49,619 bases of DNA from a virus: positions 1 through 49,619 of the IMG/VR virus record IMGVR_UViG_3300008448_013448. One strand, written 5' to 3'. The notes beneath the pieces were generated by a model. It had not been told where the DNA came from, searched no databases, and saw only the letters and a list, made by a program, of their open reading frames with translations. The first letter of the stretch is position 1. Each line of letters begins with the position of its first letter. The translations under genes and the position numbers were made by a program. This document shows positions 1 to 49,619 of the stretch, one piece after another.

Positions 1-14
1 AATATGTTGTTCAT
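1..14 (-). CDS. start of an unidentified gene running off the left edge
   Basis: An ATG at 14 (minus strand) overlaps the TGA of the 33-aa micro-gene upstream in the ATGA arrangement that is common in this operon. Only four codons (M-N-N-I) lie inside the window, so nothing can be said about function. The call rests on junction style alone. Confidence 0.35.
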
Positions 15-112
15 TTATAGATAAAAGGGTCTCTCTTGCGCAGTTCTTTTAGTTTTCGACGATAGCGAATCTCTAGGGTGATTCTAGCCCATAATCTTTT
101 GATCCAATTCAT
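11..112 (-). CDS. 33-aa basic micro-protein, function unknown
   Basis: The open frame starts at an ATG that overlaps the stop of the 351-aa gene by 4 nt (ATGA) and ends in TGA. The 33-residue product is very rich in Arg and Lys, with aromatic residues near both ends (Trp3 and Trp8, and PFIYK at the C-terminus). It has no signal peptide, Cys pair or membrane segment. Its tight overlap at both ends with neighbouring frames suggests that it is translated as part of the left operon. It could be a small nucleic-acid- or membrane-associated phage protein. A peptide substrate for the radical SAM enzymes is conceivable, but it has no Cys and no Gly-rich leader/core pattern. Confidence 0.5.
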   Translation of the reverse strand: MNWIKRLWARITLEIRYRRKLKELRKRDPFIYK

Positions 113-1164
113 TTTAGTATCCTTGTTTGTTGTTTGCGGTAGTCTGAATCACTCCAACGATAGACGTATGTAGCTTCAGCATCTCGAGTGGAGATTTTGT
201 ACACATCCATATAGTTATTTAACTGCTGCCATATTTCTAAATAGTTAGCTGTGCCAAAACTAGCTAGTAAATTTATTTGTCCAATTTTAGGGTGACCAAT
301 TGTGAGATTTTTATCATCTGGGTCAAACCCGTTTTCTGTTAGCCAGATTCGAAATTCTGCCAATTGTTTTTGTTGCCAATGGAATGCACCTGGATCCCTT
401 GCCCATTCGATGTCAAAATCTCCTGCGGCCAAAGTCTGGGTTTGTAGTGTAGTAGTTGTAAGTTCTTGTATTCGACTGTCTTTACCTTCGTCACAGAACA
501 CTTCCCAATGATGTTTGCCTACTGCTTTATTGACCCCGACATATACTCCGCCCATGTGTCTGTTGATTGTTTCAATTCCAAACAGTTCAAAATCTTCTGC
601 ATCTAGTTCAAATCTGGGTGCCTGGAGCCAGCACATGAGTTGACTGGGACGTTGCCACTCTGGGGCAGTGTGCATTTTTCGGATGCTGAGCGCCAGGCTT
701 TCGTATTCGTGACACAGCAAATTTAATTGCCGTATGTGCCAACGAGTATCAGCATCAGCTTGATAATAATACTTGCTTGTATTTTTAGCAGTTCCTTGAA
801 GGTCTTCAAAATAACGATGAAGATGATTCATTCGTTCTTGATTCAATCTCCACTCTTGTCCTATAGTGTTTTCTACACTGTAGTAATCATCAATTTGGTA
901 TCCTATCCCACTGCGGTTGATTGAATCTATACTGAAATTAATTTGATCGCAAACATATTCAAGAGTTCTAGGACCTTTAGGAAAACCCAAGAAACAATAA
1001 TTTTTTTCTAAATGGTAATTTTCTCGAAGCAAGTGGTTAAGAGCTGTTAACCACTTGCGGCTCAGGCTGTTGTTGTACACATCTATCAGCACAGGCAAGG
1101 TATTGCCGTGTTGGTTTCGCAAAGTTATTACTACCTGATCAAGCAATCGATTTCCACCAGTCAT
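109..1164 (-). CDS. conserved-looking hypothetical protein, 351 aa, last large gene of the radical SAM operon
   Basis: I do not recognise the family. The ATG at 1164 is preceded by a good Shine-Dalgarno sequence (AAGGA, 6 nt away) and overlaps the end of the upstream radical SAM gene by 26 nt, so the two are translationally coupled. The protein is soluble, without signal peptide or membrane segment. It is rich in Trp, His, Tyr and acidic residues, with scattered Cys but no CxxxCxxC motif. Several His/Glu/Asp-rich stretches in the middle (about residues 115-240) could bind metal, but no family motif supports that. Its place at the end of a run of radical SAM and GT-like genes suggests an accessory, scaffold or substrate role in the same pathway; this is inference from position only. 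Confidence 0.75.
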   Translation of the reverse strand: MTGGNRLLDQVVITLRNQHGNTLPVLIDVYNNSLSRKWLTALNHLLRENYHLEKNYCFLGFPKGPRTLEYVCDQINFSIDSINRSGIGYQIDDYYSVENTIGQEWRLNQERMNHLHRYFEDLQGTAKNTSKYYYQADADTRWHIRQLNLLCHEYESLALSIRKMHTAPEWQRPSQLMCWLQAPRFELDAEDFELFGIETINRHMGGVYVGVNKAVGKHHWEVFCDEGKDSRIQELTTTTLQTQTLAAGDFDIEWARDPGAFHWQQKQLAEFRIWLTENGFDPDDKNLTIGHPKIGQINLLASFGTANYLEIWQQLNNYMDVYKISTRDAEATYVYRWSDSDYRKQQTRILK

Positions 1165-2431
1165 GTATTTCCTTGTCTTGAGACAGTATGTCGCTCATAG
1201 TGTATGTATCCTGTCTTATTTGCTCCAGTTGCAAAACTCGTGCTTTGCCTTTGACCAATGCAGCCTGATATGTGTCCGGCCATTGTTCAGCAAATGTGGG
1301 ACGCTGTTTTAATTGCATTAGTAATTCACGCATAACTGAGGTAGTCGATCCGGCAATCAACTGATCTAGTTTGTTGTGCAACAACTCTCGAGGCAATGCT
1401 AGCGGACTCAGTACAATGTCTGGACTGAAGCTAAACACCACTTTGGTCAGTAGATCCACTTGATATTGTTGTGCTAATTTCTGTATGTTGTTGACTTCGA
1501 ACATTCCTGGCAAAGTCAGGGTAAAATCCAGGCGCATCTGACGACTGTGCCGAGTATATGCAAGTCCTTGTTCAAAGTTGTGTTGGAATTGTGTATAGTC
1601 AAGACCCGTTCTAATATACTCGCCAATTGCACCTGTTCCGTCAATGCTGGCACACACTTGCCAATCACGAAGATTGGACAATATATCTCGATACAGATTG
1701 ACACCTCGGTAGTCAACCCTGCTGAGATTAGTATTGTATCGTGCATACACTTTTTGGCCGTCACCTAGTTCAATGATGCGTTGCATGTAGCGCCAGTGCT
1801 GTTCGTACATGAGTGGCTCGCCGCCTACCCAGTACACTTCTTCCACACGGTGTTGTTCCACAGCCTCAGCAAACTCTGCCTCTATTTGTGTGTCCTGGAA
1901 CTGAGATATCTGTCGACGGACCTCAGGCAGTTGCCAGTTATTTTTTGGATCAGCCCAGTTGACCATGTGATGAGTTTTTTGTTCAGTCTCCCAGGCCGAG
2001 GATAGCATATCACCACACATTCTGCACTTGAAGTTGCACAGGTTTGAAAATCTATAGTCCCACGACACCGGCCGCATGGTTGTAGCGCCTGTGGCATCTG
2101 TTGTGTTATACACTTGCTCCAATTTATGACCAAACAAGTGACCAAAGTAATCTCGATAAACACTGGTGTTTAATAATTTGCTGTTGCACACATCGCATTC
2201 GGGCAACGTTTCTCCTGCCAGCATGCGACGACGCACACTACGCATGTGATCACTGTTCCAGTGTTGCTCTAGTGTGATAGGAAGGTACTCACCTGTGCCT
2301 GCTGCTGTGTCAATGTACTGGCGAAAGTTCTGTGCAGGCTCCCTTGACGCACAACACAGACGCCGCTCAGTTTGTGGACTCAGGTAGGTATGCGTCCAAG
2401 GTGCAAGACACAGGGTTTCAGGTTTTGACAT
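1139..2431 (-). CDS. radical SAM protein with N-terminal SPASM/twitch-like Cys cluster (type A)
   Basis: Predicted radical SAM enzyme: a 4Fe-4S cluster on CxxxCxxC cleaves S-adenosylmethionine to start radical chemistry; the substrate is unknown. The core motif is Cys132-x3-Cys136-x2-Cys139 inside SNLCNFKCRMCG, and the GGEP SAM-binding motif follows in YWVGGEPLM. Before the core lies an array of CLAPW (Cys8), Cys26-Cys27 and Cys79-x2-Cys82 preceded by HWNSDHMRSVRRRML. That is the residue pattern of SPASM/twitch auxiliary-cluster domains, here at the N-terminus instead of the usual C-terminus. I choose the ATG at 2431 (430 aa) over a TTG six bases earlier; it gives a 14-nt overlap with the upstream gene. 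It belongs with the 2418 and 3626 genes by motif. Confidence 0.9.
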   Translation of the reverse strand: MSKPETLCLAPWTHTYLSPQTERRLCCASREPAQNFRQYIDTAAGTGEYLPITLEQHWNSDHMRSVRRRMLAGETLPECDVCNSKLLNTSVYRDYFGHLFGHKLEQVYNTTDATGATTMRPVSWDYRFSNLCNFKCRMCGDMLSSAWETEQKTHHMVNWADPKNNWQLPEVRRQISQFQDTQIEAEFAEAVEQHRVEEVYWVGGEPLMYEQHWRYMQRIIELGDGQKVYARYNTNLSRVDYRGVNLYRDILSNLRDWQVCASIDGTGAIGEYIRTGLDYTQFQHNFEQGLAYTRHSRQMRLDFTLTLPGMFEVNNIQKLAQQYQVDLLTKVVFSFSPDIVLSPLALPRELLHNKLDQLIAGSTTSVMRELLMQLKQRPTFAEQWPDTYQAALVKGKARVLQLEQIRQDTYTMSDILSQDKEIHDWWKSIA

Positions 2432-3629
2432 ACTCAATAATCTCGGCCATTTCGGGACATGTCAGGGCAAAATTTTGATCTCGCTTGCGATCCAAGTTGG
2501 CAATCTGAGTGCGCAACTCTTGACCATCTAGGCTTTGCCCGTTGTTCATAAAATTCTTGATAAGCGCAAACTCGTTACGAAACTTTTCTGGCGGCCGGCA
2601 ATTGTCAAGATATGCCGAAATTTGTTTTTTAGCAGTTGTGGGCAATTTAGCAATACTCCATTGCGGTGCATCGTGCAGCATGTTCCAGTAAACAAAATCA
2701 AATCCTTGATAGTCAATCCAGTCGGCAACTGATTTTAAATATCTAACGTTGAAAATATTCACTGTGGTGCAACACTGCAACTGCACGTTTGGCATTGTGG
2801 CTCTCAGCTGTTTGAATTTAACCACGTTCTGTAAAACCTCGATCCAGTCAGCATTGGTTCGTTGATATTCAAATCTTTCACCCACGTCGTCAATACTCAA
2901 AGCAATCTCTACAGTTTTAAAATGCTGCCAGATATCAGGACCAGATTCAGGATATTGTGTACCGTTGGTGTTGTAGTGTATTTCCACTTGAGATGCAATA
3001 CCTCTATCTACAATACCTTGCAACATATCAAAATGTTCTTGTATCATGAACGGTTCGCCACCGGTGAACTCAATGTAGCGTATGTCGTTGATGTGCTGAT
3101 CAATTTGTTGCCAGAAATGTGTGCTTTGTCTAGGCCAGTTACCGGCCTGTAACATCTCATAAGCAAATGTCTGTTTCTGTTGTTCTCGAGGTGTCCACTT
3201 AATTTCCTCTGCTGCATACTGACTGCTTGACCATGAGCCGCAAATGCGACACTTCAAGTTACAGATGTTGCCCAGCTTGAGATCCAGGAACATCAAGGGC
3301 TTGGCATCCTGCGTCCACTCTGTATTAGTTACTGCATGCTTGAGTCGATCCAGAGTATGCATGCGTTTGCTGGTACGTCCTGAATTTTCTTCGTTCCAGC
3401 ATTTTCTACAGGTCTCAGGTTGTTGGCCTTGCAAAAATTGATTTCTCAAAGATTGCATGTGTTTGCTGTTTTGAATATCTTTAAGTTCGGCTGTTCTCAA
3501 GTTAAATTTGCTGCCGGTATCATCAACAATTTCGTCGTCGGCCAAACAACAGGGTCGCACTGTACCAATGGGACTGGCCTCAAGGCTTACCCAAGGCAAC
3601 ATACAGAATTTTTCGTGTGGTATTTTCAT
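2418..3629 (-). CDS. radical SAM protein with N-terminal SPASM/twitch-like Cys cluster (type A)
   Basis: A 403-aa radical SAM family protein. The cluster motif is Cys123-x3-Cys127-x2-Cys130 (ICNLKCRICG), followed by FTGGEPF, the SAM-binding GGEP loop. The N-terminal auxiliary array is FCMLPW (Cys9), PCC (Cys27-28) and CRKC (Cys74/Cys77), with the spacer HMQSLRNQFLQG as in SPASM domains. The start ATG overlaps the upstream stop by 4 nt (ATGA). Family knowledge: SPASM/twitch enzymes often modify peptides, proteins or small carbon-skeleton substrates. Nothing here identifies the substrate. It is divergent from the neighbouring type A genes, so this is an old duplication rather than a recent tandem copy. 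Confidence 0.9.
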   Translation of the reverse strand: MKIPHEKFCMLPWVSLEASPIGTVRPCCLADDEIVDDTGSKFNLRTAELKDIQNSKHMQSLRNQFLQGQQPETCRKCWNEENSGRTSKRMHTLDRLKHAVTNTEWTQDAKPLMFLDLKLGNICNLKCRICGSWSSSQYAAEEIKWTPREQQKQTFAYEMLQAGNWPRQSTHFWQQIDQHINDIRYIEFTGGEPFMIQEHFDMLQGIVDRGIASQVEIHYNTNGTQYPESGPDIWQHFKTVEIALSIDDVGERFEYQRTNADWIEVLQNVVKFKQLRATMPNVQLQCCTTVNIFNVRYLKSVADWIDYQGFDFVYWNMLHDAPQWSIAKLPTTAKKQISAYLDNCRPPEKFRNEFALIKNFMNNGQSLDGQELRTQIANLDRKRDQNFALTCPEMAEIIEYVKT

Positions 3630-4891
3630 AACAATGCTCGCAGTTCTGGGATTACATCAAGACATTTTTCTTTGCGCAATGAATCTAGTTCGTGCGTCTT
3701 GCGCCAAAATGTGTCCAGCAGATGCGTATTGTCTGTGGCATTCATAAATGTAATGGCCGATTCAAATCCTTGTGAGGCACGGCCCAGATCATCGCCTTGC
3801 ATACCAAGCCAATTGATATGTTGTTGAAACTTTTTTTGCAACTGTTGTTTGTATTCAGCAGTGGCAATATCAATTCTATAGTGTGAAGGATCTTGTAGGA
3901 TGTTTACATTCAAATCTTGTGCACGAATAAGTCCTTGTTCGACCCAGGCACGATGAAACTTAGGCAAATGTAGTGCGTTCATTATGCTCAAGGTGGGGCT
4001 GATGTAGAAGTCTACGTCGGGGCACACGGCCAACATGTCTCTACGATTTTGTTCAACCACGGCCCAGTCTGTGCCTTTTCGGATGTATTCTGCTCGAGCA
4101 CCCATGTCATCTAGACTAGCGCCCACTGCCACTGAGTCAAACTGCCTCCAGTATTCAAACACACTTTGACCTTTGAGGTCAGTGTGTGTGAAGTTGGTGT
4201 TGTAGATCAAGCGCACATCGAAACGGCCACGTCGCACCAGTTCATCCAAGATACGATAGTGTTCTTCCATCAACAGGGGCTCACCACCAGCAAAGTAGAT
4301 TTGCTCCACATAGTCCAGGTGTGGTTCCAACTGAGTCCACATGTCTGTTTCTGTACGGCCAGCATAGTTTAACACTGTGTTGCGTTCTTTCCACTCAGGG
4401 CCTGCTAGTTTTGCTTGGTCTTGATACCACTGACTGCTAAAGATGTGTCCACAACTGCGGCACTTGAGATTGCAAAGATTGCTGAAACGAATATCCCAGT
4501 AGGTCATTTCAAACGGATTGGCGTCCAGTTTCTTAACATGATGGCCGTGGTGCTTGTTGGCACTGCGTCGACCACTAAAGAATCCAGATTCTTCCTGTTC
4601 GTAACAACGAGTGCAGGCTGCATGTGGAGTTTCAGTCAGCATGGACTTACGCAGATCCTGCATAGGATGATCCTGCCAAATTTCTTCCAGTGTGTTAGTG
4701 CGGCAGTTGCCCACTTGCCCCACACCCATTTCAGCGTGACAGCAAGGATATGCTTCGCCAGTGGGGTAAGCATGCAAGTGAATCCAAGGATAGATGCAGA
4801 ATGTCTTTGACTCTTTGAGCAAAAACTCTTCACGTTCGGTCAGCTCAACTGGCCGCACAAGATCACTGCTGTTGTAATTGTAATTGGTCAT
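3626..4891 (-). CDS. radical SAM protein with N-terminal SPASM/twitch-like Cys cluster (type A)
   Basis: A 421-aa radical SAM protein. The core motif is Cys140-x3-Cys144-x2-Cys147 (LCNLKCRSCG); GGEP occurs in YFAGGEPLL. The N-terminal array comprises FCIYPW (Cys32), PCC (Cys50-51), an extra Cys63, the spacer IWQDHPMQDLRKSML and CTRC (Cys93/Cys96). This is the clearest SPASM-like arrangement of the five. A 30-residue acidic N-terminal extension precedes it, and a His/Lys-rich linker (residues about 112-121, KHHGHHVKK) joins the auxiliary and core regions. The start overlaps the upstream gene by 29 nt and lacks a strong Shine-Dalgarno sequence. The substrate is unknown. Confidence 0.9.
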   Translation of the reverse strand: MTNYNYNSSDLVRPVELTEREEFLLKESKTFCIYPWIHLHAYPTGEAYPCCHAEMGVGQVGNCRTNTLEEIWQDHPMQDLRKSMLTETPHAACTRCYEQEESGFFSGRRSANKHHGHHVKKLDANPFEMTYWDIRFSNLCNLKCRSCGHIFSSQWYQDQAKLAGPEWKERNTVLNYAGRTETDMWTQLEPHLDYVEQIYFAGGEPLLMEEHYRILDELVRRGRFDVRLIYNTNFTHTDLKGQSVFEYWRQFDSVAVGASLDDMGARAEYIRKGTDWAVVEQNRRDMLAVCPDVDFYISPTLSIMNALHLPKFHRAWVEQGLIRAQDLNVNILQDPSHYRIDIATAEYKQQLQKKFQQHINWLGMQGDDLGRASQGFESAITFMNATDNTHLLDTFWRKTHELDSLRKEKCLDVIPELRALL

Positions 4892-6215
4892 ACCATGTTT
4901 TCATGTTGGGGAACGATGCCGCAAAATCTTTGCCACGACGTTGATCATATTGTGCGTAAAACTTGTGGAAATCATTGTGAAGCTTGGGAAGATCAAATGC
5001 CTCTGAATGCGGAGTTTCGACCACGTCCAGGTAATCTATTAATCTCTGTGTGTGATTAACTTCGTGCTGCTGTAGATAGGGGTTAGCACGATTCTTGTAC
5101 AACCACTCTTGCAATCGCACACGATACCGATCTCTCAACTGCTTGCTCAGCACCAAAGGCGATTGAAAGCTAGGAAATCTCAATATGTTGAGTGTAAAGT
5201 TCACACGGTCGCGTCCATACAAACGTTTGAGATCCAGCATGAGATTCAAATGCGGTACCAGACTGTCTAGGCACAAGGCATTGATTGTGCACATCATGTG
5301 CACTGCTTGGATCCGGCCTGACTTGAGCAGTGTGTGTACATTTTGCAACCACTGGGTGTAATCAAGGCCGTCACGAATATATTCAGCTTGGACTCCTGTG
5401 GCTTCCATACTGGTATACACTTCCACATGCGGCAGAGATTCTACAGCAGAAATGAATTCTTGTAGTTTTTCTTGACTGAATCCAAGGTTGCTGTTAATAG
5501 CCAGCTTGGTAGTACTACGGCCTTGGTTTTGCTTGAACCACTCAATCAGTTTCCAGGTGTAGCCACTCATCAGCGGCTCGCCGCCGGTGATCCTTAGCTC
5601 TTGGAGTGTTTTGTGTAGGTCCGTTTCCCACCACTGGAAGAACGCTTCCACATAAGGATTGGCTTCGTTGAAGGTGTAGAGTTGGCTGCTGTCGTGAGCA
5701 TGAGTAAAGTGATTGCGGCCGTCACTGACCAAGTCTGTGTAAGGTCCAAGTTTTTTGATATCTCGTGCCCAAGTGCTGCTGAATGCAGGGTTGCAATAAC
5801 TGCAGGCAAATTGACAGGTCCGATCAAATGCAATTTCTAGTGTGCGTAAATCAACATCTTGTGCCACAGGTGTTGCGGCTGCTTGATGCAACAGATGTAC
5901 AGGATATATCTTGCTTTTGTAAACACGATCGCTCACAGCGTCACGACTCATGTCTTCGATCTTCCAGCAGTATTCGCAACCTGCTGGCCGCTCGCCCTCA
6001 ATCATTTTGCGGCGGTCCTCTTTTTTTTCAGGAGTATTGTGTAAAAGTTTGGGATTGATCGCCACTTGATCACGATCCACGCGATGTGCCGGTGGATGGT
6101 GGCAACTGGTGGTCATACCTGAACCTAACCATATAGTAGCATTGTACCATTTGGCTGCACAAAAACTGGAACTTAACGGGTCCAGCACCTGCTGTCGAAA
6201 TTCAAGATCTTTCAT
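4863..6215 (-). CDS. radical SAM protein, type B (HPPxHR-containing N-terminal domain)
   Basis: A 450-aa radical SAM protein. The cluster motif is Cys134-x3-Cys138-x2-Cys141 (TCQFACSYC); ITGGEPLM carries the GGEP loop. Its N-terminal domain differs from type A: CAAKW (Cys19), SCHHPPAHR (Cys38), NPKLLHNTPEKK, and then GCEYCW (Cys80/Cys83). The 7250 gene has the same elements in the same order, so these two form a second subfamily. The conserved HPPxHR motif is not a radical SAM core motif and may belong to an auxiliary-cluster or substrate-binding site. The ATG at 6215 overlaps the upstream stop by 14 nt. It has no Shine-Dalgarno sequence; an AT-rich TATAAATT element lies 6 nt before the start. 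Confidence 0.9.
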   Translation of the reverse strand: MKDLEFRQQVLDPLSSSFCAAKWYNATIWLGSGMTTSCHHPPAHRVDRDQVAINPKLLHNTPEKKEDRRKMIEGERPAGCEYCWKIEDMSRDAVSDRVYKSKIYPVHLLHQAAATPVAQDVDLRTLEIAFDRTCQFACSYCNPAFSSTWARDIKKLGPYTDLVSDGRNHFTHAHDSSQLYTFNEANPYVEAFFQWWETDLHKTLQELRITGGEPLMSGYTWKLIEWFKQNQGRSTTKLAINSNLGFSQEKLQEFISAVESLPHVEVYTSMEATGVQAEYIRDGLDYTQWLQNVHTLLKSGRIQAVHMMCTINALCLDSLVPHLNLMLDLKRLYGRDRVNFTLNILRFPSFQSPLVLSKQLRDRYRVRLQEWLYKNRANPYLQQHEVNHTQRLIDYLDVVETPHSEAFDLPKLHNDFHKFYAQYDQRRGKDFAASFPNMKTWYDQLQLQQQ

Positions 6216-7266
6216 TGATATAATTTATAAAACGTTCGGGAAAATCTCTACGCAGTTGAGATCTATATTCTTGCAAATGGGACTGATTGTATTTACATAC
6301 ATTGTAGCAGGATTCAAGGAAACTTGCAAGGTCTTGTTTGCTTAAATCGTCAACCACTTGCACTATACGATCCAGTCTGTCCTGAGTATTATCAATTTGA
6401 TCAAAGCTTTCATCAATGACATGACCAAAAGTTTGAAACCCTAGATTTTTTAAATCTCGATAGAAGCCTCGGTTGGCTGCTGCTATCCAAGGATGCCCAA
6501 TCATAATGGGTTTAGCTATTTTTTCGGTTCTAAAACTATGGGGATAGTCAATCACAGTCTCTGTAACCAAACTAAAATAGGTATCAATATAGGGCTCAGC
6601 TTTGAGATATATTTCTCCCCAGGTGTGTTGAAAAATTTCATGTTTGATCAACTGAGCAGACGTTGGTGTGATTTGATTTTGTTGAAATCTTTCGACTTCA
6701 TACTGCTGAGGAAGCTGTCTAATGTTGTCACCCTCTAGCATGGTCCAAAGAGATTGTGCCAGTAACTCACGGGAGTCAAGCTGATTCCATAGATATTTGC
6801 GATGAGGTCTGGCGCGGCCATTCAAGAATAAAAACTTATACGGCTTTGAAGTTTTACTGTATATCTCGTCCATGCGCAGCATCTGCTCAAGATTGTAATC
6901 ATATCCCAGGATAACATTAAAAAAATGATCATGTAATAGGTACCGATACGACGGATCAAGATCTCCCCCGCTGAGTAACAGTATTTTTCCTTGATCCACA
7001 AGTGGTCGGATTCCCGTTGCAGTAATTTGTTCATGCAAGGTCATGGATCCTTCAGCAGCATTGTCAAAAACAACAACGCCGCCCTGGGCAACAAATTCTT
7101 GAATCTTGGATAAATTGTGTTTGAACTGTTGACGGCCCACAACATAGACTGTGTCAGTTGAGGTTTCAACAGTCTCAAAATCCCAAAATTCTTGGTCAGC
7201 AAAAGGTTTTAACAGATCGTATACTACACTGTGAGTATCAATTGACAGTTTATGTGTTTCTGGCAT
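6202..7266 (-). CDS. glycosyltransferase-like protein (GT-B/FucT-like C-terminal motif), intact paralogue of the split gene at 44995-46114
   Basis: A 354-aa protein between two type B radical SAM genes. I chose the ATG at 7266 because GGGAGGAG lies 10 nt upstream; the earlier GTG would sit directly against that site. The N-terminal half has Rossmann-like beta-alpha segments (VVYDLL, GGVVVFDNAAEG, KILLLSGGD). The middle has FLFLNGRARPHRKYLW. The C-terminal half has FRTEKIAKPIMIGHPW followed by NLGFQTFGHVIDESFD. The last block resembles the nucleotide-sugar-binding end of GT-B enzymes such as fucosyltransferase- and exostosin-like proteins (xTEKxxxPxxxG). That resemblance is from memory of motifs, so a sugar-transfer role is inference. 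A homologue broken by a frameshift lies in the right cluster. Confidence 0.75.
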   Translation of the reverse strand: MPETHKLSIDTHSVVYDLLKPFADQEFWDFETVETSTDTVYVVGRQQFKHNLSKIQEFVAQGGVVVFDNAAEGSMTLHEQITATGIRPLVDQGKILLLSGGDLDPSYRYLLHDHFFNVILGYDYNLEQMLRMDEIYSKTSKPYKFLFLNGRARPHRKYLWNQLDSRELLAQSLWTMLEGDNIRQLPQQYEVERFQQNQITPTSAQLIKHEIFQHTWGEIYLKAEPYIDTYFSLVTETVIDYPHSFRTEKIAKPIMIGHPWIAAANRGFYRDLKNLGFQTFGHVIDESFDQIDNTQDRLDRIVQVVDDLSKQDLASFLESCYNVCKYNQSHLQEYRSQLRRDFPERFINYINERS

Positions 7267-8629
7267 GGTACGCACACTCCTCCCACCATGCCTTCATGTC
7301 CGGAAATGTCTTTAGGAAGTCAGTACCGCGGCGACGATCGTGTTCACTAAAGAATCTGTAAAAGTCTGCCTTGGCGATTGTGTTATCCTGTTGTTGACCT
7401 TGTCGCATCCAGGCAATGTCTCGACGTAGTCGCTGTACTTCGTAGTCTCGGAATCCATGTAGATCTGTAGCGATTAGAGTTTCCATCCAGTCTGCACATT
7501 GTTCCAATTTGATTGCATAGCTTTCTGGCAATATTTGTAGGCTTTGCCAAGCAGGCTGGCGTAGCACAGGCGTGTCAAACCACACACGCTGATATGTTTT
7601 ACTATAGTTCTCTCGAAGGCGCAAGATCCATTCCATGTATTCTCGGAATCCAGTAACACTCAAGTTATTCATTGTGATGATAAACGTAAGGCTATTGCGA
7701 TGGGGAACTTGTGTAAGATACTGATTTACGTTACTGATTACACGGTCTGCACTCATACCGTGTCTAATGTATTCGGCCTGAAATCCATTGCCTGAATCCA
7801 AACTCACATACTGCATGAAGTGCTCAATTTGTGTATTGCACAAACGTTTTACATAGTCCAAGTACTTTTCAAACAGTGCATCTTCTACTGAAAAGTTCGA
7901 TGTTACATTTAAGTGCAGATCAGATTTGGGCTGAGTCAATACATAGTCAAACACTCGATAGGTGTTTTTGTCCATGAGTGGCTCGCCGCCGGTCATGCGA
8001 AAGTGCCTAAGTTGCGGGTACAGTGTGGGCCACCACTGCCAAAATGCTTCCACATAAGGATTGTGCTCTCGTACAGGTATTACTCTGCGTTCACCCCGAA
8101 AGTGCGCAGGATTGTTGTGCACAGTGGATGTGGGATAGCCGCCGTGTCGATCCACTTCCTGTTGCCATGTTGAACTAAATTGCGGACTACAGTAACTGCA
8201 GGCAAGGTTGCACACGTTGTTGAAGTTGACTTCCACATAGCTGGGTACAACATCATCTTCAAGTCCGGTACTGGCAGAAATACGATCAAGGTCCGCAGCA
8301 GCCCAGGACTCGCCTGAACGGTAGTGACGATCGCTGAGTTCTCCTAGATCCTCCATGTTCCAACAATACTGACATTCTGAAGGACGTTGGTCCTGCAGCA
8401 TGATCACTCGCTGTTGTTTTTTGTAAGGAGTGTTGTGTAGCTGTCCTGGGTTGGTGTCTAGGCCTTCTATAGGTATACGATGTAGTGGAGGGTGATAGCA
8501 TGAGTTGGTGAGTCCTGTGGGCAAATGCAGACTCACCTGCTTCCATTTGGCCAAGCACAGTGCAGGACCCAGCTTGGTCTGCATGTCTTCGGCGGAGTTC
8601 ATAAATTTACTTTGATCGCCTTTGGACAT
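7250..8629 (-). CDS. radical SAM protein, type B (HPPxHR-containing N-terminal domain)
   Basis: A 459-aa radical SAM protein and the first of the five to be transcribed. The core motif is Cys140-x3-Cys144-x2-Cys147 (VCNLACSYC); MTGGEPLM is the SAM-binding loop. The N-terminal elements match those of the 4863 gene one by one: CLAKW (Cys25), SCYHPPLHR (Cys44), NPGQLHNTPYKK and ECQYCW (Cys86/Cys89). The C-terminal region ends with FYRFFSEHDRRRGTDFLKTFPDMKAW-type sequence, which the 4863 protein also carries, so homology extends over the full length. Start and upstream stop share one base (TAATG), with GGAAGG upstream as ribosome binding site. The substrate is unknown. Confidence 0.9.
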   Translation of the reverse strand: MSKGDQSKFMNSAEDMQTKLGPALCLAKWKQVSLHLPTGLTNSCYHPPLHRIPIEGLDTNPGQLHNTPYKKQQRVIMLQDQRPSECQYCWNMEDLGELSDRHYRSGESWAAADLDRISASTGLEDDVVPSYVEVNFNNVCNLACSYCSPQFSSTWQQEVDRHGGYPTSTVHNNPAHFRGERRVIPVREHNPYVEAFWQWWPTLYPQLRHFRMTGGEPLMDKNTYRVFDYVLTQPKSDLHLNVTSNFSVEDALFEKYLDYVKRLCNTQIEHFMQYVSLDSGNGFQAEYIRHGMSADRVISNVNQYLTQVPHRNSLTFIITMNNLSVTGFREYMEWILRLRENYSKTYQRVWFDTPVLRQPAWQSLQILPESYAIKLEQCADWMETLIATDLHGFRDYEVQRLRRDIAWMRQGQQQDNTIAKADFYRFFSEHDRRRGTDFLKTFPDMKAWWEECAYHARNT

Positions 8630-9555
8630 TACCAGCCTTCCTGATGTCTAATTACATCTATTTCTCTCACCATGACACCGCGATTTTGCCAATCTGTACG
8701 ATAGTGTTGTTTGAAAAAACAACTCTGTTCTGATTCAAAAATTGCAACAGGCAATGCCAATTGAGTGCTGAGATCTACACCAAGACTATCGCTAATGCTT
8801 CTGGGCTCAGAGTCCTTGACTGTGAGCCATAATTCTTCTAAAGCATCAAAGCTTTGTACCTGTCGATGATCCCAAGCAGTCAGCATGGTCATGTGTGTGC
8901 CCTGGCGGGCTCCGGCAATGGCCCATTCGCCATGTTCTGCATCTGTACCAATGTTGTGCCAGATAGTAAGATGATCCAGATTTCTTTGATGTACTTGACT
9001 AGTAAATTCTGCACTAGATATACGTTGCCCGCGATTTAAACACATTTTGACACCTTCTCGAAACCCGGCACGCCAGGCTTGAAACGCTGAACCATTGGGA
9101 TATGTGGTCGAATAGCAATCGTGCATGGCCCAGTACAAGGGATCAAAACAAAACTCTACTTCGGTCTCTGTTCTTCCATCGGTGGCTTCATGTGTGCGCA
9201 TGTTTTCAACAAATGTTCGAGTCCAGCTACTAAGACCGCCGTTGCCATACATGAGGCCATTTACTGCATTACGTGCTCTCCAACGAAACACTGCCTGTTC
9301 GTATTCAGGTGTAGCGAACTGCAGAGTTTTGTTGAAAAATTCTGGGTCAGGAATGTTGTCACCGTCGATTAGCACAAAACGTTCTGTAGTACTGGCGGCG
9401 GCAGCGGCTTTGTGAGCAGCATCTGAACCTTTGACTCCGTCTACTCGACGTGCCCAGGGCACCATGTTGCGAATCTGTGCCCAAGTTTCTTCCTTGTTGG
9501 GCTCATCGTAGCTGAGATAAATGCAGTCTAGATCTGCAATGTCAATCAATTTCAT
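8629..9555 (-). CDS. GT-A-like glycosyltransferase-fold protein
   Basis: A predicted 308-aa protein with GT-A-like features. The N-terminal strand ends in CIYLSYDEPN, followed by the hydrophobic strand FVLIDGDNIPD (residues 60-70). That stretch has the DxD-type acidic pair (Asp64/Asp66) which binds metal and nucleotide-sugar in GT-A enzymes. A glycine/Trp-rich middle (YGNGGLSSWTR) and a HNIGTDAEHGEWAIAGARQG segment follow. The open frame extends upstream, but I prefer the ATG at 9555 (MKLIDIAD): it has GGA upstream and the 14-nt overlap seen at other junctions. It lies just upstream of the radical SAM genes. Donor and acceptor cannot be told from sequence. Confidence 0.7.
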   Translation of the reverse strand: MKLIDIADLDCIYLSYDEPNKEETWAQIRNMVPWARRVDGVKGSDAAHKAAAAASTTERFVLIDGDNIPDPEFFNKTLQFATPEYEQAVFRWRARNAVNGLMYGNGGLSSWTRTFVENMRTHEATDGRTETEVEFCFDPLYWAMHDCYSTTYPNGSAFQAWRAGFREGVKMCLNRGQRISSAEFTSQVHQRNLDHLTIWHNIGTDAEHGEWAIAGARQGTHMTMLTAWDHRQVQSFDALEELWLTVKDSEPRSISDSLGVDLSTQLALPVAIFESEQSCFFKQHYRTDWQNRGVMVREIDVIRHQEGW

Positions 9556-9892
9556 GTTGTTGATTCCATAATGTACCGTTGTTGGGCACAATCACACACA
9601 CATCTTGCACATGACATTGTGTACCTGACTTGGCCCCGGGCACCAGTTTCTGTACCTGCTGCCTGGGTTTGATGATTATCAATTTTCCGTCTTGCACACG
9701 AGCAGGTTTGGCAGCAGCAAGATATTGTTCTTTAGTGACTTGTGTATAGTTACCTGGGACATGATCCATGGTATAAAAGTCCACTGTTCCATCATCTAGG
9801 TAATAGCACCGATACTCAATTGGCTTTGATTCGGGCCAGACAAAACTGTTCCAGACTTGCCAAAAATTATCTGTAGTTTCTTGGTTGCTCAC
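9542..9892 (-). CDS. small hypothetical protein (116 aa)
   Basis: I do not recognise the family. The open frame extends to an upstream ATG at 9934, but the GTG at 9892 gives a 4-nt GTGA overlap with the upstream gene's stop, which I take as the real start. The product is small and soluble, with a Trp/Tyr-rich N-terminal half (FWQVWNSFVW, YRCYYLDDGTVDFYTMDH) and a basic stretch KLIIIKPRQQVQKLVPG. Two Cys lie close together near the C-terminus (QCHVQDVCVIV). It sits between two GT-like genes; a role with them is plausible only by position. Confidence 0.6.
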   Translation of the reverse strand: MSNQETTDNFWQVWNSFVWPESKPIEYRCYYLDDGTVDFYTMDHVPGNYTQVTKEQYLAAAKPARVQDGKLIIIKPRQQVQKLVPGAKSGTQCHVQDVCVIVPNNGTLWNQQHEID

Positions 9893-10623
9893 GACACTGT
9901 CCAATCTTTGTTGTGATAATGCACCATACCCCACTGTGCAACTGTTTGTATTCTCAACGGGTTGGATTCCCAGACTAATTCTTGTGTCCAGTCATGTTGC
10001 ACCGGAATTATCCCTGGTTTCATGTGCACAATACTTGGTGATATCCCTGGAGGCAAGGTTACCCGTTCAACGCCCACAACTGTTGCGGCCATGGCATACA
10101 CAACATCTGTACTGGGAAATTCTTCAGGGTACGCCAACAGTGTTCGCCATTGTTGCCAGTTTTCAAATATGTCGCGCACTGTGGTAAAAAATTCCTGTGC
10201 AGTTGGACTTAGACGCCAGTAAGTTATGGCGTTGTACACATCTGGCAGAGAATTAGCATCAAATATTTTGCGATACTTTCTTTCGGTGGTAGCACGATCG
10301 TAAAAATCTCGTGCACCTTGACTGATTACTACATCTTGTTTTTCAAACAGGTTCCACCAGTGATCAACGGGACCAGCAGCAATCATGTCAGCTTCTAGTT
10401 TGATTGTTTGACGATACGGGCTTGCCTCAAAGCACTGCCAGTCATTGGCATAGCCACCCTGATCACCGTGGGGCAGTTGATCCTGCGTTAATATGGTAAT
10501 GTGTGCATCCGGATGAAACTGCCTGATACTGTGGGCCAGCTGTGTGGCACAGCGCACATAATCAACTGTGTCTGTGTTAAATGCAGGGATCAGATATCCC
10601 CTCTCATGCAAAATTTTTGGCAA
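9889..10623 (-). CDS. GT-A/GT8-like glycosyltransferase-fold protein, TTG start
   Basis: A 244-aa protein starting at TTG (10623), supported by AGGAG 7 nt upstream; the frame overlaps the preceding gene by 20 nt. The order of elements is that of GT8-like proteins: N-terminal strand GYLIPAFNTDTVDYVRCA, strand HITILTQDQ, then IKLEADMIAAGPVDHWW near residue 77, where LEAD stands in the place of the DxD motif. A loop with YNAITYWRLS and a C-terminal HMKPG/HYHNKD segment follow; His residues near the C-terminus often complete the metal site in GT8. It is a sister of the 10604 gene, with similar layout but low identity. The sugar and acceptor are unknown. Confidence 0.65.
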   Translation of the reverse strand: MPKILHERGYLIPAFNTDTVDYVRCATQLAHSIRQFHPDAHITILTQDQLPHGDQGGYANDWQCFEASPYRQTIKLEADMIAAGPVDHWWNLFEKQDVVISQGARDFYDRATTERKYRKIFDANSLPDVYNAITYWRLSPTAQEFFTTVRDIFENWQQWRTLLAYPEEFPSTDVVYAMAATVVGVERVTLPPGISPSIVHMKPGIIPVQHDWTQELVWESNPLRIQTVAQWGMVHYHNKDWTVS

Positions 10624-11416
10624 CTATATCTCCTAAATGTCGTTTGCCCATGGCATGAAAATCTTGTGATTGTAAATTAACATAGCGACGTTGACCCCGA
10701 CTGTTAACAAAATCAATTTGATAATGGTCTTGCCCTGTTTGTTCAATCTTGTGGTCAGGCAGTACACTGACCAACTGCCAGGGTATTTGTGCATGATTTA
10801 GTGTGTGTCCATTTACGATGCCCAGTGCAATCGACAGTGCATGATCATTACGATACACACTGTTGCCAGTTTGGTACAGATGCCGATAGTGCGCCCAATT
10901 ATCACGTATCATTTTCATGGACTCAAATGTGAGTTTTGCTGCTGGGCCTCGGCGGAACATCACCACCGTGGCCCACCACATGGGCATATGATGCGTACCA
11001 AAATAATTTAATCCAGAAAAATCATTTTCTCCTGTGGCATCCATGGCTGTTTGATGCGCTAAAAAATCTTGCTCTGACTCTAGAATTGACTGCAAAGCAT
11101 TGCTGGCCACAACATAATCAGCATCCAGCAACAAGGTCCGATCCCAGGGTGACATATCATATGCGTCCACTCGCCCGGCATTGTACCAGGTGACTGTTTG
11201 TTCATAATCCACAAAATATCTTTGGCCACCTGCTGCCGGCTCTGCTGATATCACGTGTTCAAAGTGAGACTTGATCAGGGGATGGTCACAGTCGTTAGTA
11301 ATTATTGCCACCGGGATATCAAGATGGCGGCGAATATTTTGTGCCGACCATGCAGCCAACTGAACATAGTCTGTATGCTCATTGTTGAAGGCAAAGATAA
11401 GTGCGCCAGTGGTCAT
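10604..11416 (-). CDS. GT8-like glycosyltransferase-fold protein
   Basis: A 270-aa protein. It starts with ALIFAFNNEHTDYVQLAAWSAQNIRRHLDIPVAIITND, the Rossmann-like opening of nucleotide-sugar transferases. LLLDADYVVAS follows at about residues 95-105, with a clear DxD (about Asp98/Asp100). Then come MWWATVVMFRRGPAAKLTFESM and RNDHALSIALGI, the latter resembling the GT8 region that contacts the acceptor. No signal peptide or membrane segment is seen. The ATG overlaps the upstream stop (ATGA). Together with 9889 and 8629 it makes three GT-A-like proteins in 3 kb upstream of the radical SAM array. The family assignment rests on motif order only. Confidence 0.7.
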   Translation of the reverse strand: MTTGALIFAFNNEHTDYVQLAAWSAQNIRRHLDIPVAIITNDCDHPLIKSHFEHVISAEPAAGGQRYFVDYEQTVTWYNAGRVDAYDMSPWDRTLLLDADYVVASNALQSILESEQDFLAHQTAMDATGENDFSGLNYFGTHHMPMWWATVVMFRRGPAAKLTFESMKMIRDNWAHYRHLYQTGNSVYRNDHALSIALGIVNGHTLNHAQIPWQLVSVLPDHKIEQTGQDHYQIDFVNSRGQRRYVNLQSQDFHAMGKRHLGDIVAKNFA

Positions 11417-11721
11417 CGTTGTTGACTAAGTTGATCGTGTTCTACCAACCAGGCATTCATCTGTTCTTGCCAACGATCGTGGGCTAGACGTTGTAGTTCA
11501 CTAGGATTTACCTGCACCGGATTTTCGTAAAGATCCAAGATCACAATGTCATCTTGTACTGGACAGGCATGTAGTAATGTTATTAGTTCGGGCCCAGCTT
11601 GAAACATGCCGCCTTGATAGGCAAACAGCATCTTGGCCTTGTATTTTTCTTTAAGCAAGCGTCTTGCTGCTGCATGGTCAAAGCGAGCTCGACCGTGGGC
11701 GATAAGTTGATCAGTATCCAT
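11413..11721 (-). CDS. small conserved-looking phage protein (102 aa)
   Basis: First gene of the left operon. The 102-aa protein has a charged helical N-terminus (RARFDHAAARRLLKEKYKAKM), a central GGMFQAGPELITLL segment, an acidic strand (DDIVILDLYENPVQVN) and a helical C-terminus rich in Gln and Trp. It looks like a compact alpha/beta protein of a type that recurs in T4-like aquatic phages, but I cannot attach a function. No Shine-Dalgarno sequence is seen before the ATG, and the sequence just upstream is AT-rich. It follows the terminator of the structural operon, so it probably marks the start of a separate transcript. Confidence 0.65.
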   Translation of the reverse strand: MDTDQLIAHGRARFDHAAARRLLKEKYKAKMLFAYQGGMFQAGPELITLLHACPVQDDIVILDLYENPVQVNPSELQRLAHDRWQEQMNAWLVEHDQLSQQR

Positions 11722-11727
11722 TTTGAT

Positions 11728-11756
11728 ATTTTAGCAGAATTTTAGTCAAAAGTAAA
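11728..11756 (-). promoter_or_regulatory. possible sigma70-like promoter for the left operon
   Basis: On the minus strand, TTTACT (11756-11751) is followed after 17 nt by TAAAAT (11733-11728), about 6 nt before the ATG of the 102-aa gene. The -10 is good and the -35 is weak (4 of 6). The predicted transcript would have almost no leader. Some new promoter is needed here because a terminator lies directly upstream, but read-through or a late-type element (CTAAAATA) would also fit. Confidence 0.35.
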
Positions 11757-11774
11757 GGGCTCCAAGAGCCCTTT
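11754..11774 (-). terminator. hairpin terminator of the structural operon
   Basis: A perfect 9-bp inverted repeat (AAAGGGCTC / GAGCCCTTT) with a 3-nt loop lies 20 nt after the stop of the last structural gene. On the minus strand it is followed by ACTTTTGACT, a modest T-rich tail. This is the only strong rho-independent-type hairpin I found in the window. It separates structural genes from the accessory operon. Confidence 0.8.
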
Positions 11775-11793
11775 GGTAAAATGTTCTGGTCAG

Positions 11794-12795
11794 TTATGCC
11801 ACAGAGCTGGCAATAGTTGGAGTACCCCAACTTGCAGACAAATACGTAGTGCTGGGTGGAATCAAATTCAACAGTGTGGTTGGCGCAGTTCCAGTGATGC
11901 TTGTGGCAGGCGATGATGTAGCAGTTCCGCCAGTGATGTTGGCGGTGGTTCCGGCAGTTGCAGTTCCATCATCGTTCCACACTGTGGTAAATGTCAACAC
12001 TGTACTGCCAGCATTGAGCGCCACTTGAGTTCTAATAAATTCAGGTGTATACGGGGCTGTGGTGTTGTTGAGTTGGAAAATTGTCACAGCGGCGCCGGCT
12101 GGGGTTAAATTATAAAAACCTGTGGTGGTTGCCAGTGTGGTCTGTGTACCACCTGATCCACTGAGTCTAGTGGTTCCAGTGTAAGCTTGTCCAGCAATGG
12201 TGTTGGTTGTGCTGTTGACTCGACCAGTGAAATTAATACTGCCTGGCTGACCTGCTAGTGTGTTCCAGTCTGGATCATGATCGGTGCCAGTACTGCTTTT
12301 GCCGTACAACAATCTCACAATACCACCTGCATTGAAAAAGTATCTTGCAGCAGCGGCGCTGGCAAATGTCACTGTTTGAGTAAAGGTAATGGTCCAGGCA
12401 GCTTGTCCTGATCCTGTGGCAGTGGTCTTGGATACTGCGCCAGAAAATGTGCTGATTGCAGTTCCGCTGGCTGCAGCATTGCCTCGACTGGTGGTCAAGG
12501 CAGTGATGTCGGTGCTTACGTTGTTCAATACAGCAATAATATTACCAGCCACTGGTGCTGTTCTTGAAGTAATAGCTGTGCCCTGGTGACTACCCACTGC
12601 AGCCAGATTGTTTACCAAGGTGGCCCAATTAGTAGCTGTGACAATTCCGCCTGTGCTGACTGCGCTAATGTCAGTCTGGCCATATCCAGCATCTCCGCTG
12701 CCGGTGCTCCAAACTCTGTTTAGTCCAGCAGTGGTATTACCAGCAAAGGTATTGTAGTCACTTGCCTCAATTAATCCACCAGTGGTGTACGACAT
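11794..12795 (-). CDS. virion structural / tail-fibre-like protein
   Basis: A 333-aa protein, last gene of the structural operon. It is Thr/Ser/Gly/Ala-rich with almost no Cys or Lys, typical of beta-rich phage fibre or head-decoration proteins. The N-terminus repeats a motif: GGLIEASDYNTFAGNTTAGLNRVW is echoed by GGIVTATNWATLVNNLAAVG. The central part has long runs of small residues and NTTAPYTPEF-type beta segments. GAGGAAAG provides a strong ribosome binding site. The gene sits directly after the 458-aa fibre-like gene and before the terminator. I infer an adsorption or decoration role; I do not recognise a named family. Confidence 0.65.
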   Translation of the reverse strand: MSYTTGGLIEASDYNTFAGNTTAGLNRVWSTGSGDAGYGQTDISAVSTGGIVTATNWATLVNNLAAVGSHQGTAITSRTAPVAGNIIAVLNNVSTDITALTTSRGNAAASGTAISTFSGAVSKTTATGSGQAAWTITFTQTVTFASAAAARYFFNAGGIVRLLYGKSSTGTDHDPDWNTLAGQPGSINFTGRVNSTTNTIAGQAYTGTTRLSGSGGTQTTLATTTGFYNLTPAGAAVTIFQLNNTTAPYTPEFIRTQVALNAGSTVLTFTTVWNDDGTATAGTTANITGGTATSSPATSITGTAPTTLLNLIPPSTTYLSASWGTPTIASSVA

Positions 12796-12808
12796 ATTCT
12801 TTCCTCAA

Positions 12809-14185
12809 TTACTTTATAGTTACAATGGCTTCTACTGAGCCAATATTGGTATCTAGTTTGTCTGTCAGTGCGCGACCAATCACGTTGAATGCAGTGGCTT
12901 CGCCTGGTTTGGCAGCTCGAGCTAGACCATTACCAGCACTGATCAGTCGATCACCTTTGTGCACAGCGCCCGCAACATTGACTGGTACTCGACCTGTCAT
13001 GGCCACTGGGGGATGGGTAGCATTTTCACCGGCTCCGCCGTTCATGGTAAATGCTGGCTTTGTACTAATCACACCAAACACTCGTTCGCTAGCATCTTCC
13101 TTGACCCGGGTGATCTCAGCTGAGCCACCAAGTTCAACCACAGTACCTGGTTCGTATTCAATGTCCGAAGCAAATCGTTCAGCAACGTCAGCATACAAAG
13201 CAGTTGTTGCTGTGGCAAACACTTGGTTAAAGTAGCTGGTGCTTGAACCAATATTGCCCACTGCGTTGGCGCCTGTTTTAGCGATGCTGGAAGCACCAAG
13301 TCTTGTGCCAAAATCGGCCACAGCATTGCCACCAAAAATTGTAGCCACAGTGGTGTTGACACCGCCGCTGTTGACCTGGATCACTAGGTTACCATCTTGT
13401 GTTTGATTACGGAAAAACACATCGTTGTTGGTGACCGTGATACGTGCATCTTGGTCAGCACCCACACTCAATCCTGCATCGTTTAAAATTCCCAAGGTGC
13501 CTGTTGTGGTATCGTTTGAAATAGCACTCAAAAAGTCAGTACTGTCAAGTCCGTCCAACAACTGACTATCGGTAGCTGTGCCTTGGAACAACTGGGAAAC
13601 ACCAGAAACTGCAGTGGCCAAGGTGATACCTGGACGAATTGTAGTAAATCCTGGAATAGCAATCTGTGGAGTAAATGCATTGTCTTTGCTGACCACGCCC
13701 ACAATTTGATCTTCAACAAACAACTTGATCACCACGTGGCTCACTGCTGTGTTGTCAGTTATTGTGTCAACGATGGCGCCTGTTGTACCTGTTCCTGCTG
13801 TAAATGCAGGGCCTACTAGAATAAAAGATGTGCCGCTGTAGACTTTGAGTTGAGCGTTGGTACTATCATACCAAAGATCACCAACAACGTTACTAGTGGG
13901 TGTGCTGGCGCTGGCAATGGCACCGTTCAAGCGTTTGAATGTGGCGCCGTTGTACACGCTGAGTGTGTTGTTTGATTTGTTGAACCACAACTGTCCAGTT
14001 AGTGGTGCGCCAGGTGCTGTGGTGTTTGCACCTGATTCCAGCAAGTGAATAAAGTTTTCGTCTAAAAACTCTCCGTAGCCGGCGTAGTTTTTACCAACTA
14101 ATATCATGCTACTAGAGGTGTTGATGGTACCATCTGCAACTACTGCAAAAATTGTACCGTCGGTAAGGTTAATCGTATATGCCAT
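12809..14185 (-). CDS. tail-fibre-like virion protein with C-terminal ADxAE/GRVPV domain
   Basis: A 458-aa protein. The N-terminal third carries two copies of a fibre motif, GQLWFNKSNNTLSVYNGATFK and GDLWYDSTNAQLKVYSGTSF, which are common in aquatic phage fibres. The C-terminal part (about residues 330-455) has LYADVAERF, YEPGTVVELGG, GVISTKPAF, MTGRVPVNVAG and KGDRLISAGNGLA. That set is typical of the C-terminal trimerisation/auto-processing (Peptidase_G2-like) domains of phage and Bacillus structural proteins. This suggests a self-folding or self-cleaving fibre tip, by analogy only. GGAG lies 7 nt before the ATG, and two late-promoter-like elements lie upstream. Confidence 0.7.
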   Translation of the reverse strand: MAYTINLTDGTIFAVVADGTINTSSSMILVGKNYAGYGEFLDENFIHLLESGANTTAPGAPLTGQLWFNKSNNTLSVYNGATFKRLNGAIASASTPTSNVVGDLWYDSTNAQLKVYSGTSFILVGPAFTAGTGTTGAIVDTITDNTAVSHVVIKLFVEDQIVGVVSKDNAFTPQIAIPGFTTIRPGITLATAVSGVSQLFQGTATDSQLLDGLDSTDFLSAISNDTTTGTLGILNDAGLSVGADQDARITVTNNDVFFRNQTQDGNLVIQVNSGGVNTTVATIFGGNAVADFGTRLGASSIAKTGANAVGNIGSSTSYFNQVFATATTALYADVAERFASDIEYEPGTVVELGGSAEITRVKEDASERVFGVISTKPAFTMNGGAGENATHPPVAMTGRVPVNVAGAVHKGDRLISAGNGLARAAKPGEATAFNVIGRALTDKLDTNIGSVEAIVTIK

Positions 14186-14203
14186 TGTGTGCTCCGAATG
14201 CTA

Positions 14204-14237
14204 GTATATTTAGTCTCAGCAATTTAGTATATTTATG
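14204..14237 (-). promoter_or_regulatory. tandem late-promoter-like elements before the fibre genes
   Basis: The 47-nt gap upstream of the 458-aa gene holds two copies of TAAATATACTA on the minus strand, in the contexts CATAAATATACTAAA and ACTAAATATACTAGC. CATAAATA is 7/8 to the T4 late consensus TATAAATA, and CTAAATA is the variant I associate with cyanophage late promoters. The position, in one of the few real gaps of the structural operon, supports a promoter. Confidence 0.55.
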
Positions 14238-14841
14238 CTGTACTAAGATTAGTTAAAGTTTGAATTCTAACTGTGTAATCAATTTGAATTTGACGGTTCA
14301 AACTCTTTTGTACTGGGTGGAAAATCACGTGAGTCAACAATCTTAACTCGCTGTCACTTGATCCTGGCCAGGCCTTGAGTCCAAGTTCGTCAAATACATA
14401 CTCTCCGTTGAAGTTGGTGCTGTTGTCGAACGCTTGCTGGCCTGGAGGCTCACCGTAGTCCAACAAGCAACTTACCAAAATATCAGTATAGACTTTGCCG
14501 TTTGTGTGCAACACTGTCATCTTGTTGTTGGCTGCGTCAGTGTTTGCTGCAGAATTATCATCTACTACTTTGATATAGGTTTGATTGTATAAGTCTGCGT
14601 TTTGCCCTGTAATATTGGGAGGAAGATATGTAATCACACCAGTTGGGTCAACACTGCTGCCGCCGTTGCCAAATGCCATTGCATAAATCCAACCTAGATC
14701 TCGATTGGCCAAAGTTTCGGCCAAACTGATACTCATGTTTTCATAATGAATAGCATTGTGCTTGTCTACAAAAATTTCTTTGGAGTTGGGGTCAAAAATT
14801 TTCAAAAACCCATCAATTTTTAAAAGTCCAGGGGCAATCAT
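14233..14841 (-). CDS. virion structural protein (202 aa), function unknown
   Basis: A 202-aa protein in the structural operon. It opens with LLKIDGFLKIFDPNSKEIFVDKHNAIHYENMSISLAETLANRD, then has a Gly-rich AMAFGNGGSSVDPTGVITYLP segment and a beta-rich C-terminal half ending in IQIDYTVRIQTLTNLSTA. I have a sense of similar proteins in marine T4-like phages labelled only as structural. The ATG overlaps the stop of a 50-aa micro-ORF (ATGA) whose C-terminal half matches this protein's N-terminus (GFLRIFDPKTKE versus GFLKIFDPNSKE). It probably belongs to the distal tail or fibre attachment region, judged from its neighbours. Confidence 0.65.
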   Translation of the reverse strand: MIAPGLLKIDGFLKIFDPNSKEIFVDKHNAIHYENMSISLAETLANRDLGWIYAMAFGNGGSSVDPTGVITYLPPNITGQNADLYNQTYIKVVDDNSAANTDAANNKMTVLHTNGKVYTDILVSCLLDYGEPPGQQAFDNSTNFNGEYVFDELGLKAWPGSSDSELRLLTHVIFHPVQKSLNRQIQIDYTVRIQTLTNLSTA

Positions 14842-14990
14842 CCTCGGGTCTCCACATATGTTTCTTTGGTTTTGGGATCAAAAATTCGAAGAAATCCTGC
14901 AACCGATATAGTACCACAATCGTCAGGTTTTTTCTGCGGGGCAGGCTTAGGATTGATGATTTTGATATCTTTTTGATTTGTATCTGTCAT
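14838..14990 (-). CDS. 50-aa micro-protein resembling the N-terminus of the next gene
   Basis: This open frame of 50 codons fills the gap between the giant virion gene and the 202-aa gene. It starts at ATG 14990 with AAGG 10 nt upstream and ends in an ATGA overlap with the next start. The N-terminal half is polar and Lys/Pro-rich (KPAPQKKPDD). The C-terminal half, VAGFLRIFDPKTKETYVETRG, parallels residues about 9-29 of the downstream 202-aa protein. It may be a duplicated beta-hairpin module acting as a small subunit or assembly peptide. A remnant of a longer duplicated gene is the alternative. Confidence 0.65.
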   Translation of the reverse strand: MTDTNQKDIKIINPKPAPQKKPDDCGTISVAGFLRIFDPKTKETYVETRG

Positions 14991-15006
14991 GCTTTATTTA
15001 CCTTGT

Positions 15007-18000
15007 TTACTCGCCTCGGAAAAACCTTGCGGCTTCAGTGTTGGTTTCCTGGAGGGCCACGCCATTGCTGGCTGTAGAAGTGCCGGGCTCGTACCAAGAC
15101 AGTCCTTGACGTACAAATATAGTGACGTCTACTCCCTCAGGAGGTGCAACACTAAATTGCACAGCTACAGGGCCTGCATCAATTAAACTGTAGCCTTGAG
15201 ACTGGGCTATCCCCCCAACCAAGACTTGCACTGCCTGATCTTGCTCGGTACTGTCACTCTGGCTAACATCAATATTTGGTGCATAAAACACTGTGTCAGT
15301 ACCGTTGGCCACTGTGGTAGTTTCAACAATACGGTCCTGGTACTGTTCCATCAACAAATTACCCCTGCCCATGTTGTAGACCAACGCAGACTCTGCATGA
15401 TCACTAATGGCAGTTCCGGCTGTGCCTCTCAACAAGCTGGACACTGTGTTGGTAGCAAAGTCAATTGAGCGGTACATTATGCGCTCGCCACCAATGGTCA
15501 GTACTCCCCAAACATTCTTGGTCAAATCAGGTTGTGTAAGTGCTCTGGCATTGTCCACATGTATGGCTTGATCGGTAGATCGCAATGGTGATGCAAGCTG
15601 TGTAGTAGTTCCACTGGTTATTCTATAAGTGGCCTGAATTCCGCGCATGTCTTGGAATATGCGGAAGGCCAGAGCCTCGGGCACAATTGAGTCAGTGAAT
15701 CGTTCAATTACCACAACATCAGTTGTGCTGATTACTGGTCCGTGCAGTATTAGCTCAGTGCCAATCACTAGGTAATCATCACCAAAGAATCGTCGTTGAC
15801 CGTTTACCGTGACCCACAGTCTACTTGGATCGGTAACTGGACTGCCTAACTGGAAGTCGTTTCTGGTTACCTGAGTACCTTCACTATAATCAAACGATCC
15901 AGGAAGTGCAGTTATGTCTCCGTCATCATAATCAGTCATGTCATAATTTTGTGATACCAACACACCTTCAGTAACTGGGCCATTAAACACCAAAGTAACA
16001 ATGTCCTGCTGAGCTGTGTCATTCCAGGTGGTGACTGCAATTACATCGCCAGCCAGAGGAATAAATCCACCAGTTGGTTTAAACTTGACGACATTGTAAT
16101 TTAACGAACTGCCATCAGTTTCAACAGTGTAGTCAGCTCGAGTACTTACGCTGATTAGAATTTGACTACCAATGCTGGGGGCAGTTGCAAACTCAACTGC
16201 ACGTATATCATCATCAGATGTATACGGCTCAACAGTGTAATCTGTACTTAGAGTCAATTGTTGATCATTTACCCAGACTCGTACATCGTTGTCGGCCACT
16301 AGGCTTTGACTGTAGCCACCACGTGTGGGCAGCTCGTATGCAGTAGATCCATCGGCTGTGTAAACTATGCCTTCTGCTGGTCTTGCTCGAATACCGTTTC
16401 GTTCCACAATCAAGTTTGCAGGGTTAGTTCCTTGCATACTGTAGTCTACTACAAAATCTAGATCAATACCATCAGCAATAAAATACTGAGTGACCGGAGT
16501 GCTCCAGGTATAGGCCGAGCTGTCATCTGTGAACCCCAGCACAGTTACATTGATGGAATCTCCTGCGCCATATGTGTTGCTGAACAAAATTTCGGTACTG
16601 CTGCCCACAGCACTGTAACTGTACTCGTCAGTAAACACACCGTTGACAAATATTGCAAGTTCATCAATTTCATTAAAGTTGACTGGTACTGTGATTTGGT
16701 TTCCAACGTCTTGCCCCAGGAAACTGTTTTTGTACAACTGACTGCCGCCACCAATGCCATATGCATTGATCACCAGCACATCTCCATTGTTGGCAGCTGG
16801 GTTGTTTAGGTTGGTTGGCACTGTGACACTTAGACTTACCCAGTTAATTGTGTAGTCAACCAATGGTATTAGATCACGCTGCTGTGTCTGGTTTATTACT
16901 CGAACCTGCACAGGGTTGGGCATCAGATTAGCAAAGGATTGTGTTCGATCTAGCGAGCTGTACACCCACTTGATGGTTTCAGTTCTAAAACCGTGACCGT
17001 TTTCTTGCCAGTCAGATCCCGGGCGTGTGTATACACGCATGTCCAATGTGTCAAATTCACTACCAGGTACCAGCTCTTCAGGAGCATGACTTGAATATGT
17101 GTCAACAAATTCTCCACCTTCTACATTGACATCGGTGGGTCGAGTTCCCAAGAACACATCCAAGAAGTTGCTTTCGTACACAGCATCCAAGATACCTGGA
17201 TCATATGTGGGACGGCCTTCAGGACCAAATGCCAGGTTGTCGTATGGATTGACGTCAAAATTTCCAACATCAAAACCAGTATTCTGACTGAACAAAGGTG
17301 CGTCTACTTGTACACCAGGATAATCAATACCATCTATCAGCAGTGCAAGATCTAGTCCAGGTAGGTTTACTGTGGGAACATACAATCCCATGGTACGATC
17401 AACACCACTCAAAGTGGATTGATCAACCAGTGACCAGTCAGCAGGGTCAAATGTTCCTGCTGCAACATTGGCATCAGCTTGCCACACACGATCAACATAT
17501 CTTACCAAAGTTCCAGCTGAGTAGGACTCGTTAGCCTGCCAAGTCTCCACATCCGACTGATACTGATATCGGTCAAATTTGATTGTGGTCTTGATATTGC
17601 GAACTTTGCCGTTGGTGGTAATGGCCACTGCGCGGGCGCCTGCACCGTTGCCGCCAGTGATTGTTATGACTGGAGTTGTTAGGTATCCTTCTCCAGGATC
17701 CTGCACAACAATTTCGGTCACACGCCCCACACTGTTGATAGTTGCAGTCATCACGGCTGGTCGAATTGCATCACCAGTTACCACCACCTCAGGAGGTACT
17801 CTGTATCCGGCGCCAGAATTAATTACTTGAACACTTTCAATACTGAGTTTGTAGTTGTTGAACCAGAACGACCAAGGCTGCTGCTGCCACAATGCACTGC
17901 TGGCTGGAGTGTCACTGGTGGTGTTTTGTCTTCCAGTTCCAACTGCATCGCTGGCAGTGTATGGTGTCAATACTGGGCTTACAAATTGTGGTATCAGCAA

Positions 18001-21000
18001 CGAAGAATTCCAGTAGGCCGGAACATCAAAGTCAGCCACTGATCCTTGATAGGTATCAATACCATCATAGATCAAATTAAATTCTCTAACTTGCACATGG
18101 TACGGCTTGACTTCCTGAATGTAGTCAATTACGAATTCCTGGTTGTCTTGTTGATAAATTTGATAAGGGCGAAGTTCACGAATTCTATGATCCACATCCA
18201 CTAGACTGGTTTTTACCAGCCACTCTGGTGCGTTGAATTCTGTCAACACATAGTTAAACAGCAGCACCAGGGCTCGGTTGCGCTCGATCAAGAGTTCGCC
18301 AATCAGCAGTTCCTGATTGACCGATTCAATAATTTTTCTAGTTTCTGTAGAAGGATACTGATCATAGTACTGACTGTCAAATACTTCAACATCAAAGCCA
18401 AATCGGCCCAGTGCATAGTCCCACAATTCAGCAGAGAATTCAATGGTACCATCTTCAAGTCCCACACGTTCCCAACCCTGATCAGTCAATAGATAGTATT
18501 CGTACTTGCCTTGTGAATTGGCGCGAACCACCACAGTACTACCAATCGGTGCAGAAATTGTTTCCAGAGCACCAACGTTGGCCACTTCAGCAGACACTAT
18601 TGATGATGAGTTGTATCCGGGTTTGAACCAATCAACATAAGACCAGTATCTGTCTGTTTTGTAGGTTTGGACTCGAGTCAGTTGCAGAGATTCAACAGTC
18701 TTGGCCGCAGTTACTTGATAGATTGCCCAAAGACCGTCTTCTCTAGAATCTGATTCCACCAGATAACGATACCCCACTGGCACTAGCAGTAGATTTTGAT
18801 AGCTTAATTCTTCCAGGTTTGCAACTCTCTTGTTCCATTCGCCCGAAGCTGACGACGGTGTTGGATCCTGACTGTTTAGCAATCTAAAACTTCGTGTTTC
18901 AGAAATAGGATACTGCAGCAGAACAGAGTTTACTCGTGTCAAGTAGTTTTTGAGTGCAGTGAATCTGTCAGAAAACATGCTCTGGCGTGGTCTAAACTGC
19001 ACACCGTACCGGTTGGCCGGGCTCAGCAATGGATCAGGCACAAGGTTTCCGGCAGTGTCAACCCCACAAAGGCTGTCCAGCAACTTTCTAAACAGGCTGC
19101 TGTTTAAGAATCCATCAGCTCTGTTCTCTGGAATTAACTCGTACTCCACGTGCACGTTGTCGTTGTTTAGTTCTCGGTCAAACTCAATGTGCAACACAGT
19201 GTCCTGAGCAGAAATTAAATCAGTAGCATTGTAAATTGCAGTGGTGCTGGCATTGATAAAGGCCACATAAGGAATTCCGCTGCCTCTTGGATTTTCAATA
19301 TAGCGAGCAATACCGGTGGTACTCAGTGTTTTCTTGGCGGCTGTGTTTACTGAAGTAATGTCACTGACCCAGAAGAAGTAACTGGACCTAAACACACCAA
19401 GATTGTCAACTGAGTTACTGATTGCAAATGACTCAATTGAACGTGGTATACCTGGGCCAGTGTAGTTTGCTGGTGGCACATCACTGATTACCCATTGATA
19501 CACTTGTATTCTACTGCCAGGAAACACTTGTCCCCAGCGTCGGCTGGCGTACACAATGTCGTCCTGATTAGGGTCAATGAATCTGACGTTGTTGGTGTCC
19601 CACCAAATTTCGCCAACTCGTTCAGCTGCCCAGTATTTGCCATAGTTGTTGAGCACACCAATATTGTATGCTGCTGGGTCTACTGCACCAACATAATCAA
19701 TGTTTTGACGAGCTGCACCAAGAATCTTGCCCTGCAACGGATCAAAGAAATCAAAGAACGATGTCTTGGCCCCGGTCACAATGTCATATGTGAACACGCT
19801 GTTGATCAATTGGGTATCCACAACTGGTTGTTGCACTCTAATCGGAGTCCAGGCAGGGCGTTGTGTTGGATTGTTGAACAATGCCACACGACCATAATCC
19901 AGTGCCGAAGAGTCACCAAGATCAGCATCAGGAGACCCAATCATCAACACACCATTTCTGTAATTCACTGAGGTTCCAAATTTGTCCAGTGGTGTAATAA
20001 GATTATCATAAATCTGTTGACCAAACACAAAGTTGCCTGGCTCAGATAACTGATCAACTGCGCTTGGCAAATAATCAAATGTGTAAACTACGCCGCTCTC
20101 GACCACAGTTGAGAAGAATGTTGTGGCCTTGGAATCAAAGTATGTGGTTCCCCCGTCGTAGACTTCGGCTCGATATAGAGTACCACGAGGAGCACCCACA
20201 ATCAAAGTGTCTGCTGCAGTGTTAACTGTGACCGCAGAGCCAAATCCAGAATTAAGCTTGGGGAAAGGACTTTGAATAGTCTGCGTAAACGAATATATAT
20301 CAAATCCCAGGCGCTCAAATGCATCGCCTATCTGTCCTGGCTGCACCGAAAGTTTTTCAAATTCAACTGCTGCATTGGAATTTTTTACCGCTAACGCAAG
20401 TCTTCCAGCAGTGGCCGTGCCGGCTATGCCTATTCTTGCAACCACATTGGGGATTCCTGCTTCGTTAATGGCCAAGGCTAGTCCATTGATGTCATTGTCG
20501 GGAGCTGCAGGCACCGCCACTTCAACGTTGTTGATTCTAATGGTGGATCCTGCTACTAGTGTAGGGTCGGGATTCAAACTGATAATGGTACCGTACACTC
20601 GACTTTGATTTACCCTACGTTCAACCTGTCCCAGTTGAGGAACTCTTGATCCATTTCCGGGTGCACCATTATAGAGGCTGCAATCGTTTGGACAGATGTC
20701 CAGGGCCAGACCATATTCAGATTCAGCAGTTGGAGTATCTGCCAGTATCTTTTGCAGCAATTTAAACGAGTTGATGCTGACTTCAATTTCGTCTCCCACA
20801 GTCAACGGAACGTTAAGAGTAACAGACGCACCCGAAACTGCAAAGTCTCCGGTTAGGTTTCCAGCCTGATTGGTCAAAAACTCTCGATTGAGTTGTACAT
20901 CAGTAGGTGCAATCAATTGACCGCCAGCAACAGTATAGGTCAGTTGACTGGTATTGGTCACAATAAACTTTTGCACCAGTCTATCATATGCATATACTGC

Positions 21001-24000
21001 GCCACATTTTTCAAGAGTACCTTGATTGTCAAACGGTGCGCCAATCAAAATCTGGCGTCCGTCTGTGGTACAACTTACACTTTGTCCAAATCTTGCACTC
21101 ACTGGCAATTTGGCCACAAAATCAATTTCAACTGTGGTGAATGCTTGATTCAACAAATACGTACCAGCATAACCAGTTCCGGACACAAATGCTGCAATAG
21201 TGGTTCCTTGCGGTAACTCAGGACCGGTCAAGATCATGCCCACTGTGAGTGACGGACCAGCAGCGTTGATGTTGGTCACTGTGAGAACGCCGTTTGAAAC
21301 AGATCCAGCAAATACCACTTGATGCTGAATTTTGTCAACAAACGTGTAGTGATCACCGGTGACAATGTTTATTAGACCTCCGTCCACTGGGGCAGTTAAA
21401 AATGTAATGTCTTTGCCCACAGTGCTGTCATCAGCATTAAAATCATAATCCAAATGAGGACGTTGCAACACTCCGTCAATAGTGACCGTGAAAGAGTAAA
21501 CATCGGTTACATTGTACAAATATTCATTAAGCGAATAGGTCACAGTACTACCGTCACCTGTAAACGACACTGTATCTCGTCTTGAAATTCTCAAAACTAG
21601 ATCTTTAGGCGGGACATAGATCAAAACCACGCTGTCTTCATTCACAGTGTAGTCAACCCCATAAGTCAACAACCGATTGTTCAAAATCACGTTGAGCTGC
21701 TGATCCGCACCAAGATCAATAATGATACTATTGTTGTAGTTGTAGATGCTGGTGATACCATCAGTCACATAGGTAACTGATTGTGCCTCAATTTCCACTT
21801 TACCGTAGGCATACACTGCATTCAGTCCCGGTGCACCAACATACATCCATTGTTCGTCTTGGCTGACCACTGCACTGTAGCCAAATTCAGCTGAGCTAAC
21901 TAAATCTCTTGGATCATGCGGCAGCAGCAGGTTTACCGGAATAAAAGAAGCGGTACCGGGGATACGATAAATTGATGCTGCATACCCAATGCTGTTCTCA
22001 CTAGCAGGTGCACCAACCACTGACCAAGTTTGATTTCCAACGTCAACACAGTGACCAAATCCCACTGTGTTGGCTGCAGTCAACTCCAGGAAGCTGTTTT
22101 GCACATAGGGTGAAAAGTCAGTACGAACATAAGTGTAAGCAGCACCCGAACCACTGTTGTAGTCTGATGCGCCCACCAGTGCAAACAGATTTTCAGCAGC
22201 TTGACTAACACTAACACCGTAGTTGCTGTTGGTAACCGGATCACGTGCTGTGATTACTGATGTTGAGTCAAACACCTGTTGTTTTTGCAACACTGTCCAT
22301 TGTCCATTGCCGTTGTCATCTACCCAGACCTTGGTGCCTGGCACTAGACTGTCAGCAAACGGCAACCCCAGTATGTCGCTGGCTTGTTTTACTTTTTGTG
22401 TTTGCAGTTTAAATGCAACACCATCACCAACTGTGATGGTTTGATTGGCCGTAGCAAAAGAATAAGCCACATTGATTGATGTCAAACTTGGAGTTGACAA
22501 TACCACGTATGCGCCATCGAACGCCAGATCAAAAGACTTGATTATGACAATACTGTTTGCTGTTAGACCGTGTTGAGTTGAGAATGACACTGTACTGGTG
22601 CCATCAAGGTTGTCAACCAACTGAAGAACTGAACCAGTTATACCAACAACTCTAAAAATACCCCAGTTATACTCGTTGATTTTTGCTGCCCATACCGTGT
22701 TGCCCACTATAATTTTATCAAGCTGTGCGTTGATTTCTGCTGGAGAATTGACATCAAAAATTGTAATATCTGCGTCGTCAAAGTTGGCATAACCTGCAGA
22801 TGGCAATGCGGTATCAGTAATGGGCACACTGGTTGTGGTCAACACATCAGGTGTGGTAAACTTGTAGCTTTGGCGCCAGATGTTGTTGACCAACACAGTC
22901 TGATCTGCTTCACTCTCTTGGTCAGGATTGACTATTTCAATCAGTCCTGGGTTTGATTTCAACAGTGCTTCATTGAGACGAAGCTCATAGAAACTGCGGT
23001 TGGCGTTGGCACCATAAACTGCACGTTGTACTGCCCAGTTTTCAAAAATGTCAAATTGTGCATTGCCTCGGCCAAGATCTGCAAAACTAAACAACTCAGC
23101 AGCTTGAATAGTTCCTTTGGTGCCCAAGAACTGTCTGTAAAGATTGACCTGACTCACATCGTCAAGATTCAATGCTGTCATGTACTGTCGTGGTCTAAAT
23201 CCAATTAGTCCGTAGCTGAATATGTCTTGGTCTTGTTCCAGGTTGGCTTGGTAAACGCTGTACGTTCCAGCTAATTGATCGCTCTTGTTTGCCAAGTTTG
23301 GCAGCAAACCCTGTTGTATTTGCGTGTAGTCGCTGCGAGTCCATTGATTGAAATTGAACACATTGCTGGGCTCAATAAAATCCAATGCACTATAATAAAG
23401 ATTTTTGTACTCGACAATTTCGCCGCGTGTGTACTTTTTTAACGGTTGCCATTCTTGGATATTGTCTTGATTTAAAATAAATCCCTGCGCATCCAATTGA
23501 CCGTTCCACTCAGTTGTGGTATAGCCTACCACTCTCACACGACTTTGTCTTGCACCAGTGACTGGTTGATAGATTAGATCAGCAAAAATACTTTGATTGT
23601 CCAACACCACCAGGTGTTCGGTACTGACAAATTTTAGATTACAAAAGTTAATTGTTTTTTCGTTTGACGTGGTCAAAGTGAATCGATTATTTTCTCGATC
23701 CACAATCAATTCTCGAACAGGCAATTGTTTTTTATTTTGATCCAACAGCACAGCTTCTTGTGTTTGCACACTGATGTTGTCTACAATGGCCAAAGGACGT
23801 TCAACCACCAGTTGTGTGGCCAACGGATTAAGGTTAATCACACTGCTGACACCCCAACCTTGTGCAGTCCAGTACAAGAATTCACGAGCCATCTGTTTCC
23901 AGTTCAGGATGTATCCGTTTTCTTGTACTTCAAACTGTAGACCTTGGCGTGTCAGCAGTTGTCCGTAGCTCAACAAAAAGTCAGCCACGGCTGCAGAACT

Positions 24001-27000
24001 AGTGAACACATAGCCATATGGCACACGAACAATGTTGTTGGTGTATTCGGTTGGCACCGTTACTGACACCCCACCAGCGGTGATTATTTCAGTTAATCCC
24101 TGTGCACGACTGGCCAGTATAGAAAAATATGACTTGGCAGTTCCGTAACCGTACACCGCAAATCCAGTTTCAACTTTTTGAACAATAACACTGCTGTAAG
24201 TCAGTTCATCAAATGGTACGTTTTTGTACAACAACAAGTTGTAGCTTTCGTCAGGCAACAGCAGACTGCTGTTCAAACTGTTGGGGCTACTTTTTTCAGT
24301 GTACACCTGCAAGAGATTTTTTGCACTAAACGAAGCCATTCTGTAACATAGTCTTACATCTAGGCTGGCAAGATCTGTGGTCAATGTGCTGGTAGCATTG
24401 ATACCTGAACGGCGTGCGTAATCAACAATCCAGTTGATATAACTGGCTTTGCTTACTCCGTTGCCATACACTTCTATTCCGTTGGCATCCAGTCGGTATC
24501 TACCATTATAGAGATACTGATTTAGTGCAGCGTCAAATCTATATAGATCACGATCAGCAAACAAACTAAAAAATTGAGCAGGCTTGGTCAGTGACAACAT
24601 TTTCATCACTGCAAAAGGATAGCTGCTGCTGGTTCGCCAGGCGTTTTCAACCGGACCATCATCGCCAACTACCCAACTTTTTCTAAAATCAGTTTGATTG
24701 TAATTTCCCACCACTGAGTCAATTGGGCTCAACAGTGCGCCTTCGCTGCCGGATGGAATAACTTGTGTTAGATCAGGTCTAGCATATTTTTCGATAAAAT
24801 AGACACCATCGGGATCTCTAACAAAACCTGCTTCAAGATCCTCCCACAAAACCAAGTTACCCGAAGTATACGGGGCCGGACCGTATGCGTTTTCCCACCA
24901 CTGTGGTTTGACAGTGAATCCCAGCAGTTCCCATGGTCTGCTGTTGGGATATATGGTATCGTAAAAGAAATTGTAAATTCCGCGACGTGCGCCCACAGCC
25001 AGGGGACGGTTGTTGGTCAGCTTGTTGGATGCAGTGCTGTAGTTCCAGGTGCGCGAGTCGTTGATGTTGAAATCTTGTGTGGTGTAATCCAGCTTGTTCC
25101 AGCCCACCCAGTTTAAAAAATCAACACCCAATAGTTCAGTTACTTCAGCTAAACTGTATTCAGTTGTTCTAAATTGACCTGGTATGACATCGTCAGCCAA
25201 CAATGGTATTGGGTTGTCATCTAGTTTTAGGTTATTGAAGACTCTTTTTTCAAATTCCAACAGCACCTGATCACGGAAGTCACCAAAGGCCACAGTAACA
25301 CTGCCATCGTGTCCTCGAATCACTGTGGTGGGAGTGATGTAGGTTTCGTCCACATAGATTTCTGGTTCATATGCTGGATACAGCCCCATCTTGGTTGGTG
25401 TGTTCGGGACAAACGTTCCGTATGTTCTAGAGTATTCTTGTATGGTAACACGGTTGCCCACTGCCAGGGGCACAGTGATAGTGATTCTAGGACCATCTGT
25501 GGCCACTACATAATCTCGGTTGCGCACCAAAAGTGTGTTGTTGACATAAACCAGTAGACCCTGATAGTTGGACGATCTAAAGTTGTAGACGTTGACAGTA
25601 TCAAAGGTGTTTGTGGTGATTGGAGTCACCGCAACAGTGTTGGTCACCACTACTGACCCCACTGGCAACATGTCTGACCAATAAAACGGATCGTTTTCGG
25701 TTTTGCCGATTGACAATTCAACAAACAACTGATCAAGAATCTGAGACGATGACAGGTTTTCCCAGTCACGTTGTGTGGCAGCATTTAACAGTCTGGCCTT
25801 GAACTTTTCATATTCTCGACTGTTGAATTCTACTGCCTGACAGAGATTGTATTCTTGACTGCGAGAAAAATACCCAGTCAAGGTCAGTGGAGAACTCTGT
25901 TGCAAAATGTTGAGACCATACGGCACCACATTTCCCAAATCTCTAATGTTGTTGGCTCCATTTACTAGTCCAGTAAAATTCACTAGATTTTGTGCAATGG
26001 TTTGATAGTGAGTTCTAATGGTACCCAGTGTGAACTGACCGGCATTTTCGTTCAATGGGTTATTTTCCAAGTTAACAGGCACCTGGTAAAATCCAACAGT
26101 ACTGGCCTTGATACTAAGCGCCAGTACTTGAATATCAATACCTGGGGCCAGATTACCTGGTAAAGTAATATAGGTGTTGTTTTTAACAACAGAATAGCTG
26201 TACTCTCCTGGGTCTAGAAAAACTGACCCAACATAGACCTTGACTGCCGGAACCTTGACTTCTGCGGACACTGGAATATCAAGTATCAACGGAGTATTTG
26301 TTTGATACACAAAATTAAATTGTTGATAGGTTTGGTTTTGTGTAGGTGCTGTCTGCCAGCCAATTTCTAACCCAAAGTCAAGTCTTGAACGATATTCTCT
26401 AACAAAACCTGCGCTGATTGGTTGTTCAAAACTCACACTGTCTCTTACATAGACAAAACTGTCAGAGTAAAGATTATTATCAAAAACTATGTCACCAACG
26501 TTGGCCAAGCTCAGGTATCGTAATGGAAATCCCAGTACTGAATCTGCCACGCCTTGACCCACTGCATAGCTGAACAATTTGCTGCCAACAAAAGTAGAAC
26601 TTGGATACACCAATCGATTGCCGTAGCTGATTCCTTGTGCATCATAGATGTCAAACAGTGGAGCTTGATTGGATGATGTTTTTTGTTGTGACTCTATCCA
26701 GGCAGCACCATCATAATAAAAACTCTTGCCCTGTTGGATAATACCACTGAGGCTGTAAACACATTGGTCAAACAATACCTCTGCGTCGCTGGCTGGAGTC
26801 AGATTAATCACTAGATTGCCAGGTATGGTACTGTTGTCAGTTTCTTTGGTTGGCTCGATGTAGTTTACCACATATATCTTGTTTCGTACCTGTGGGTCAA
26901 CATCTGCTGCAAAAATTACCCGACTGCCAGTGATGAACTGATATCCGTCAACTGCATATCCAACACTGCCGTTGATGTTACTGAGAGCGTCAGTTTCTTC

Positions 27001-28803
27001 AAAATCAATAATATCAACTGGAGTCTTGCCCTGTGTGCCCATGTTGAACAATCGTGTGCCGCCACGGAATTCAATAATAGGGCGCTTGGCACGAAACTGA
27101 TTGTCAAATGTTGGTTCAAGATTGTTGTATCTTGCGCTGGCGTTGATGACATCAACGTGGAACCATCGATTGCTGCGTGTCCAGGGATTCAGATCAGGAC
27201 TGTCAAGTGCAATAGTGAGATAGTCAGGAACCAAGGGTTGATTCAAGCTGGCATCATAGTTACCTTCGTCGTAAGGCAAGCTGTCATACAAAATTGTTGC
27301 ACTCTGAGTGTACGTTTCAGGTGTGAGATAGTCAACTACTGGCAACAGTTTGATGGCTGTTCCAACTCCCGCAACATAGTATTCTTGGTTTTCGTAACTG
27401 GCTGGAATTACTTGGCCCCTGAACTGTATTTTTAATCCGTTGGTGAACACCACGCCGTTGGGTGCAGTATAATTGGGTTTGCCCAGTATGTCTTCAATAA
27501 ACAATGTGTCGTTTTCAACTGCATCCACCAGGCGAATTACCCCAACAATGTCAATGCTGCTGCTGTCTTGATAGTACAAGGTGTCTTTGATTGCACTCAG
27601 CAAAGGAATTTGCTCAAATTCAAACTCGGCATTTTTGTACCACTGTGTGTTGCTCCACTGGGTTCCAAACAAAATGTTGAATTTTTCATACTTGTTGACT
27701 GTGCGCTGCTTGGTCAGTTTCAAGATAGCGTTGCCATCGCTGTCGGTCTGATATCTAATCAACCAAATGTCATATCTTTCAGATTCAGGAATTGGCACTG
27801 TGAAGTCAAACGGGATTGAGTCATAGCTGCCGGGCAAACCATTATTGCTGGTGCCCTGAGCCAATGGATCAAACTGTGTGGTAATCAGCCAGCCACCGTC
27901 GGTGGCGTCCACTGTGGGATTGGTAAAAATAACTGTGCGATTGTCCAGACTGGTAATGCCATCAATGCCTTGATATTTTGCCAAAAATTCTGCAAGATAA
28001 ACGTTGTTGATTTCGTTAAATTTTAAATCAGTAACCAGGTCAACTGAACCAATGCTGGGCAAATCATAGTAAAATTGTTGTGCATTTTTTAATGGAACAT
28101 TAAATGTCACGGTACCAACATCGGCTCCGTTGTTGAACACTCCCAATACACCTCTACTGCTGATATTGGGTGTCGAAGGAATACGACCGTTTACCCCTGG
28201 ATCAGTTTGAATCCAGAAATCGTTGCCAGGTTGCAGCACATTGAATGTGTAGTTGCCGCCGCGCAACAGCGTGATCACTGGATCAGTTCCGGCTAGCCCT
28301 GAAAAACTGTAAGAAGTGTCATTGCGAGTCACGTCAAAGTCATCAGTCAGCGGCACTGGACTGGCACTAACATCTACTGAATTTGGGCCGCCAGGCAACC
28401 AATAGTATTGGCTAAAATTCACAAACTTGTCAAAGTCGATAAACGGATCCCAGCTGTAGTATTCACTGCTGTACAATCGATCAGCACGAGTTGTGTTGGC
28501 TCCGTTGACTGCCAGTGCATCGTTGATACCAGGATAGGTGATGACATCAACCACGTTGTTGCGATCTGCATCAAGCTTGACAACTCCGGGTTCCAACTGA
28601 TAATCAGTACGAGTCTTATCAGGTTCAATCACATAGCTGTCATTGGGATTTACACCAGGGCCTATTCTTCGACCAACAAAACCTTGAGTTTTTTTGTATT
28701 GTGGCTCTTGTACCAGTTGGTCAAGGGTAGCTGACAAAAATTGTCGGTTAGTGGATGTTTGAAAAATCTGTGGTAGAAATTCTACCGTTCTTGTACGTGC
28801 CAT
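15007..28803 (-). CDS. giant multidomain virion/baseplate structural protein (4598 aa)
   Basis: A single uninterrupted frame of 4598 codons directly after gp6 (start and stop share a base, TAATG; GGAG 7 nt upstream). The first 350 residues are a Tyr/Asn/Asp-rich domain found in this protein type. A lattice of beta modules follows, with the pattern Y-x-V then I-x-L-x3-P-x2-G-x2-I-x-V, near residues 870, 1095, 2380, 2660, 4065, 4190, 4345 and 4540. At least six FG-GAP-like repeats (FGxSV...VGAP) lie at about 2246, 2306, 2569, 2694, 2851 and 2940, suggesting an interrupted integrin-type beta-propeller. Two short modules near 1788 and 3758 (YxxGxxVxYxxxxY) resemble CBM5/12 carbohydrate-binding folds. 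In T4-like phages this position holds baseplate wedge/periphery and fibre-attachment proteins (T4 gp7 to gp10), so a role in host-surface contact is likely. Confidence 0.85.
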   Translation of the reverse strand: MARTRTVEFLPQIFQTSTNRQFLSATLDQLVQEPQYKKTQGFVGRRIGPGVNPNDSYVIEPDKTRTDYQLEPGVVKLDADRNNVVDVITYPGINDALAVNGANTTRADRLYSSEYYSWDPFIDFDKFVNFSQYYWLPGGPNSVDVSASPVPLTDDFDVTRNDTSYSFSGLAGTDPVITLLRGGNYTFNVLQPGNDFWIQTDPGVNGRIPSTPNISSRGVLGVFNNGADVGTVTFNVPLKNAQQFYYDLPSIGSVDLVTDLKFNEINNVYLAEFLAKYQGIDGITSLDNRTVIFTNPTVDATDGGWLITTQFDPLAQGTSNNGLPGSYDSIPFDFTVPIPESERYDIWLIRYQTDSDGNAILKLTKQRTVNKYEKFNILFGTQWSNTQWYKNAEFEFEQIPLLSAIKDTLYYQDSSSIDIVGVIRLVDAVENDTLFIEDILGKPNYTAPNGVVFTNGLKIQFRGQVIPASYENQEYYVAGVGTAIKLLPVVDYLTPETYTQSATILYDSLPYDEGNYDASLNQPLVPDYLTIALDSPDLNPWTRSNRWFHVDVINASARYNNLEPTFDNQFRAKRPIIEFRGGTRLFNMGTQGKTPVDIIDFEETDALSNINGSVGYAVDGYQFITGSRVIFAADVDPQVRNKIYVVNYIEPTKETDNSTIPGNLVINLTPASDAEVLFDQCVYSLSGIIQQGKSFYYDGAAWIESQQKTSSNQAPLFDIYDAQGISYGNRLVYPSSTFVGSKLFSYAVGQGVADSVLGFPLRYLSLANVGDIVFDNNLYSDSFVYVRDSVSFEQPISAGFVREYRSRLDFGLEIGWQTAPTQNQTYQQFNFVYQTNTPLILDIPVSAEVKVPAVKVYVGSVFLDPGEYSYSVVKNNTYITLPGNLAPGIDIQVLALSIKASTVGFYQVPVNLENNPLNENAGQFTLGTIRTHYQTIAQNLVNFTGLVNGANNIRDLGNVVPYGLNILQQSSPLTLTGYFSRSQEYNLCQAVEFNSREYEKFKARLLNAATQRDWENLSSSQILDQLFVELSIGKTENDPFYWSDMLPVGSVVVTNTVAVTPITTNTFDTVNVYNFRSSNYQGLLVYVNNTLLVRNRDYVVATDGPRITITVPLAVGNRVTIQEYSRTYGTFVPNTPTKMGLYPAYEPEIYVDETYITPTTVIRGHDGSVTVAFGDFRDQVLLEFEKRVFNNLKLDDNPIPLLADDVIPGQFRTTEYSLAEVTELLGVDFLNWVGWNKLDYTTQDFNINDSRTWNYSTASNKLTNNRPLAVGARRGIYNFFYDTIYPNSRPWELLGFTVKPQWWENAYGPAPYTSGNLVLWEDLEAGFVRDPDGVYFIEKYARPDLTQVIPSGSEGALLSPIDSVVGNYNQTDFRKSWVVGDDGPVENAWRTSSSYPFAVMKMLSLTKPAQFFSLFADRDLYRFDAALNQYLYNGRYRLDANGIEVYGNGVSKASYINWIVDYARRSGINATSTLTTDLASLDVRLCYRMASFSAKNLLQVYTEKSSPNSLNSSLLLPDESYNLLLYKNVPFDELTYSSVIVQKVETGFAVYGYGTAKSYFSILASRAQGLTEIITAGGVSVTVPTEYTNNIVRVPYGYVFTSSAAVADFLLSYGQLLTRQGLQFEVQENGYILNWKQMAREFLYWTAQGWGVSSVINLNPLATQLVVERPLAIVDNISVQTQEAVLLDQNKKQLPVRELIVDRENNRFTLTTSNEKTINFCNLKFVSTEHLVVLDNQSIFADLIYQPVTGARQSRVRVVGYTTTEWNGQLDAQGFILNQDNIQEWQPLKKYTRGEIVEYKNLYYSALDFIEPSNVFNFNQWTRSDYTQIQQGLLPNLANKSDQLAGTYSVYQANLEQDQDIFSYGLIGFRPRQYMTALNLDDVSQVNLYRQFLGTKGTIQAAELFSFADLGRGNAQFDIFENWAVQRAVYGANANRSFYELRLNEALLKSNPGLIEIVNPDQESEADQTVLVNNIWRQSYKFTTPDVLTTTSVPITDTALPSAGYANFDDADITIFDVNSPAEINAQLDKIIVGNTVWAAKINEYNWGIFRVVGITGSVLQLVDNLDGTSTVSFSTQHGLTANSIVIIKSFDLAFDGAYVVLSTPSLTSINVAYSFATANQTITVGDGVAFKLQTQKVKQASDILGLPFADSLVPGTKVWVDDNGNGQWTVLQKQQVFDSTSVITARDPVTNSNYGVSVSQAAENLFALVGASDYNSGSGAAYTYVRTDFSPYVQNSFLELTAANTVGFGHCVDVGNQTWSVVGAPASENSIGYAASIYRIPGTASFIPVNLLLPHDPRDLVSSAEFGYSAVVSQDEQWMYVGAPGLNAVYAYGKVEIEAQSVTYVTDGITSIYNYNNSIIIDLGADQQLNVILNNRLLTYGVDYTVNEDSVVLIYVPPKDLVLRISRRDTVSFTGDGSTVTYSLNEYLYNVTDVYSFTVTIDGVLQRPHLDYDFNADDSTVGKDITFLTAPVDGGLINIVTGDHYTFVDKIQHQVVFAGSVSNGVLTVTNINAAGPSLTVGMILTGPELPQGTTIAAFVSGTGYAGTYLLNQAFTTVEIDFVAKLPVSARFGQSVSCTTDGRQILIGAPFDNQGTLEKCGAVYAYDRLVQKFIVTNTSQLTYTVAGGQLIAPTDVQLNREFLTNQAGNLTGDFAVSGASVTLNVPLTVGDEIEVSINSFKLLQKILADTPTAESEYGLALDICPNDCSLYNGAPGNGSRVPQLGQVERRVNQSRVYGTIISLNPDPTLVAGSTIRINNVEVAVPAAPDNDINGLALAINEAGIPNVVARIGIAGTATAGRLALAVKNSNAAVEFEKLSVQPGQIGDAFERLGFDIYSFTQTIQSPFPKLNSGFGSAVTVNTAADTLIVGAPRGTLYRAEVYDGGTTYFDSKATTFFSTVVESGVVYTFDYLPSAVDQLSEPGNFVFGQQIYDNLITPLDKFGTSVNYRNGVLMIGSPDADLGDSSALDYGRVALFNNPTQRPAWTPIRVQQPVVDTQLINSVFTYDIVTGAKTSFFDFFDPLQGKILGAARQNIDYVGAVDPAAYNIGVLNNYGKYWAAERVGEIWWDTNNVRFIDPNQDDIVYASRRWGQVFPGSRIQVYQWVISDVPPANYTGPGIPRSIESFAISNSVDNLGVFRSSYFFWVSDITSVNTAAKKTLSTTGIARYIENPRGSGIPYVAFINASTTAIYNATDLISAQDTVLHIEFDRELNNDNVHVEYELIPENRADGFLNSSLFRKLLDSLCGVDTAGNLVPDPLLSPANRYGVQFRPRQSMFSDRFTALKNYLTRVNSVLLQYPISETRSFRLLNSQDPTPSSASGEWNKRVANLEELSYQNLLLVPVGYRYLVESDSREDGLWAIYQVTAAKTVESLQLTRVQTYKTDRYWSYVDWFKPGYNSSSIVSAEVANVGALETISAPIGSTVVVRANSQGKYEYYLLTDQGWERVGLEDGTIEFSAELWDYALGRFGFDVEVFDSQYYDQYPSTETRKIIESVNQELLIGELLIERNRALVLLFNYVLTEFNAPEWLVKTSLVDVDHRIRELRPYQIYQQDNQEFVIDYIQEVKPYHVQVREFNLIYDGIDTYQGSVADFDVPAYWNSSLLIPQFVSPVLTPYTASDAVGTGRQNTTSDTPASSALWQQQPWSFWFNNYKLSIESVQVINSGAGYRVPPEVVVTGDAIRPAVMTATINSVGRVTEIVVQDPGEGYLTTPVITITGGNGAGARAVAITTNGKVRNIKTTIKFDRYQYQSDVETWQANESYSAGTLVRYVDRVWQADANVAAGTFDPADWSLVDQSTLSGVDRTMGLYVPTVNLPGLDLALLIDGIDYPGVQVDAPLFSQNTGFDVGNFDVNPYDNLAFGPEGRPTYDPGILDAVYESNFLDVFLGTRPTDVNVEGGEFVDTYSSHAPEELVPGSEFDTLDMRVYTRPGSDWQENGHGFRTETIKWVYSSLDRTQSFANLMPNPVQVRVINQTQQRDLIPLVDYTINWVSLSVTVPTNLNNPAANNGDVLVINAYGIGGGSQLYKNSFLGQDVGNQITVPVNFNEIDELAIFVNGVFTDEYSYSAVGSSTEILFSNTYGAGDSINVTVLGFTDDSSAYTWSTPVTQYFIADGIDLDFVVDYSMQGTNPANLIVERNGIRARPAEGIVYTADGSTAYELPTRGGYSQSLVADNDVRVWVNDQQLTLSTDYTVEPYTSDDDIRAVEFATAPSIGSQILISVSTRADYTVETDGSSLNYNVVKFKPTGGFIPLAGDVIAVTTWNDTAQQDIVTLVFNGPVTEGVLVSQNYDMTDYDDGDITALPGSFDYSEGTQVTRNDFQLGSPVTDPSRLWVTVNGQRRFFGDDYLVIGTELILHGPVISTTDVVVIERFTDSIVPEALAFRIFQDMRGIQATYRITSGTTTQLASPLRSTDQAIHVDNARALTQPDLTKNVWGVLTIGGERIMYRSIDFATNTVSSLLRGTAGTAISDHAESALVYNMGRGNLLMEQYQDRIVETTTVANGTDTVFYAPNIDVSQSDSTEQDQAVQVLVGGIAQSQGYSLIDAGPVAVQFSVAPPEGVDVTIFVRQGLSWYEPGTSTASNGVALQETNTEAARFFRGE

Positions 28804-31800
28804 TAAATTACTCCACTTCCTGGTGCGGTTCTTATATTGGTGCTGGTTAGGGCGCTGATCACTTCAACATTGTTCACAGTTGCTGCATTTACAAAAATTT
28901 CATTGGGGGCGCTGCGAATTTCATAAAGATCTCCAAAACTCTTTTGCGGGTTCAGTGGTACAATTACCACACTGCTCACTATGCCACCCATGTTGGAATG
29001 CACGTAAGCAGCTAGTTCAGAGAAAAAGAATGTGTCGCCAAAATTCCATTTGTCAATAGTAAAGTAGTTGTTGAGATTTTCTACAACCAAGTTCTTGATT
29101 TCGCTGTCGCTGGCATTGCTGTTGGCAGCACGTATTACTTTGATAGTGGCTCTGAGTTCTAGTGCAGCTTTGTCTCCAAACAGAGGCTTGAATGTCACGG
29201 AGTTCAGTACCACGTTGTCTGAAATCATTTTGTATTCTTGCAGACCTTGATAGGTTGTGGTCAACTCATCAAGTGTGGGCTGCTCGGGTTCTGCCACAGT
29301 GTTTGTGGTGTCTTTGATCCAGTTCTGGTACTGAGTGTAGTAGCTTTGAGTGACCACATAAAGGTCAATGATGTTTGTGGTACCTGGATCAATGCGACTG
29401 GTGAGTGGGCTGTTGTGTCTGTACTGAAAGTACAGACTTTGACGACCAGTGCGAGCAATCCAACCTGGTGCTGGCACTACTGATTTGAACCCATTAAAAC
29501 TAGGGACAATTTCGTAAAACTGCAAATCTTGATAGGCGTAGAACACCTGTCCAATCAAAAATTCTGACTTGACTAATTCTATAGAATTTAGAGTAGGGTA
29601 CTCAACATTGACTCGGCCACTTTCTACCAATAGATAACGTTCTAGATTATCAAAATCAACTGTCAGTTGAAAGAATACCAATTTTCTATTGGGCTGTACA
29701 CTGGGTTGCACAATTTCGTCAAAGAAATCAGGGTCATCTGCAACTCCGTCACTGTCTTTGTCCTGGAAGCTGACAATAACCTGGAAGTCATCAACATACC
29801 CGTCGCTCTCTACTGGCTGTCCTATGATACTGAGATTGTAGTCTGAAGAGAGTGGCAAATTGCTGTCGGGACGACTGTTGGTTCTTAGCACTCGCACGAA
29901 GTCGCTGATCACCGTGCCGGTTCTTGAATCGTAAATTTTCTGATTTGATTCAAAAAAGAACCGTGTTTGCAACACACTACCAAACGAGTACACCAGTGCT
30001 CGACTGGTAACAGTGTATGTCTCACCGTCGGTCACAAACTGTACCAACCAGCTGGCATCATTGTTGCTGCCCGAGGTTGACCCAGCATTGACTAAACTAA
30101 ATTCTGAGTCAGCAGCCAAGTTTGTACTGGTGATCAGATACCATTCACCAATGGTGTTGTTGTAGCCGATACCAAAGTTTCTATATAGACTTATTTGTTC
30201 AATTAGACTGTTTTCAAATGTGCTGGTCAAGTCAGTAACCAGTACTGGAATTATTTGTACTGGAATTGCACCGCTTGGCACATAGTTGTTTAGAGTGATT
30301 GGGCCCGAGCCTGTGTCTAGGTTACCGCGGCCCTGGTTGGTTCCATCAAGTATCACTCTAGTTGGACTGGCCCAAATACTGAGTCCTTCGTCGGCGTTGG
30401 TGGGTGTGCCTAATTTTAGTCGATTGTTGACATCAAAATAATAGCCGGCTGGTGCTTCAAATTTGATCAATGCGTCTGGGGTAACATATTTGGTATTGCT
30501 GCTGCTGTATATTCCCACAGGCACAGGATTTCCCAGTGAATTTTTAAAGTATCCAGTGGTTTCGTTGGCCAGGCTTGTGCTTTGATTCCAGGTGAGATTC
30601 AATACCGACAACGATGGTCTGACAAAATTGGCATAATAAAATTGTATAAATGCATTTCTAATCAACAAGGGTTCAACATCGTTGACCAAGGCATCCACAA
30701 TGTCATTTTGATTTATCCAGTTGAACTGGAATGTTGGCAATTGATTTTCTCTCCAGATTGCGCCGTCGCTGCCAAATGTGTTGGTGCTGGAATATTTGCC
30801 GGTGTTGTCCACAAGATCAAGATAGCGGCTGGTGCCGATTGACGCACGATTCAGTGCCTTGCTCTTGATAATTGAATTGTAGGCTGTGAACGGAAAGTTG
30901 TTGTAGTCTTCGCCGTTGACCATGCGGTTTTGTGTGTAGTAACGAGCAGGCGCACGTTGCTTGATTTCTTCAATGCTCTCTCTTGGTTGTGCATTGGTAA
31001 CTGGCCGTGTGATCCCGCAGGTGAATGTGACAGTTTCAAGATTGCCGCTGCGACTGGTGTAGCTAATGGGAATCACCACACTCTGCATTTCTTCAGGATT
31101 GATTGTGTAGCGCAGTCCGTTGCTGGCTCTTACATAACAACGGAACAGACCAACTGGGACAGCACTAAACACTCCGTCGCCAAACACCAGTGTGATTTGA
31201 TCGTTGGTTCTGCTGGTGGTTGAAAACAATTTTCTCTGGGTAGGGTCAATTTGTTCGACTGCTCCAGCAAACACGTTTTCCACATACTGCCACTCATCAA
31301 CTTGAGTTCCCACGTTGTCGATCTGGAACAGCCAGCGATCATCATTGTTGACACCTTCAATATTGATGTTGACTGTTTGGTTGGCAATGCGCTCGGCCAA
31401 GTTAAAGTCTTGAACCTGTAGAGTACCTTGTTTGAAGTAGAAAAAATAACCTGTATTGGCACTTTCAAATCCCAGGCGGTCGTTGCGATACAGTATGTTG
31501 AACACATCACTAGGACGTGGTCTTGGTTCATATACAAAATCGCCGCCCACTGATGTGCTGCTCACAGCCTCAAAAGGCATTGTGATACCGTTGACTGTGG
31601 CGTTGTAAGGAATAATTGGCAACACATCAGGCACCAAATTGATGCTGTATTCGTTGGTTTCAACATCCAGTATGGTTTGTTTGTTTGCTGGACGGCCCAC
31701 ACGCTGACTGCTGACCAATGCTGAATTTATAATTGCAGTAAATTGTTCTTGCCAGTCTGGATTAGTAGGATCGTTCCAGTTGATTGTGATATTGCTGAGA

Positions 31801-32207
31801 TTGATGCCGTTGAAATCGGTAACGTTTTCGGTAGTTTGCACCGAAAACACTTTTAAAAATCCCTGTGCTGCTTGGTTGCGCTTGGGTGTGTAACTGATCA
31901 AATTGGCCAGGCGTACCACGCTGTCGCGACGCTCAGCAGTGTCTAGATAGTTTTCTCGAGTGTTTAGGTCATTTCGAAAACTCAGTGCTTGACCCATGAA
32001 CGCCATGACATCAAGCAAGGCAATAAATTCACTGCTTTCAATGTAGTCATTGAAAGTTTCAGGATAGTATTGGCGAAGATAGTCTATAAAACTCTTGCGT
32101 AGAGTCTCAAAGTCGTAGCTCTGAAAATCTGCTTCACGATAAGTTTCGTAAATTCGTTTCCAGTCTTCGACTCCAAATATTGCGGTTTGTCTAGTAGTGC
32201 GTGCCAT
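28803..32207 (-). CDS. 6: baseplate wedge protein, gp6-like (Baseplate J family)
   Basis: An 1134-aa baseplate wedge subunit. The N-terminus is diagnostic: DFETLRKSFIDYLRQYYPETFNDYIESSEFIALLDVMAFMGQALSFRNDLNTRENYLDTAERRDSVVRLANLISY matches the helical entry domain of T4 gp6-like proteins. A long beta-rich middle follows, with RPVTNAQPRESIEEIKQRAPARYYTQNRMVNGEDY at about residues 395-430, the loop typical of gp6/gpJ. T4 gp6 is about 660 aa, so this protein carries extra beta domains in its C-terminal half (after about residue 560). Family knowledge: gp6 dimers form the continuous wedge ring that triggers sheath contraction. It is the first gene after a TATAAATA late promoter, and gp25 lies just upstream. 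Confidence 0.92.
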   Translation of the reverse strand: MARTTRQTAIFGVEDWKRIYETYREADFQSYDFETLRKSFIDYLRQYYPETFNDYIESSEFIALLDVMAFMGQALSFRNDLNTRENYLDTAERRDSVVRLANLISYTPKRNQAAQGFLKVFSVQTTENVTDFNGINLSNITINWNDPTNPDWQEQFTAIINSALVSSQRVGRPANKQTILDVETNEYSINLVPDVLPIIPYNATVNGITMPFEAVSSTSVGGDFVYEPRPRPSDVFNILYRNDRLGFESANTGYFFYFKQGTLQVQDFNLAERIANQTVNINIEGVNNDDRWLFQIDNVGTQVDEWQYVENVFAGAVEQIDPTQRKLFSTTSRTNDQITLVFGDGVFSAVPVGLFRCYVRASNGLRYTINPEEMQSVVIPISYTSRSGNLETVTFTCGITRPVTNAQPRESIEEIKQRAPARYYTQNRMVNGEDYNNFPFTAYNSIIKSKALNRASIGTSRYLDLVDNTGKYSSTNTFGSDGAIWRENQLPTFQFNWINQNDIVDALVNDVEPLLIRNAFIQFYYANFVRPSLSVLNLTWNQSTSLANETTGYFKNSLGNPVPVGIYSSSNTKYVTPDALIKFEAPAGYYFDVNNRLKLGTPTNADEGLSIWASPTRVILDGTNQGRGNLDTGSGPITLNNYVPSGAIPVQIIPVLVTDLTSTFENSLIEQISLYRNFGIGYNNTIGEWYLITSTNLAADSEFSLVNAGSTSGSNNDASWLVQFVTDGETYTVTSRALVYSFGSVLQTRFFFESNQKIYDSRTGTVISDFVRVLRTNSRPDSNLPLSSDYNLSIIGQPVESDGYVDDFQVIVSFQDKDSDGVADDPDFFDEIVQPSVQPNRKLVFFQLTVDFDNLERYLLVESGRVNVEYPTLNSIELVKSEFLIGQVFYAYQDLQFYEIVPSFNGFKSVVPAPGWIARTGRQSLYFQYRHNSPLTSRIDPGTTNIIDLYVVTQSYYTQYQNWIKDTTNTVAEPEQPTLDELTTTYQGLQEYKMISDNVVLNSVTFKPLFGDKAALELRATIKVIRAANSNASDSEIKNLVVENLNNYFTIDKWNFGDTFFFSELAAYVHSNMGGIVSSVVIVPLNPQKSFGDLYEIRSAPNEIFVNAATVNNVEVISALTSTNIRTAPGSGVI

Positions 32208-32216
32208 AGTAGTTTG

Positions 32217-32238
32217 TTTCTATTATTTATAATAGAAA
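32217..32238 (-). promoter_or_regulatory. T4-type late promoter TATAAATA inside a perfect palindrome, upstream of gp6
   Basis: Minus strand TATAAATA (32231-32224) matches the T4 late -10 consensus exactly and lies 16 nt before the gp6 ATG. It is embedded in a perfect inverted repeat with 10-nt arms (TTTCTATTAT / ATAATAGAAA) around a 2-nt centre. No Shine-Dalgarno sequence follows. The presence of a gp55-like gene in the same window supports its use as a late promoter. Confidence 0.7.
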
Positions 32239-32250
32239 TAAACTGCGCAG

Positions 32251-32625
32251 TTATACGTAAGACGCCGAACGTTGTTGTTGGTCAAAAAATATTGCCAGGC
32301 GTTCAGCATTGGTGCTGGGAACTACCGATATCAATAGCTCAATCAAGATTCCGTTGTCTCGCGGATATACCTGTGCGTCTTGAACAAAAATTCTAGGATC
32401 TCCGCTGGCCACACGCTGAATTTCTTGAAGAATTGCATTGGTGGTCACCTGGTCCTGATTTTCAAACAACACATCCCATAGTATGGTACCGTATCCGGGG
32501 CGGCCCGGCAGCTCGCCTTGTCTGATGTTGAATGCGTTGACAAGATCACGTTTGATCAATTCAAAATCTACTAGGGTAAATTTTTTGAATTGATTTACAG
32601 TGTTGAATCCAATAAATGTAGGCAT
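32251..32625 (-). CDS. 25: baseplate wedge protein gp25
   Basis: A 124-aa protein of the GPW/gp25 family. Diagnostic segments are DFELIKRDLVNAFNIRQGELPGRPGYGTILWDVLFENQD in the first half and VQDAQVYPRDNGILIELLISVVPSTNAERLAIFF in the second. Length and motif order are normal for the family (T4 gp25 is 132 aa). It forms the wedge core with gp6 and gp53 and connects to the sheath. The ATG has no ribosome binding site; AATAAATAAAGC, similar to the late promoter core, directly precedes it. The gp6 gene follows after 43 nt containing the palindromic promoter. Confidence 0.93.
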   Translation of the reverse strand: MPTFIGFNTVNQFKKFTLVDFELIKRDLVNAFNIRQGELPGRPGYGTILWDVLFENQDQVTTNAILQEIQRVASGDPRIFVQDAQVYPRDNGILIELLISVVPSTNAERLAIFFDQQQRSASYV

Positions 32626-32650
32626 GCTTTATTTATTGATATATTTGTCA
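32626..32650 (-). promoter_or_regulatory. late-promoter-like AT-rich element directly before gp25
   Basis: The 25-nt gap reads CAATAAATAAAGC up to the ATG on the minus strand; AATAAATA is 7/8 to TATAAATA and ends 4 nt before the start codon. The same TAAATAAAGC-ATG string precedes the 50-aa gene at 14990. If it is a promoter, the transcript would be leaderless; otherwise it is an SD-less AT-rich initiation region. Confidence 0.4.
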
Positions 32651-34180
32651 TCATCCAAAGCTGATGTTGCGTCCGTCTTGGGCCAGTCGCTGTCGACCCT
32701 TGACAGTGTCTATTGCGGTGCGCAGGTTATTGATGATGCCTTCCAAGAGAGTGATGTCATTTGGTTTGCCGTTGGCCGCTTGTACTTGACTTTTTAGTGC
32801 GCTGGCTTGTGAGATCAATGCGGTGGCTCTTGAGATAATAGAGTCAGCTGTTTGAATTTGCGACTGTCTATTGGCATCATTTAATGAACTAGTCATCAAG
32901 GTAGTGACTTCTCGTACGAGGCCACTGGTTTGTATCTGCAAAGGAGATATTTGAGAAAGGAAACTTTGTCCTGCGCCAGGTGCGCCAGGTGCGCCAGGTG
33001 CGCCAGGTGCTCCCGGAATGTTTCCGAGCGCACCGCCAAGCAGTCCTTTAAGATCAGCACCAAAATTAGGAATTGGTATCTTGGCATTACCAATCACACT
33101 GTTAACTGCCTGATTGACTGTGATACGATTAACTGTTTGATTAAAGCCTTGTGCTATCTTGATACCTTTTGACAAGAGACCACCTGAACCAAACAGACTG
33201 CCCAGAGTACTGGCAAAACTTATTGCAAGCGTCCCAAGTTTGGCCACATCTGCAATTGAAGAAATGTTCAATGCACTAGAAAATGCTCCATTAATTTGGC
33301 CTGTAAAATCATTAATTTTTCCAGCTGCAATATTGGTAATATTGTTGATTGTACCTGTTGCAAAATCACCCAGCTTTCCAGTAACAAAACCTGCTGCAGC
33401 TTCGGGACTAAACTTTGAAGCAGTCATTAATGCTGAACCCAGTTGAGAGTTTTGCAAAGCCTGCACCGCACCTGTTTTTTGAAGTATTTTGTATCCTTGT
33501 TCAAATACTTTGCTCTGTGTGATACTTTGTATTTTTTCATTTTGTAAAAATGTAGCAGCAGAAGCAATGCCGTCTTTGCCGGTCCAGGCTGCTGATGTCA
33601 AAAAACTGTTTAGTGTTTTATTTTGCAGAAATTGCTCAACTGGAACATTTAGTTTGAGAGCTGCTGATATGTCTGCTGGAGTCACCTGAGGTATCTTGGC
33701 GTTGGCAATTGCTTTGGCAATTCCAGGTTTGAGAAACCCTTGTTGTTCTAGTTGCAACGGAGTCAATCCAAATTTACCTATGCCTTTGGCCGCAGATATA
33801 ATGTTTGCTGATTGTTTGGTCAACTGTGCCGACTGTGCAACCAGTCCCTGTACATCTAGAGAGTTAAGAGGTCCTATCTTGATGTCAGAAATACCTTGTT
33901 GGATATATTTGACTGCATTGATGGGATCATTAATGGGAACTTTGGCCAGCGACGGAAATTTACTGATTAGGTCCGAGGGATTCAATTGTGCCACTGCAGA
34001 TTTAAGTCCATTTTTGAATTGCCCAATAGCATCAAGCACATCACCTTTGACCAAGCCTGCAAGACTTCCAGTTTTGAATTGATTTTCAAATATGTCTCTG
34101 GCGGTTTGCTCAGTGAACCCATCGGGGGTGGTCACTTCAAATTTCTGTCCAGTAGGCGAGGTAAACGAAAATTTTGGCAT
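32651..34180 (-). CDS. tail/baseplate-associated structural protein with collagen-like tract (509 aa)
   Basis: A 509-aa protein between gp5 and gp25. The N-terminus FTSPTGQKFEVTTPDGFTEQTARDIFENQ resembles the short TPxGxxF...APxGxTExxAxxxxxxQ entry motif seen in several phage structural proteins. The bulk is Ala/Ile/Asn/Gln-rich and predicted helical, with hydrophobic Gly/Ala/Ser stretches around residues 270-340 (ISFASTLGSLFGSGGLLS) that could insert into or pack against membrane. A (GAP)n collagen-like tract lies near residue 395 (four perfect 9-nt DNA repeats). The C-terminus is helical. It could be a tape-measure-like, hub-associated or pilot protein. I do not recognise a family. Confidence 0.65.
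   Translation of the reverse strand: MPKFSFTSPTGQKFEVTTPDGFTEQTARDIFENQFKTGSLAGLVKGDVLDAIGQFKNGLKSAVAQLNPSDLISKFPSLAKVPINDPINAVKYIQQGISDIKIGPLNSLDVQGLVAQSAQLTKQSANIISAAKGIGKFGLTPLQLEQQGFLKPGIAKAIANAKIPQVTPADISAALKLNVPVEQFLQNKTLNSFLTSAAWTGKDGIASAATFLQNEKIQSITQSKVFEQGYKILQKTGAVQALQNSQLGSALMTASKFSPEAAAGFVTGKLGDFATGTINNITNIAAGKINDFTGQINGAFSSALNISSIADVAKLGTLAISFASTLGSLFGSGGLLSKGIKIAQGFNQTVNRITVNQAVNSVIGNAKIPIPNFGADLKGLLGGALGNIPGAPGAPGAPGAPGAGQSFLSQISPLQIQTSGLVREVTTLMTSSLNDANRQSQIQTADSIISRATALISQASALKSQVQAANGKPNDITLLEGIINNLRTAIDTVKGRQRLAQDGRNISFG
32972..33007. repeat. four perfect 9-nt tandem repeats encoding a collagen-like Gly-Ala-Pro tract
   Basis: TGCGCCAGG is repeated four times without mismatch, in frame with the minus-strand 509-aa gene, giving GAPGAPGAPGAP. 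The copy number is likely to vary by slippage. Confidence 0.85.
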
Positions 34181-34185
34181 AGAAA

Positions 34186-34193
34186 TATTTATA
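34186..34193 (-). promoter_or_regulatory. T4-type late promoter TATAAATA five bases before a start codon
   Basis: An exact TATAAATA on the minus strand ends 5 nt before the ATG of the 509-aa gene, and no Shine-Dalgarno sequence is present. If transcription starts about 6-7 nt after the element, as in T4, the mRNA would begin at or next to the start codon. Confidence 0.55.
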
Positions 34194-34195
34194 GA

Positions 34196-35806
34196 TCAAG
34201 GAACAGGGGGTGTTGCAGGGGGTGTTGCTTTGGGCAAGGTGCTGCCGGTTGATCGGGGCACTGTACTAGGATCATCGGTGACCGCTACAATTTTTACTCC
34301 CTTGAGCACTGGCTCTGCAGTGGGTGGTGGAGTTGGGGCGCCGCCGGTGGCCAACGATGTTTTAGCGTCGGTTCCTTTGTTGTGATAGGGATAGGGCTCG
34401 TGTGTGGGGGCTCGAGTCACAATGCTTTCTAGTTTTTTTGGCACCACTTGCCATCCAGTTGAGTTACTGAACACAGTGTCGTCCAATAACACTTTGGAAT
34501 ACAATTTGGGCGGCAGTACCGGGAAGGCAAAGCCGCTGTTTAGCTTGATCGCTCCTACCAGACTGACCAAGGTCAAACTGGTTCCACTCTGCCAACTGCC
34601 TGACACGCTCTGTAACTTGAGTGATCCTAGACTGGCAATGCCCAGTGAACCAGTGGCCCAGATTGTGGCAGATCCTTCGCTGGCCAATTTATAGGATCCC
34701 CCAGAACCCAGGTTAAGATCCTGAGCGCTTTTTACATTGAAGTTCTGACCCGCATACATGTTGATGTCTCGGTCAGCATGAAAATTCATGTCACCTGCGG
34801 TTCTGATGTTGACACTGTTGGTGCTGTAAAAATCAATAGTACCTTCTGCTCCAAGTTCAATCCAGGCTTGACCATTGGCATGAGTGATGTAGAAAAAATT
34901 TCCACTGTCGCTCATGGTGATTTGATGCCCTTTTGATGAGCGAATTCTAACTAGATTGTTGGTACCATCAAGGTCCCCATCATCAAGCACCAGGCTATGG
35001 CCACCAGTGCGGCCAATGATTTCTGCGTCCTCGGGCGTGACCGAGCCACTCTCTAGCTTGGATTTGATGTCCTGGGGAGTGTATCCACCTTGGTAGATGG
35101 GAATACCTGGAGTACTGATACCATACACAGTGCTGGGACTTTCTCGTTGTCCACTGCTGTTGATGGTCCCACGTTCGGGATCATTGATCAAGCCTTGCTG
35201 AAACATCATGGCTGCTTGATAACTGTGTACTGGCTTGGTTTGATCAAAAAATCTAGGGTTTTCAGATATTTCTTCGCTGTTGTTGTTGATTTCGGTCACA
35301 GGCAGTCTTGTGGCACCACCAAAGTAGGATTTTTGACTGGGGTTCTGTGTTTCAAACTTGTCCACTGCACCCGAAGCCGGGACCATTTGATTTTTACCGG
35401 GCTCGATCAAGTTACCAAAATAATAGCCCTGGCTGGGGTCACCTTGAAGAAAAAAGCACAGTACCTTGGTACCAATGTCTGGGGCACTGAACCACATGCC
35501 ATAGCTTTGTTGGTTTCCTGGATAGTTACCGGCTCCGGTATTGGCTGATGAACTCTTGGGAGTGCTGCCAAAGAATGGGCTGATGAGGCCGACTGTTCGC
35601 CACAGAGACTGATCATTTAAAATGGGGTTGCCTTTGTTGTCCACTGCCCCAAATTCTTCAATATACACCTGTACACGCCCGCTTCTGGTGCCGTCTACAT
35701 TGTTGACCACCAGTCCCACATAAGGACCAAATTCGGTTGGCATGTTGCCACGATCAAACTTGTAGTTTTGTGGTCTGCCGGTGCTGCGTTGATAATTGAC
35801 TGCCAT
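34196..35806 (-). CDS. 5: baseplate hub/spike protein, gp5-like without lysozyme domain
   Basis: A 536-aa protein with the gp5/VgrG architecture. The N-terminal OB-fold (residues about 25-150) contains GPYVGLVVNNVDGTRSGRVQVYIEEFG, WFSAPDIGTKVLCFFLQGDPSQGYYFGN and a Pro/Tyr-rich surface. From about residue 265 (GGHSLVLDDGD, NLVRIRSSKGHQITMSDSGNFFYITHANGQAWIELGAEGTIDFYST) it becomes a triple-stranded beta-helix with repeating G/D-N turns. T4 gp5 has a lysozyme domain between these parts. Here that stretch is about 110 residues with no E-x8-D-x5-T-like lysozyme motif, as in many cyanophage gp5 proteins. A Pro-rich tail (PTPPPTAEP ... ATPPATPPVP) ends the protein. Confidence 0.85.
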   Translation of the reverse strand: MAVNYQRSTGRPQNYKFDRGNMPTEFGPYVGLVVNNVDGTRSGRVQVYIEEFGAVDNKGNPILNDQSLWRTVGLISPFFGSTPKSSSANTGAGNYPGNQQSYGMWFSAPDIGTKVLCFFLQGDPSQGYYFGNLIEPGKNQMVPASGAVDKFETQNPSQKSYFGGATRLPVTEINNNSEEISENPRFFDQTKPVHSYQAAMMFQQGLINDPERGTINSSGQRESPSTVYGISTPGIPIYQGGYTPQDIKSKLESGSVTPEDAEIIGRTGGHSLVLDDGDLDGTNNLVRIRSSKGHQITMSDSGNFFYITHANGQAWIELGAEGTIDFYSTNSVNIRTAGDMNFHADRDINMYAGQNFNVKSAQDLNLGSGGSYKLASEGSATIWATGSLGIASLGSLKLQSVSGSWQSGTSLTLVSLVGAIKLNSGFAFPVLPPKLYSKVLLDDTVFSNSTGWQVVPKKLESIVTRAPTHEPYPYHNKGTDAKTSLATGGAPTPPPTAEPVLKGVKIVAVTDDPSTVPRSTGSTLPKATPPATPPVP

Positions 35807-35814
35807 TTTGAAAT

Positions 35815-38619
35815 TTATCCTGGATTACTGTCTTTGACTATGTTGGCCGACCCTGGTGTAAAGGGCTGGCTGGCTGAGCCATTACTGAGTGCTTGCTTTG
35901 CAAAAGCAACAGCAGCATCCACAGTGAGTCCTTGTTGTAGTGCTGTTATATATGCCGTGCTACTCTGTATCTGTGCAAGAGTAGCATTGATTGATTCTGT
36001 AATTGGATTGAGCACTTGGTTGACGCCCTGTTGAACAATGTTCTGGACATTGCCAAGAATGTTGGTAGTGACATTTGAATTGGGGGCTGTGCTGCCTGGA
36101 GTGTTCAGCCGTGCAGTTGCTGCTCGCTGTTGTGGGTCAGTAAGTGTAGAATTGTAGCTGCTTGGTGGTGCACCACGAGCAGCGTCTGTTGCTTCTGGTG
36201 TCATGACCAGTAGTCCAGTGATATCTTGTGTAAATTGTCCTTTTTTGAATTTACTAACCACTTGCACCGCTTGGTAGGGATAGGCTTGTCGTGCTGCGCC
36301 GGTCAGTCCTGGTGTTGCAGCCTGAGTTGACAGTTGATTTGGATCAGCTAGGCCTGAGCCGTTGACATCGTAGTCGTTGGGCAGATTAAAATAAATCAAA
36401 AACAAAGCTTCTCCGGCATCAGTATTGATAGTGCCATCTGACAGGAACGGACCCTTTGTCCATTGTCCTTTTTTAGATCCCCCAACAACTTCGCCCTGAA
36501 ATATCCATGCAGGATCACCTATGATTGTGATGCTGGCCTGTCCCTGTTCGCCAGGACTGTAGAAAAAATCAGCAGCATTGGCACCAGGTTCGCCCACAAT
36601 GCCCGGGGTCTGTTGTGAGCTCTGTGCACTGGAAGTCTGATAGGATTTTTTTACGTTGGGAAAATATCCTCGAGTGGCCCCGGGATCGACCAAGCCTGAC
36701 AGTGTGAGATAATACAATGCATTGAAGTCTTGTTCGTAACTGATCACTGCAGTGTTTTCGCCGGTGAACCAATAGGGGTAACGTTTGTGAAATCCCGGAA
36801 AAGGTGGATTGTTAAAATACTCACTGCCCAAGGCAGATACCACGTAGGGGCTGATGGTGTAAATGATATCATACGCAAAGTCTTGCACAATATCGTCAAA
36901 GCCTTTGGGTATGCAAAATCTGTTGACCTTGAACCACTCGGGCGCGCCAGGGGCCTGAGGATTGGGAGACACCTTGTTGGTTTTGGGATCAATCGTTACG
37001 TTCTGTTGTTTTATCACGTACTGACTGGTTCTCATGGTCTGTTCAATAAATTGCGTCAGCTGTGTACCTGCAGTGACACTGAATCGTCTTGAGTCCATTT
37101 TGGCCGACTGTTTGCTGGGCAATTTTTGATCAGCAGGCGTGTCTCCTGAATTCATGGGTGTTGTTTTTTTGTTCACTGTGCCATTAAATGTCACCAACTC
37201 TTTGCCCATGGATTCTTCGGTAAATTCCACACTGTAGTTGTTGGGTATTTTTATCAGTTTTTCGTCATACAATCGCTTTTGAAACTTGTTCATGGCATTC
37301 AGCAATGTTTCGATTGACTCCTTGAGTGTACGAGCCGAATATTCAATGTTGAACGGAACGCTGGCAAATTTTGGGCCTGTGGCCACAGTCTCTTGCAATG
37401 TTAGACATTGCCAGGAGTATTCCACTGCACGACTGGCAATTTTGAATCCTAGGTTGCCCACCACAAACGGAATATATTTGGTTATTGTGGGACCTGGACC
37501 AGAAACTCCGGACACAAGATTGCCCGAGCTGTCGTAGCCATAAAATTTTATCACCATTAGATACAGCTGATTTAGATAGCCACGATTGTCTGTGGGGTTG
37601 TTGGCTTGTTGTTGTCCTGCAGCTTGAGTCAAATTTTGTAACAGTGTTATACCATTGGTTTCTGTAACTGTAAAATTCAGTTCCACACTGTTGTGTGGCA
37701 TTCCTGTGCCTTGATTAGACAACAGTGAAGTCAGTTCAATATTGTCAATGTAGTAGTCTGTAGGGAAAAAAGGGCTGCGTTGTCCAATATTGGGATCAGT
37801 TTGTCCCGGAGCAGGTGCACCACCACTGCTGAACAGCAACTGAGATCCAGCTGGTGAAAACTTCTTGGTTTCAGCTATGGTCCGGTACGCGGCGGTGGAG
37901 ATCATGTAGACCGATATGTTATAGGTATAACTCTGGTACTGATCTAATATGTTGGGCTGTGAAACAATGGCCGGTCCTGGGGGATTGGTGCTGTTGCCCG
38001 CAGGCGTGGCAGTCTGCTCAGGCTGGGCAGAAACTGTGTTATCATCTGAAGATGCGGCTGCGCCAGGTCCCCCGGGTGTGGTCACCACTGCACCAGATCC
38101 ACCAGGTTCACCAGGTGTGGTCACCACTGCACCAGATCCACCAGATCCACCAGATCCACCAGGTGTGGTCACTACTGCACCTGGTCCGCCTGCTGCGGTT
38201 GTGGGAGCTTGGGTGGATTCGGCAGTTCTTGTTGGAGCATCGGTACCTGTAGTGGGGTTGCTTTCGGTTGTGGGTAAGATTTGAGCATTGGTGCTGGCAG
38301 GGACTGCAGTCTGCACACGTCCGTCAGGGGTGAGTACGCCTGCTGGTGTTGATGGATTCTGAGTATTGGCCTGATCATCTTGAGCTGTCTGTGCGTTGGC
38401 AACTATGGTGCCAGCACTAGTCGGTGGTGCTGTTAGTGCTGTTTTCTCTCTATTGATGCGAACCCGCTCGGCCCTCAACGCTGAAATGCGAGCACTTAGT
38501 TCTTGAAATTCGGGGCCGCGGTTGCCAGCTCGTTCTAGTTCATTGGCTCGGTCAACCAATCTAAAAAACTCAGCAGCAATCACTGCTAGTTCTGCTTCTA
38601 ATTCTGCTAATGTTGCCAT
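35815..38619 (-). CDS. large baseplate/hub-region structural protein (934 aa)
   Basis: A 934-aa protein just upstream of gp5. Residues 1-60 form a charged coiled coil (ELEAELAVIAAEFFRLVDRANELERAG). Residues about 60-215 are a low-complexity Thr/Pro/Gly/Ala linker with a repeated SGAVVTTPG unit. From about residue 230 a folded domain begins (YTYNISVYMISTAAYRTIAETKKF) and continues with DNIELTSLL, VELNFTVTETNGITLLQNL and YSWQCLTLQETVATGPKFA. The C-terminus is a disordered, Thr/Pro-rich helix-containing tail. The T4 counterpart at this place would be the gp27 hub, and a hub-like role is inferred from adjacency to gp5; I cannot show homology by eye. Confidence 0.65.
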   Translation of the reverse strand: MATLAELEAELAVIAAEFFRLVDRANELERAGNRGPEFQELSARISALRAERVRINREKTALTAPPTSAGTIVANAQTAQDDQANTQNPSTPAGVLTPDGRVQTAVPASTNAQILPTTESNPTTGTDAPTRTAESTQAPTTAAGGPGAVVTTPGGSGGSGGSGAVVTTPGEPGGSGAVVTTPGGPGAAASSDDNTVSAQPEQTATPAGNSTNPPGPAIVSQPNILDQYQSYTYNISVYMISTAAYRTIAETKKFSPAGSQLLFSSGGAPAPGQTDPNIGQRSPFFPTDYYIDNIELTSLLSNQGTGMPHNSVELNFTVTETNGITLLQNLTQAAGQQQANNPTDNRGYLNQLYLMVIKFYGYDSSGNLVSGVSGPGPTITKYIPFVVGNLGFKIASRAVEYSWQCLTLQETVATGPKFASVPFNIEYSARTLKESIETLLNAMNKFQKRLYDEKLIKIPNNYSVEFTEESMGKELVTFNGTVNKKTTPMNSGDTPADQKLPSKQSAKMDSRRFSVTAGTQLTQFIEQTMRTSQYVIKQQNVTIDPKTNKVSPNPQAPGAPEWFKVNRFCIPKGFDDIVQDFAYDIIYTISPYVVSALGSEYFNNPPFPGFHKRYPYWFTGENTAVISYEQDFNALYYLTLSGLVDPGATRGYFPNVKKSYQTSSAQSSQQTPGIVGEPGANAADFFYSPGEQGQASITIIGDPAWIFQGEVVGGSKKGQWTKGPFLSDGTINTDAGEALFLIYFNLPNDYDVNGSGLADPNQLSTQAATPGLTGAARQAYPYQAVQVVSKFKKGQFTQDITGLLVMTPEATDAARGAPPSSYNSTLTDPQQRAATARLNTPGSTAPNSNVTTNILGNVQNIVQQGVNQVLNPITESINATLAQIQSSTAYITALQQGLTVDAAVAFAKQALSNGSASQPFTPGSANIVKDSNPG
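38062..38190. repeat. degenerate tandem repeat encoding SGAVVTTPG units
   Basis: About three copies of a unit containing GGTGTGGTCACCACTGCACC, separated by variable CCAGATCCA triplet-based spacers, run through the 934-aa gene in frame. The protein alternates GAVVTTPGG with GSGGSGGSG. It looks like a slippage-prone flexible linker, not a CRISPR array. Confidence 0.8.
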
Positions 38620-38622
38620 GCG

Positions 38623-38922
38623 TTAGAATCCCAGCACTGATTTAAGAGTAGAAATTTTTGGAAGATAAATTCTAGTTCCAACTGCAAAATCCAAAGGTGG
38701 TTTGGTCAGCGTGTTGGGATTGCGCTGATAAAACACCCACCACAGTGTGGGTTGGGCATATAGATCATATGCCAACAGGTCAGGACGGTACTGATAAGTC
38801 TGATTGATTTCCATCAACTGATCATCAACTTCACGAGGTATGGGTCTGTTGACCATGACGTCCAGATAAAACTCCTGATACTGAGTATTGAAATATGGAC
38901 TAGTTGCGTTGTAGTTGGCCAT
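38623..38922 (-). CDS. 53: baseplate wedge gp53-like protein with LysM-like domain
   Basis: A 99-aa protein. FNTQYQEFYLDVMVNRPIP is followed by a LysM-like domain, YQYRPDLLAYDLYAQPTLWWVFYQRNPNTLTKPPLDFAVGTRIYLPK, the typical gp53/tail-X pattern in marine T4-like phages. T4 gp53 is 196 aa, so this is the compact form. In T4 it clamps wedges together around gp6 and gp25. The start shares a base with the upstream stop (TAATG), with AAGGA 8 nt away. It lies between two structural genes, consistent with wedge assembly. Confidence 0.8.
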   Translation of the reverse strand: MANYNATSPYFNTQYQEFYLDVMVNRPIPREVDDQLMEINQTYQYRPDLLAYDLYAQPTLWWVFYQRNPNTLTKPPLDFAVGTRIYLPKISTLKSVLGF

Positions 38923-40655
38923 TACCAGAATCCTTTCTTTAACAGTTCACCATTGGAAAACTTTTTGAGACTAAACTGTTGACTAATCTGTTGACGACTT
39001 TGAACTGGCAACAAAATCAAACTTAAATCCAGTTTGGTTGGCACGTATGTGGGGCTGTCGGCCCCAAGAGTAGGCGGTGCCGGAGTAGTCAATGAAGGTT
39101 CTGCACCTTGCTGAATGTTTTGATTAGCCAGTGTGCTGAGTCGTGTGAGCACACTGGTAAAAACGTTGGTGGCCACTGGCGGGTTGTATTTGCGTCTTGC
39201 CAAGATATTTGTACCGTTGACATTGAGACTTCGAGCACGAATGTAGTCCACATCAGACGGCAAGCTGTAGTTGAATTGTGTGACCAAACAGGGATGCTCA
39301 GCAAATTGATATTCGCCTAGACCTTTCAAATACACCAAGGGCGGCGGTGCACCACGTTGGGGATCTTGTCCATAGAACATCTTGGTCACACTGCGGAAAA
39401 AATGTATCACTGCCAAGAGGTAGTTGGCTTCGTTGGTGTCTTGGGCTGTGAATGTGCATGTGAGATTGACTGGGTCCAGCATGCTGCTCTGATAAAAATA
39501 ACCTTTATAGTTGCTGTGCGTCAGCGCAATTGCCGAGTATTCAGCTCGATAACTGAGATCAATCTTGGGCGTGTAGGGAAAAATAACACCGTCGCTGCCG
39601 CCTTGACTACTGAGCGGGGCCAAGATTCCCGGATCGGGATCGTTGTACAAATAGGTGCTGTTTGGAGCCAGGCTCAGTCTTACTCTCCAGTCACCCTGAT
39701 TGATTTGCCTGCGCTGGTCAGCGATGGCCGCTTGCAGTTGCAGTTGTTGTTGTAGTGCCTGTTGGTTGGCTGCATCTACTTGTTCAGGAGCGGCGTTGGG
39801 TCCGGAATTTGGAGTCACAGCCGCTGATGCTGCACCAGAGTCAACTGGCGCCGGCGTGAAAGTAGCCGGATCAGGTACGGCTACTGATCGTGCTGTCAGT
39901 CTTGAAGCTTCTTCTCTGGCCTGATCTAGAGTTGACCCCGGCGTGCCTTCTATCACTGTTCCGTCGGGCCCTTGTACAAAATATGTGCCTATTTGACCTG
40001 GGGCCTGCCCATCATTGAGCACTGCCGAGTAAACACTCACTGGCGAAGGAGTGGTAGTGACTGGAGAAGGAAAGGGAGCAACAGCAACAGATGGCGTTGC
40101 TTCAGCAGCCAGAACAGGAGCAGGAACAGCAACAAATGGCGTTGCGTCGTCGTCCGTAACTGGGGCAGGAGCGGCAGTAGTAACAACCGGAGCAGCAATA
40201 ATTGGGACAGCAGCAACCGGAACCGGGGCGGGCGCAGCAGCAACTGGGGTAGGCTCCGGAGCATTTAGAGCAGCGTTGGCCGTCGCATTTGCAGCAGCAT
40301 CTCCTGCAGTAGAAGTTGGTGCGCCTTGTGCAGGGTTTGCTGCTGCAATCTGATCTCTGCTGGAGGTGTTAAACGCAATGGCCTCGTCAAGTACTCTTAT
40401 GTTGTTTTGAGTGCGGGCAATAGCAGTTTTTGCATCCGCAACAACCTGGCGCTGTACTGGTATCTCTTCTGCTGCCAGCTGTGCTGTGTCTGGACGTGTT
40501 AGATCAAGTGCGAGCCGAGCAAGATCATTCAAGAATTGTTCGTCCTGGGCCAACTGCAATTGTTGGGCCCCAAGAGTTCGCGCTTGGGCATCACGCTGTT
40601 CTTGTTTTTGCGCGATGACCACGTTGTATTGATTGATTTGTTGCTGTATCGACAT
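38922..40655 (-). CDS. tail/baseplate structural protein with coiled-coil and Ala/Pro linker (577 aa)
   Basis: First gene of the minus-strand structural operon within the window. Residues 1-110 are a Gln-rich coiled coil (QQQINQYNVVIAQKQEQRDAQARTLGAQQLQLAQ). Residues about 120-300 are an Ala/Pro/Val linker (PVAAAPAPVPVAAVPIIAAPVV). From about residue 312 a folded domain starts with WRVRLSLAPNSTYLYN and runs through GVIFPYTPKIDLSYRAEYSAIALTHSNYKGYFYQSS, FTAQDTNEANYLLAVIHFFRSVTKMFYGQD and LPSDVDYIRARSLNVNG. This domain recurs in marine T4-like phages next to gp53. I suspect a tail-tube-cap or initiator function (gp48/gp54 region) from gene order only. AGGA lies upstream of the ATG. Confidence 0.65.
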   Translation of the reverse strand: MSIQQQINQYNVVIAQKQEQRDAQARTLGAQQLQLAQDEQFLNDLARLALDLTRPDTAQLAAEEIPVQRQVVADAKTAIARTQNNIRVLDEAIAFNTSSRDQIAAANPAQGAPTSTAGDAAANATANAALNAPEPTPVAAAPAPVPVAAVPIIAAPVVTTAAPAPVTDDDATPFVAVPAPVLAAEATPSVAVAPFPSPVTTTPSPVSVYSAVLNDGQAPGQIGTYFVQGPDGTVIEGTPGSTLDQAREEASRLTARSVAVPDPATFTPAPVDSGAASAAVTPNSGPNAAPEQVDAANQQALQQQLQLQAAIADQRRQINQGDWRVRLSLAPNSTYLYNDPDPGILAPLSSQGGSDGVIFPYTPKIDLSYRAEYSAIALTHSNYKGYFYQSSMLDPVNLTCTFTAQDTNEANYLLAVIHFFRSVTKMFYGQDPQRGAPPPLVYLKGLGEYQFAEHPCLVTQFNYSLPSDVDYIRARSLNVNGTNILARRKYNPPVATNVFTSVLTRLSTLANQNIQQGAEPSLTTPAPPTLGADSPTYVPTKLDLSLILLPVQSRQQISQQFSLKKFSNGELLKKGFW

Positions 40656-40769
40656 ATTAACAATGATCCTGTGTATTATTTACCGAAAAAATAAACGGCT
40701 TAGTTTATAAAATCGTTGACAATTTGAAATTTTGTGTTAAAATAAGTATACTCCTGGAGACCGAATTCA
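40656..40769. promoter_or_regulatory. divergent promoter region between the structural and gp55 operons
   Basis: A 114-nt intergenic region. Toward the plus strand, TTGACA (40716-40721) and TAAAAT (40738-40743) with 16-nt spacing form a near-consensus sigma70 promoter, and GGAG lies 10 nt before the gp55-like ATG at 40770. Toward the minus strand, GGTAAATAATAC about 20 nt before the 577-aa ATG resembles a late element. This fits host-polymerase (early/middle) expression to the right and gp55-dependent late expression to the left. Confidence 0.7.
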
Positions 40770-41657
40770 ATGGCTACTACAACCACACCACGTGTGAATT
40801 ATCTAAACAACCGCGACATACTTAAAGAAATACATGCCAGCAAAAACACCTACTGTTGTTTTGCTGACGCCGACAAAGATCATCAGTACGATATTATATT
40901 GCCGGATCTGGCCAAAATCAATCAAAGAACCATATCTGACGCTCGCAAATTGCGAGCCGACAGAATCAAACGTGAAACTGGCGAAATTGTTGATCCTAAG
41001 AAAATTCCCAATACTGATTTGGTTTTTCGCATCACCACCTGGGAACACATCCCCATGGCAGCAAAAAAAGTTCCAAAGACTGCTGTGAAAAAACGCAGAA
41101 TAGAAGATATTCTGGAACTAGAAGACACAGTTGCTGATGTTGAAGAACTAGTGGATGACGTAATTTTGAATCCCACTCATATTCGTGTTAACTTCCCCCC
41201 ATTTTTTCACTATCGACTAAATGAGCACAAAATTCCCTATATCGTGGGCAAGAGTCACTGGCATGGAGATCTGGACACTGGAGTGTTTTCCAAAGACCAC
41301 GGAAAAATGACACGCAAGCTGGCCACCATGTTCATGAAGCTGTGCGAACGTTATGCCACAAGATCAAACTGGCGCGGATACACCTACAATGAAGAAATGC
41401 GCGGTCAAGCCCTGCTGCAACTCAGCCAAATTGGCCTGCAGTTTGACGAGTCAAAATCGCAGAACCCTTTTGCGTATTATACTGCTGCTATTACCAACAG
41501 CTTTACTCGTATCCTGAACATTGAGAAAAAGAATCAAAACATTCGCGATGACATTTTGGAAATGAACGGACTAAATCCTTCGTGGACTCGACAAAATCAA
41601 AGTGCCGGTACTATGGCTGATCTATCCGGTCCAGTTGTATCAAGTTTAGATGATTGA
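40770..41657 (+). CDS. 55: gp55-like late-transcription sigma factor with long N-terminal extension
   Basis: A 295-aa protein. From about residue 180 it matches the sigma region-2-like core of T4 gp55: MTRKLATMFMKLCERYATRSNWRGYTYNEEMRGQALLQLSQIGLQFDESKSQNPFAYYTAAITNSFTRILNIEKKNQNIRDDIL. The ALLQL...NPFAYYTAAITNSF helix is the core- and promoter-binding part. T4 gp55 is only 185 aa; here about 180 extra residues precede it, including NNRDILKEIHASKNTYCCFADADKDHQYDIIL and a Lys/Glu-rich linker. Family knowledge: gp55 directs host RNA polymerase to TATAAATA promoters, which occur in this window. Neighbours gp47 and gp46 match the usual T4-like order. Expression is from a sigma70-like promoter. 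Confidence 0.85.
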   Translation: MATTTTPRVNYLNNRDILKEIHASKNTYCCFADADKDHQYDIILPDLAKINQRTISDARKLRADRIKRETGEIVDPKKIPNTDLVFRITTWEHIPMAAKKVPKTAVKKRRIEDILELEDTVADVEELVDDVILNPTHIRVNFPPFFHYRLNEHKIPYIVGKSHWHGDLDTGVFSKDHGKMTRKLATMFMKLCERYATRSNWRGYTYNEEMRGQALLQLSQIGLQFDESKSQNPFAYYTAAITNSFTRILNIEKKNQNIRDDILEMNGLNPSWTRQNQSAGTMADLSGPVVSSLDD

Positions 41658-42546
41658 ACTTTCAAAAACAGTGCCCATAATATACCACGGTGGCACCTAT
41701 GGCACATATCTCCATTGGTGCCTGGATACCCTGTGCTCTACTAATCCTGTAAAGGCCCCATTTACCAACGTTGGCAACAGCCACATGTTTTCGGAACAAA
41801 TGTTTTCAGGAATTGAATGTTGGCGACAATATAAAGACAAAGGATCTTGGTCAAAAATTGTTAGATTGCATCCAAAAACAAAACAAAATGAAAATTTAAC
41901 AGCAAACCTCAATGAGATAATGTCCACAGTTGACAGGGCAATTTATATCTACCCAGACTCAAAATCAGTGCTGTTGACTATCAACAACTACTATAGCAAA
42001 ATATGGAAAAATTGGTGGCAGCATCAATTTGATTCAGAAATCAATCCAGAAAAAATATACAACAACTGGCCAGTGTCAAGAGTAGTACCAATTGATCAGA
42101 TTCCTGCATGGGTCAAAAGGGAATTTTTGAGCATGTATCTTGTGCCTGCATGGTATTCGCAGGTTGAATGGAATCATTTAGATTTGTGGAAGCATCCAAA
42201 TTGCTGTAATATTTTTGTTGACGATCTTTTAAATAATTTTGAATCGACTATAGAAACTGTTGGGAAATTCTGTCAATTTGATTTTTGCCGATCAATAAAA
42301 GATCTAGAGCCGTTTCACAAGCAAAATATAAAACTACAAAAATTTATCGGGCAGGATCAAATCTGCAATAACATAATAGATGCGGTGCTCTGTGAGCAAG
42401 ACTACTCATGGACGGAATTACCGTTGCCCAGCGAAGCCTGGGTTCAATGGCAATTGAGAAACCTAGGATGGGAAATATGCTGTCACGGCCTTGACATTTT
42501 CCCAACAAATAGTTTACAATTAAAAGAAATACTATATCCTGTATGA
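41650..42546 (+). CDS. sulfotransferase-like hypothetical protein (298 aa), inserted between gp55 and gp47
   Basis: The protein begins with VPIIYHGGTYGTYLHWCLDTL, a strand-Gly-rich loop-helix like the PAPS-binding start of sulfotransferase-fold proteins (usually GxxxSGTT). A second typical region is CCNIFVDDLLNNFESTIETVGKFCQFD, the place where sulfotransferases have their Ser/Arg-containing loop and final helices. No complete PAPS motif is visible, so the assignment is weak. The gene overlaps gp55 by 8 nt and gp47 by 4 nt (ATGA). It is more AT-rich than those flanking core genes, which suggests later insertion. The aromatic content is high (many Trp and Tyr). Confidence 0.6.
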   Translation: MIELSKTVPIIYHGGTYGTYLHWCLDTLCSTNPVKAPFTNVGNSHMFSEQMFSGIECWRQYKDKGSWSKIVRLHPKTKQNENLTANLNEIMSTVDRAIYIYPDSKSVLLTINNYYSKIWKNWWQHQFDSEINPEKIYNNWPVSRVVPIDQIPAWVKREFLSMYLVPAWYSQVEWNHLDLWKHPNCCNIFVDDLLNNFESTIETVGKFCQFDFCRSIKDLEPFHKQNIKLQKFIGQDQICNNIIDAVLCEQDYSWTELPLPSEAWVQWQLRNLGWEICCHGLDIFPTNSLQLKEILYPV

Positions 42547-43556
42547 ATCTATTTAAAAAAGCTGCGGTATTTACTGACATCCATTTTGGACTCAAGAGCA
42601 ACAGCACATTACACAACGAAGACTGTTTGGCATTTGTAAAATGGGCCACTGAAAAAGCCCGGGAACAAGGTTGCGAAACCTGCTTGTTCTTAGGTGACTG
42701 GCACAACCATCGTGCCAGTATCAACATTGTGACCCTTAACTACAGCCTGCAGGCACTGGAGCACATGAACAACAATTTTGAACATGTGTATTTTATTCCC
42801 GGCAATCACGACTTGTACTATCGCGACCGTCGAGACATTCAAAGCGTGGAGTTCGCTAAACACCTGCCCCGTGTCACAATTTGCAATGATTGGTTCACCG
42901 ACGGCAATGTGACCATTGCTCCTTGGCTGTGCGGCGATGATCACAAACGTCTGGCCGCCATGAGCGGTCAGTACTTGTTTGGTCACTTTGAACTGCCCGG
43001 CTATCTCATGAACGCTATGATAGCCATGCCCGATCATGGTGCGATTCAGCGTGATGATCTTGGCGGCTTTGGGCATGTGTTTACTGGACACTTTCACAAA
43101 AGGCAGACCAAAAAGAACATCACCTATATTGGCAACTGTTTCCCTCACAATTATGCTGATGCTGGAGACGACGAACGTGGCATGATGATCCTGGAATGGG
43201 GCCAGGAACCTGAGTATCATGCCTGGCCCGATCAACCCACTTATCGAGTGTATGGCCTGGCCAACTTGATCGACAATGCCCCCGAAATTTTAAGATCCAA
43301 GATGCATGTGCGTGTGAACTTGGACATTGACATTTCATACGAAGAAGCCAACTACATCAAAGAAACATTTATTCGACAGTATGACCTGCGTGAAATGAGC
43401 TTGGTACCCAACAAGACTGCAGGTGTAGGCGAGGATCTTGCGCCGGGCGAAATCAAATTTGAATCAGTGGATCAGATTGTGACTGATCAGATCACCAGCA
43501 TTGATTCAGAATTTTATGACTCCAAACTGCTATTACAAATCTATCAAAACTTATGA
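42543..43556 (+). CDS. 47: recombination nuclease subunit gp47 (Mre11/SbcD-like)
   Basis: A 337-aa calcineurin-like metallophosphoesterase. All metal-binding motifs are in order: FTDIHFG (Asp12, His14), FLGDWHNHR (Asp52), IPGNHD (Asn88-His89), GHFELPG near residue 150 and GHFHKRQ (His183, His185). The length matches T4 gp47 (339 aa). With gp46 it forms the Mre11/Rad50-type complex that resects DNA ends for recombination-dependent replication. It is separated from gp46 by about 2.5 kb of accessory genes. Base composition is richer in GC than the flanking insertions. Confidence 0.95.
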   Translation: MNLFKKAAVFTDIHFGLKSNSTLHNEDCLAFVKWATEKAREQGCETCLFLGDWHNHRASINIVTLNYSLQALEHMNNNFEHVYFIPGNHDLYYRDRRDIQSVEFAKHLPRVTICNDWFTDGNVTIAPWLCGDDHKRLAAMSGQYLFGHFELPGYLMNAMIAMPDHGAIQRDDLGGFGHVFTGHFHKRQTKKNITYIGNCFPHNYADAGDDERGMMILEWGQEPEYHAWPDQPTYRVYGLANLIDNAPEILRSKMHVRVNLDIDISYEEANYIKETFIRQYDLREMSLVPNKTAGVGEDLAPGEIKFESVDQIVTDQITSIDSEFYDSKLLLQIYQNL

Positions 43557-44176
43557 GACAAATTTTATTATTTGGCGGCAGTTCTGGTATCGGGTTGTCC
43601 ACAGCCGGACTGCTATCAATGAACGGATATCAAGTTACTACTCCTACCCGAAACGAAGTAGACTTGTTAGATCTTGATCAAATTGATAGTTTGGCTATGT
43701 CGCACTATGATGTTGTTATTAACTGTGCAGCAGTTAATACAGGAACTTACCTTGGCTTTTACAATAATTCTACCAAATGCCAAATTGACCAAATTACTGT
43801 TAATTTTATTGCACCGATATTGCTGGCCAAAAATTATAGTAGGTCCAATCCGTCGGGGCATTTTGTTTACATTAGCAGTACCAGCATTGACACCCCGTAT
43901 CTTTATAATATAATAAATTCTACATCAAAAGCGGCGCTGATGTATGCAATGAATGTGTTACGTAGAGAATTACCTAACTTTATTGTTTCAGAAATTTGTC
44001 CCGGTAAAACTAAAACCAATATGTTAAAACAAAACTACAATGGTACAAAATCTGACGAAGAGATACAAGCAGAATACGAATCTTATCCTTATCTAACACC
44101 GTTACAGGTAGCAAAGTCTGTATTGTTTGCCGTCAAAAATCAGATTGATGTTGTTAAATTAACGCCGTATGAATAG
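43553..44176 (+). CDS. short-chain dehydrogenase/reductase with altered active site
   Basis: A 207-aa SDR-fold protein. The cofactor loop GGSSGIG (residues 8-14), NCAA (57-60) and the strand FVYISSTS (about 104-111) are normal, as are the PG residues of SEICPGKTKTNM. The catalytic YxxxK is not: Lys126 is in SKAAL and Ser109 is present, but the position 13 residues after that Ser and 4 before Lys is Asn122 (codon AAT) instead of Tyr. The protein may bind NAD(P) without normal redox activity, use another residue, or be decaying. Family knowledge suggests a sugar- or lipid-related oxidoreductase ancestor. It overlaps gp47 by 4 nt. Confidence 0.85.
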   Translation: MRQILLFGGSSGIGLSTAGLLSMNGYQVTTPTRNEVDLLDLDQIDSLAMSHYDVVINCAAVNTGTYLGFYNNSTKCQIDQITVNFIAPILLAKNYSRSNPSGHFVYISSTSIDTPYLYNIINSTSKAALMYAMNVLRRELPNFIVSEICPGKTKTNMLKQNYNGTKSDEEIQAEYESYPYLTPLQVAKSVLFAVKNQIDVVKLTPYE

Positions 44177-45008
44177 ACCGCAATTTTTAGTTGCAAGATA
44201 TGCAAACGGCAGCGCCGGCAAATTCTTACTGACTTTATTAATGTCATCAAAATCTGTGGCGCACTTTGATCCTGACATTGAACAAGACAAAACAACTAAG
44301 GCGTGCCTCAACTACGTTTACTCTCACTTTATAACAAACGTAGGCGATTGGCTAAAACATGAACCAAAACATTCAGATGCCTGGAATTTGCATCAAGTTA
44401 GTGCTAACTATTCACGAGGCGACAGTTTAACTGAGTTAGAGTTTTTGAAAATTTCAGAACAAGATGCTACTGAGCATTTCTGGAATTCAGTTACCAACAA
44501 AAAACTAGTGCCATTTGTATGGCATAAACTTGCAGTACCTGAATTTTTTAAACATTCAAAATTTATCACTGTTGTAATTGACTCAGACGCCGTCAAGTGG
44601 TTTCATCGGGCTCGATGGTATAAACAGTACGGGGTAATTGATAATGCGATCCATATCAAAGAGCAAGATCCATCGTATAATAGTGCTAAATTAAAAATGT
44701 ATTATGATCAGTTTGGGTTAAAGTGTCTGACAGATCAGCACCCATATACGTTTATTAAAAAAAATATCATCAACGATCCTAAGAAAAAACTATTTCAAAA
44801 TGCAAGTGCATTTGTTGATACAGTAGAATCTCAAGTGTTTGTAAACTTGTCAGACATACTTCATGTTGATAAGTGTATTAAAAAAATAACGCAGATTTGC
44901 AATAAGTTTGACATAGACCCTATATCTGAAGAGTTGATCATTGATAGCCATGCTCATTGGTTGTCCTGCCATAATTTTAAGTATACTCCAGGCTATGACT
45001 CACTATAA
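44169..45008 (+). CDS. sulfotransferase-like hypothetical protein (279 aa)
   Basis: The N-terminus FLVARYANGSAGKFLLTLLMSS has the strand-loop-helix with G-x2-G-K found at nucleotide/PAPS sites. Near the C-terminus VFVNLSDILHVDKCIKKITQICNKFDID parallels the equivalent block of the 298-aa gene at 41650 (IFVDDLLNNFESTIETVGKFCQFD), so the two are likely distant relatives. This is a motif-level resemblance to sulfotransferase-fold phage proteins; the reaction is not established. The product ends in PGYDSL, and its stop region overlaps the next ATG by 14 nt. The gene is AT-rich relative to gp47 and gp46. Confidence 0.6.
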   Translation: MNRPQFLVARYANGSAGKFLLTLLMSSKSVAHFDPDIEQDKTTKACLNYVYSHFITNVGDWLKHEPKHSDAWNLHQVSANYSRGDSLTELEFLKISEQDATEHFWNSVTNKKLVPFVWHKLAVPEFFKHSKFITVVIDSDAVKWFHRARWYKQYGVIDNAIHIKEQDPSYNSAKLKMYYDQFGLKCLTDQHPYTFIKKNIINDPKKKLFQNASAFVDTVESQVFVNLSDILHVDKCIKKITQICNKFDIDPISEELIIDSHAHWLSCHNFKYTPGYDSL

Positions 45009-45546
45009 CATACTGACACCAGAAGCACTGGACATTTTGAAAAAATATTTTGTTTTTGATCAAATTTTTAATCTACTAGATTATGATCTAAACATGCAAC
45101 AACTCTACGACGACTTAAAGTCATTAACAAGAGAATCTTACGACACAAATTATCGATTTATTTTTTTACATTACGATACAGAGTATTATATAACCAATGA
45201 TACTCCGGGGACTACCCTGATCAATCTACAAAAAATTTTAGAAAGCTTGGACATTCCAAATTTTTTTTGTATCCTGTTAACTCAACAAAATTTACAACCT
45301 ATATGCAATCAGTTGAGTAAAAATTTTACATCAGATGATTGCAGTATTGCTGTTATTACTAATTTTTTACATAAGCCGATTCATCCAACTGTGGAAAATT
45401 ATGCACTAGAGATCAACGAAACTGATATATCAAAAAAATATATTTCTCTAAACAGAGTTGGCCGATTTCACAGAAGAGTTCTAGTTGCTTTACTAAAATA
45501 TAAAAACTTGTTAAGGTTTGGAATAGTAAGTTATCATGGAAAATAA
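44995..45546 (+). pseudogene. N-terminal half of a frameshifted GT-like gene (paralogue of the 6202-7266 gene)
   Basis: A 183-aa frame starting at ATG 44995, chosen because it begins as the upstream gene stops (14-nt overlap) and not at the earlier in-frame ATG. It ends with YISLNRVGRFHRRVLVALLKYKNLLRF, which aligns with FLFLNGRARPHRKYLWNQLDSRELLAQ of the intact paralogue, and then stops at GGA-AAA-TAA. The frame at 45536-46114 carries the rest of that paralogue. Removing one A from the AAAA run at about 45540 would fuse both into a protein of about 375 aa, close to the paralogue's 354. It could be a true split gene, a decayed one or an assembly error. Confidence 0.7.
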
Positions 45547-46114
45547 AGTAGACTTAATACATACTTCGACCAAGACCAGGATCAATGAAAAGTGGCGGTT
45601 GAACAGCAATCACTTGATTCAAATGATAAATGATTTTCCTAGTGATGAAAAAATTTTAAATTTTGTAGATACCTTCACGCAACACAGCATGGATAGTCGT
45701 TTGTTCCAACAGGGTTTTTTGCAAGTGGTAACTGAAACTACATACCACTACCCAGTGACATTCTTTAGCGAAAAAACTACTAAACCTATTTTGAACAAAC
45801 GTCCGTTTGTGATTGTTGGATCAGTTGGGTCACTGTCTAACTTAAAAACATTAGGATTTAAAACATTTTCTGACTTCTGGAACGAAGAATACGACAACAT
45901 ACTCGATCCCAGTGATAGGATCATGGCAATTTTTGATATAATACAGTTTGTGTGTAACATGTCAGTGACTGAACTCCAAACTCTTTGCGTTGAGATGGAA
46001 GATGTGTTAAACTATAACTTTAATTACTATGTTAACGATTTTAAAAAAAATCAGTTAAGTCGTTTTGAAGACGAATGTATTAAAAATTTACAACCAAGAT
46101 ATGATTCACTTTAA
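45536..46114 (+). pseudogene. C-terminal half of the frameshifted GT-like gene
   Basis: A 192-aa frame whose ATG overlaps the previous stop by 11 nt, so translational coupling could still produce it as a separate chain. It contains LQVVTETTYHYPVTFFSEKTTKPILNKRPFVIVG and LKTLGFKTFSDFWNEEYDNI. These align with the C-terminal VTETVIDYPHSFRTEKIAKPIMIG and LKNLGFQTFGHVIDESFDQI of the left-cluster protein. The TEK-type motif, probably part of a nucleotide-sugar site, is intact. The product ends in PRYDSL, and the stop region overlaps gp46 by 14 nt. Confidence 0.7.
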
Positions 46115-48167
46115 AAAGTTAACTGTTAGAAATTTCATGAGTGTGGGCAATGCCACGCAAGGTATCAATTTTGATCGCAATGATCTAACTCTGGTGCTGG
46201 GAGAAAATTTGGACCTAGGTGGCGACGGGTCACGCAATGGCACAGGCAAGACCACAATCATCAATGCCTTGAGTTATGCCCTGTATGGCAACGCACTGTC
46301 AAACATTCGTAAGGACAATCTTGTAAACAAAACCAACAGCAAGGGTATGTTGGTTAGCTTAGACTTCGGCGTGGGCTCGCAAGAATACAGGATCGAGCGT
46401 GGTCGCAAACCCAACGTGCTCCGATTCTATGTCAACAATGAAGATCACAGTGCCACAGATGATGCACAGGGCGACAGTCGTGAGACCCAGGAAGCAATTG
46501 AACGCATCCTGGGCATGAGTCACGACATGTTCAAACACATCTTGGCCCTGAACACCTACACCGAACCGTTCCTGAGTTTGAAGGCCAATGATCAGCGCAC
46601 CATTATTGAGCAGTTGCTGGGCATTACTCAACTGAGCGAACGGGCTGACCGTATTCGCGAACTCAACCGTGAAACCAAAGATTCAATCACTCAGGAGGAA
46701 ATGCGTATCCGTGCTGAGCAAGAGGCCAACAAGCGAATTGAAGAACAGATTGAAAGTCTCAAACGACGACAAGTGCTGTGGCAGAAAAAATACGATAGCG
46801 ATCTTGCTTACTTGGTTGCACAGTATGACGATCTTATGAGAATTGATATTGCTGCAGAACTACTAGCACACCAAGCTTTGGCTGTGTGGTCCGAAAAGAA
46901 AACACAATATGACGCACAGATCAAGCTGTTGGCTGCTCAACGTGTGTGGCGTCAAACACAAACTAAGGATATTGAGACTTTGCAGACTGAGTATGATAGA
47001 CTCAGCCATGTGGATATTGTTGCGGAACTGCAGGCACATGCCGACCTTGCAGCGCACACTCAGCAGAGCCAACTCCGAGTTGCGTATGACCACAAAGTTG
47101 AAAGCTTGCGCAAAGAAATCACAAAAGAAGACAAAAATTACAGCAAGTTGTTGGCCGAAGTTGCTACACTACAGGAACACCGATGTTATGCATGTGGTCA
47201 AGATTTTCACGATGATCAACACACTGGTGTTTTGGCCAGCAAGGTTGAATTACTCTCTGCTAGCGGCCGCAATCTAGATGATTTGCGATCGCAACTGGAC
47301 GAACTGGTAGCTAATCCTATTGTTGTGGGAGACCGGCCCACAACCCACTACTCAACCGAAGCTGAAGCTATCCGCCACTCCAGCGAACTGGACAATATTC
47401 AAGCCAAGATCCAAGCACGGCAGAACGAAACTGATCCTTATACTGAACACCTGAGTGCGGAGCCTGTGAGCGACCCAGGTGCTGCTCCTGCCACACACTA
47501 TGACACCGAAGCTGCTGCTGTCAAGCACTCCACAATGGTCAATAGTTTGCTGCAACAGATCACCACCAAGCATGGCGAAACTGATCCCTACGATGAACAA
47601 ATCACTGACATGCAAGAGCAGGCCCTGAAAGAAGTCACTTACGAACGTCTTAACGAACTGGTTCGACTGCAAGAGCATCAGGACTTCTTGCTCAAACTGT
47701 TGACTTCAAAAGATAGCTTTATTCGTAAAAAGATCATTGACCAAAACTTGAGCTATCTCAACAGCAGACTCACACACTACTTGGATCGCATTGGATTGCC
47801 ACACACGGTGACATTCCAGAATGACCTCACTGTGATGATTGAAGAACTGGGTCGCGAACTGGACTTTGACAATCTAAGTCGTGGCGAACGCAATCGCTTG
47901 ATTCTTTCCATGAGCTGGGCGTTCCGTGATGTGTTTGAAAGTCTGTACCAACCCATCAACTTGTTGTTTATTGACGAACTAATTGATTCGGGCCTGGACA
48001 CAGCAGGCATGGAAAGTAGCCTCAGCATACTCAAGCAAATGAGTCGAGAACGCAACAAGAGCATTTGGTTAGTGAGTCATCGTGATGAACTGGCCGGTCG
48101 TGTGGAAAACATTCTTAGAGTGGTCAAAGAAAATGGATTTACCAGCTATGACGCAGCCGATATTTGA
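46101..48167 (+). CDS. 46: recombination nuclease subunit gp46 (Rad50/SbcC-like ATPase)
   Basis: A 688-aa SMC-like ATPase. I place the start at ATG 46101 (MIHFKKLTVRNFMSVGN), because family members begin just before this strand. Walker A is SRNGTGKTT (about residues 44-52). Two long coiled-coil arms flank the zinc hook CYAC (Cys362/Cys365). The ABC signature is LSRGE (593 onward), and Walker B is LLFIDE (Asp625, Glu626), with a D-loop SGLDTAG. T4 gp46 is about 560 aa, so the arms are somewhat longer here. It works with gp47 in DNA end processing. It overlaps the preceding frameshifted gene by 14 nt. Confidence 0.95.
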   Translation: MIHFKKLTVRNFMSVGNATQGINFDRNDLTLVLGENLDLGGDGSRNGTGKTTIINALSYALYGNALSNIRKDNLVNKTNSKGMLVSLDFGVGSQEYRIERGRKPNVLRFYVNNEDHSATDDAQGDSRETQEAIERILGMSHDMFKHILALNTYTEPFLSLKANDQRTIIEQLLGITQLSERADRIRELNRETKDSITQEEMRIRAEQEANKRIEEQIESLKRRQVLWQKKYDSDLAYLVAQYDDLMRIDIAAELLAHQALAVWSEKKTQYDAQIKLLAAQRVWRQTQTKDIETLQTEYDRLSHVDIVAELQAHADLAAHTQQSQLRVAYDHKVESLRKEITKEDKNYSKLLAEVATLQEHRCYACGQDFHDDQHTGVLASKVELLSASGRNLDDLRSQLDELVANPIVVGDRPTTHYSTEAEAIRHSSELDNIQAKIQARQNETDPYTEHLSAEPVSDPGAAPATHYDTEAAAVKHSTMVNSLLQQITTKHGETDPYDEQITDMQEQALKEVTYERLNELVRLQEHQDFLLKLLTSKDSFIRKKIIDQNLSYLNSRLTHYLDRIGLPHTVTFQNDLTVMIEELGRELDFDNLSRGERNRLILSMSWAFRDVFESLYQPINLLFIDELIDSGLDTAGMESSLSILKQMSRERNKSIWLVSHRDELAGRVENILRVVKENGFTSYDAADI

Positions 48168-48795
48168 GTCAGATATTTTTGTTATCGACAATTTTTTTAA
48201 TCATCAATTGATTGCCGATGTGTGGCACGAATGCCAACAGTTCCAAAGTGTAGATTTTGTTGATCAACACGGTGTATTCAAAGATCAATTGATTTCTAAA
48301 CAAACACACATAGATATCAAAAATACAGGACCATTTTTGAATATCTTACTTGAACAGGTAAGATCAAATTTTGGCCGTGAAGTCAAATGGGATGAAATAG
48401 TTTACTCCCAACTGTTTTTACCCTGGGATATACATTGCGATTTAATAAGGCCCAATACCACCAACCCTTTGGTTAATCTGTTGATTCCTTTCAACACTGT
48501 AAATAGTAGCACTGTGATTTTTAATGAAAGGTCCCCAGGATTTAATGATTTTTGGAAATACAAAAAAGATTACCAAAAGCAACAAACTCCTGTGCCAGAA
48601 GATATCTGGCAGAAACACTTGTCAATGTGTTGGCCAGACGATCGAGAGTGGTTAAGTATCAAAGAAATATTACCCACACAAACAGTTGGGCAACTGATAG
48701 GCTTCAAGAGAGATTTATGGCACAGTAGCGATAACTTTCATTTGAAAGGTGTTGGCGTCAAACACTTTTTACAAATTTTAGTTAACGCTGTATGA
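48148..48795 (+). CDS. 2OG-Fe(II) oxygenase-like protein (215 aa)
   Basis: I chose the ATG at 48148, which overlaps gp46 by 20 nt. The protein begins with IFESDIFVIDNFFNHQLIADVWHECQQ, the usual opening of prolyl-hydroxylase-like oxygenases. The double-stranded beta-helix core carries a candidate iron facial triad: His96-x-Asp98 (WDIHCDL) and His192 (FKRDLWHSSDNF). VNLLIPFN and STVIFNERSPG match internal strands. Family knowledge: such phage enzymes hydroxylate proteins, nucleobases or small molecules. The substrate is unknown. The 2-oxoglutarate-binding Arg is not obvious; Lys/His residues after His192 could serve. Confidence 0.65.
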   Translation: MTQPIFESDIFVIDNFFNHQLIADVWHECQQFQSVDFVDQHGVFKDQLISKQTHIDIKNTGPFLNILLEQVRSNFGREVKWDEIVYSQLFLPWDIHCDLIRPNTTNPLVNLLIPFNTVNSSTVIFNERSPGFNDFWKYKKDYQKQQTPVPEDIWQKHLSMCWPDDREWLSIKEILPTQTVGQLIGFKRDLWHSSDNFHLKGVGVKHFLQILVNAV

Positions 48796-49211
48796 ACGTC
48801 AAAGCATCGATGTTGAAAACATATAAAATTTCTATTGCCAATGTTGATCATGCTTGTTTGCTGATCGATGACCAAGTGTGCACACCAACCAACAAAGATA
48901 ACTGGGATGTCGAAGTCAATGACCAGTCAATTGTTAAAATAACATATGATTCAGGAACTCCTGTGCTCAGAGTAAATAATTTTTTAATAAATCACTGGCT
49001 TGCTAATGTAGTAGCTTTGCCAGGATCTATTGAATTTTGCCCGGGATTGAATTTTTCTGAAAAATACAACCACAAAGACAAACAAGGAAGATTAATGAGT
49101 CTCAACAATGTATCTGACCAAGTGCTAGACAGAAATGTTGGGAGAGGCTATCATGAATCTCTAGTGCAAGAACTCAAAAAATTACTTGATGAAAAACGCA
49201 ATATTTTTTAA
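48792..49211 (+). CDS. hypothetical protein (139 aa)
   Basis: I do not recognise the family. The ATG overlaps the previous stop by 4 nt. The small protein is beta-rich in its first two thirds (YKISIANVDHACLLIDDQVC, WDVEVNDQSIVKITYDSGTPVLRVNNFLIN). It ends with helical, charged sequence (ESLVQELKKLLDEKRNIF). It is soluble, with no signal peptide. It is coupled to the cobalamin-type radical SAM gene that overlaps its 3' end by 23 nt, so a role next to that enzyme is possible. Confidence 0.6.
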   Translation: MNVKASMLKTYKISIANVDHACLLIDDQVCTPTNKDNWDVEVNDQSIVKITYDSGTPVLRVNNFLINHWLANVVALPGSIEFCPGLNFSEKYNHKDKQGRLMSLNNVSDQVLDRNVGRGYHESLVQELKKLLDEKRNIF

Positions 49212-49619
49212 CTTGCCCCTGACCGAAACTGGGATTCCACCAGCTAGCGTGGCCGCGCTGGCTCCTGTTTTTAAATCAAACAACATCAATTTGGTACTTA
49301 AAGACGTCAACATTGATATTGTCAATTCAATCGATTCAGTATTTTATGACACCTTCTGGGACTGGTGCCAACGTACCACTACGTTAACTGCTGACAATAA
49401 ACTCAAATTGATCAACTGGATCGACGTGTATCTTGATTCTGTGGAACCAAGTACTGACTTATTTGCAATCAGCGTGTTCAGTATTTACAGTGTTAGTTTT
49501 GCTACAATTTTTCTAGAAAGACTAAAAATTAAGTTTCCCAATACGCCGCGGCTGGTGGGCGGCAATGGTGTCAGCAGCAATTTGGGAACAGAAACACATA
49601 ACAAAACATACGGTGAATT
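49189..49619 (+). CDS. cobalamin-binding-type radical SAM protein, N-terminal part only
   Basis: The frame starts at ATG 49189 and runs off the right edge after 143 codons. Only the N-terminal domain is visible. It has NAIFFNLPLTETGIPPASVAALAPVFKSNN, then LFAISVFSIYSVSFATIFLERLKIKFPNTPRLVGGNGVS. This is the B12-binding-like Rossmann domain that precedes the radical SAM core in BchE/HpnR-type proteins (substrate-side strand, SxFSxxS, then VxGGxGxS). The DxHxxG base-off cobalamin motif is not seen, so it may be a B12-lacking member. The CxxxCxxC motif would lie beyond the window. Confidence 0.7.
   Translation, partial: MKNAIFFNLPLTETGIPPASVAALAPVFKSNNINLVLKDVNIDIVNSIDSVFYDTFWDWCQRTTTLTADNKLKLINWIDVYLDSVEPSTDLFAISVFSIYSVSFATIFLERLKIKFPNTPRLVGGNGVSSNLGTETHNKTYGE

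Follow-up and report, generated by a model that had tools for sequence, protein, structure and literature searches.

Five radical SAM genes stand close together in a DNA of 49,619 nucleotides (hereafter the window) from a large aquatic phage, and they raise the question of whether a virus performs its own multi-step radical chemistry and on what substrate. An earlier note on this DNA had proposed a maintained pathway of divergent enzymes. Our analysis indicates that the virus very probably does run its own multi-step radical chemistry, because the five enzymes are encoded in an ancient, strictly conserved operon together with sugar-transferase-like genes.

The five radical SAM proteins and their operon

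The five complete open reading frames lie on the minus strand at 1139-8629, and all encode N-terminal-twitch radical SAM proteins (N_Twi_rSAM), as was confirmed by the profile search that the earlier note had called for. Full-length matches to NF033640 were obtained for rS1 (1139..2437, 432 aa, 284.5 bits), rS2 (2418..3629, 403 aa, 342.6 bits), rS3 (3626..4891, 421 aa, 392.4 bits), rS4 (4863..6215, 450 aa, 298.8 bits) and rS5 (7250..8629, 459 aa, 315.4 bits), i.e., 284-392 bits against a curated cut-off of 170, and no protein of the control genomes exceeded this cut-off. The CxxxCxxC and GGEP motifs are intact in all five, as had been claimed. The claimed divergence was also borne out, with identities of 31, 25, 20 and 22% between rS3 and the other four. 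Each protein contains an additional N-terminal set of 4-5 Cys (twitch/SPASM cluster; four Cys in rS4), which the earlier note did not mention. The auxiliary-cluster domain of rS1-rS5 is N-terminal, and the features of classical SPASM peptide maturases (C-terminal SPASM, RRE and precursor peptide) were not found. A profile of rS3 had no match among the solved structures in the PDB, and no NF033640 enzyme with a known substrate was found.

The operon exceeds the 7.5 kb suggested previously, since it extends from 11721 to 11 on the minus strand and reaches the end of the record. The gene order is o11413-GTc-GTb-o9542-GTa-rS5-GT-B-rS4-rS3-rS2-rS1-o109-peptide-carbamoyltransferase, with overlaps at all 11 gene junctions. 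A terminator-like hairpin with a 9-bp stem (11754..11774, minus strand) separates the operon from a fibre-like gene upstream (11794-12795), and the operon adjoins tail genes. The hairpin was observed at the equivalent place in 39 of 44 relatives, where the stem sequences differ yet stay complementary. The overlapping junctions and the conserved hairpin support co-transcription, and from this arrangement of the sequence we conclude that the operon is a discrete unit, starting after a conserved terminator downstream of the fibre-like gene.

The gene that interrupts the array, o6202 (6202..7275, minus strand), is glycosyltransferase-like as described before, but it is predicted to be GT-B and not GT-A. 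Its AlphaFold2 model (pLDDT 91.6) matched GT-B enzymes best in Foldseek, i.e., glycogen synthase, alpha1,3-fucosyltransferase, POGLUT1 and PglA (E 2e-3 to 4e-3, probability 0.89-0.98, TM about 0.3-0.45), suggesting a GT-B glycosyltransferase by remote homology. Co-transcription of the three genes proposed as GT-A-like was supported, but their family assignment was less secure. GTa (8629..9591, minus strand) matched PF13641 (GT2) below the cut-off (E 1.8e-4) and has an invariant D76-G77-D78. GTb (9889..10623) and GTc (10604..11416), on the same strand, are GT-A-like by a DxD-type motif only, which in GTc is the invariant D98-A-D100. GTb belongs to phrog_1903, of unknown function, and matched nothing in Pfam or the PDB when 20 orthologues were included; GTc had no Pfam match and no meaningful PDB match. 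PDB profile searches with the GT-A-like genes and o6202 gave no useful match.

Three further proteins are encoded on the minus strand of the operon. The first gene, o11413 (11413..11721), encodes a conserved protein of 102 aa, and o9542 (9542..9934) a small, variable conserved protein with a median identity of 39%. The phage-only conserved protein o109 (109..1164) was modelled by AlphaFold2 with a pLDDT of 86; the fold had no PDB match, and its 9 BFVD matches (E<=0.001) were all uncharacterised phage proteins.

Conservation and descent of the block

Across the 80 viral contigs surveyed as relatives, the order of the genes in the block was never violated; collinearity is conserved in jumbo relatives and largely so in marine phage contigs. 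All five radical SAM genes were present wherever the locus could be assessed, as was each of the other block genes (GTa 74/74, o9542 70/70, o109 71/71 and o11413 53/53 loci). The best conserved of the five enzymes is rS3, with 75-90% identity across the 80 viral loci and a pN/pS of 0.18, for which pS is saturated. As judged from these sequence comparisons, the operon is under strong purifying selection.

All Fe-S-type cysteines of the five proteins (38/38) are 100% conserved among 57-64 distinct orthologues per gene. The invariant positions are 10, 28, 29, 81, 84 and 134, 138, 141 in rS1 (57 distinct orthologues), 9, 27, 28, 74, 77 and 123, 127, 130 in rS2 (61 orthologues), 19, 38, 80, 83 and 134, 138, 141 in rS4 (62 orthologues) and 25, 44, 86, 89 and 140, 144, 147 in rS5 (62 orthologues). 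Loss of the block in related phages, or decay of the active-site Cys, had been named in the earlier note as arguments against a working pathway, and neither was found.

In the phylogeny the enzymes form five separate clades, one for each, with rS5 as the sister group of rS4. Every clade holds orthologues from marine phages and from chromosomal clusters of Bdellovibrionota, a phylum of predatory bacteria. Hence the five enzymes are, on phylogenetic grounds, an old co-inherited set and not a recent duplication, and the conservation in assessable loci and the invariant Cys support the maintained set that had been proposed. Additional N_Twi_rSAM genes were gained or lost inside the block in some relatives, and each jumbo relative encodes 7-19 radical SAM proteins of this type.

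The five enzyme types are also clustered in a Bdellovibrionota genome, where the phage glycosyltransferases are missing. Orthologues of rS1 occur in this phylum, in one genome in the arrangement glmU-rS1-glmS; GT2 and sugar-nucleotidyltransferase genes are neighbours in two genomes, and one genome groups an rS1-type gene with an amidinotransferase, a carbamoyltransferase, an ABC transporter and a GT2. In bacteria, the most complete counterpart of the set is the locus G170, and the presence there of a carrier-protein (polyketide-like) gene implies that carbamoyl- and amidinotransferases need not mean a glycan. Bacterial N_Twi_rSAM neighbourhoods were rejected as a guide to the substrate, because the 128 neighbours scanned had no common theme; no glycan theme was found near the single-copy bacterial genes.

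Associated enzymes and the likely substrate

The window ends only a few codons (MNNI) into an O-carbamoyltransferase gene (1..14, minus strand), which is cut by the record end. The sequence ATGAACAACATATT matches the carbamoyltransferase start of the nearest relative, L001 (MNNILGISAGF; PF16861/PF02543), and the gene was found in 70 of the 80 relatives. These proteins are of the NodU/TobZ type, with Carbam_trans_N and Carbam_trans_C domains (PF02543 and PF16861 above cut-off), and their closest solved relatives are decarbamoylnovobiocin carbamoyltransferase, GdmN and TobZ. A putative amidinotransferase gene lies near the block in 47/80 relatives and is absent from the window, which ends before it. 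It is homologous to AGAT, StrB1-type inosamine-phosphate amidinotransferase, SxtG and HsvA (E 1e-14, the best stretch being the C-terminal part). One marine single-cell virus contig carries amidinotransferase, carbamoyltransferase and N_Twi_rSAM genes together.

Between o109 and the carbamoyltransferase, a 33-aa peptide, MNWIKRLWARITLEIRYRRKLKELRKRDPFIYK, is encoded at 11..112 (minus strand), overlapping both o109 and the carbamoyltransferase start (ATGA). A tiny peptide ending in RDPFIY[K/R] has a carbamoyltransferase within 3 kb in 99/120 viral contigs; the number of chance occurrences expected for the motif pattern in the window is 0.00. In many of these contigs the retrieved stretch has no radical SAM genes. 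This distribution suggests that the peptide is a partner of the carbamoyltransferase, and it led us to reject the initial idea of a RiPP precursor on which the radical SAM enzymes would act.

Accessory genes inserted in or near the block encode, among other proteins, a GDP-mannose-dehydratase-type epimerase, UDP-glucose dehydrogenase, DegT aminotransferases, GHMP and PfkB sugar kinases, an FkbM methyltransferase and GT25. IscU and A-type Fe-S carriers were found in 6/6 jumbo genomes checked.

We propose that the phage encodes a pathway to a glycan that is carbamoylated, possibly also amidinated, and is placed on the virion fibre or the host envelope, and we give this reading, whose chemistry and target we infer, an even chance. 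The invariant order, conserved Cys, purifying selection, five clades and discrete operon beside a fibre-like gene are consistent with it, as are the carbamoyl- and amidinotransferases with their solved relatives, the sugar-type accessory genes, the sugar-gene neighbours in Bdellovibrionota, the pairing in Vibrio phage K566 described below, the marine single-cell virus contig and the Fe-S carriers. Late in infection, the five twitch enzymes would use SAM to alter a sugar or amino-sugar unit step by step through redox reactions or rearrangements, with Fe-S clusters supplied by phage IscU and A-type carriers. The amidinotransferase and O-carbamoyltransferase would cap this unit, the RDPFIYK peptide probably anchoring or activating the latter, and the GT-A/GT-B-like enzymes would assemble the glycan on the upstream-encoded tail-fibre protein or the host envelope. 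The decoration would probably serve to change recognition, to protect the virion or to keep competing phages out. Against the glycan pathway, the link between the fibre-like gene and the operon is positional only, GTb and GTc lack support from any family profile, and neither a substrate precedent in NF033640 nor a glycan theme near single-copy bacterial genes was found; the carrier-protein gene of G170 also counts against it.

Most of the SPASM/twitch enzymes that have been characterised mature peptides, and the five proteins could likewise each act at a specific site in the fibre, in another virion protein or in a RiPP-like operon peptide, followed by glycosylation as in mycofactocin. The fibre-like gene directly upstream and the small products of the operon (o9542, o11413 and the 33-aa peptide) would fit, and many divergent paralogues would suit one enzyme per site. 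However, the peptide tracks the carbamoyltransferase and not the radical SAM genes, profile searches reported no RRE/PqqD-like domain for the block proteins, and the associated amidino- and carbamoyltransferase families act on small molecules and sugars; we regard a protein or peptide substrate as unlikely. A soluble small molecule, i.e., an aminoglycoside- or polyketide-like natural product or a redox cofactor acting in the host cell or against competitors, appears quite improbable: the glycosyltransferase-like genes are retained, the operon is linked to the fibre gene, and no exporter was found in the conserved block, even though relatives of both transferases are known from natural-product pathways, an AMP-binding ligase occurs in 15 loci and G170 has its carrier-protein gene.

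Radical SAM enzymes are known in phage DNA modification. A carbamoyltransferase also acts there on 5-hydroxymethylcytosine (PMC8670742), and the two activities could hypermodify the phage DNA, with the radical SAM enzymes acting on thymidine derivatives. PF00303 (thymidylate synthase family, including dCMP/dUMP hydroxymethylases) was absent from six relatives of 320-353 kb, whose contigs are possibly incomplete, and was found in 9/14 genomes of a control search. Hydroxymethyl-pyrimidine modification is therefore disfavoured, and since the operon moreover adjoins tail genes, we consider DNA hypermodification very improbable. That the genes are paralogues in decay or with no connection to one another, or that they arose by a recent tandem duplication and share no role, is scarcely credible and largely refuted by the five old clades, zero losses, intact Cys and purifying selection; only the extra N_Twi_rSAM genes that come and go within the block speak for it.

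A broader form of the glycan proposal is possible but rather doubtful: an ancient five-enzyme set common to large aquatic phages and Bdellovibrionota would make a novel carbamoylated and amidinated sugar for tail fibres or the host envelope. It would draw on phage Fe-S assembly proteins, and tiny PFIY-tailed peptides, as a new class, would partner the carbamoyltransferase.

Comparison with known systems

Among the auxiliary genes of aquatic viruses, those for radical SAM proteins have repeatedly been listed without an explanation. As a fixed set of five orthologues in fixed order, they become a single pathway that can be tested. Entry points are the isolated Vibrio phage K566, the bacterial chromosomes that carry these enzyme types and the glmU-rS1-glmS arrangement. 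Should the product be a new virion sugar decoration, it would show that viruses run radical chemistry on glycans and could also explain the Fe-S assembly genes in these phages. No description of the five-enzyme block was found in the open-access literature.

Aminoglycoside pathways use twitch/SPASM sugar enzymes (e.g., BtrN), a StrB1-type amidinotransferase and a TobZ-type carbamoyltransferase, and thus share with the phage system the auxiliary-cluster radical SAM, amidinotransferase and O-carbamoyltransferase kinds of enzyme. Compared with BtrN-type enzymes, the phage auxiliary-cluster domain is N-terminal, and rS3 has no sequence match to solved structures. In mycobacteriophage virion glycosylation we know of no radical SAM chemistry. 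It is, according to the passage citing it, likewise a phage-encoded sugar decoration of virion proteins (Freeman et al. 2023, cited in PMC12619734).

The view that such an array would be unusual for a virus has to be softened. The T4-like marine virus TARA_ERS488813_N000010, reported in 2017, combines 12 radical SAM genes with a phage gene for an Fe-S carrier in a single genome (PMC5332604), but the passages giving this count concern Fe-S proteins and describe no conserved five-enzyme operon and no link to glycosyl-, carbamoyl- or amidinotransferases. The host-recognition cluster in the tail-fibre region of pelagimyophages, reported in 2020, likewise has glycosyltransferases and radical SAM cassettes alongside fibre genes (PMC7029224), and pelagimyophage HTVC008M also has a NodU-type carbamoyltransferase. 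That cluster is hypervariable and its cassettes are optional (PMC7029224), whereas the present block is invariant and collinear. The isolated jumbo Vibrio phages K566/K567 carry four N_Twi_rSAM genes beside glycosyltransferase-like genes; no carbamoyltransferase was seen in the stretch examined, and their radical SAM proteins, with about 21-26% identity, are not orthologous to rS1-rS5.

Conservation of the radical SAM set

The 49.6-kb window derives from a myovirus, with tail and baseplate families at about 28.8-40.7 kb. An ORF check found the five radical SAM genes complete and unbroken on the minus strand where the earlier note had placed them (rS1, 1139-2437; rS2, 2418-3629; rS3, 3626-4891; rS4, 4863-6215; rS5, 7250-8629). 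All five products are members of the same NCBIfam family, NF033640 (twitch domain-containing radical SAM protein, N_Twi_rSAM); they score 284-392 bits, where 170 bits is the cut-off. The other four are 20-31% identical to rS3, the best conserved. Each contains the CxxxCxxC and GGEP motifs and an additional N-terminal set of 4-5 Cys. Since this Cys set is present besides CxxxCxxC, the sequences indicate that each protein should bind two Fe-S clusters.

The block was mapped in 80 related viral contigs by tblastn and ORF mapping. The order of the five genes was identical in all sufficiently long contigs, without a single violation. rS2, rS3 and rS4 were each present in 80 of 80 assessable contigs, rS1 in 78 of 78 and rS5 in 77 of 77, so that none of the five was lost where assessable. 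The flanking genes were found in 100% of assessable loci, and some relatives carried additional radical SAM and glycosyltransferase-like insertions in the block. All radical SAM and auxiliary-cluster Cys were identical across 57-64 distinct orthologues per gene. The pN/pS ratios of rS1-rS5 were 0.18-0.28 and synonymous sites were near saturation (0.75-0.79); therefore, the true dN/dS values are lower still. The earlier note had proposed a working pathway, and this view withstood the checks on both block conservation and Cys decay. It is very probable that rS1-rS5 form a functional, co-inherited set.

The large related phages (jumbo relatives) each contain 7-19 N_Twi_rSAM-matching genes. All six jumbo genomes tested (G001, G002, G003, G006, G008 and G010, of loci L003, L004, L010, L018, L029 and L079) encode IscU (PF01592, with E-values of about 1e-53 to 1e-56) together with two A-type Fe-S carriers (PF01521), the genes often lying side by side. 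Both observations fit a real use of many Fe-S enzymes.

The operon and its ends

All 11 gene junctions between 11721 and 109 overlap by 1-50 bases. The first operon gene is separated from the fibre-like gene (11794-12795) by a terminator-like hairpin (11754-11774), of which counterparts were observed in 39 of 44 relatives, with stem sequences that differ and stay complementary. Because simple promoter and terminator scans gave nothing above chance, the evidence for a terminator is this conservation of the hairpin. 3' of o109 (109-1164), the window contains a 33-aa ORF (11-112) and then the initial 14 bases of another gene. These 14 bases match the start of a carbamoyltransferase gene in the nearest relative, L001. 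In 70 of 80 loci, the block is followed by this carbamoyltransferase of the NodU/TobZ type (PF02543 and PF16861), which is on the block strand in all 61 with a measured distance, and an AGAT/StrB1-type amidinotransferase is found near the block on the opposite strand in 47 of the 80.

The 33-aa peptide, encoded on the minus strand, has an amphipathic, variable start and the near-invariant end ELRKRDPFIYK. Peptides ending in RDPFIY[K/R], mostly of 26-50 aa, are in most cases located immediately upstream of or near NodU-type carbamoyltransferases (loci L196-L315). Viral contigs were searched for the peptide with a degenerate DNA pattern, which gave at least 120 matches; among the 120 listed, a carbamoyltransferase was within 3 kb in 99, 12 had no room for one, and 9 had room and none. 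At five of eight carbamoyltransferase loci in bacteria, an analogous peptide of about 50 aa with one hydrophobic stretch and the end PF[IV]Y[TS][LV]F is encoded nearby; it may resemble DUF5989. A reasonable hypothesis is that the micropeptide serves as a membrane anchor or activator of the carbamoyltransferase.

Three other genes of the window were observed. The o109 product is conserved with a confident predicted fold that had no match in the PDB, and its relatives are solely uncharacterised phage proteins, including one of Agrobacterium phage Atu_ph07. A single 4598-aa ORF (15007-28803) between the fibre-like and baseplate genes may encode a virion protein, for instance a giant fibre. A short-chain dehydrogenase/epimerase-like gene (43553-44176, plus strand) adjoins SbcCD-type genes.

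Possible chemistry and acceptor

No solved structure matched rS3, and no characterised NF033640 member was found in the literature searched. The glycosyltransferase-like genes, the two transferase families, the inserted sugar cassettes and the bacterial and phage neighbourhoods together point indirectly to sugars. The product of the gene between rS4 and rS5 (6202-7275) has a confident predicted fold; among solved structures, it comes closest to glycosyltransferases of the GT-B type, although the E-values are marginal. GTa (8629-9591) shows weak GT2 similarity. The block-linked carbamoyltransferase and amidinotransferase belong to families whose substrates are sugars, cyclitols and further small molecules. 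Cassettes in or near the block of relatives encode a nucleotide-sugar epimerase and dehydrogenase, sugar kinases, DegT aminotransferases, an FkbM methyltransferase and GT25. In one Bdellovibrionota genome (L187:8245-12833), an rS1-type gene shares its strand with the glmU and glmS genes that flank it, and two clusters of this group adjoin GT2 and sugar nucleotidyltransferase genes. Another Bdellovibrionota locus (L195:2370-13572) contains an amidinotransferase, four radical SAM genes including an rS1-type gene, a carbamoyltransferase, an ABC transporter ATPase and a GT2, and is weaker as glycan evidence because it starts with a carrier-protein gene. A marine single-cell virus contig combines N_Twi_rSAM, carbamoyltransferase and amidinotransferase, and the cultured jumbo Vibrio phage K566 (L164, 151572-172750) has four N_Twi_rSAM genes beside genes for proteins that are glycosyltransferase-like by motif. 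Our judgement is evenly poised on whether the operon product is a glycan decoration. Three of the four N_Twi_rSAM genes of K566 carry a radical SAM annotation and the fourth is listed as a hypothetical gene; a gene for PagP lies in the vicinity.

The fibre-like gene directly upstream of the operon kept its position in 50 of 50 assessable jumbo relatives, and in five marine contigs it also precedes the block. Because of this conserved position, and on gene position alone, the fibre or the host envelope is the likeliest acceptor. Hydroxymethyl-pyrimidine modification of DNA is disfavoured as an alternative target, since a thymidylate-synthase-family gene was absent from all six relatives of 320-353 kb.

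Origin and relation to known systems

In a maximum-likelihood tree, which came from a quick search, has SH-aLRT as its only branch support and contains some long branches, rS1-rS5 formed five separate clades, with rS4 and rS5 as sister groups. Within each clade, the window gene joins jumbo-phage orthologues first, marine phage contigs next (short contigs binned into marine MAGs, with a fibre homologue) and Bdellovibrionota proteins last. All five types, their Cys motifs intact, lie within about 12 kb of each other on a chromosome contig of a Bacteriovoracaceae genome (UBA6144, L092). rS1-type genes were found in 12 of 291 Bdellovibrionota genomes, one of them on a 2.66-Mb contig, and several adjoin rS2-type or rS4-type genes. 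This scattered distribution suggests horizontal transfer. Similar-looking proteins of about 320 aa with a nucleotidyltransferase-like SD[LI]DLT motif adjoin rS5-type genes in two Bdellovibrionota loci (L092:15718-16680 and L109:11151-12128), and had no match in Pfam.

In the open-access literature searched, we found no description of a conserved collinear five-enzyme radical SAM set, of an orthologous set in Bdellovibrionota, or of a link between such a set and carbamoyl- and amidinotransferases. Phages with many radical SAM genes are already known (PMC5332604), and so are cassettes of radical SAM genes in the neighbourhood of fibre genes (PMC7029224).
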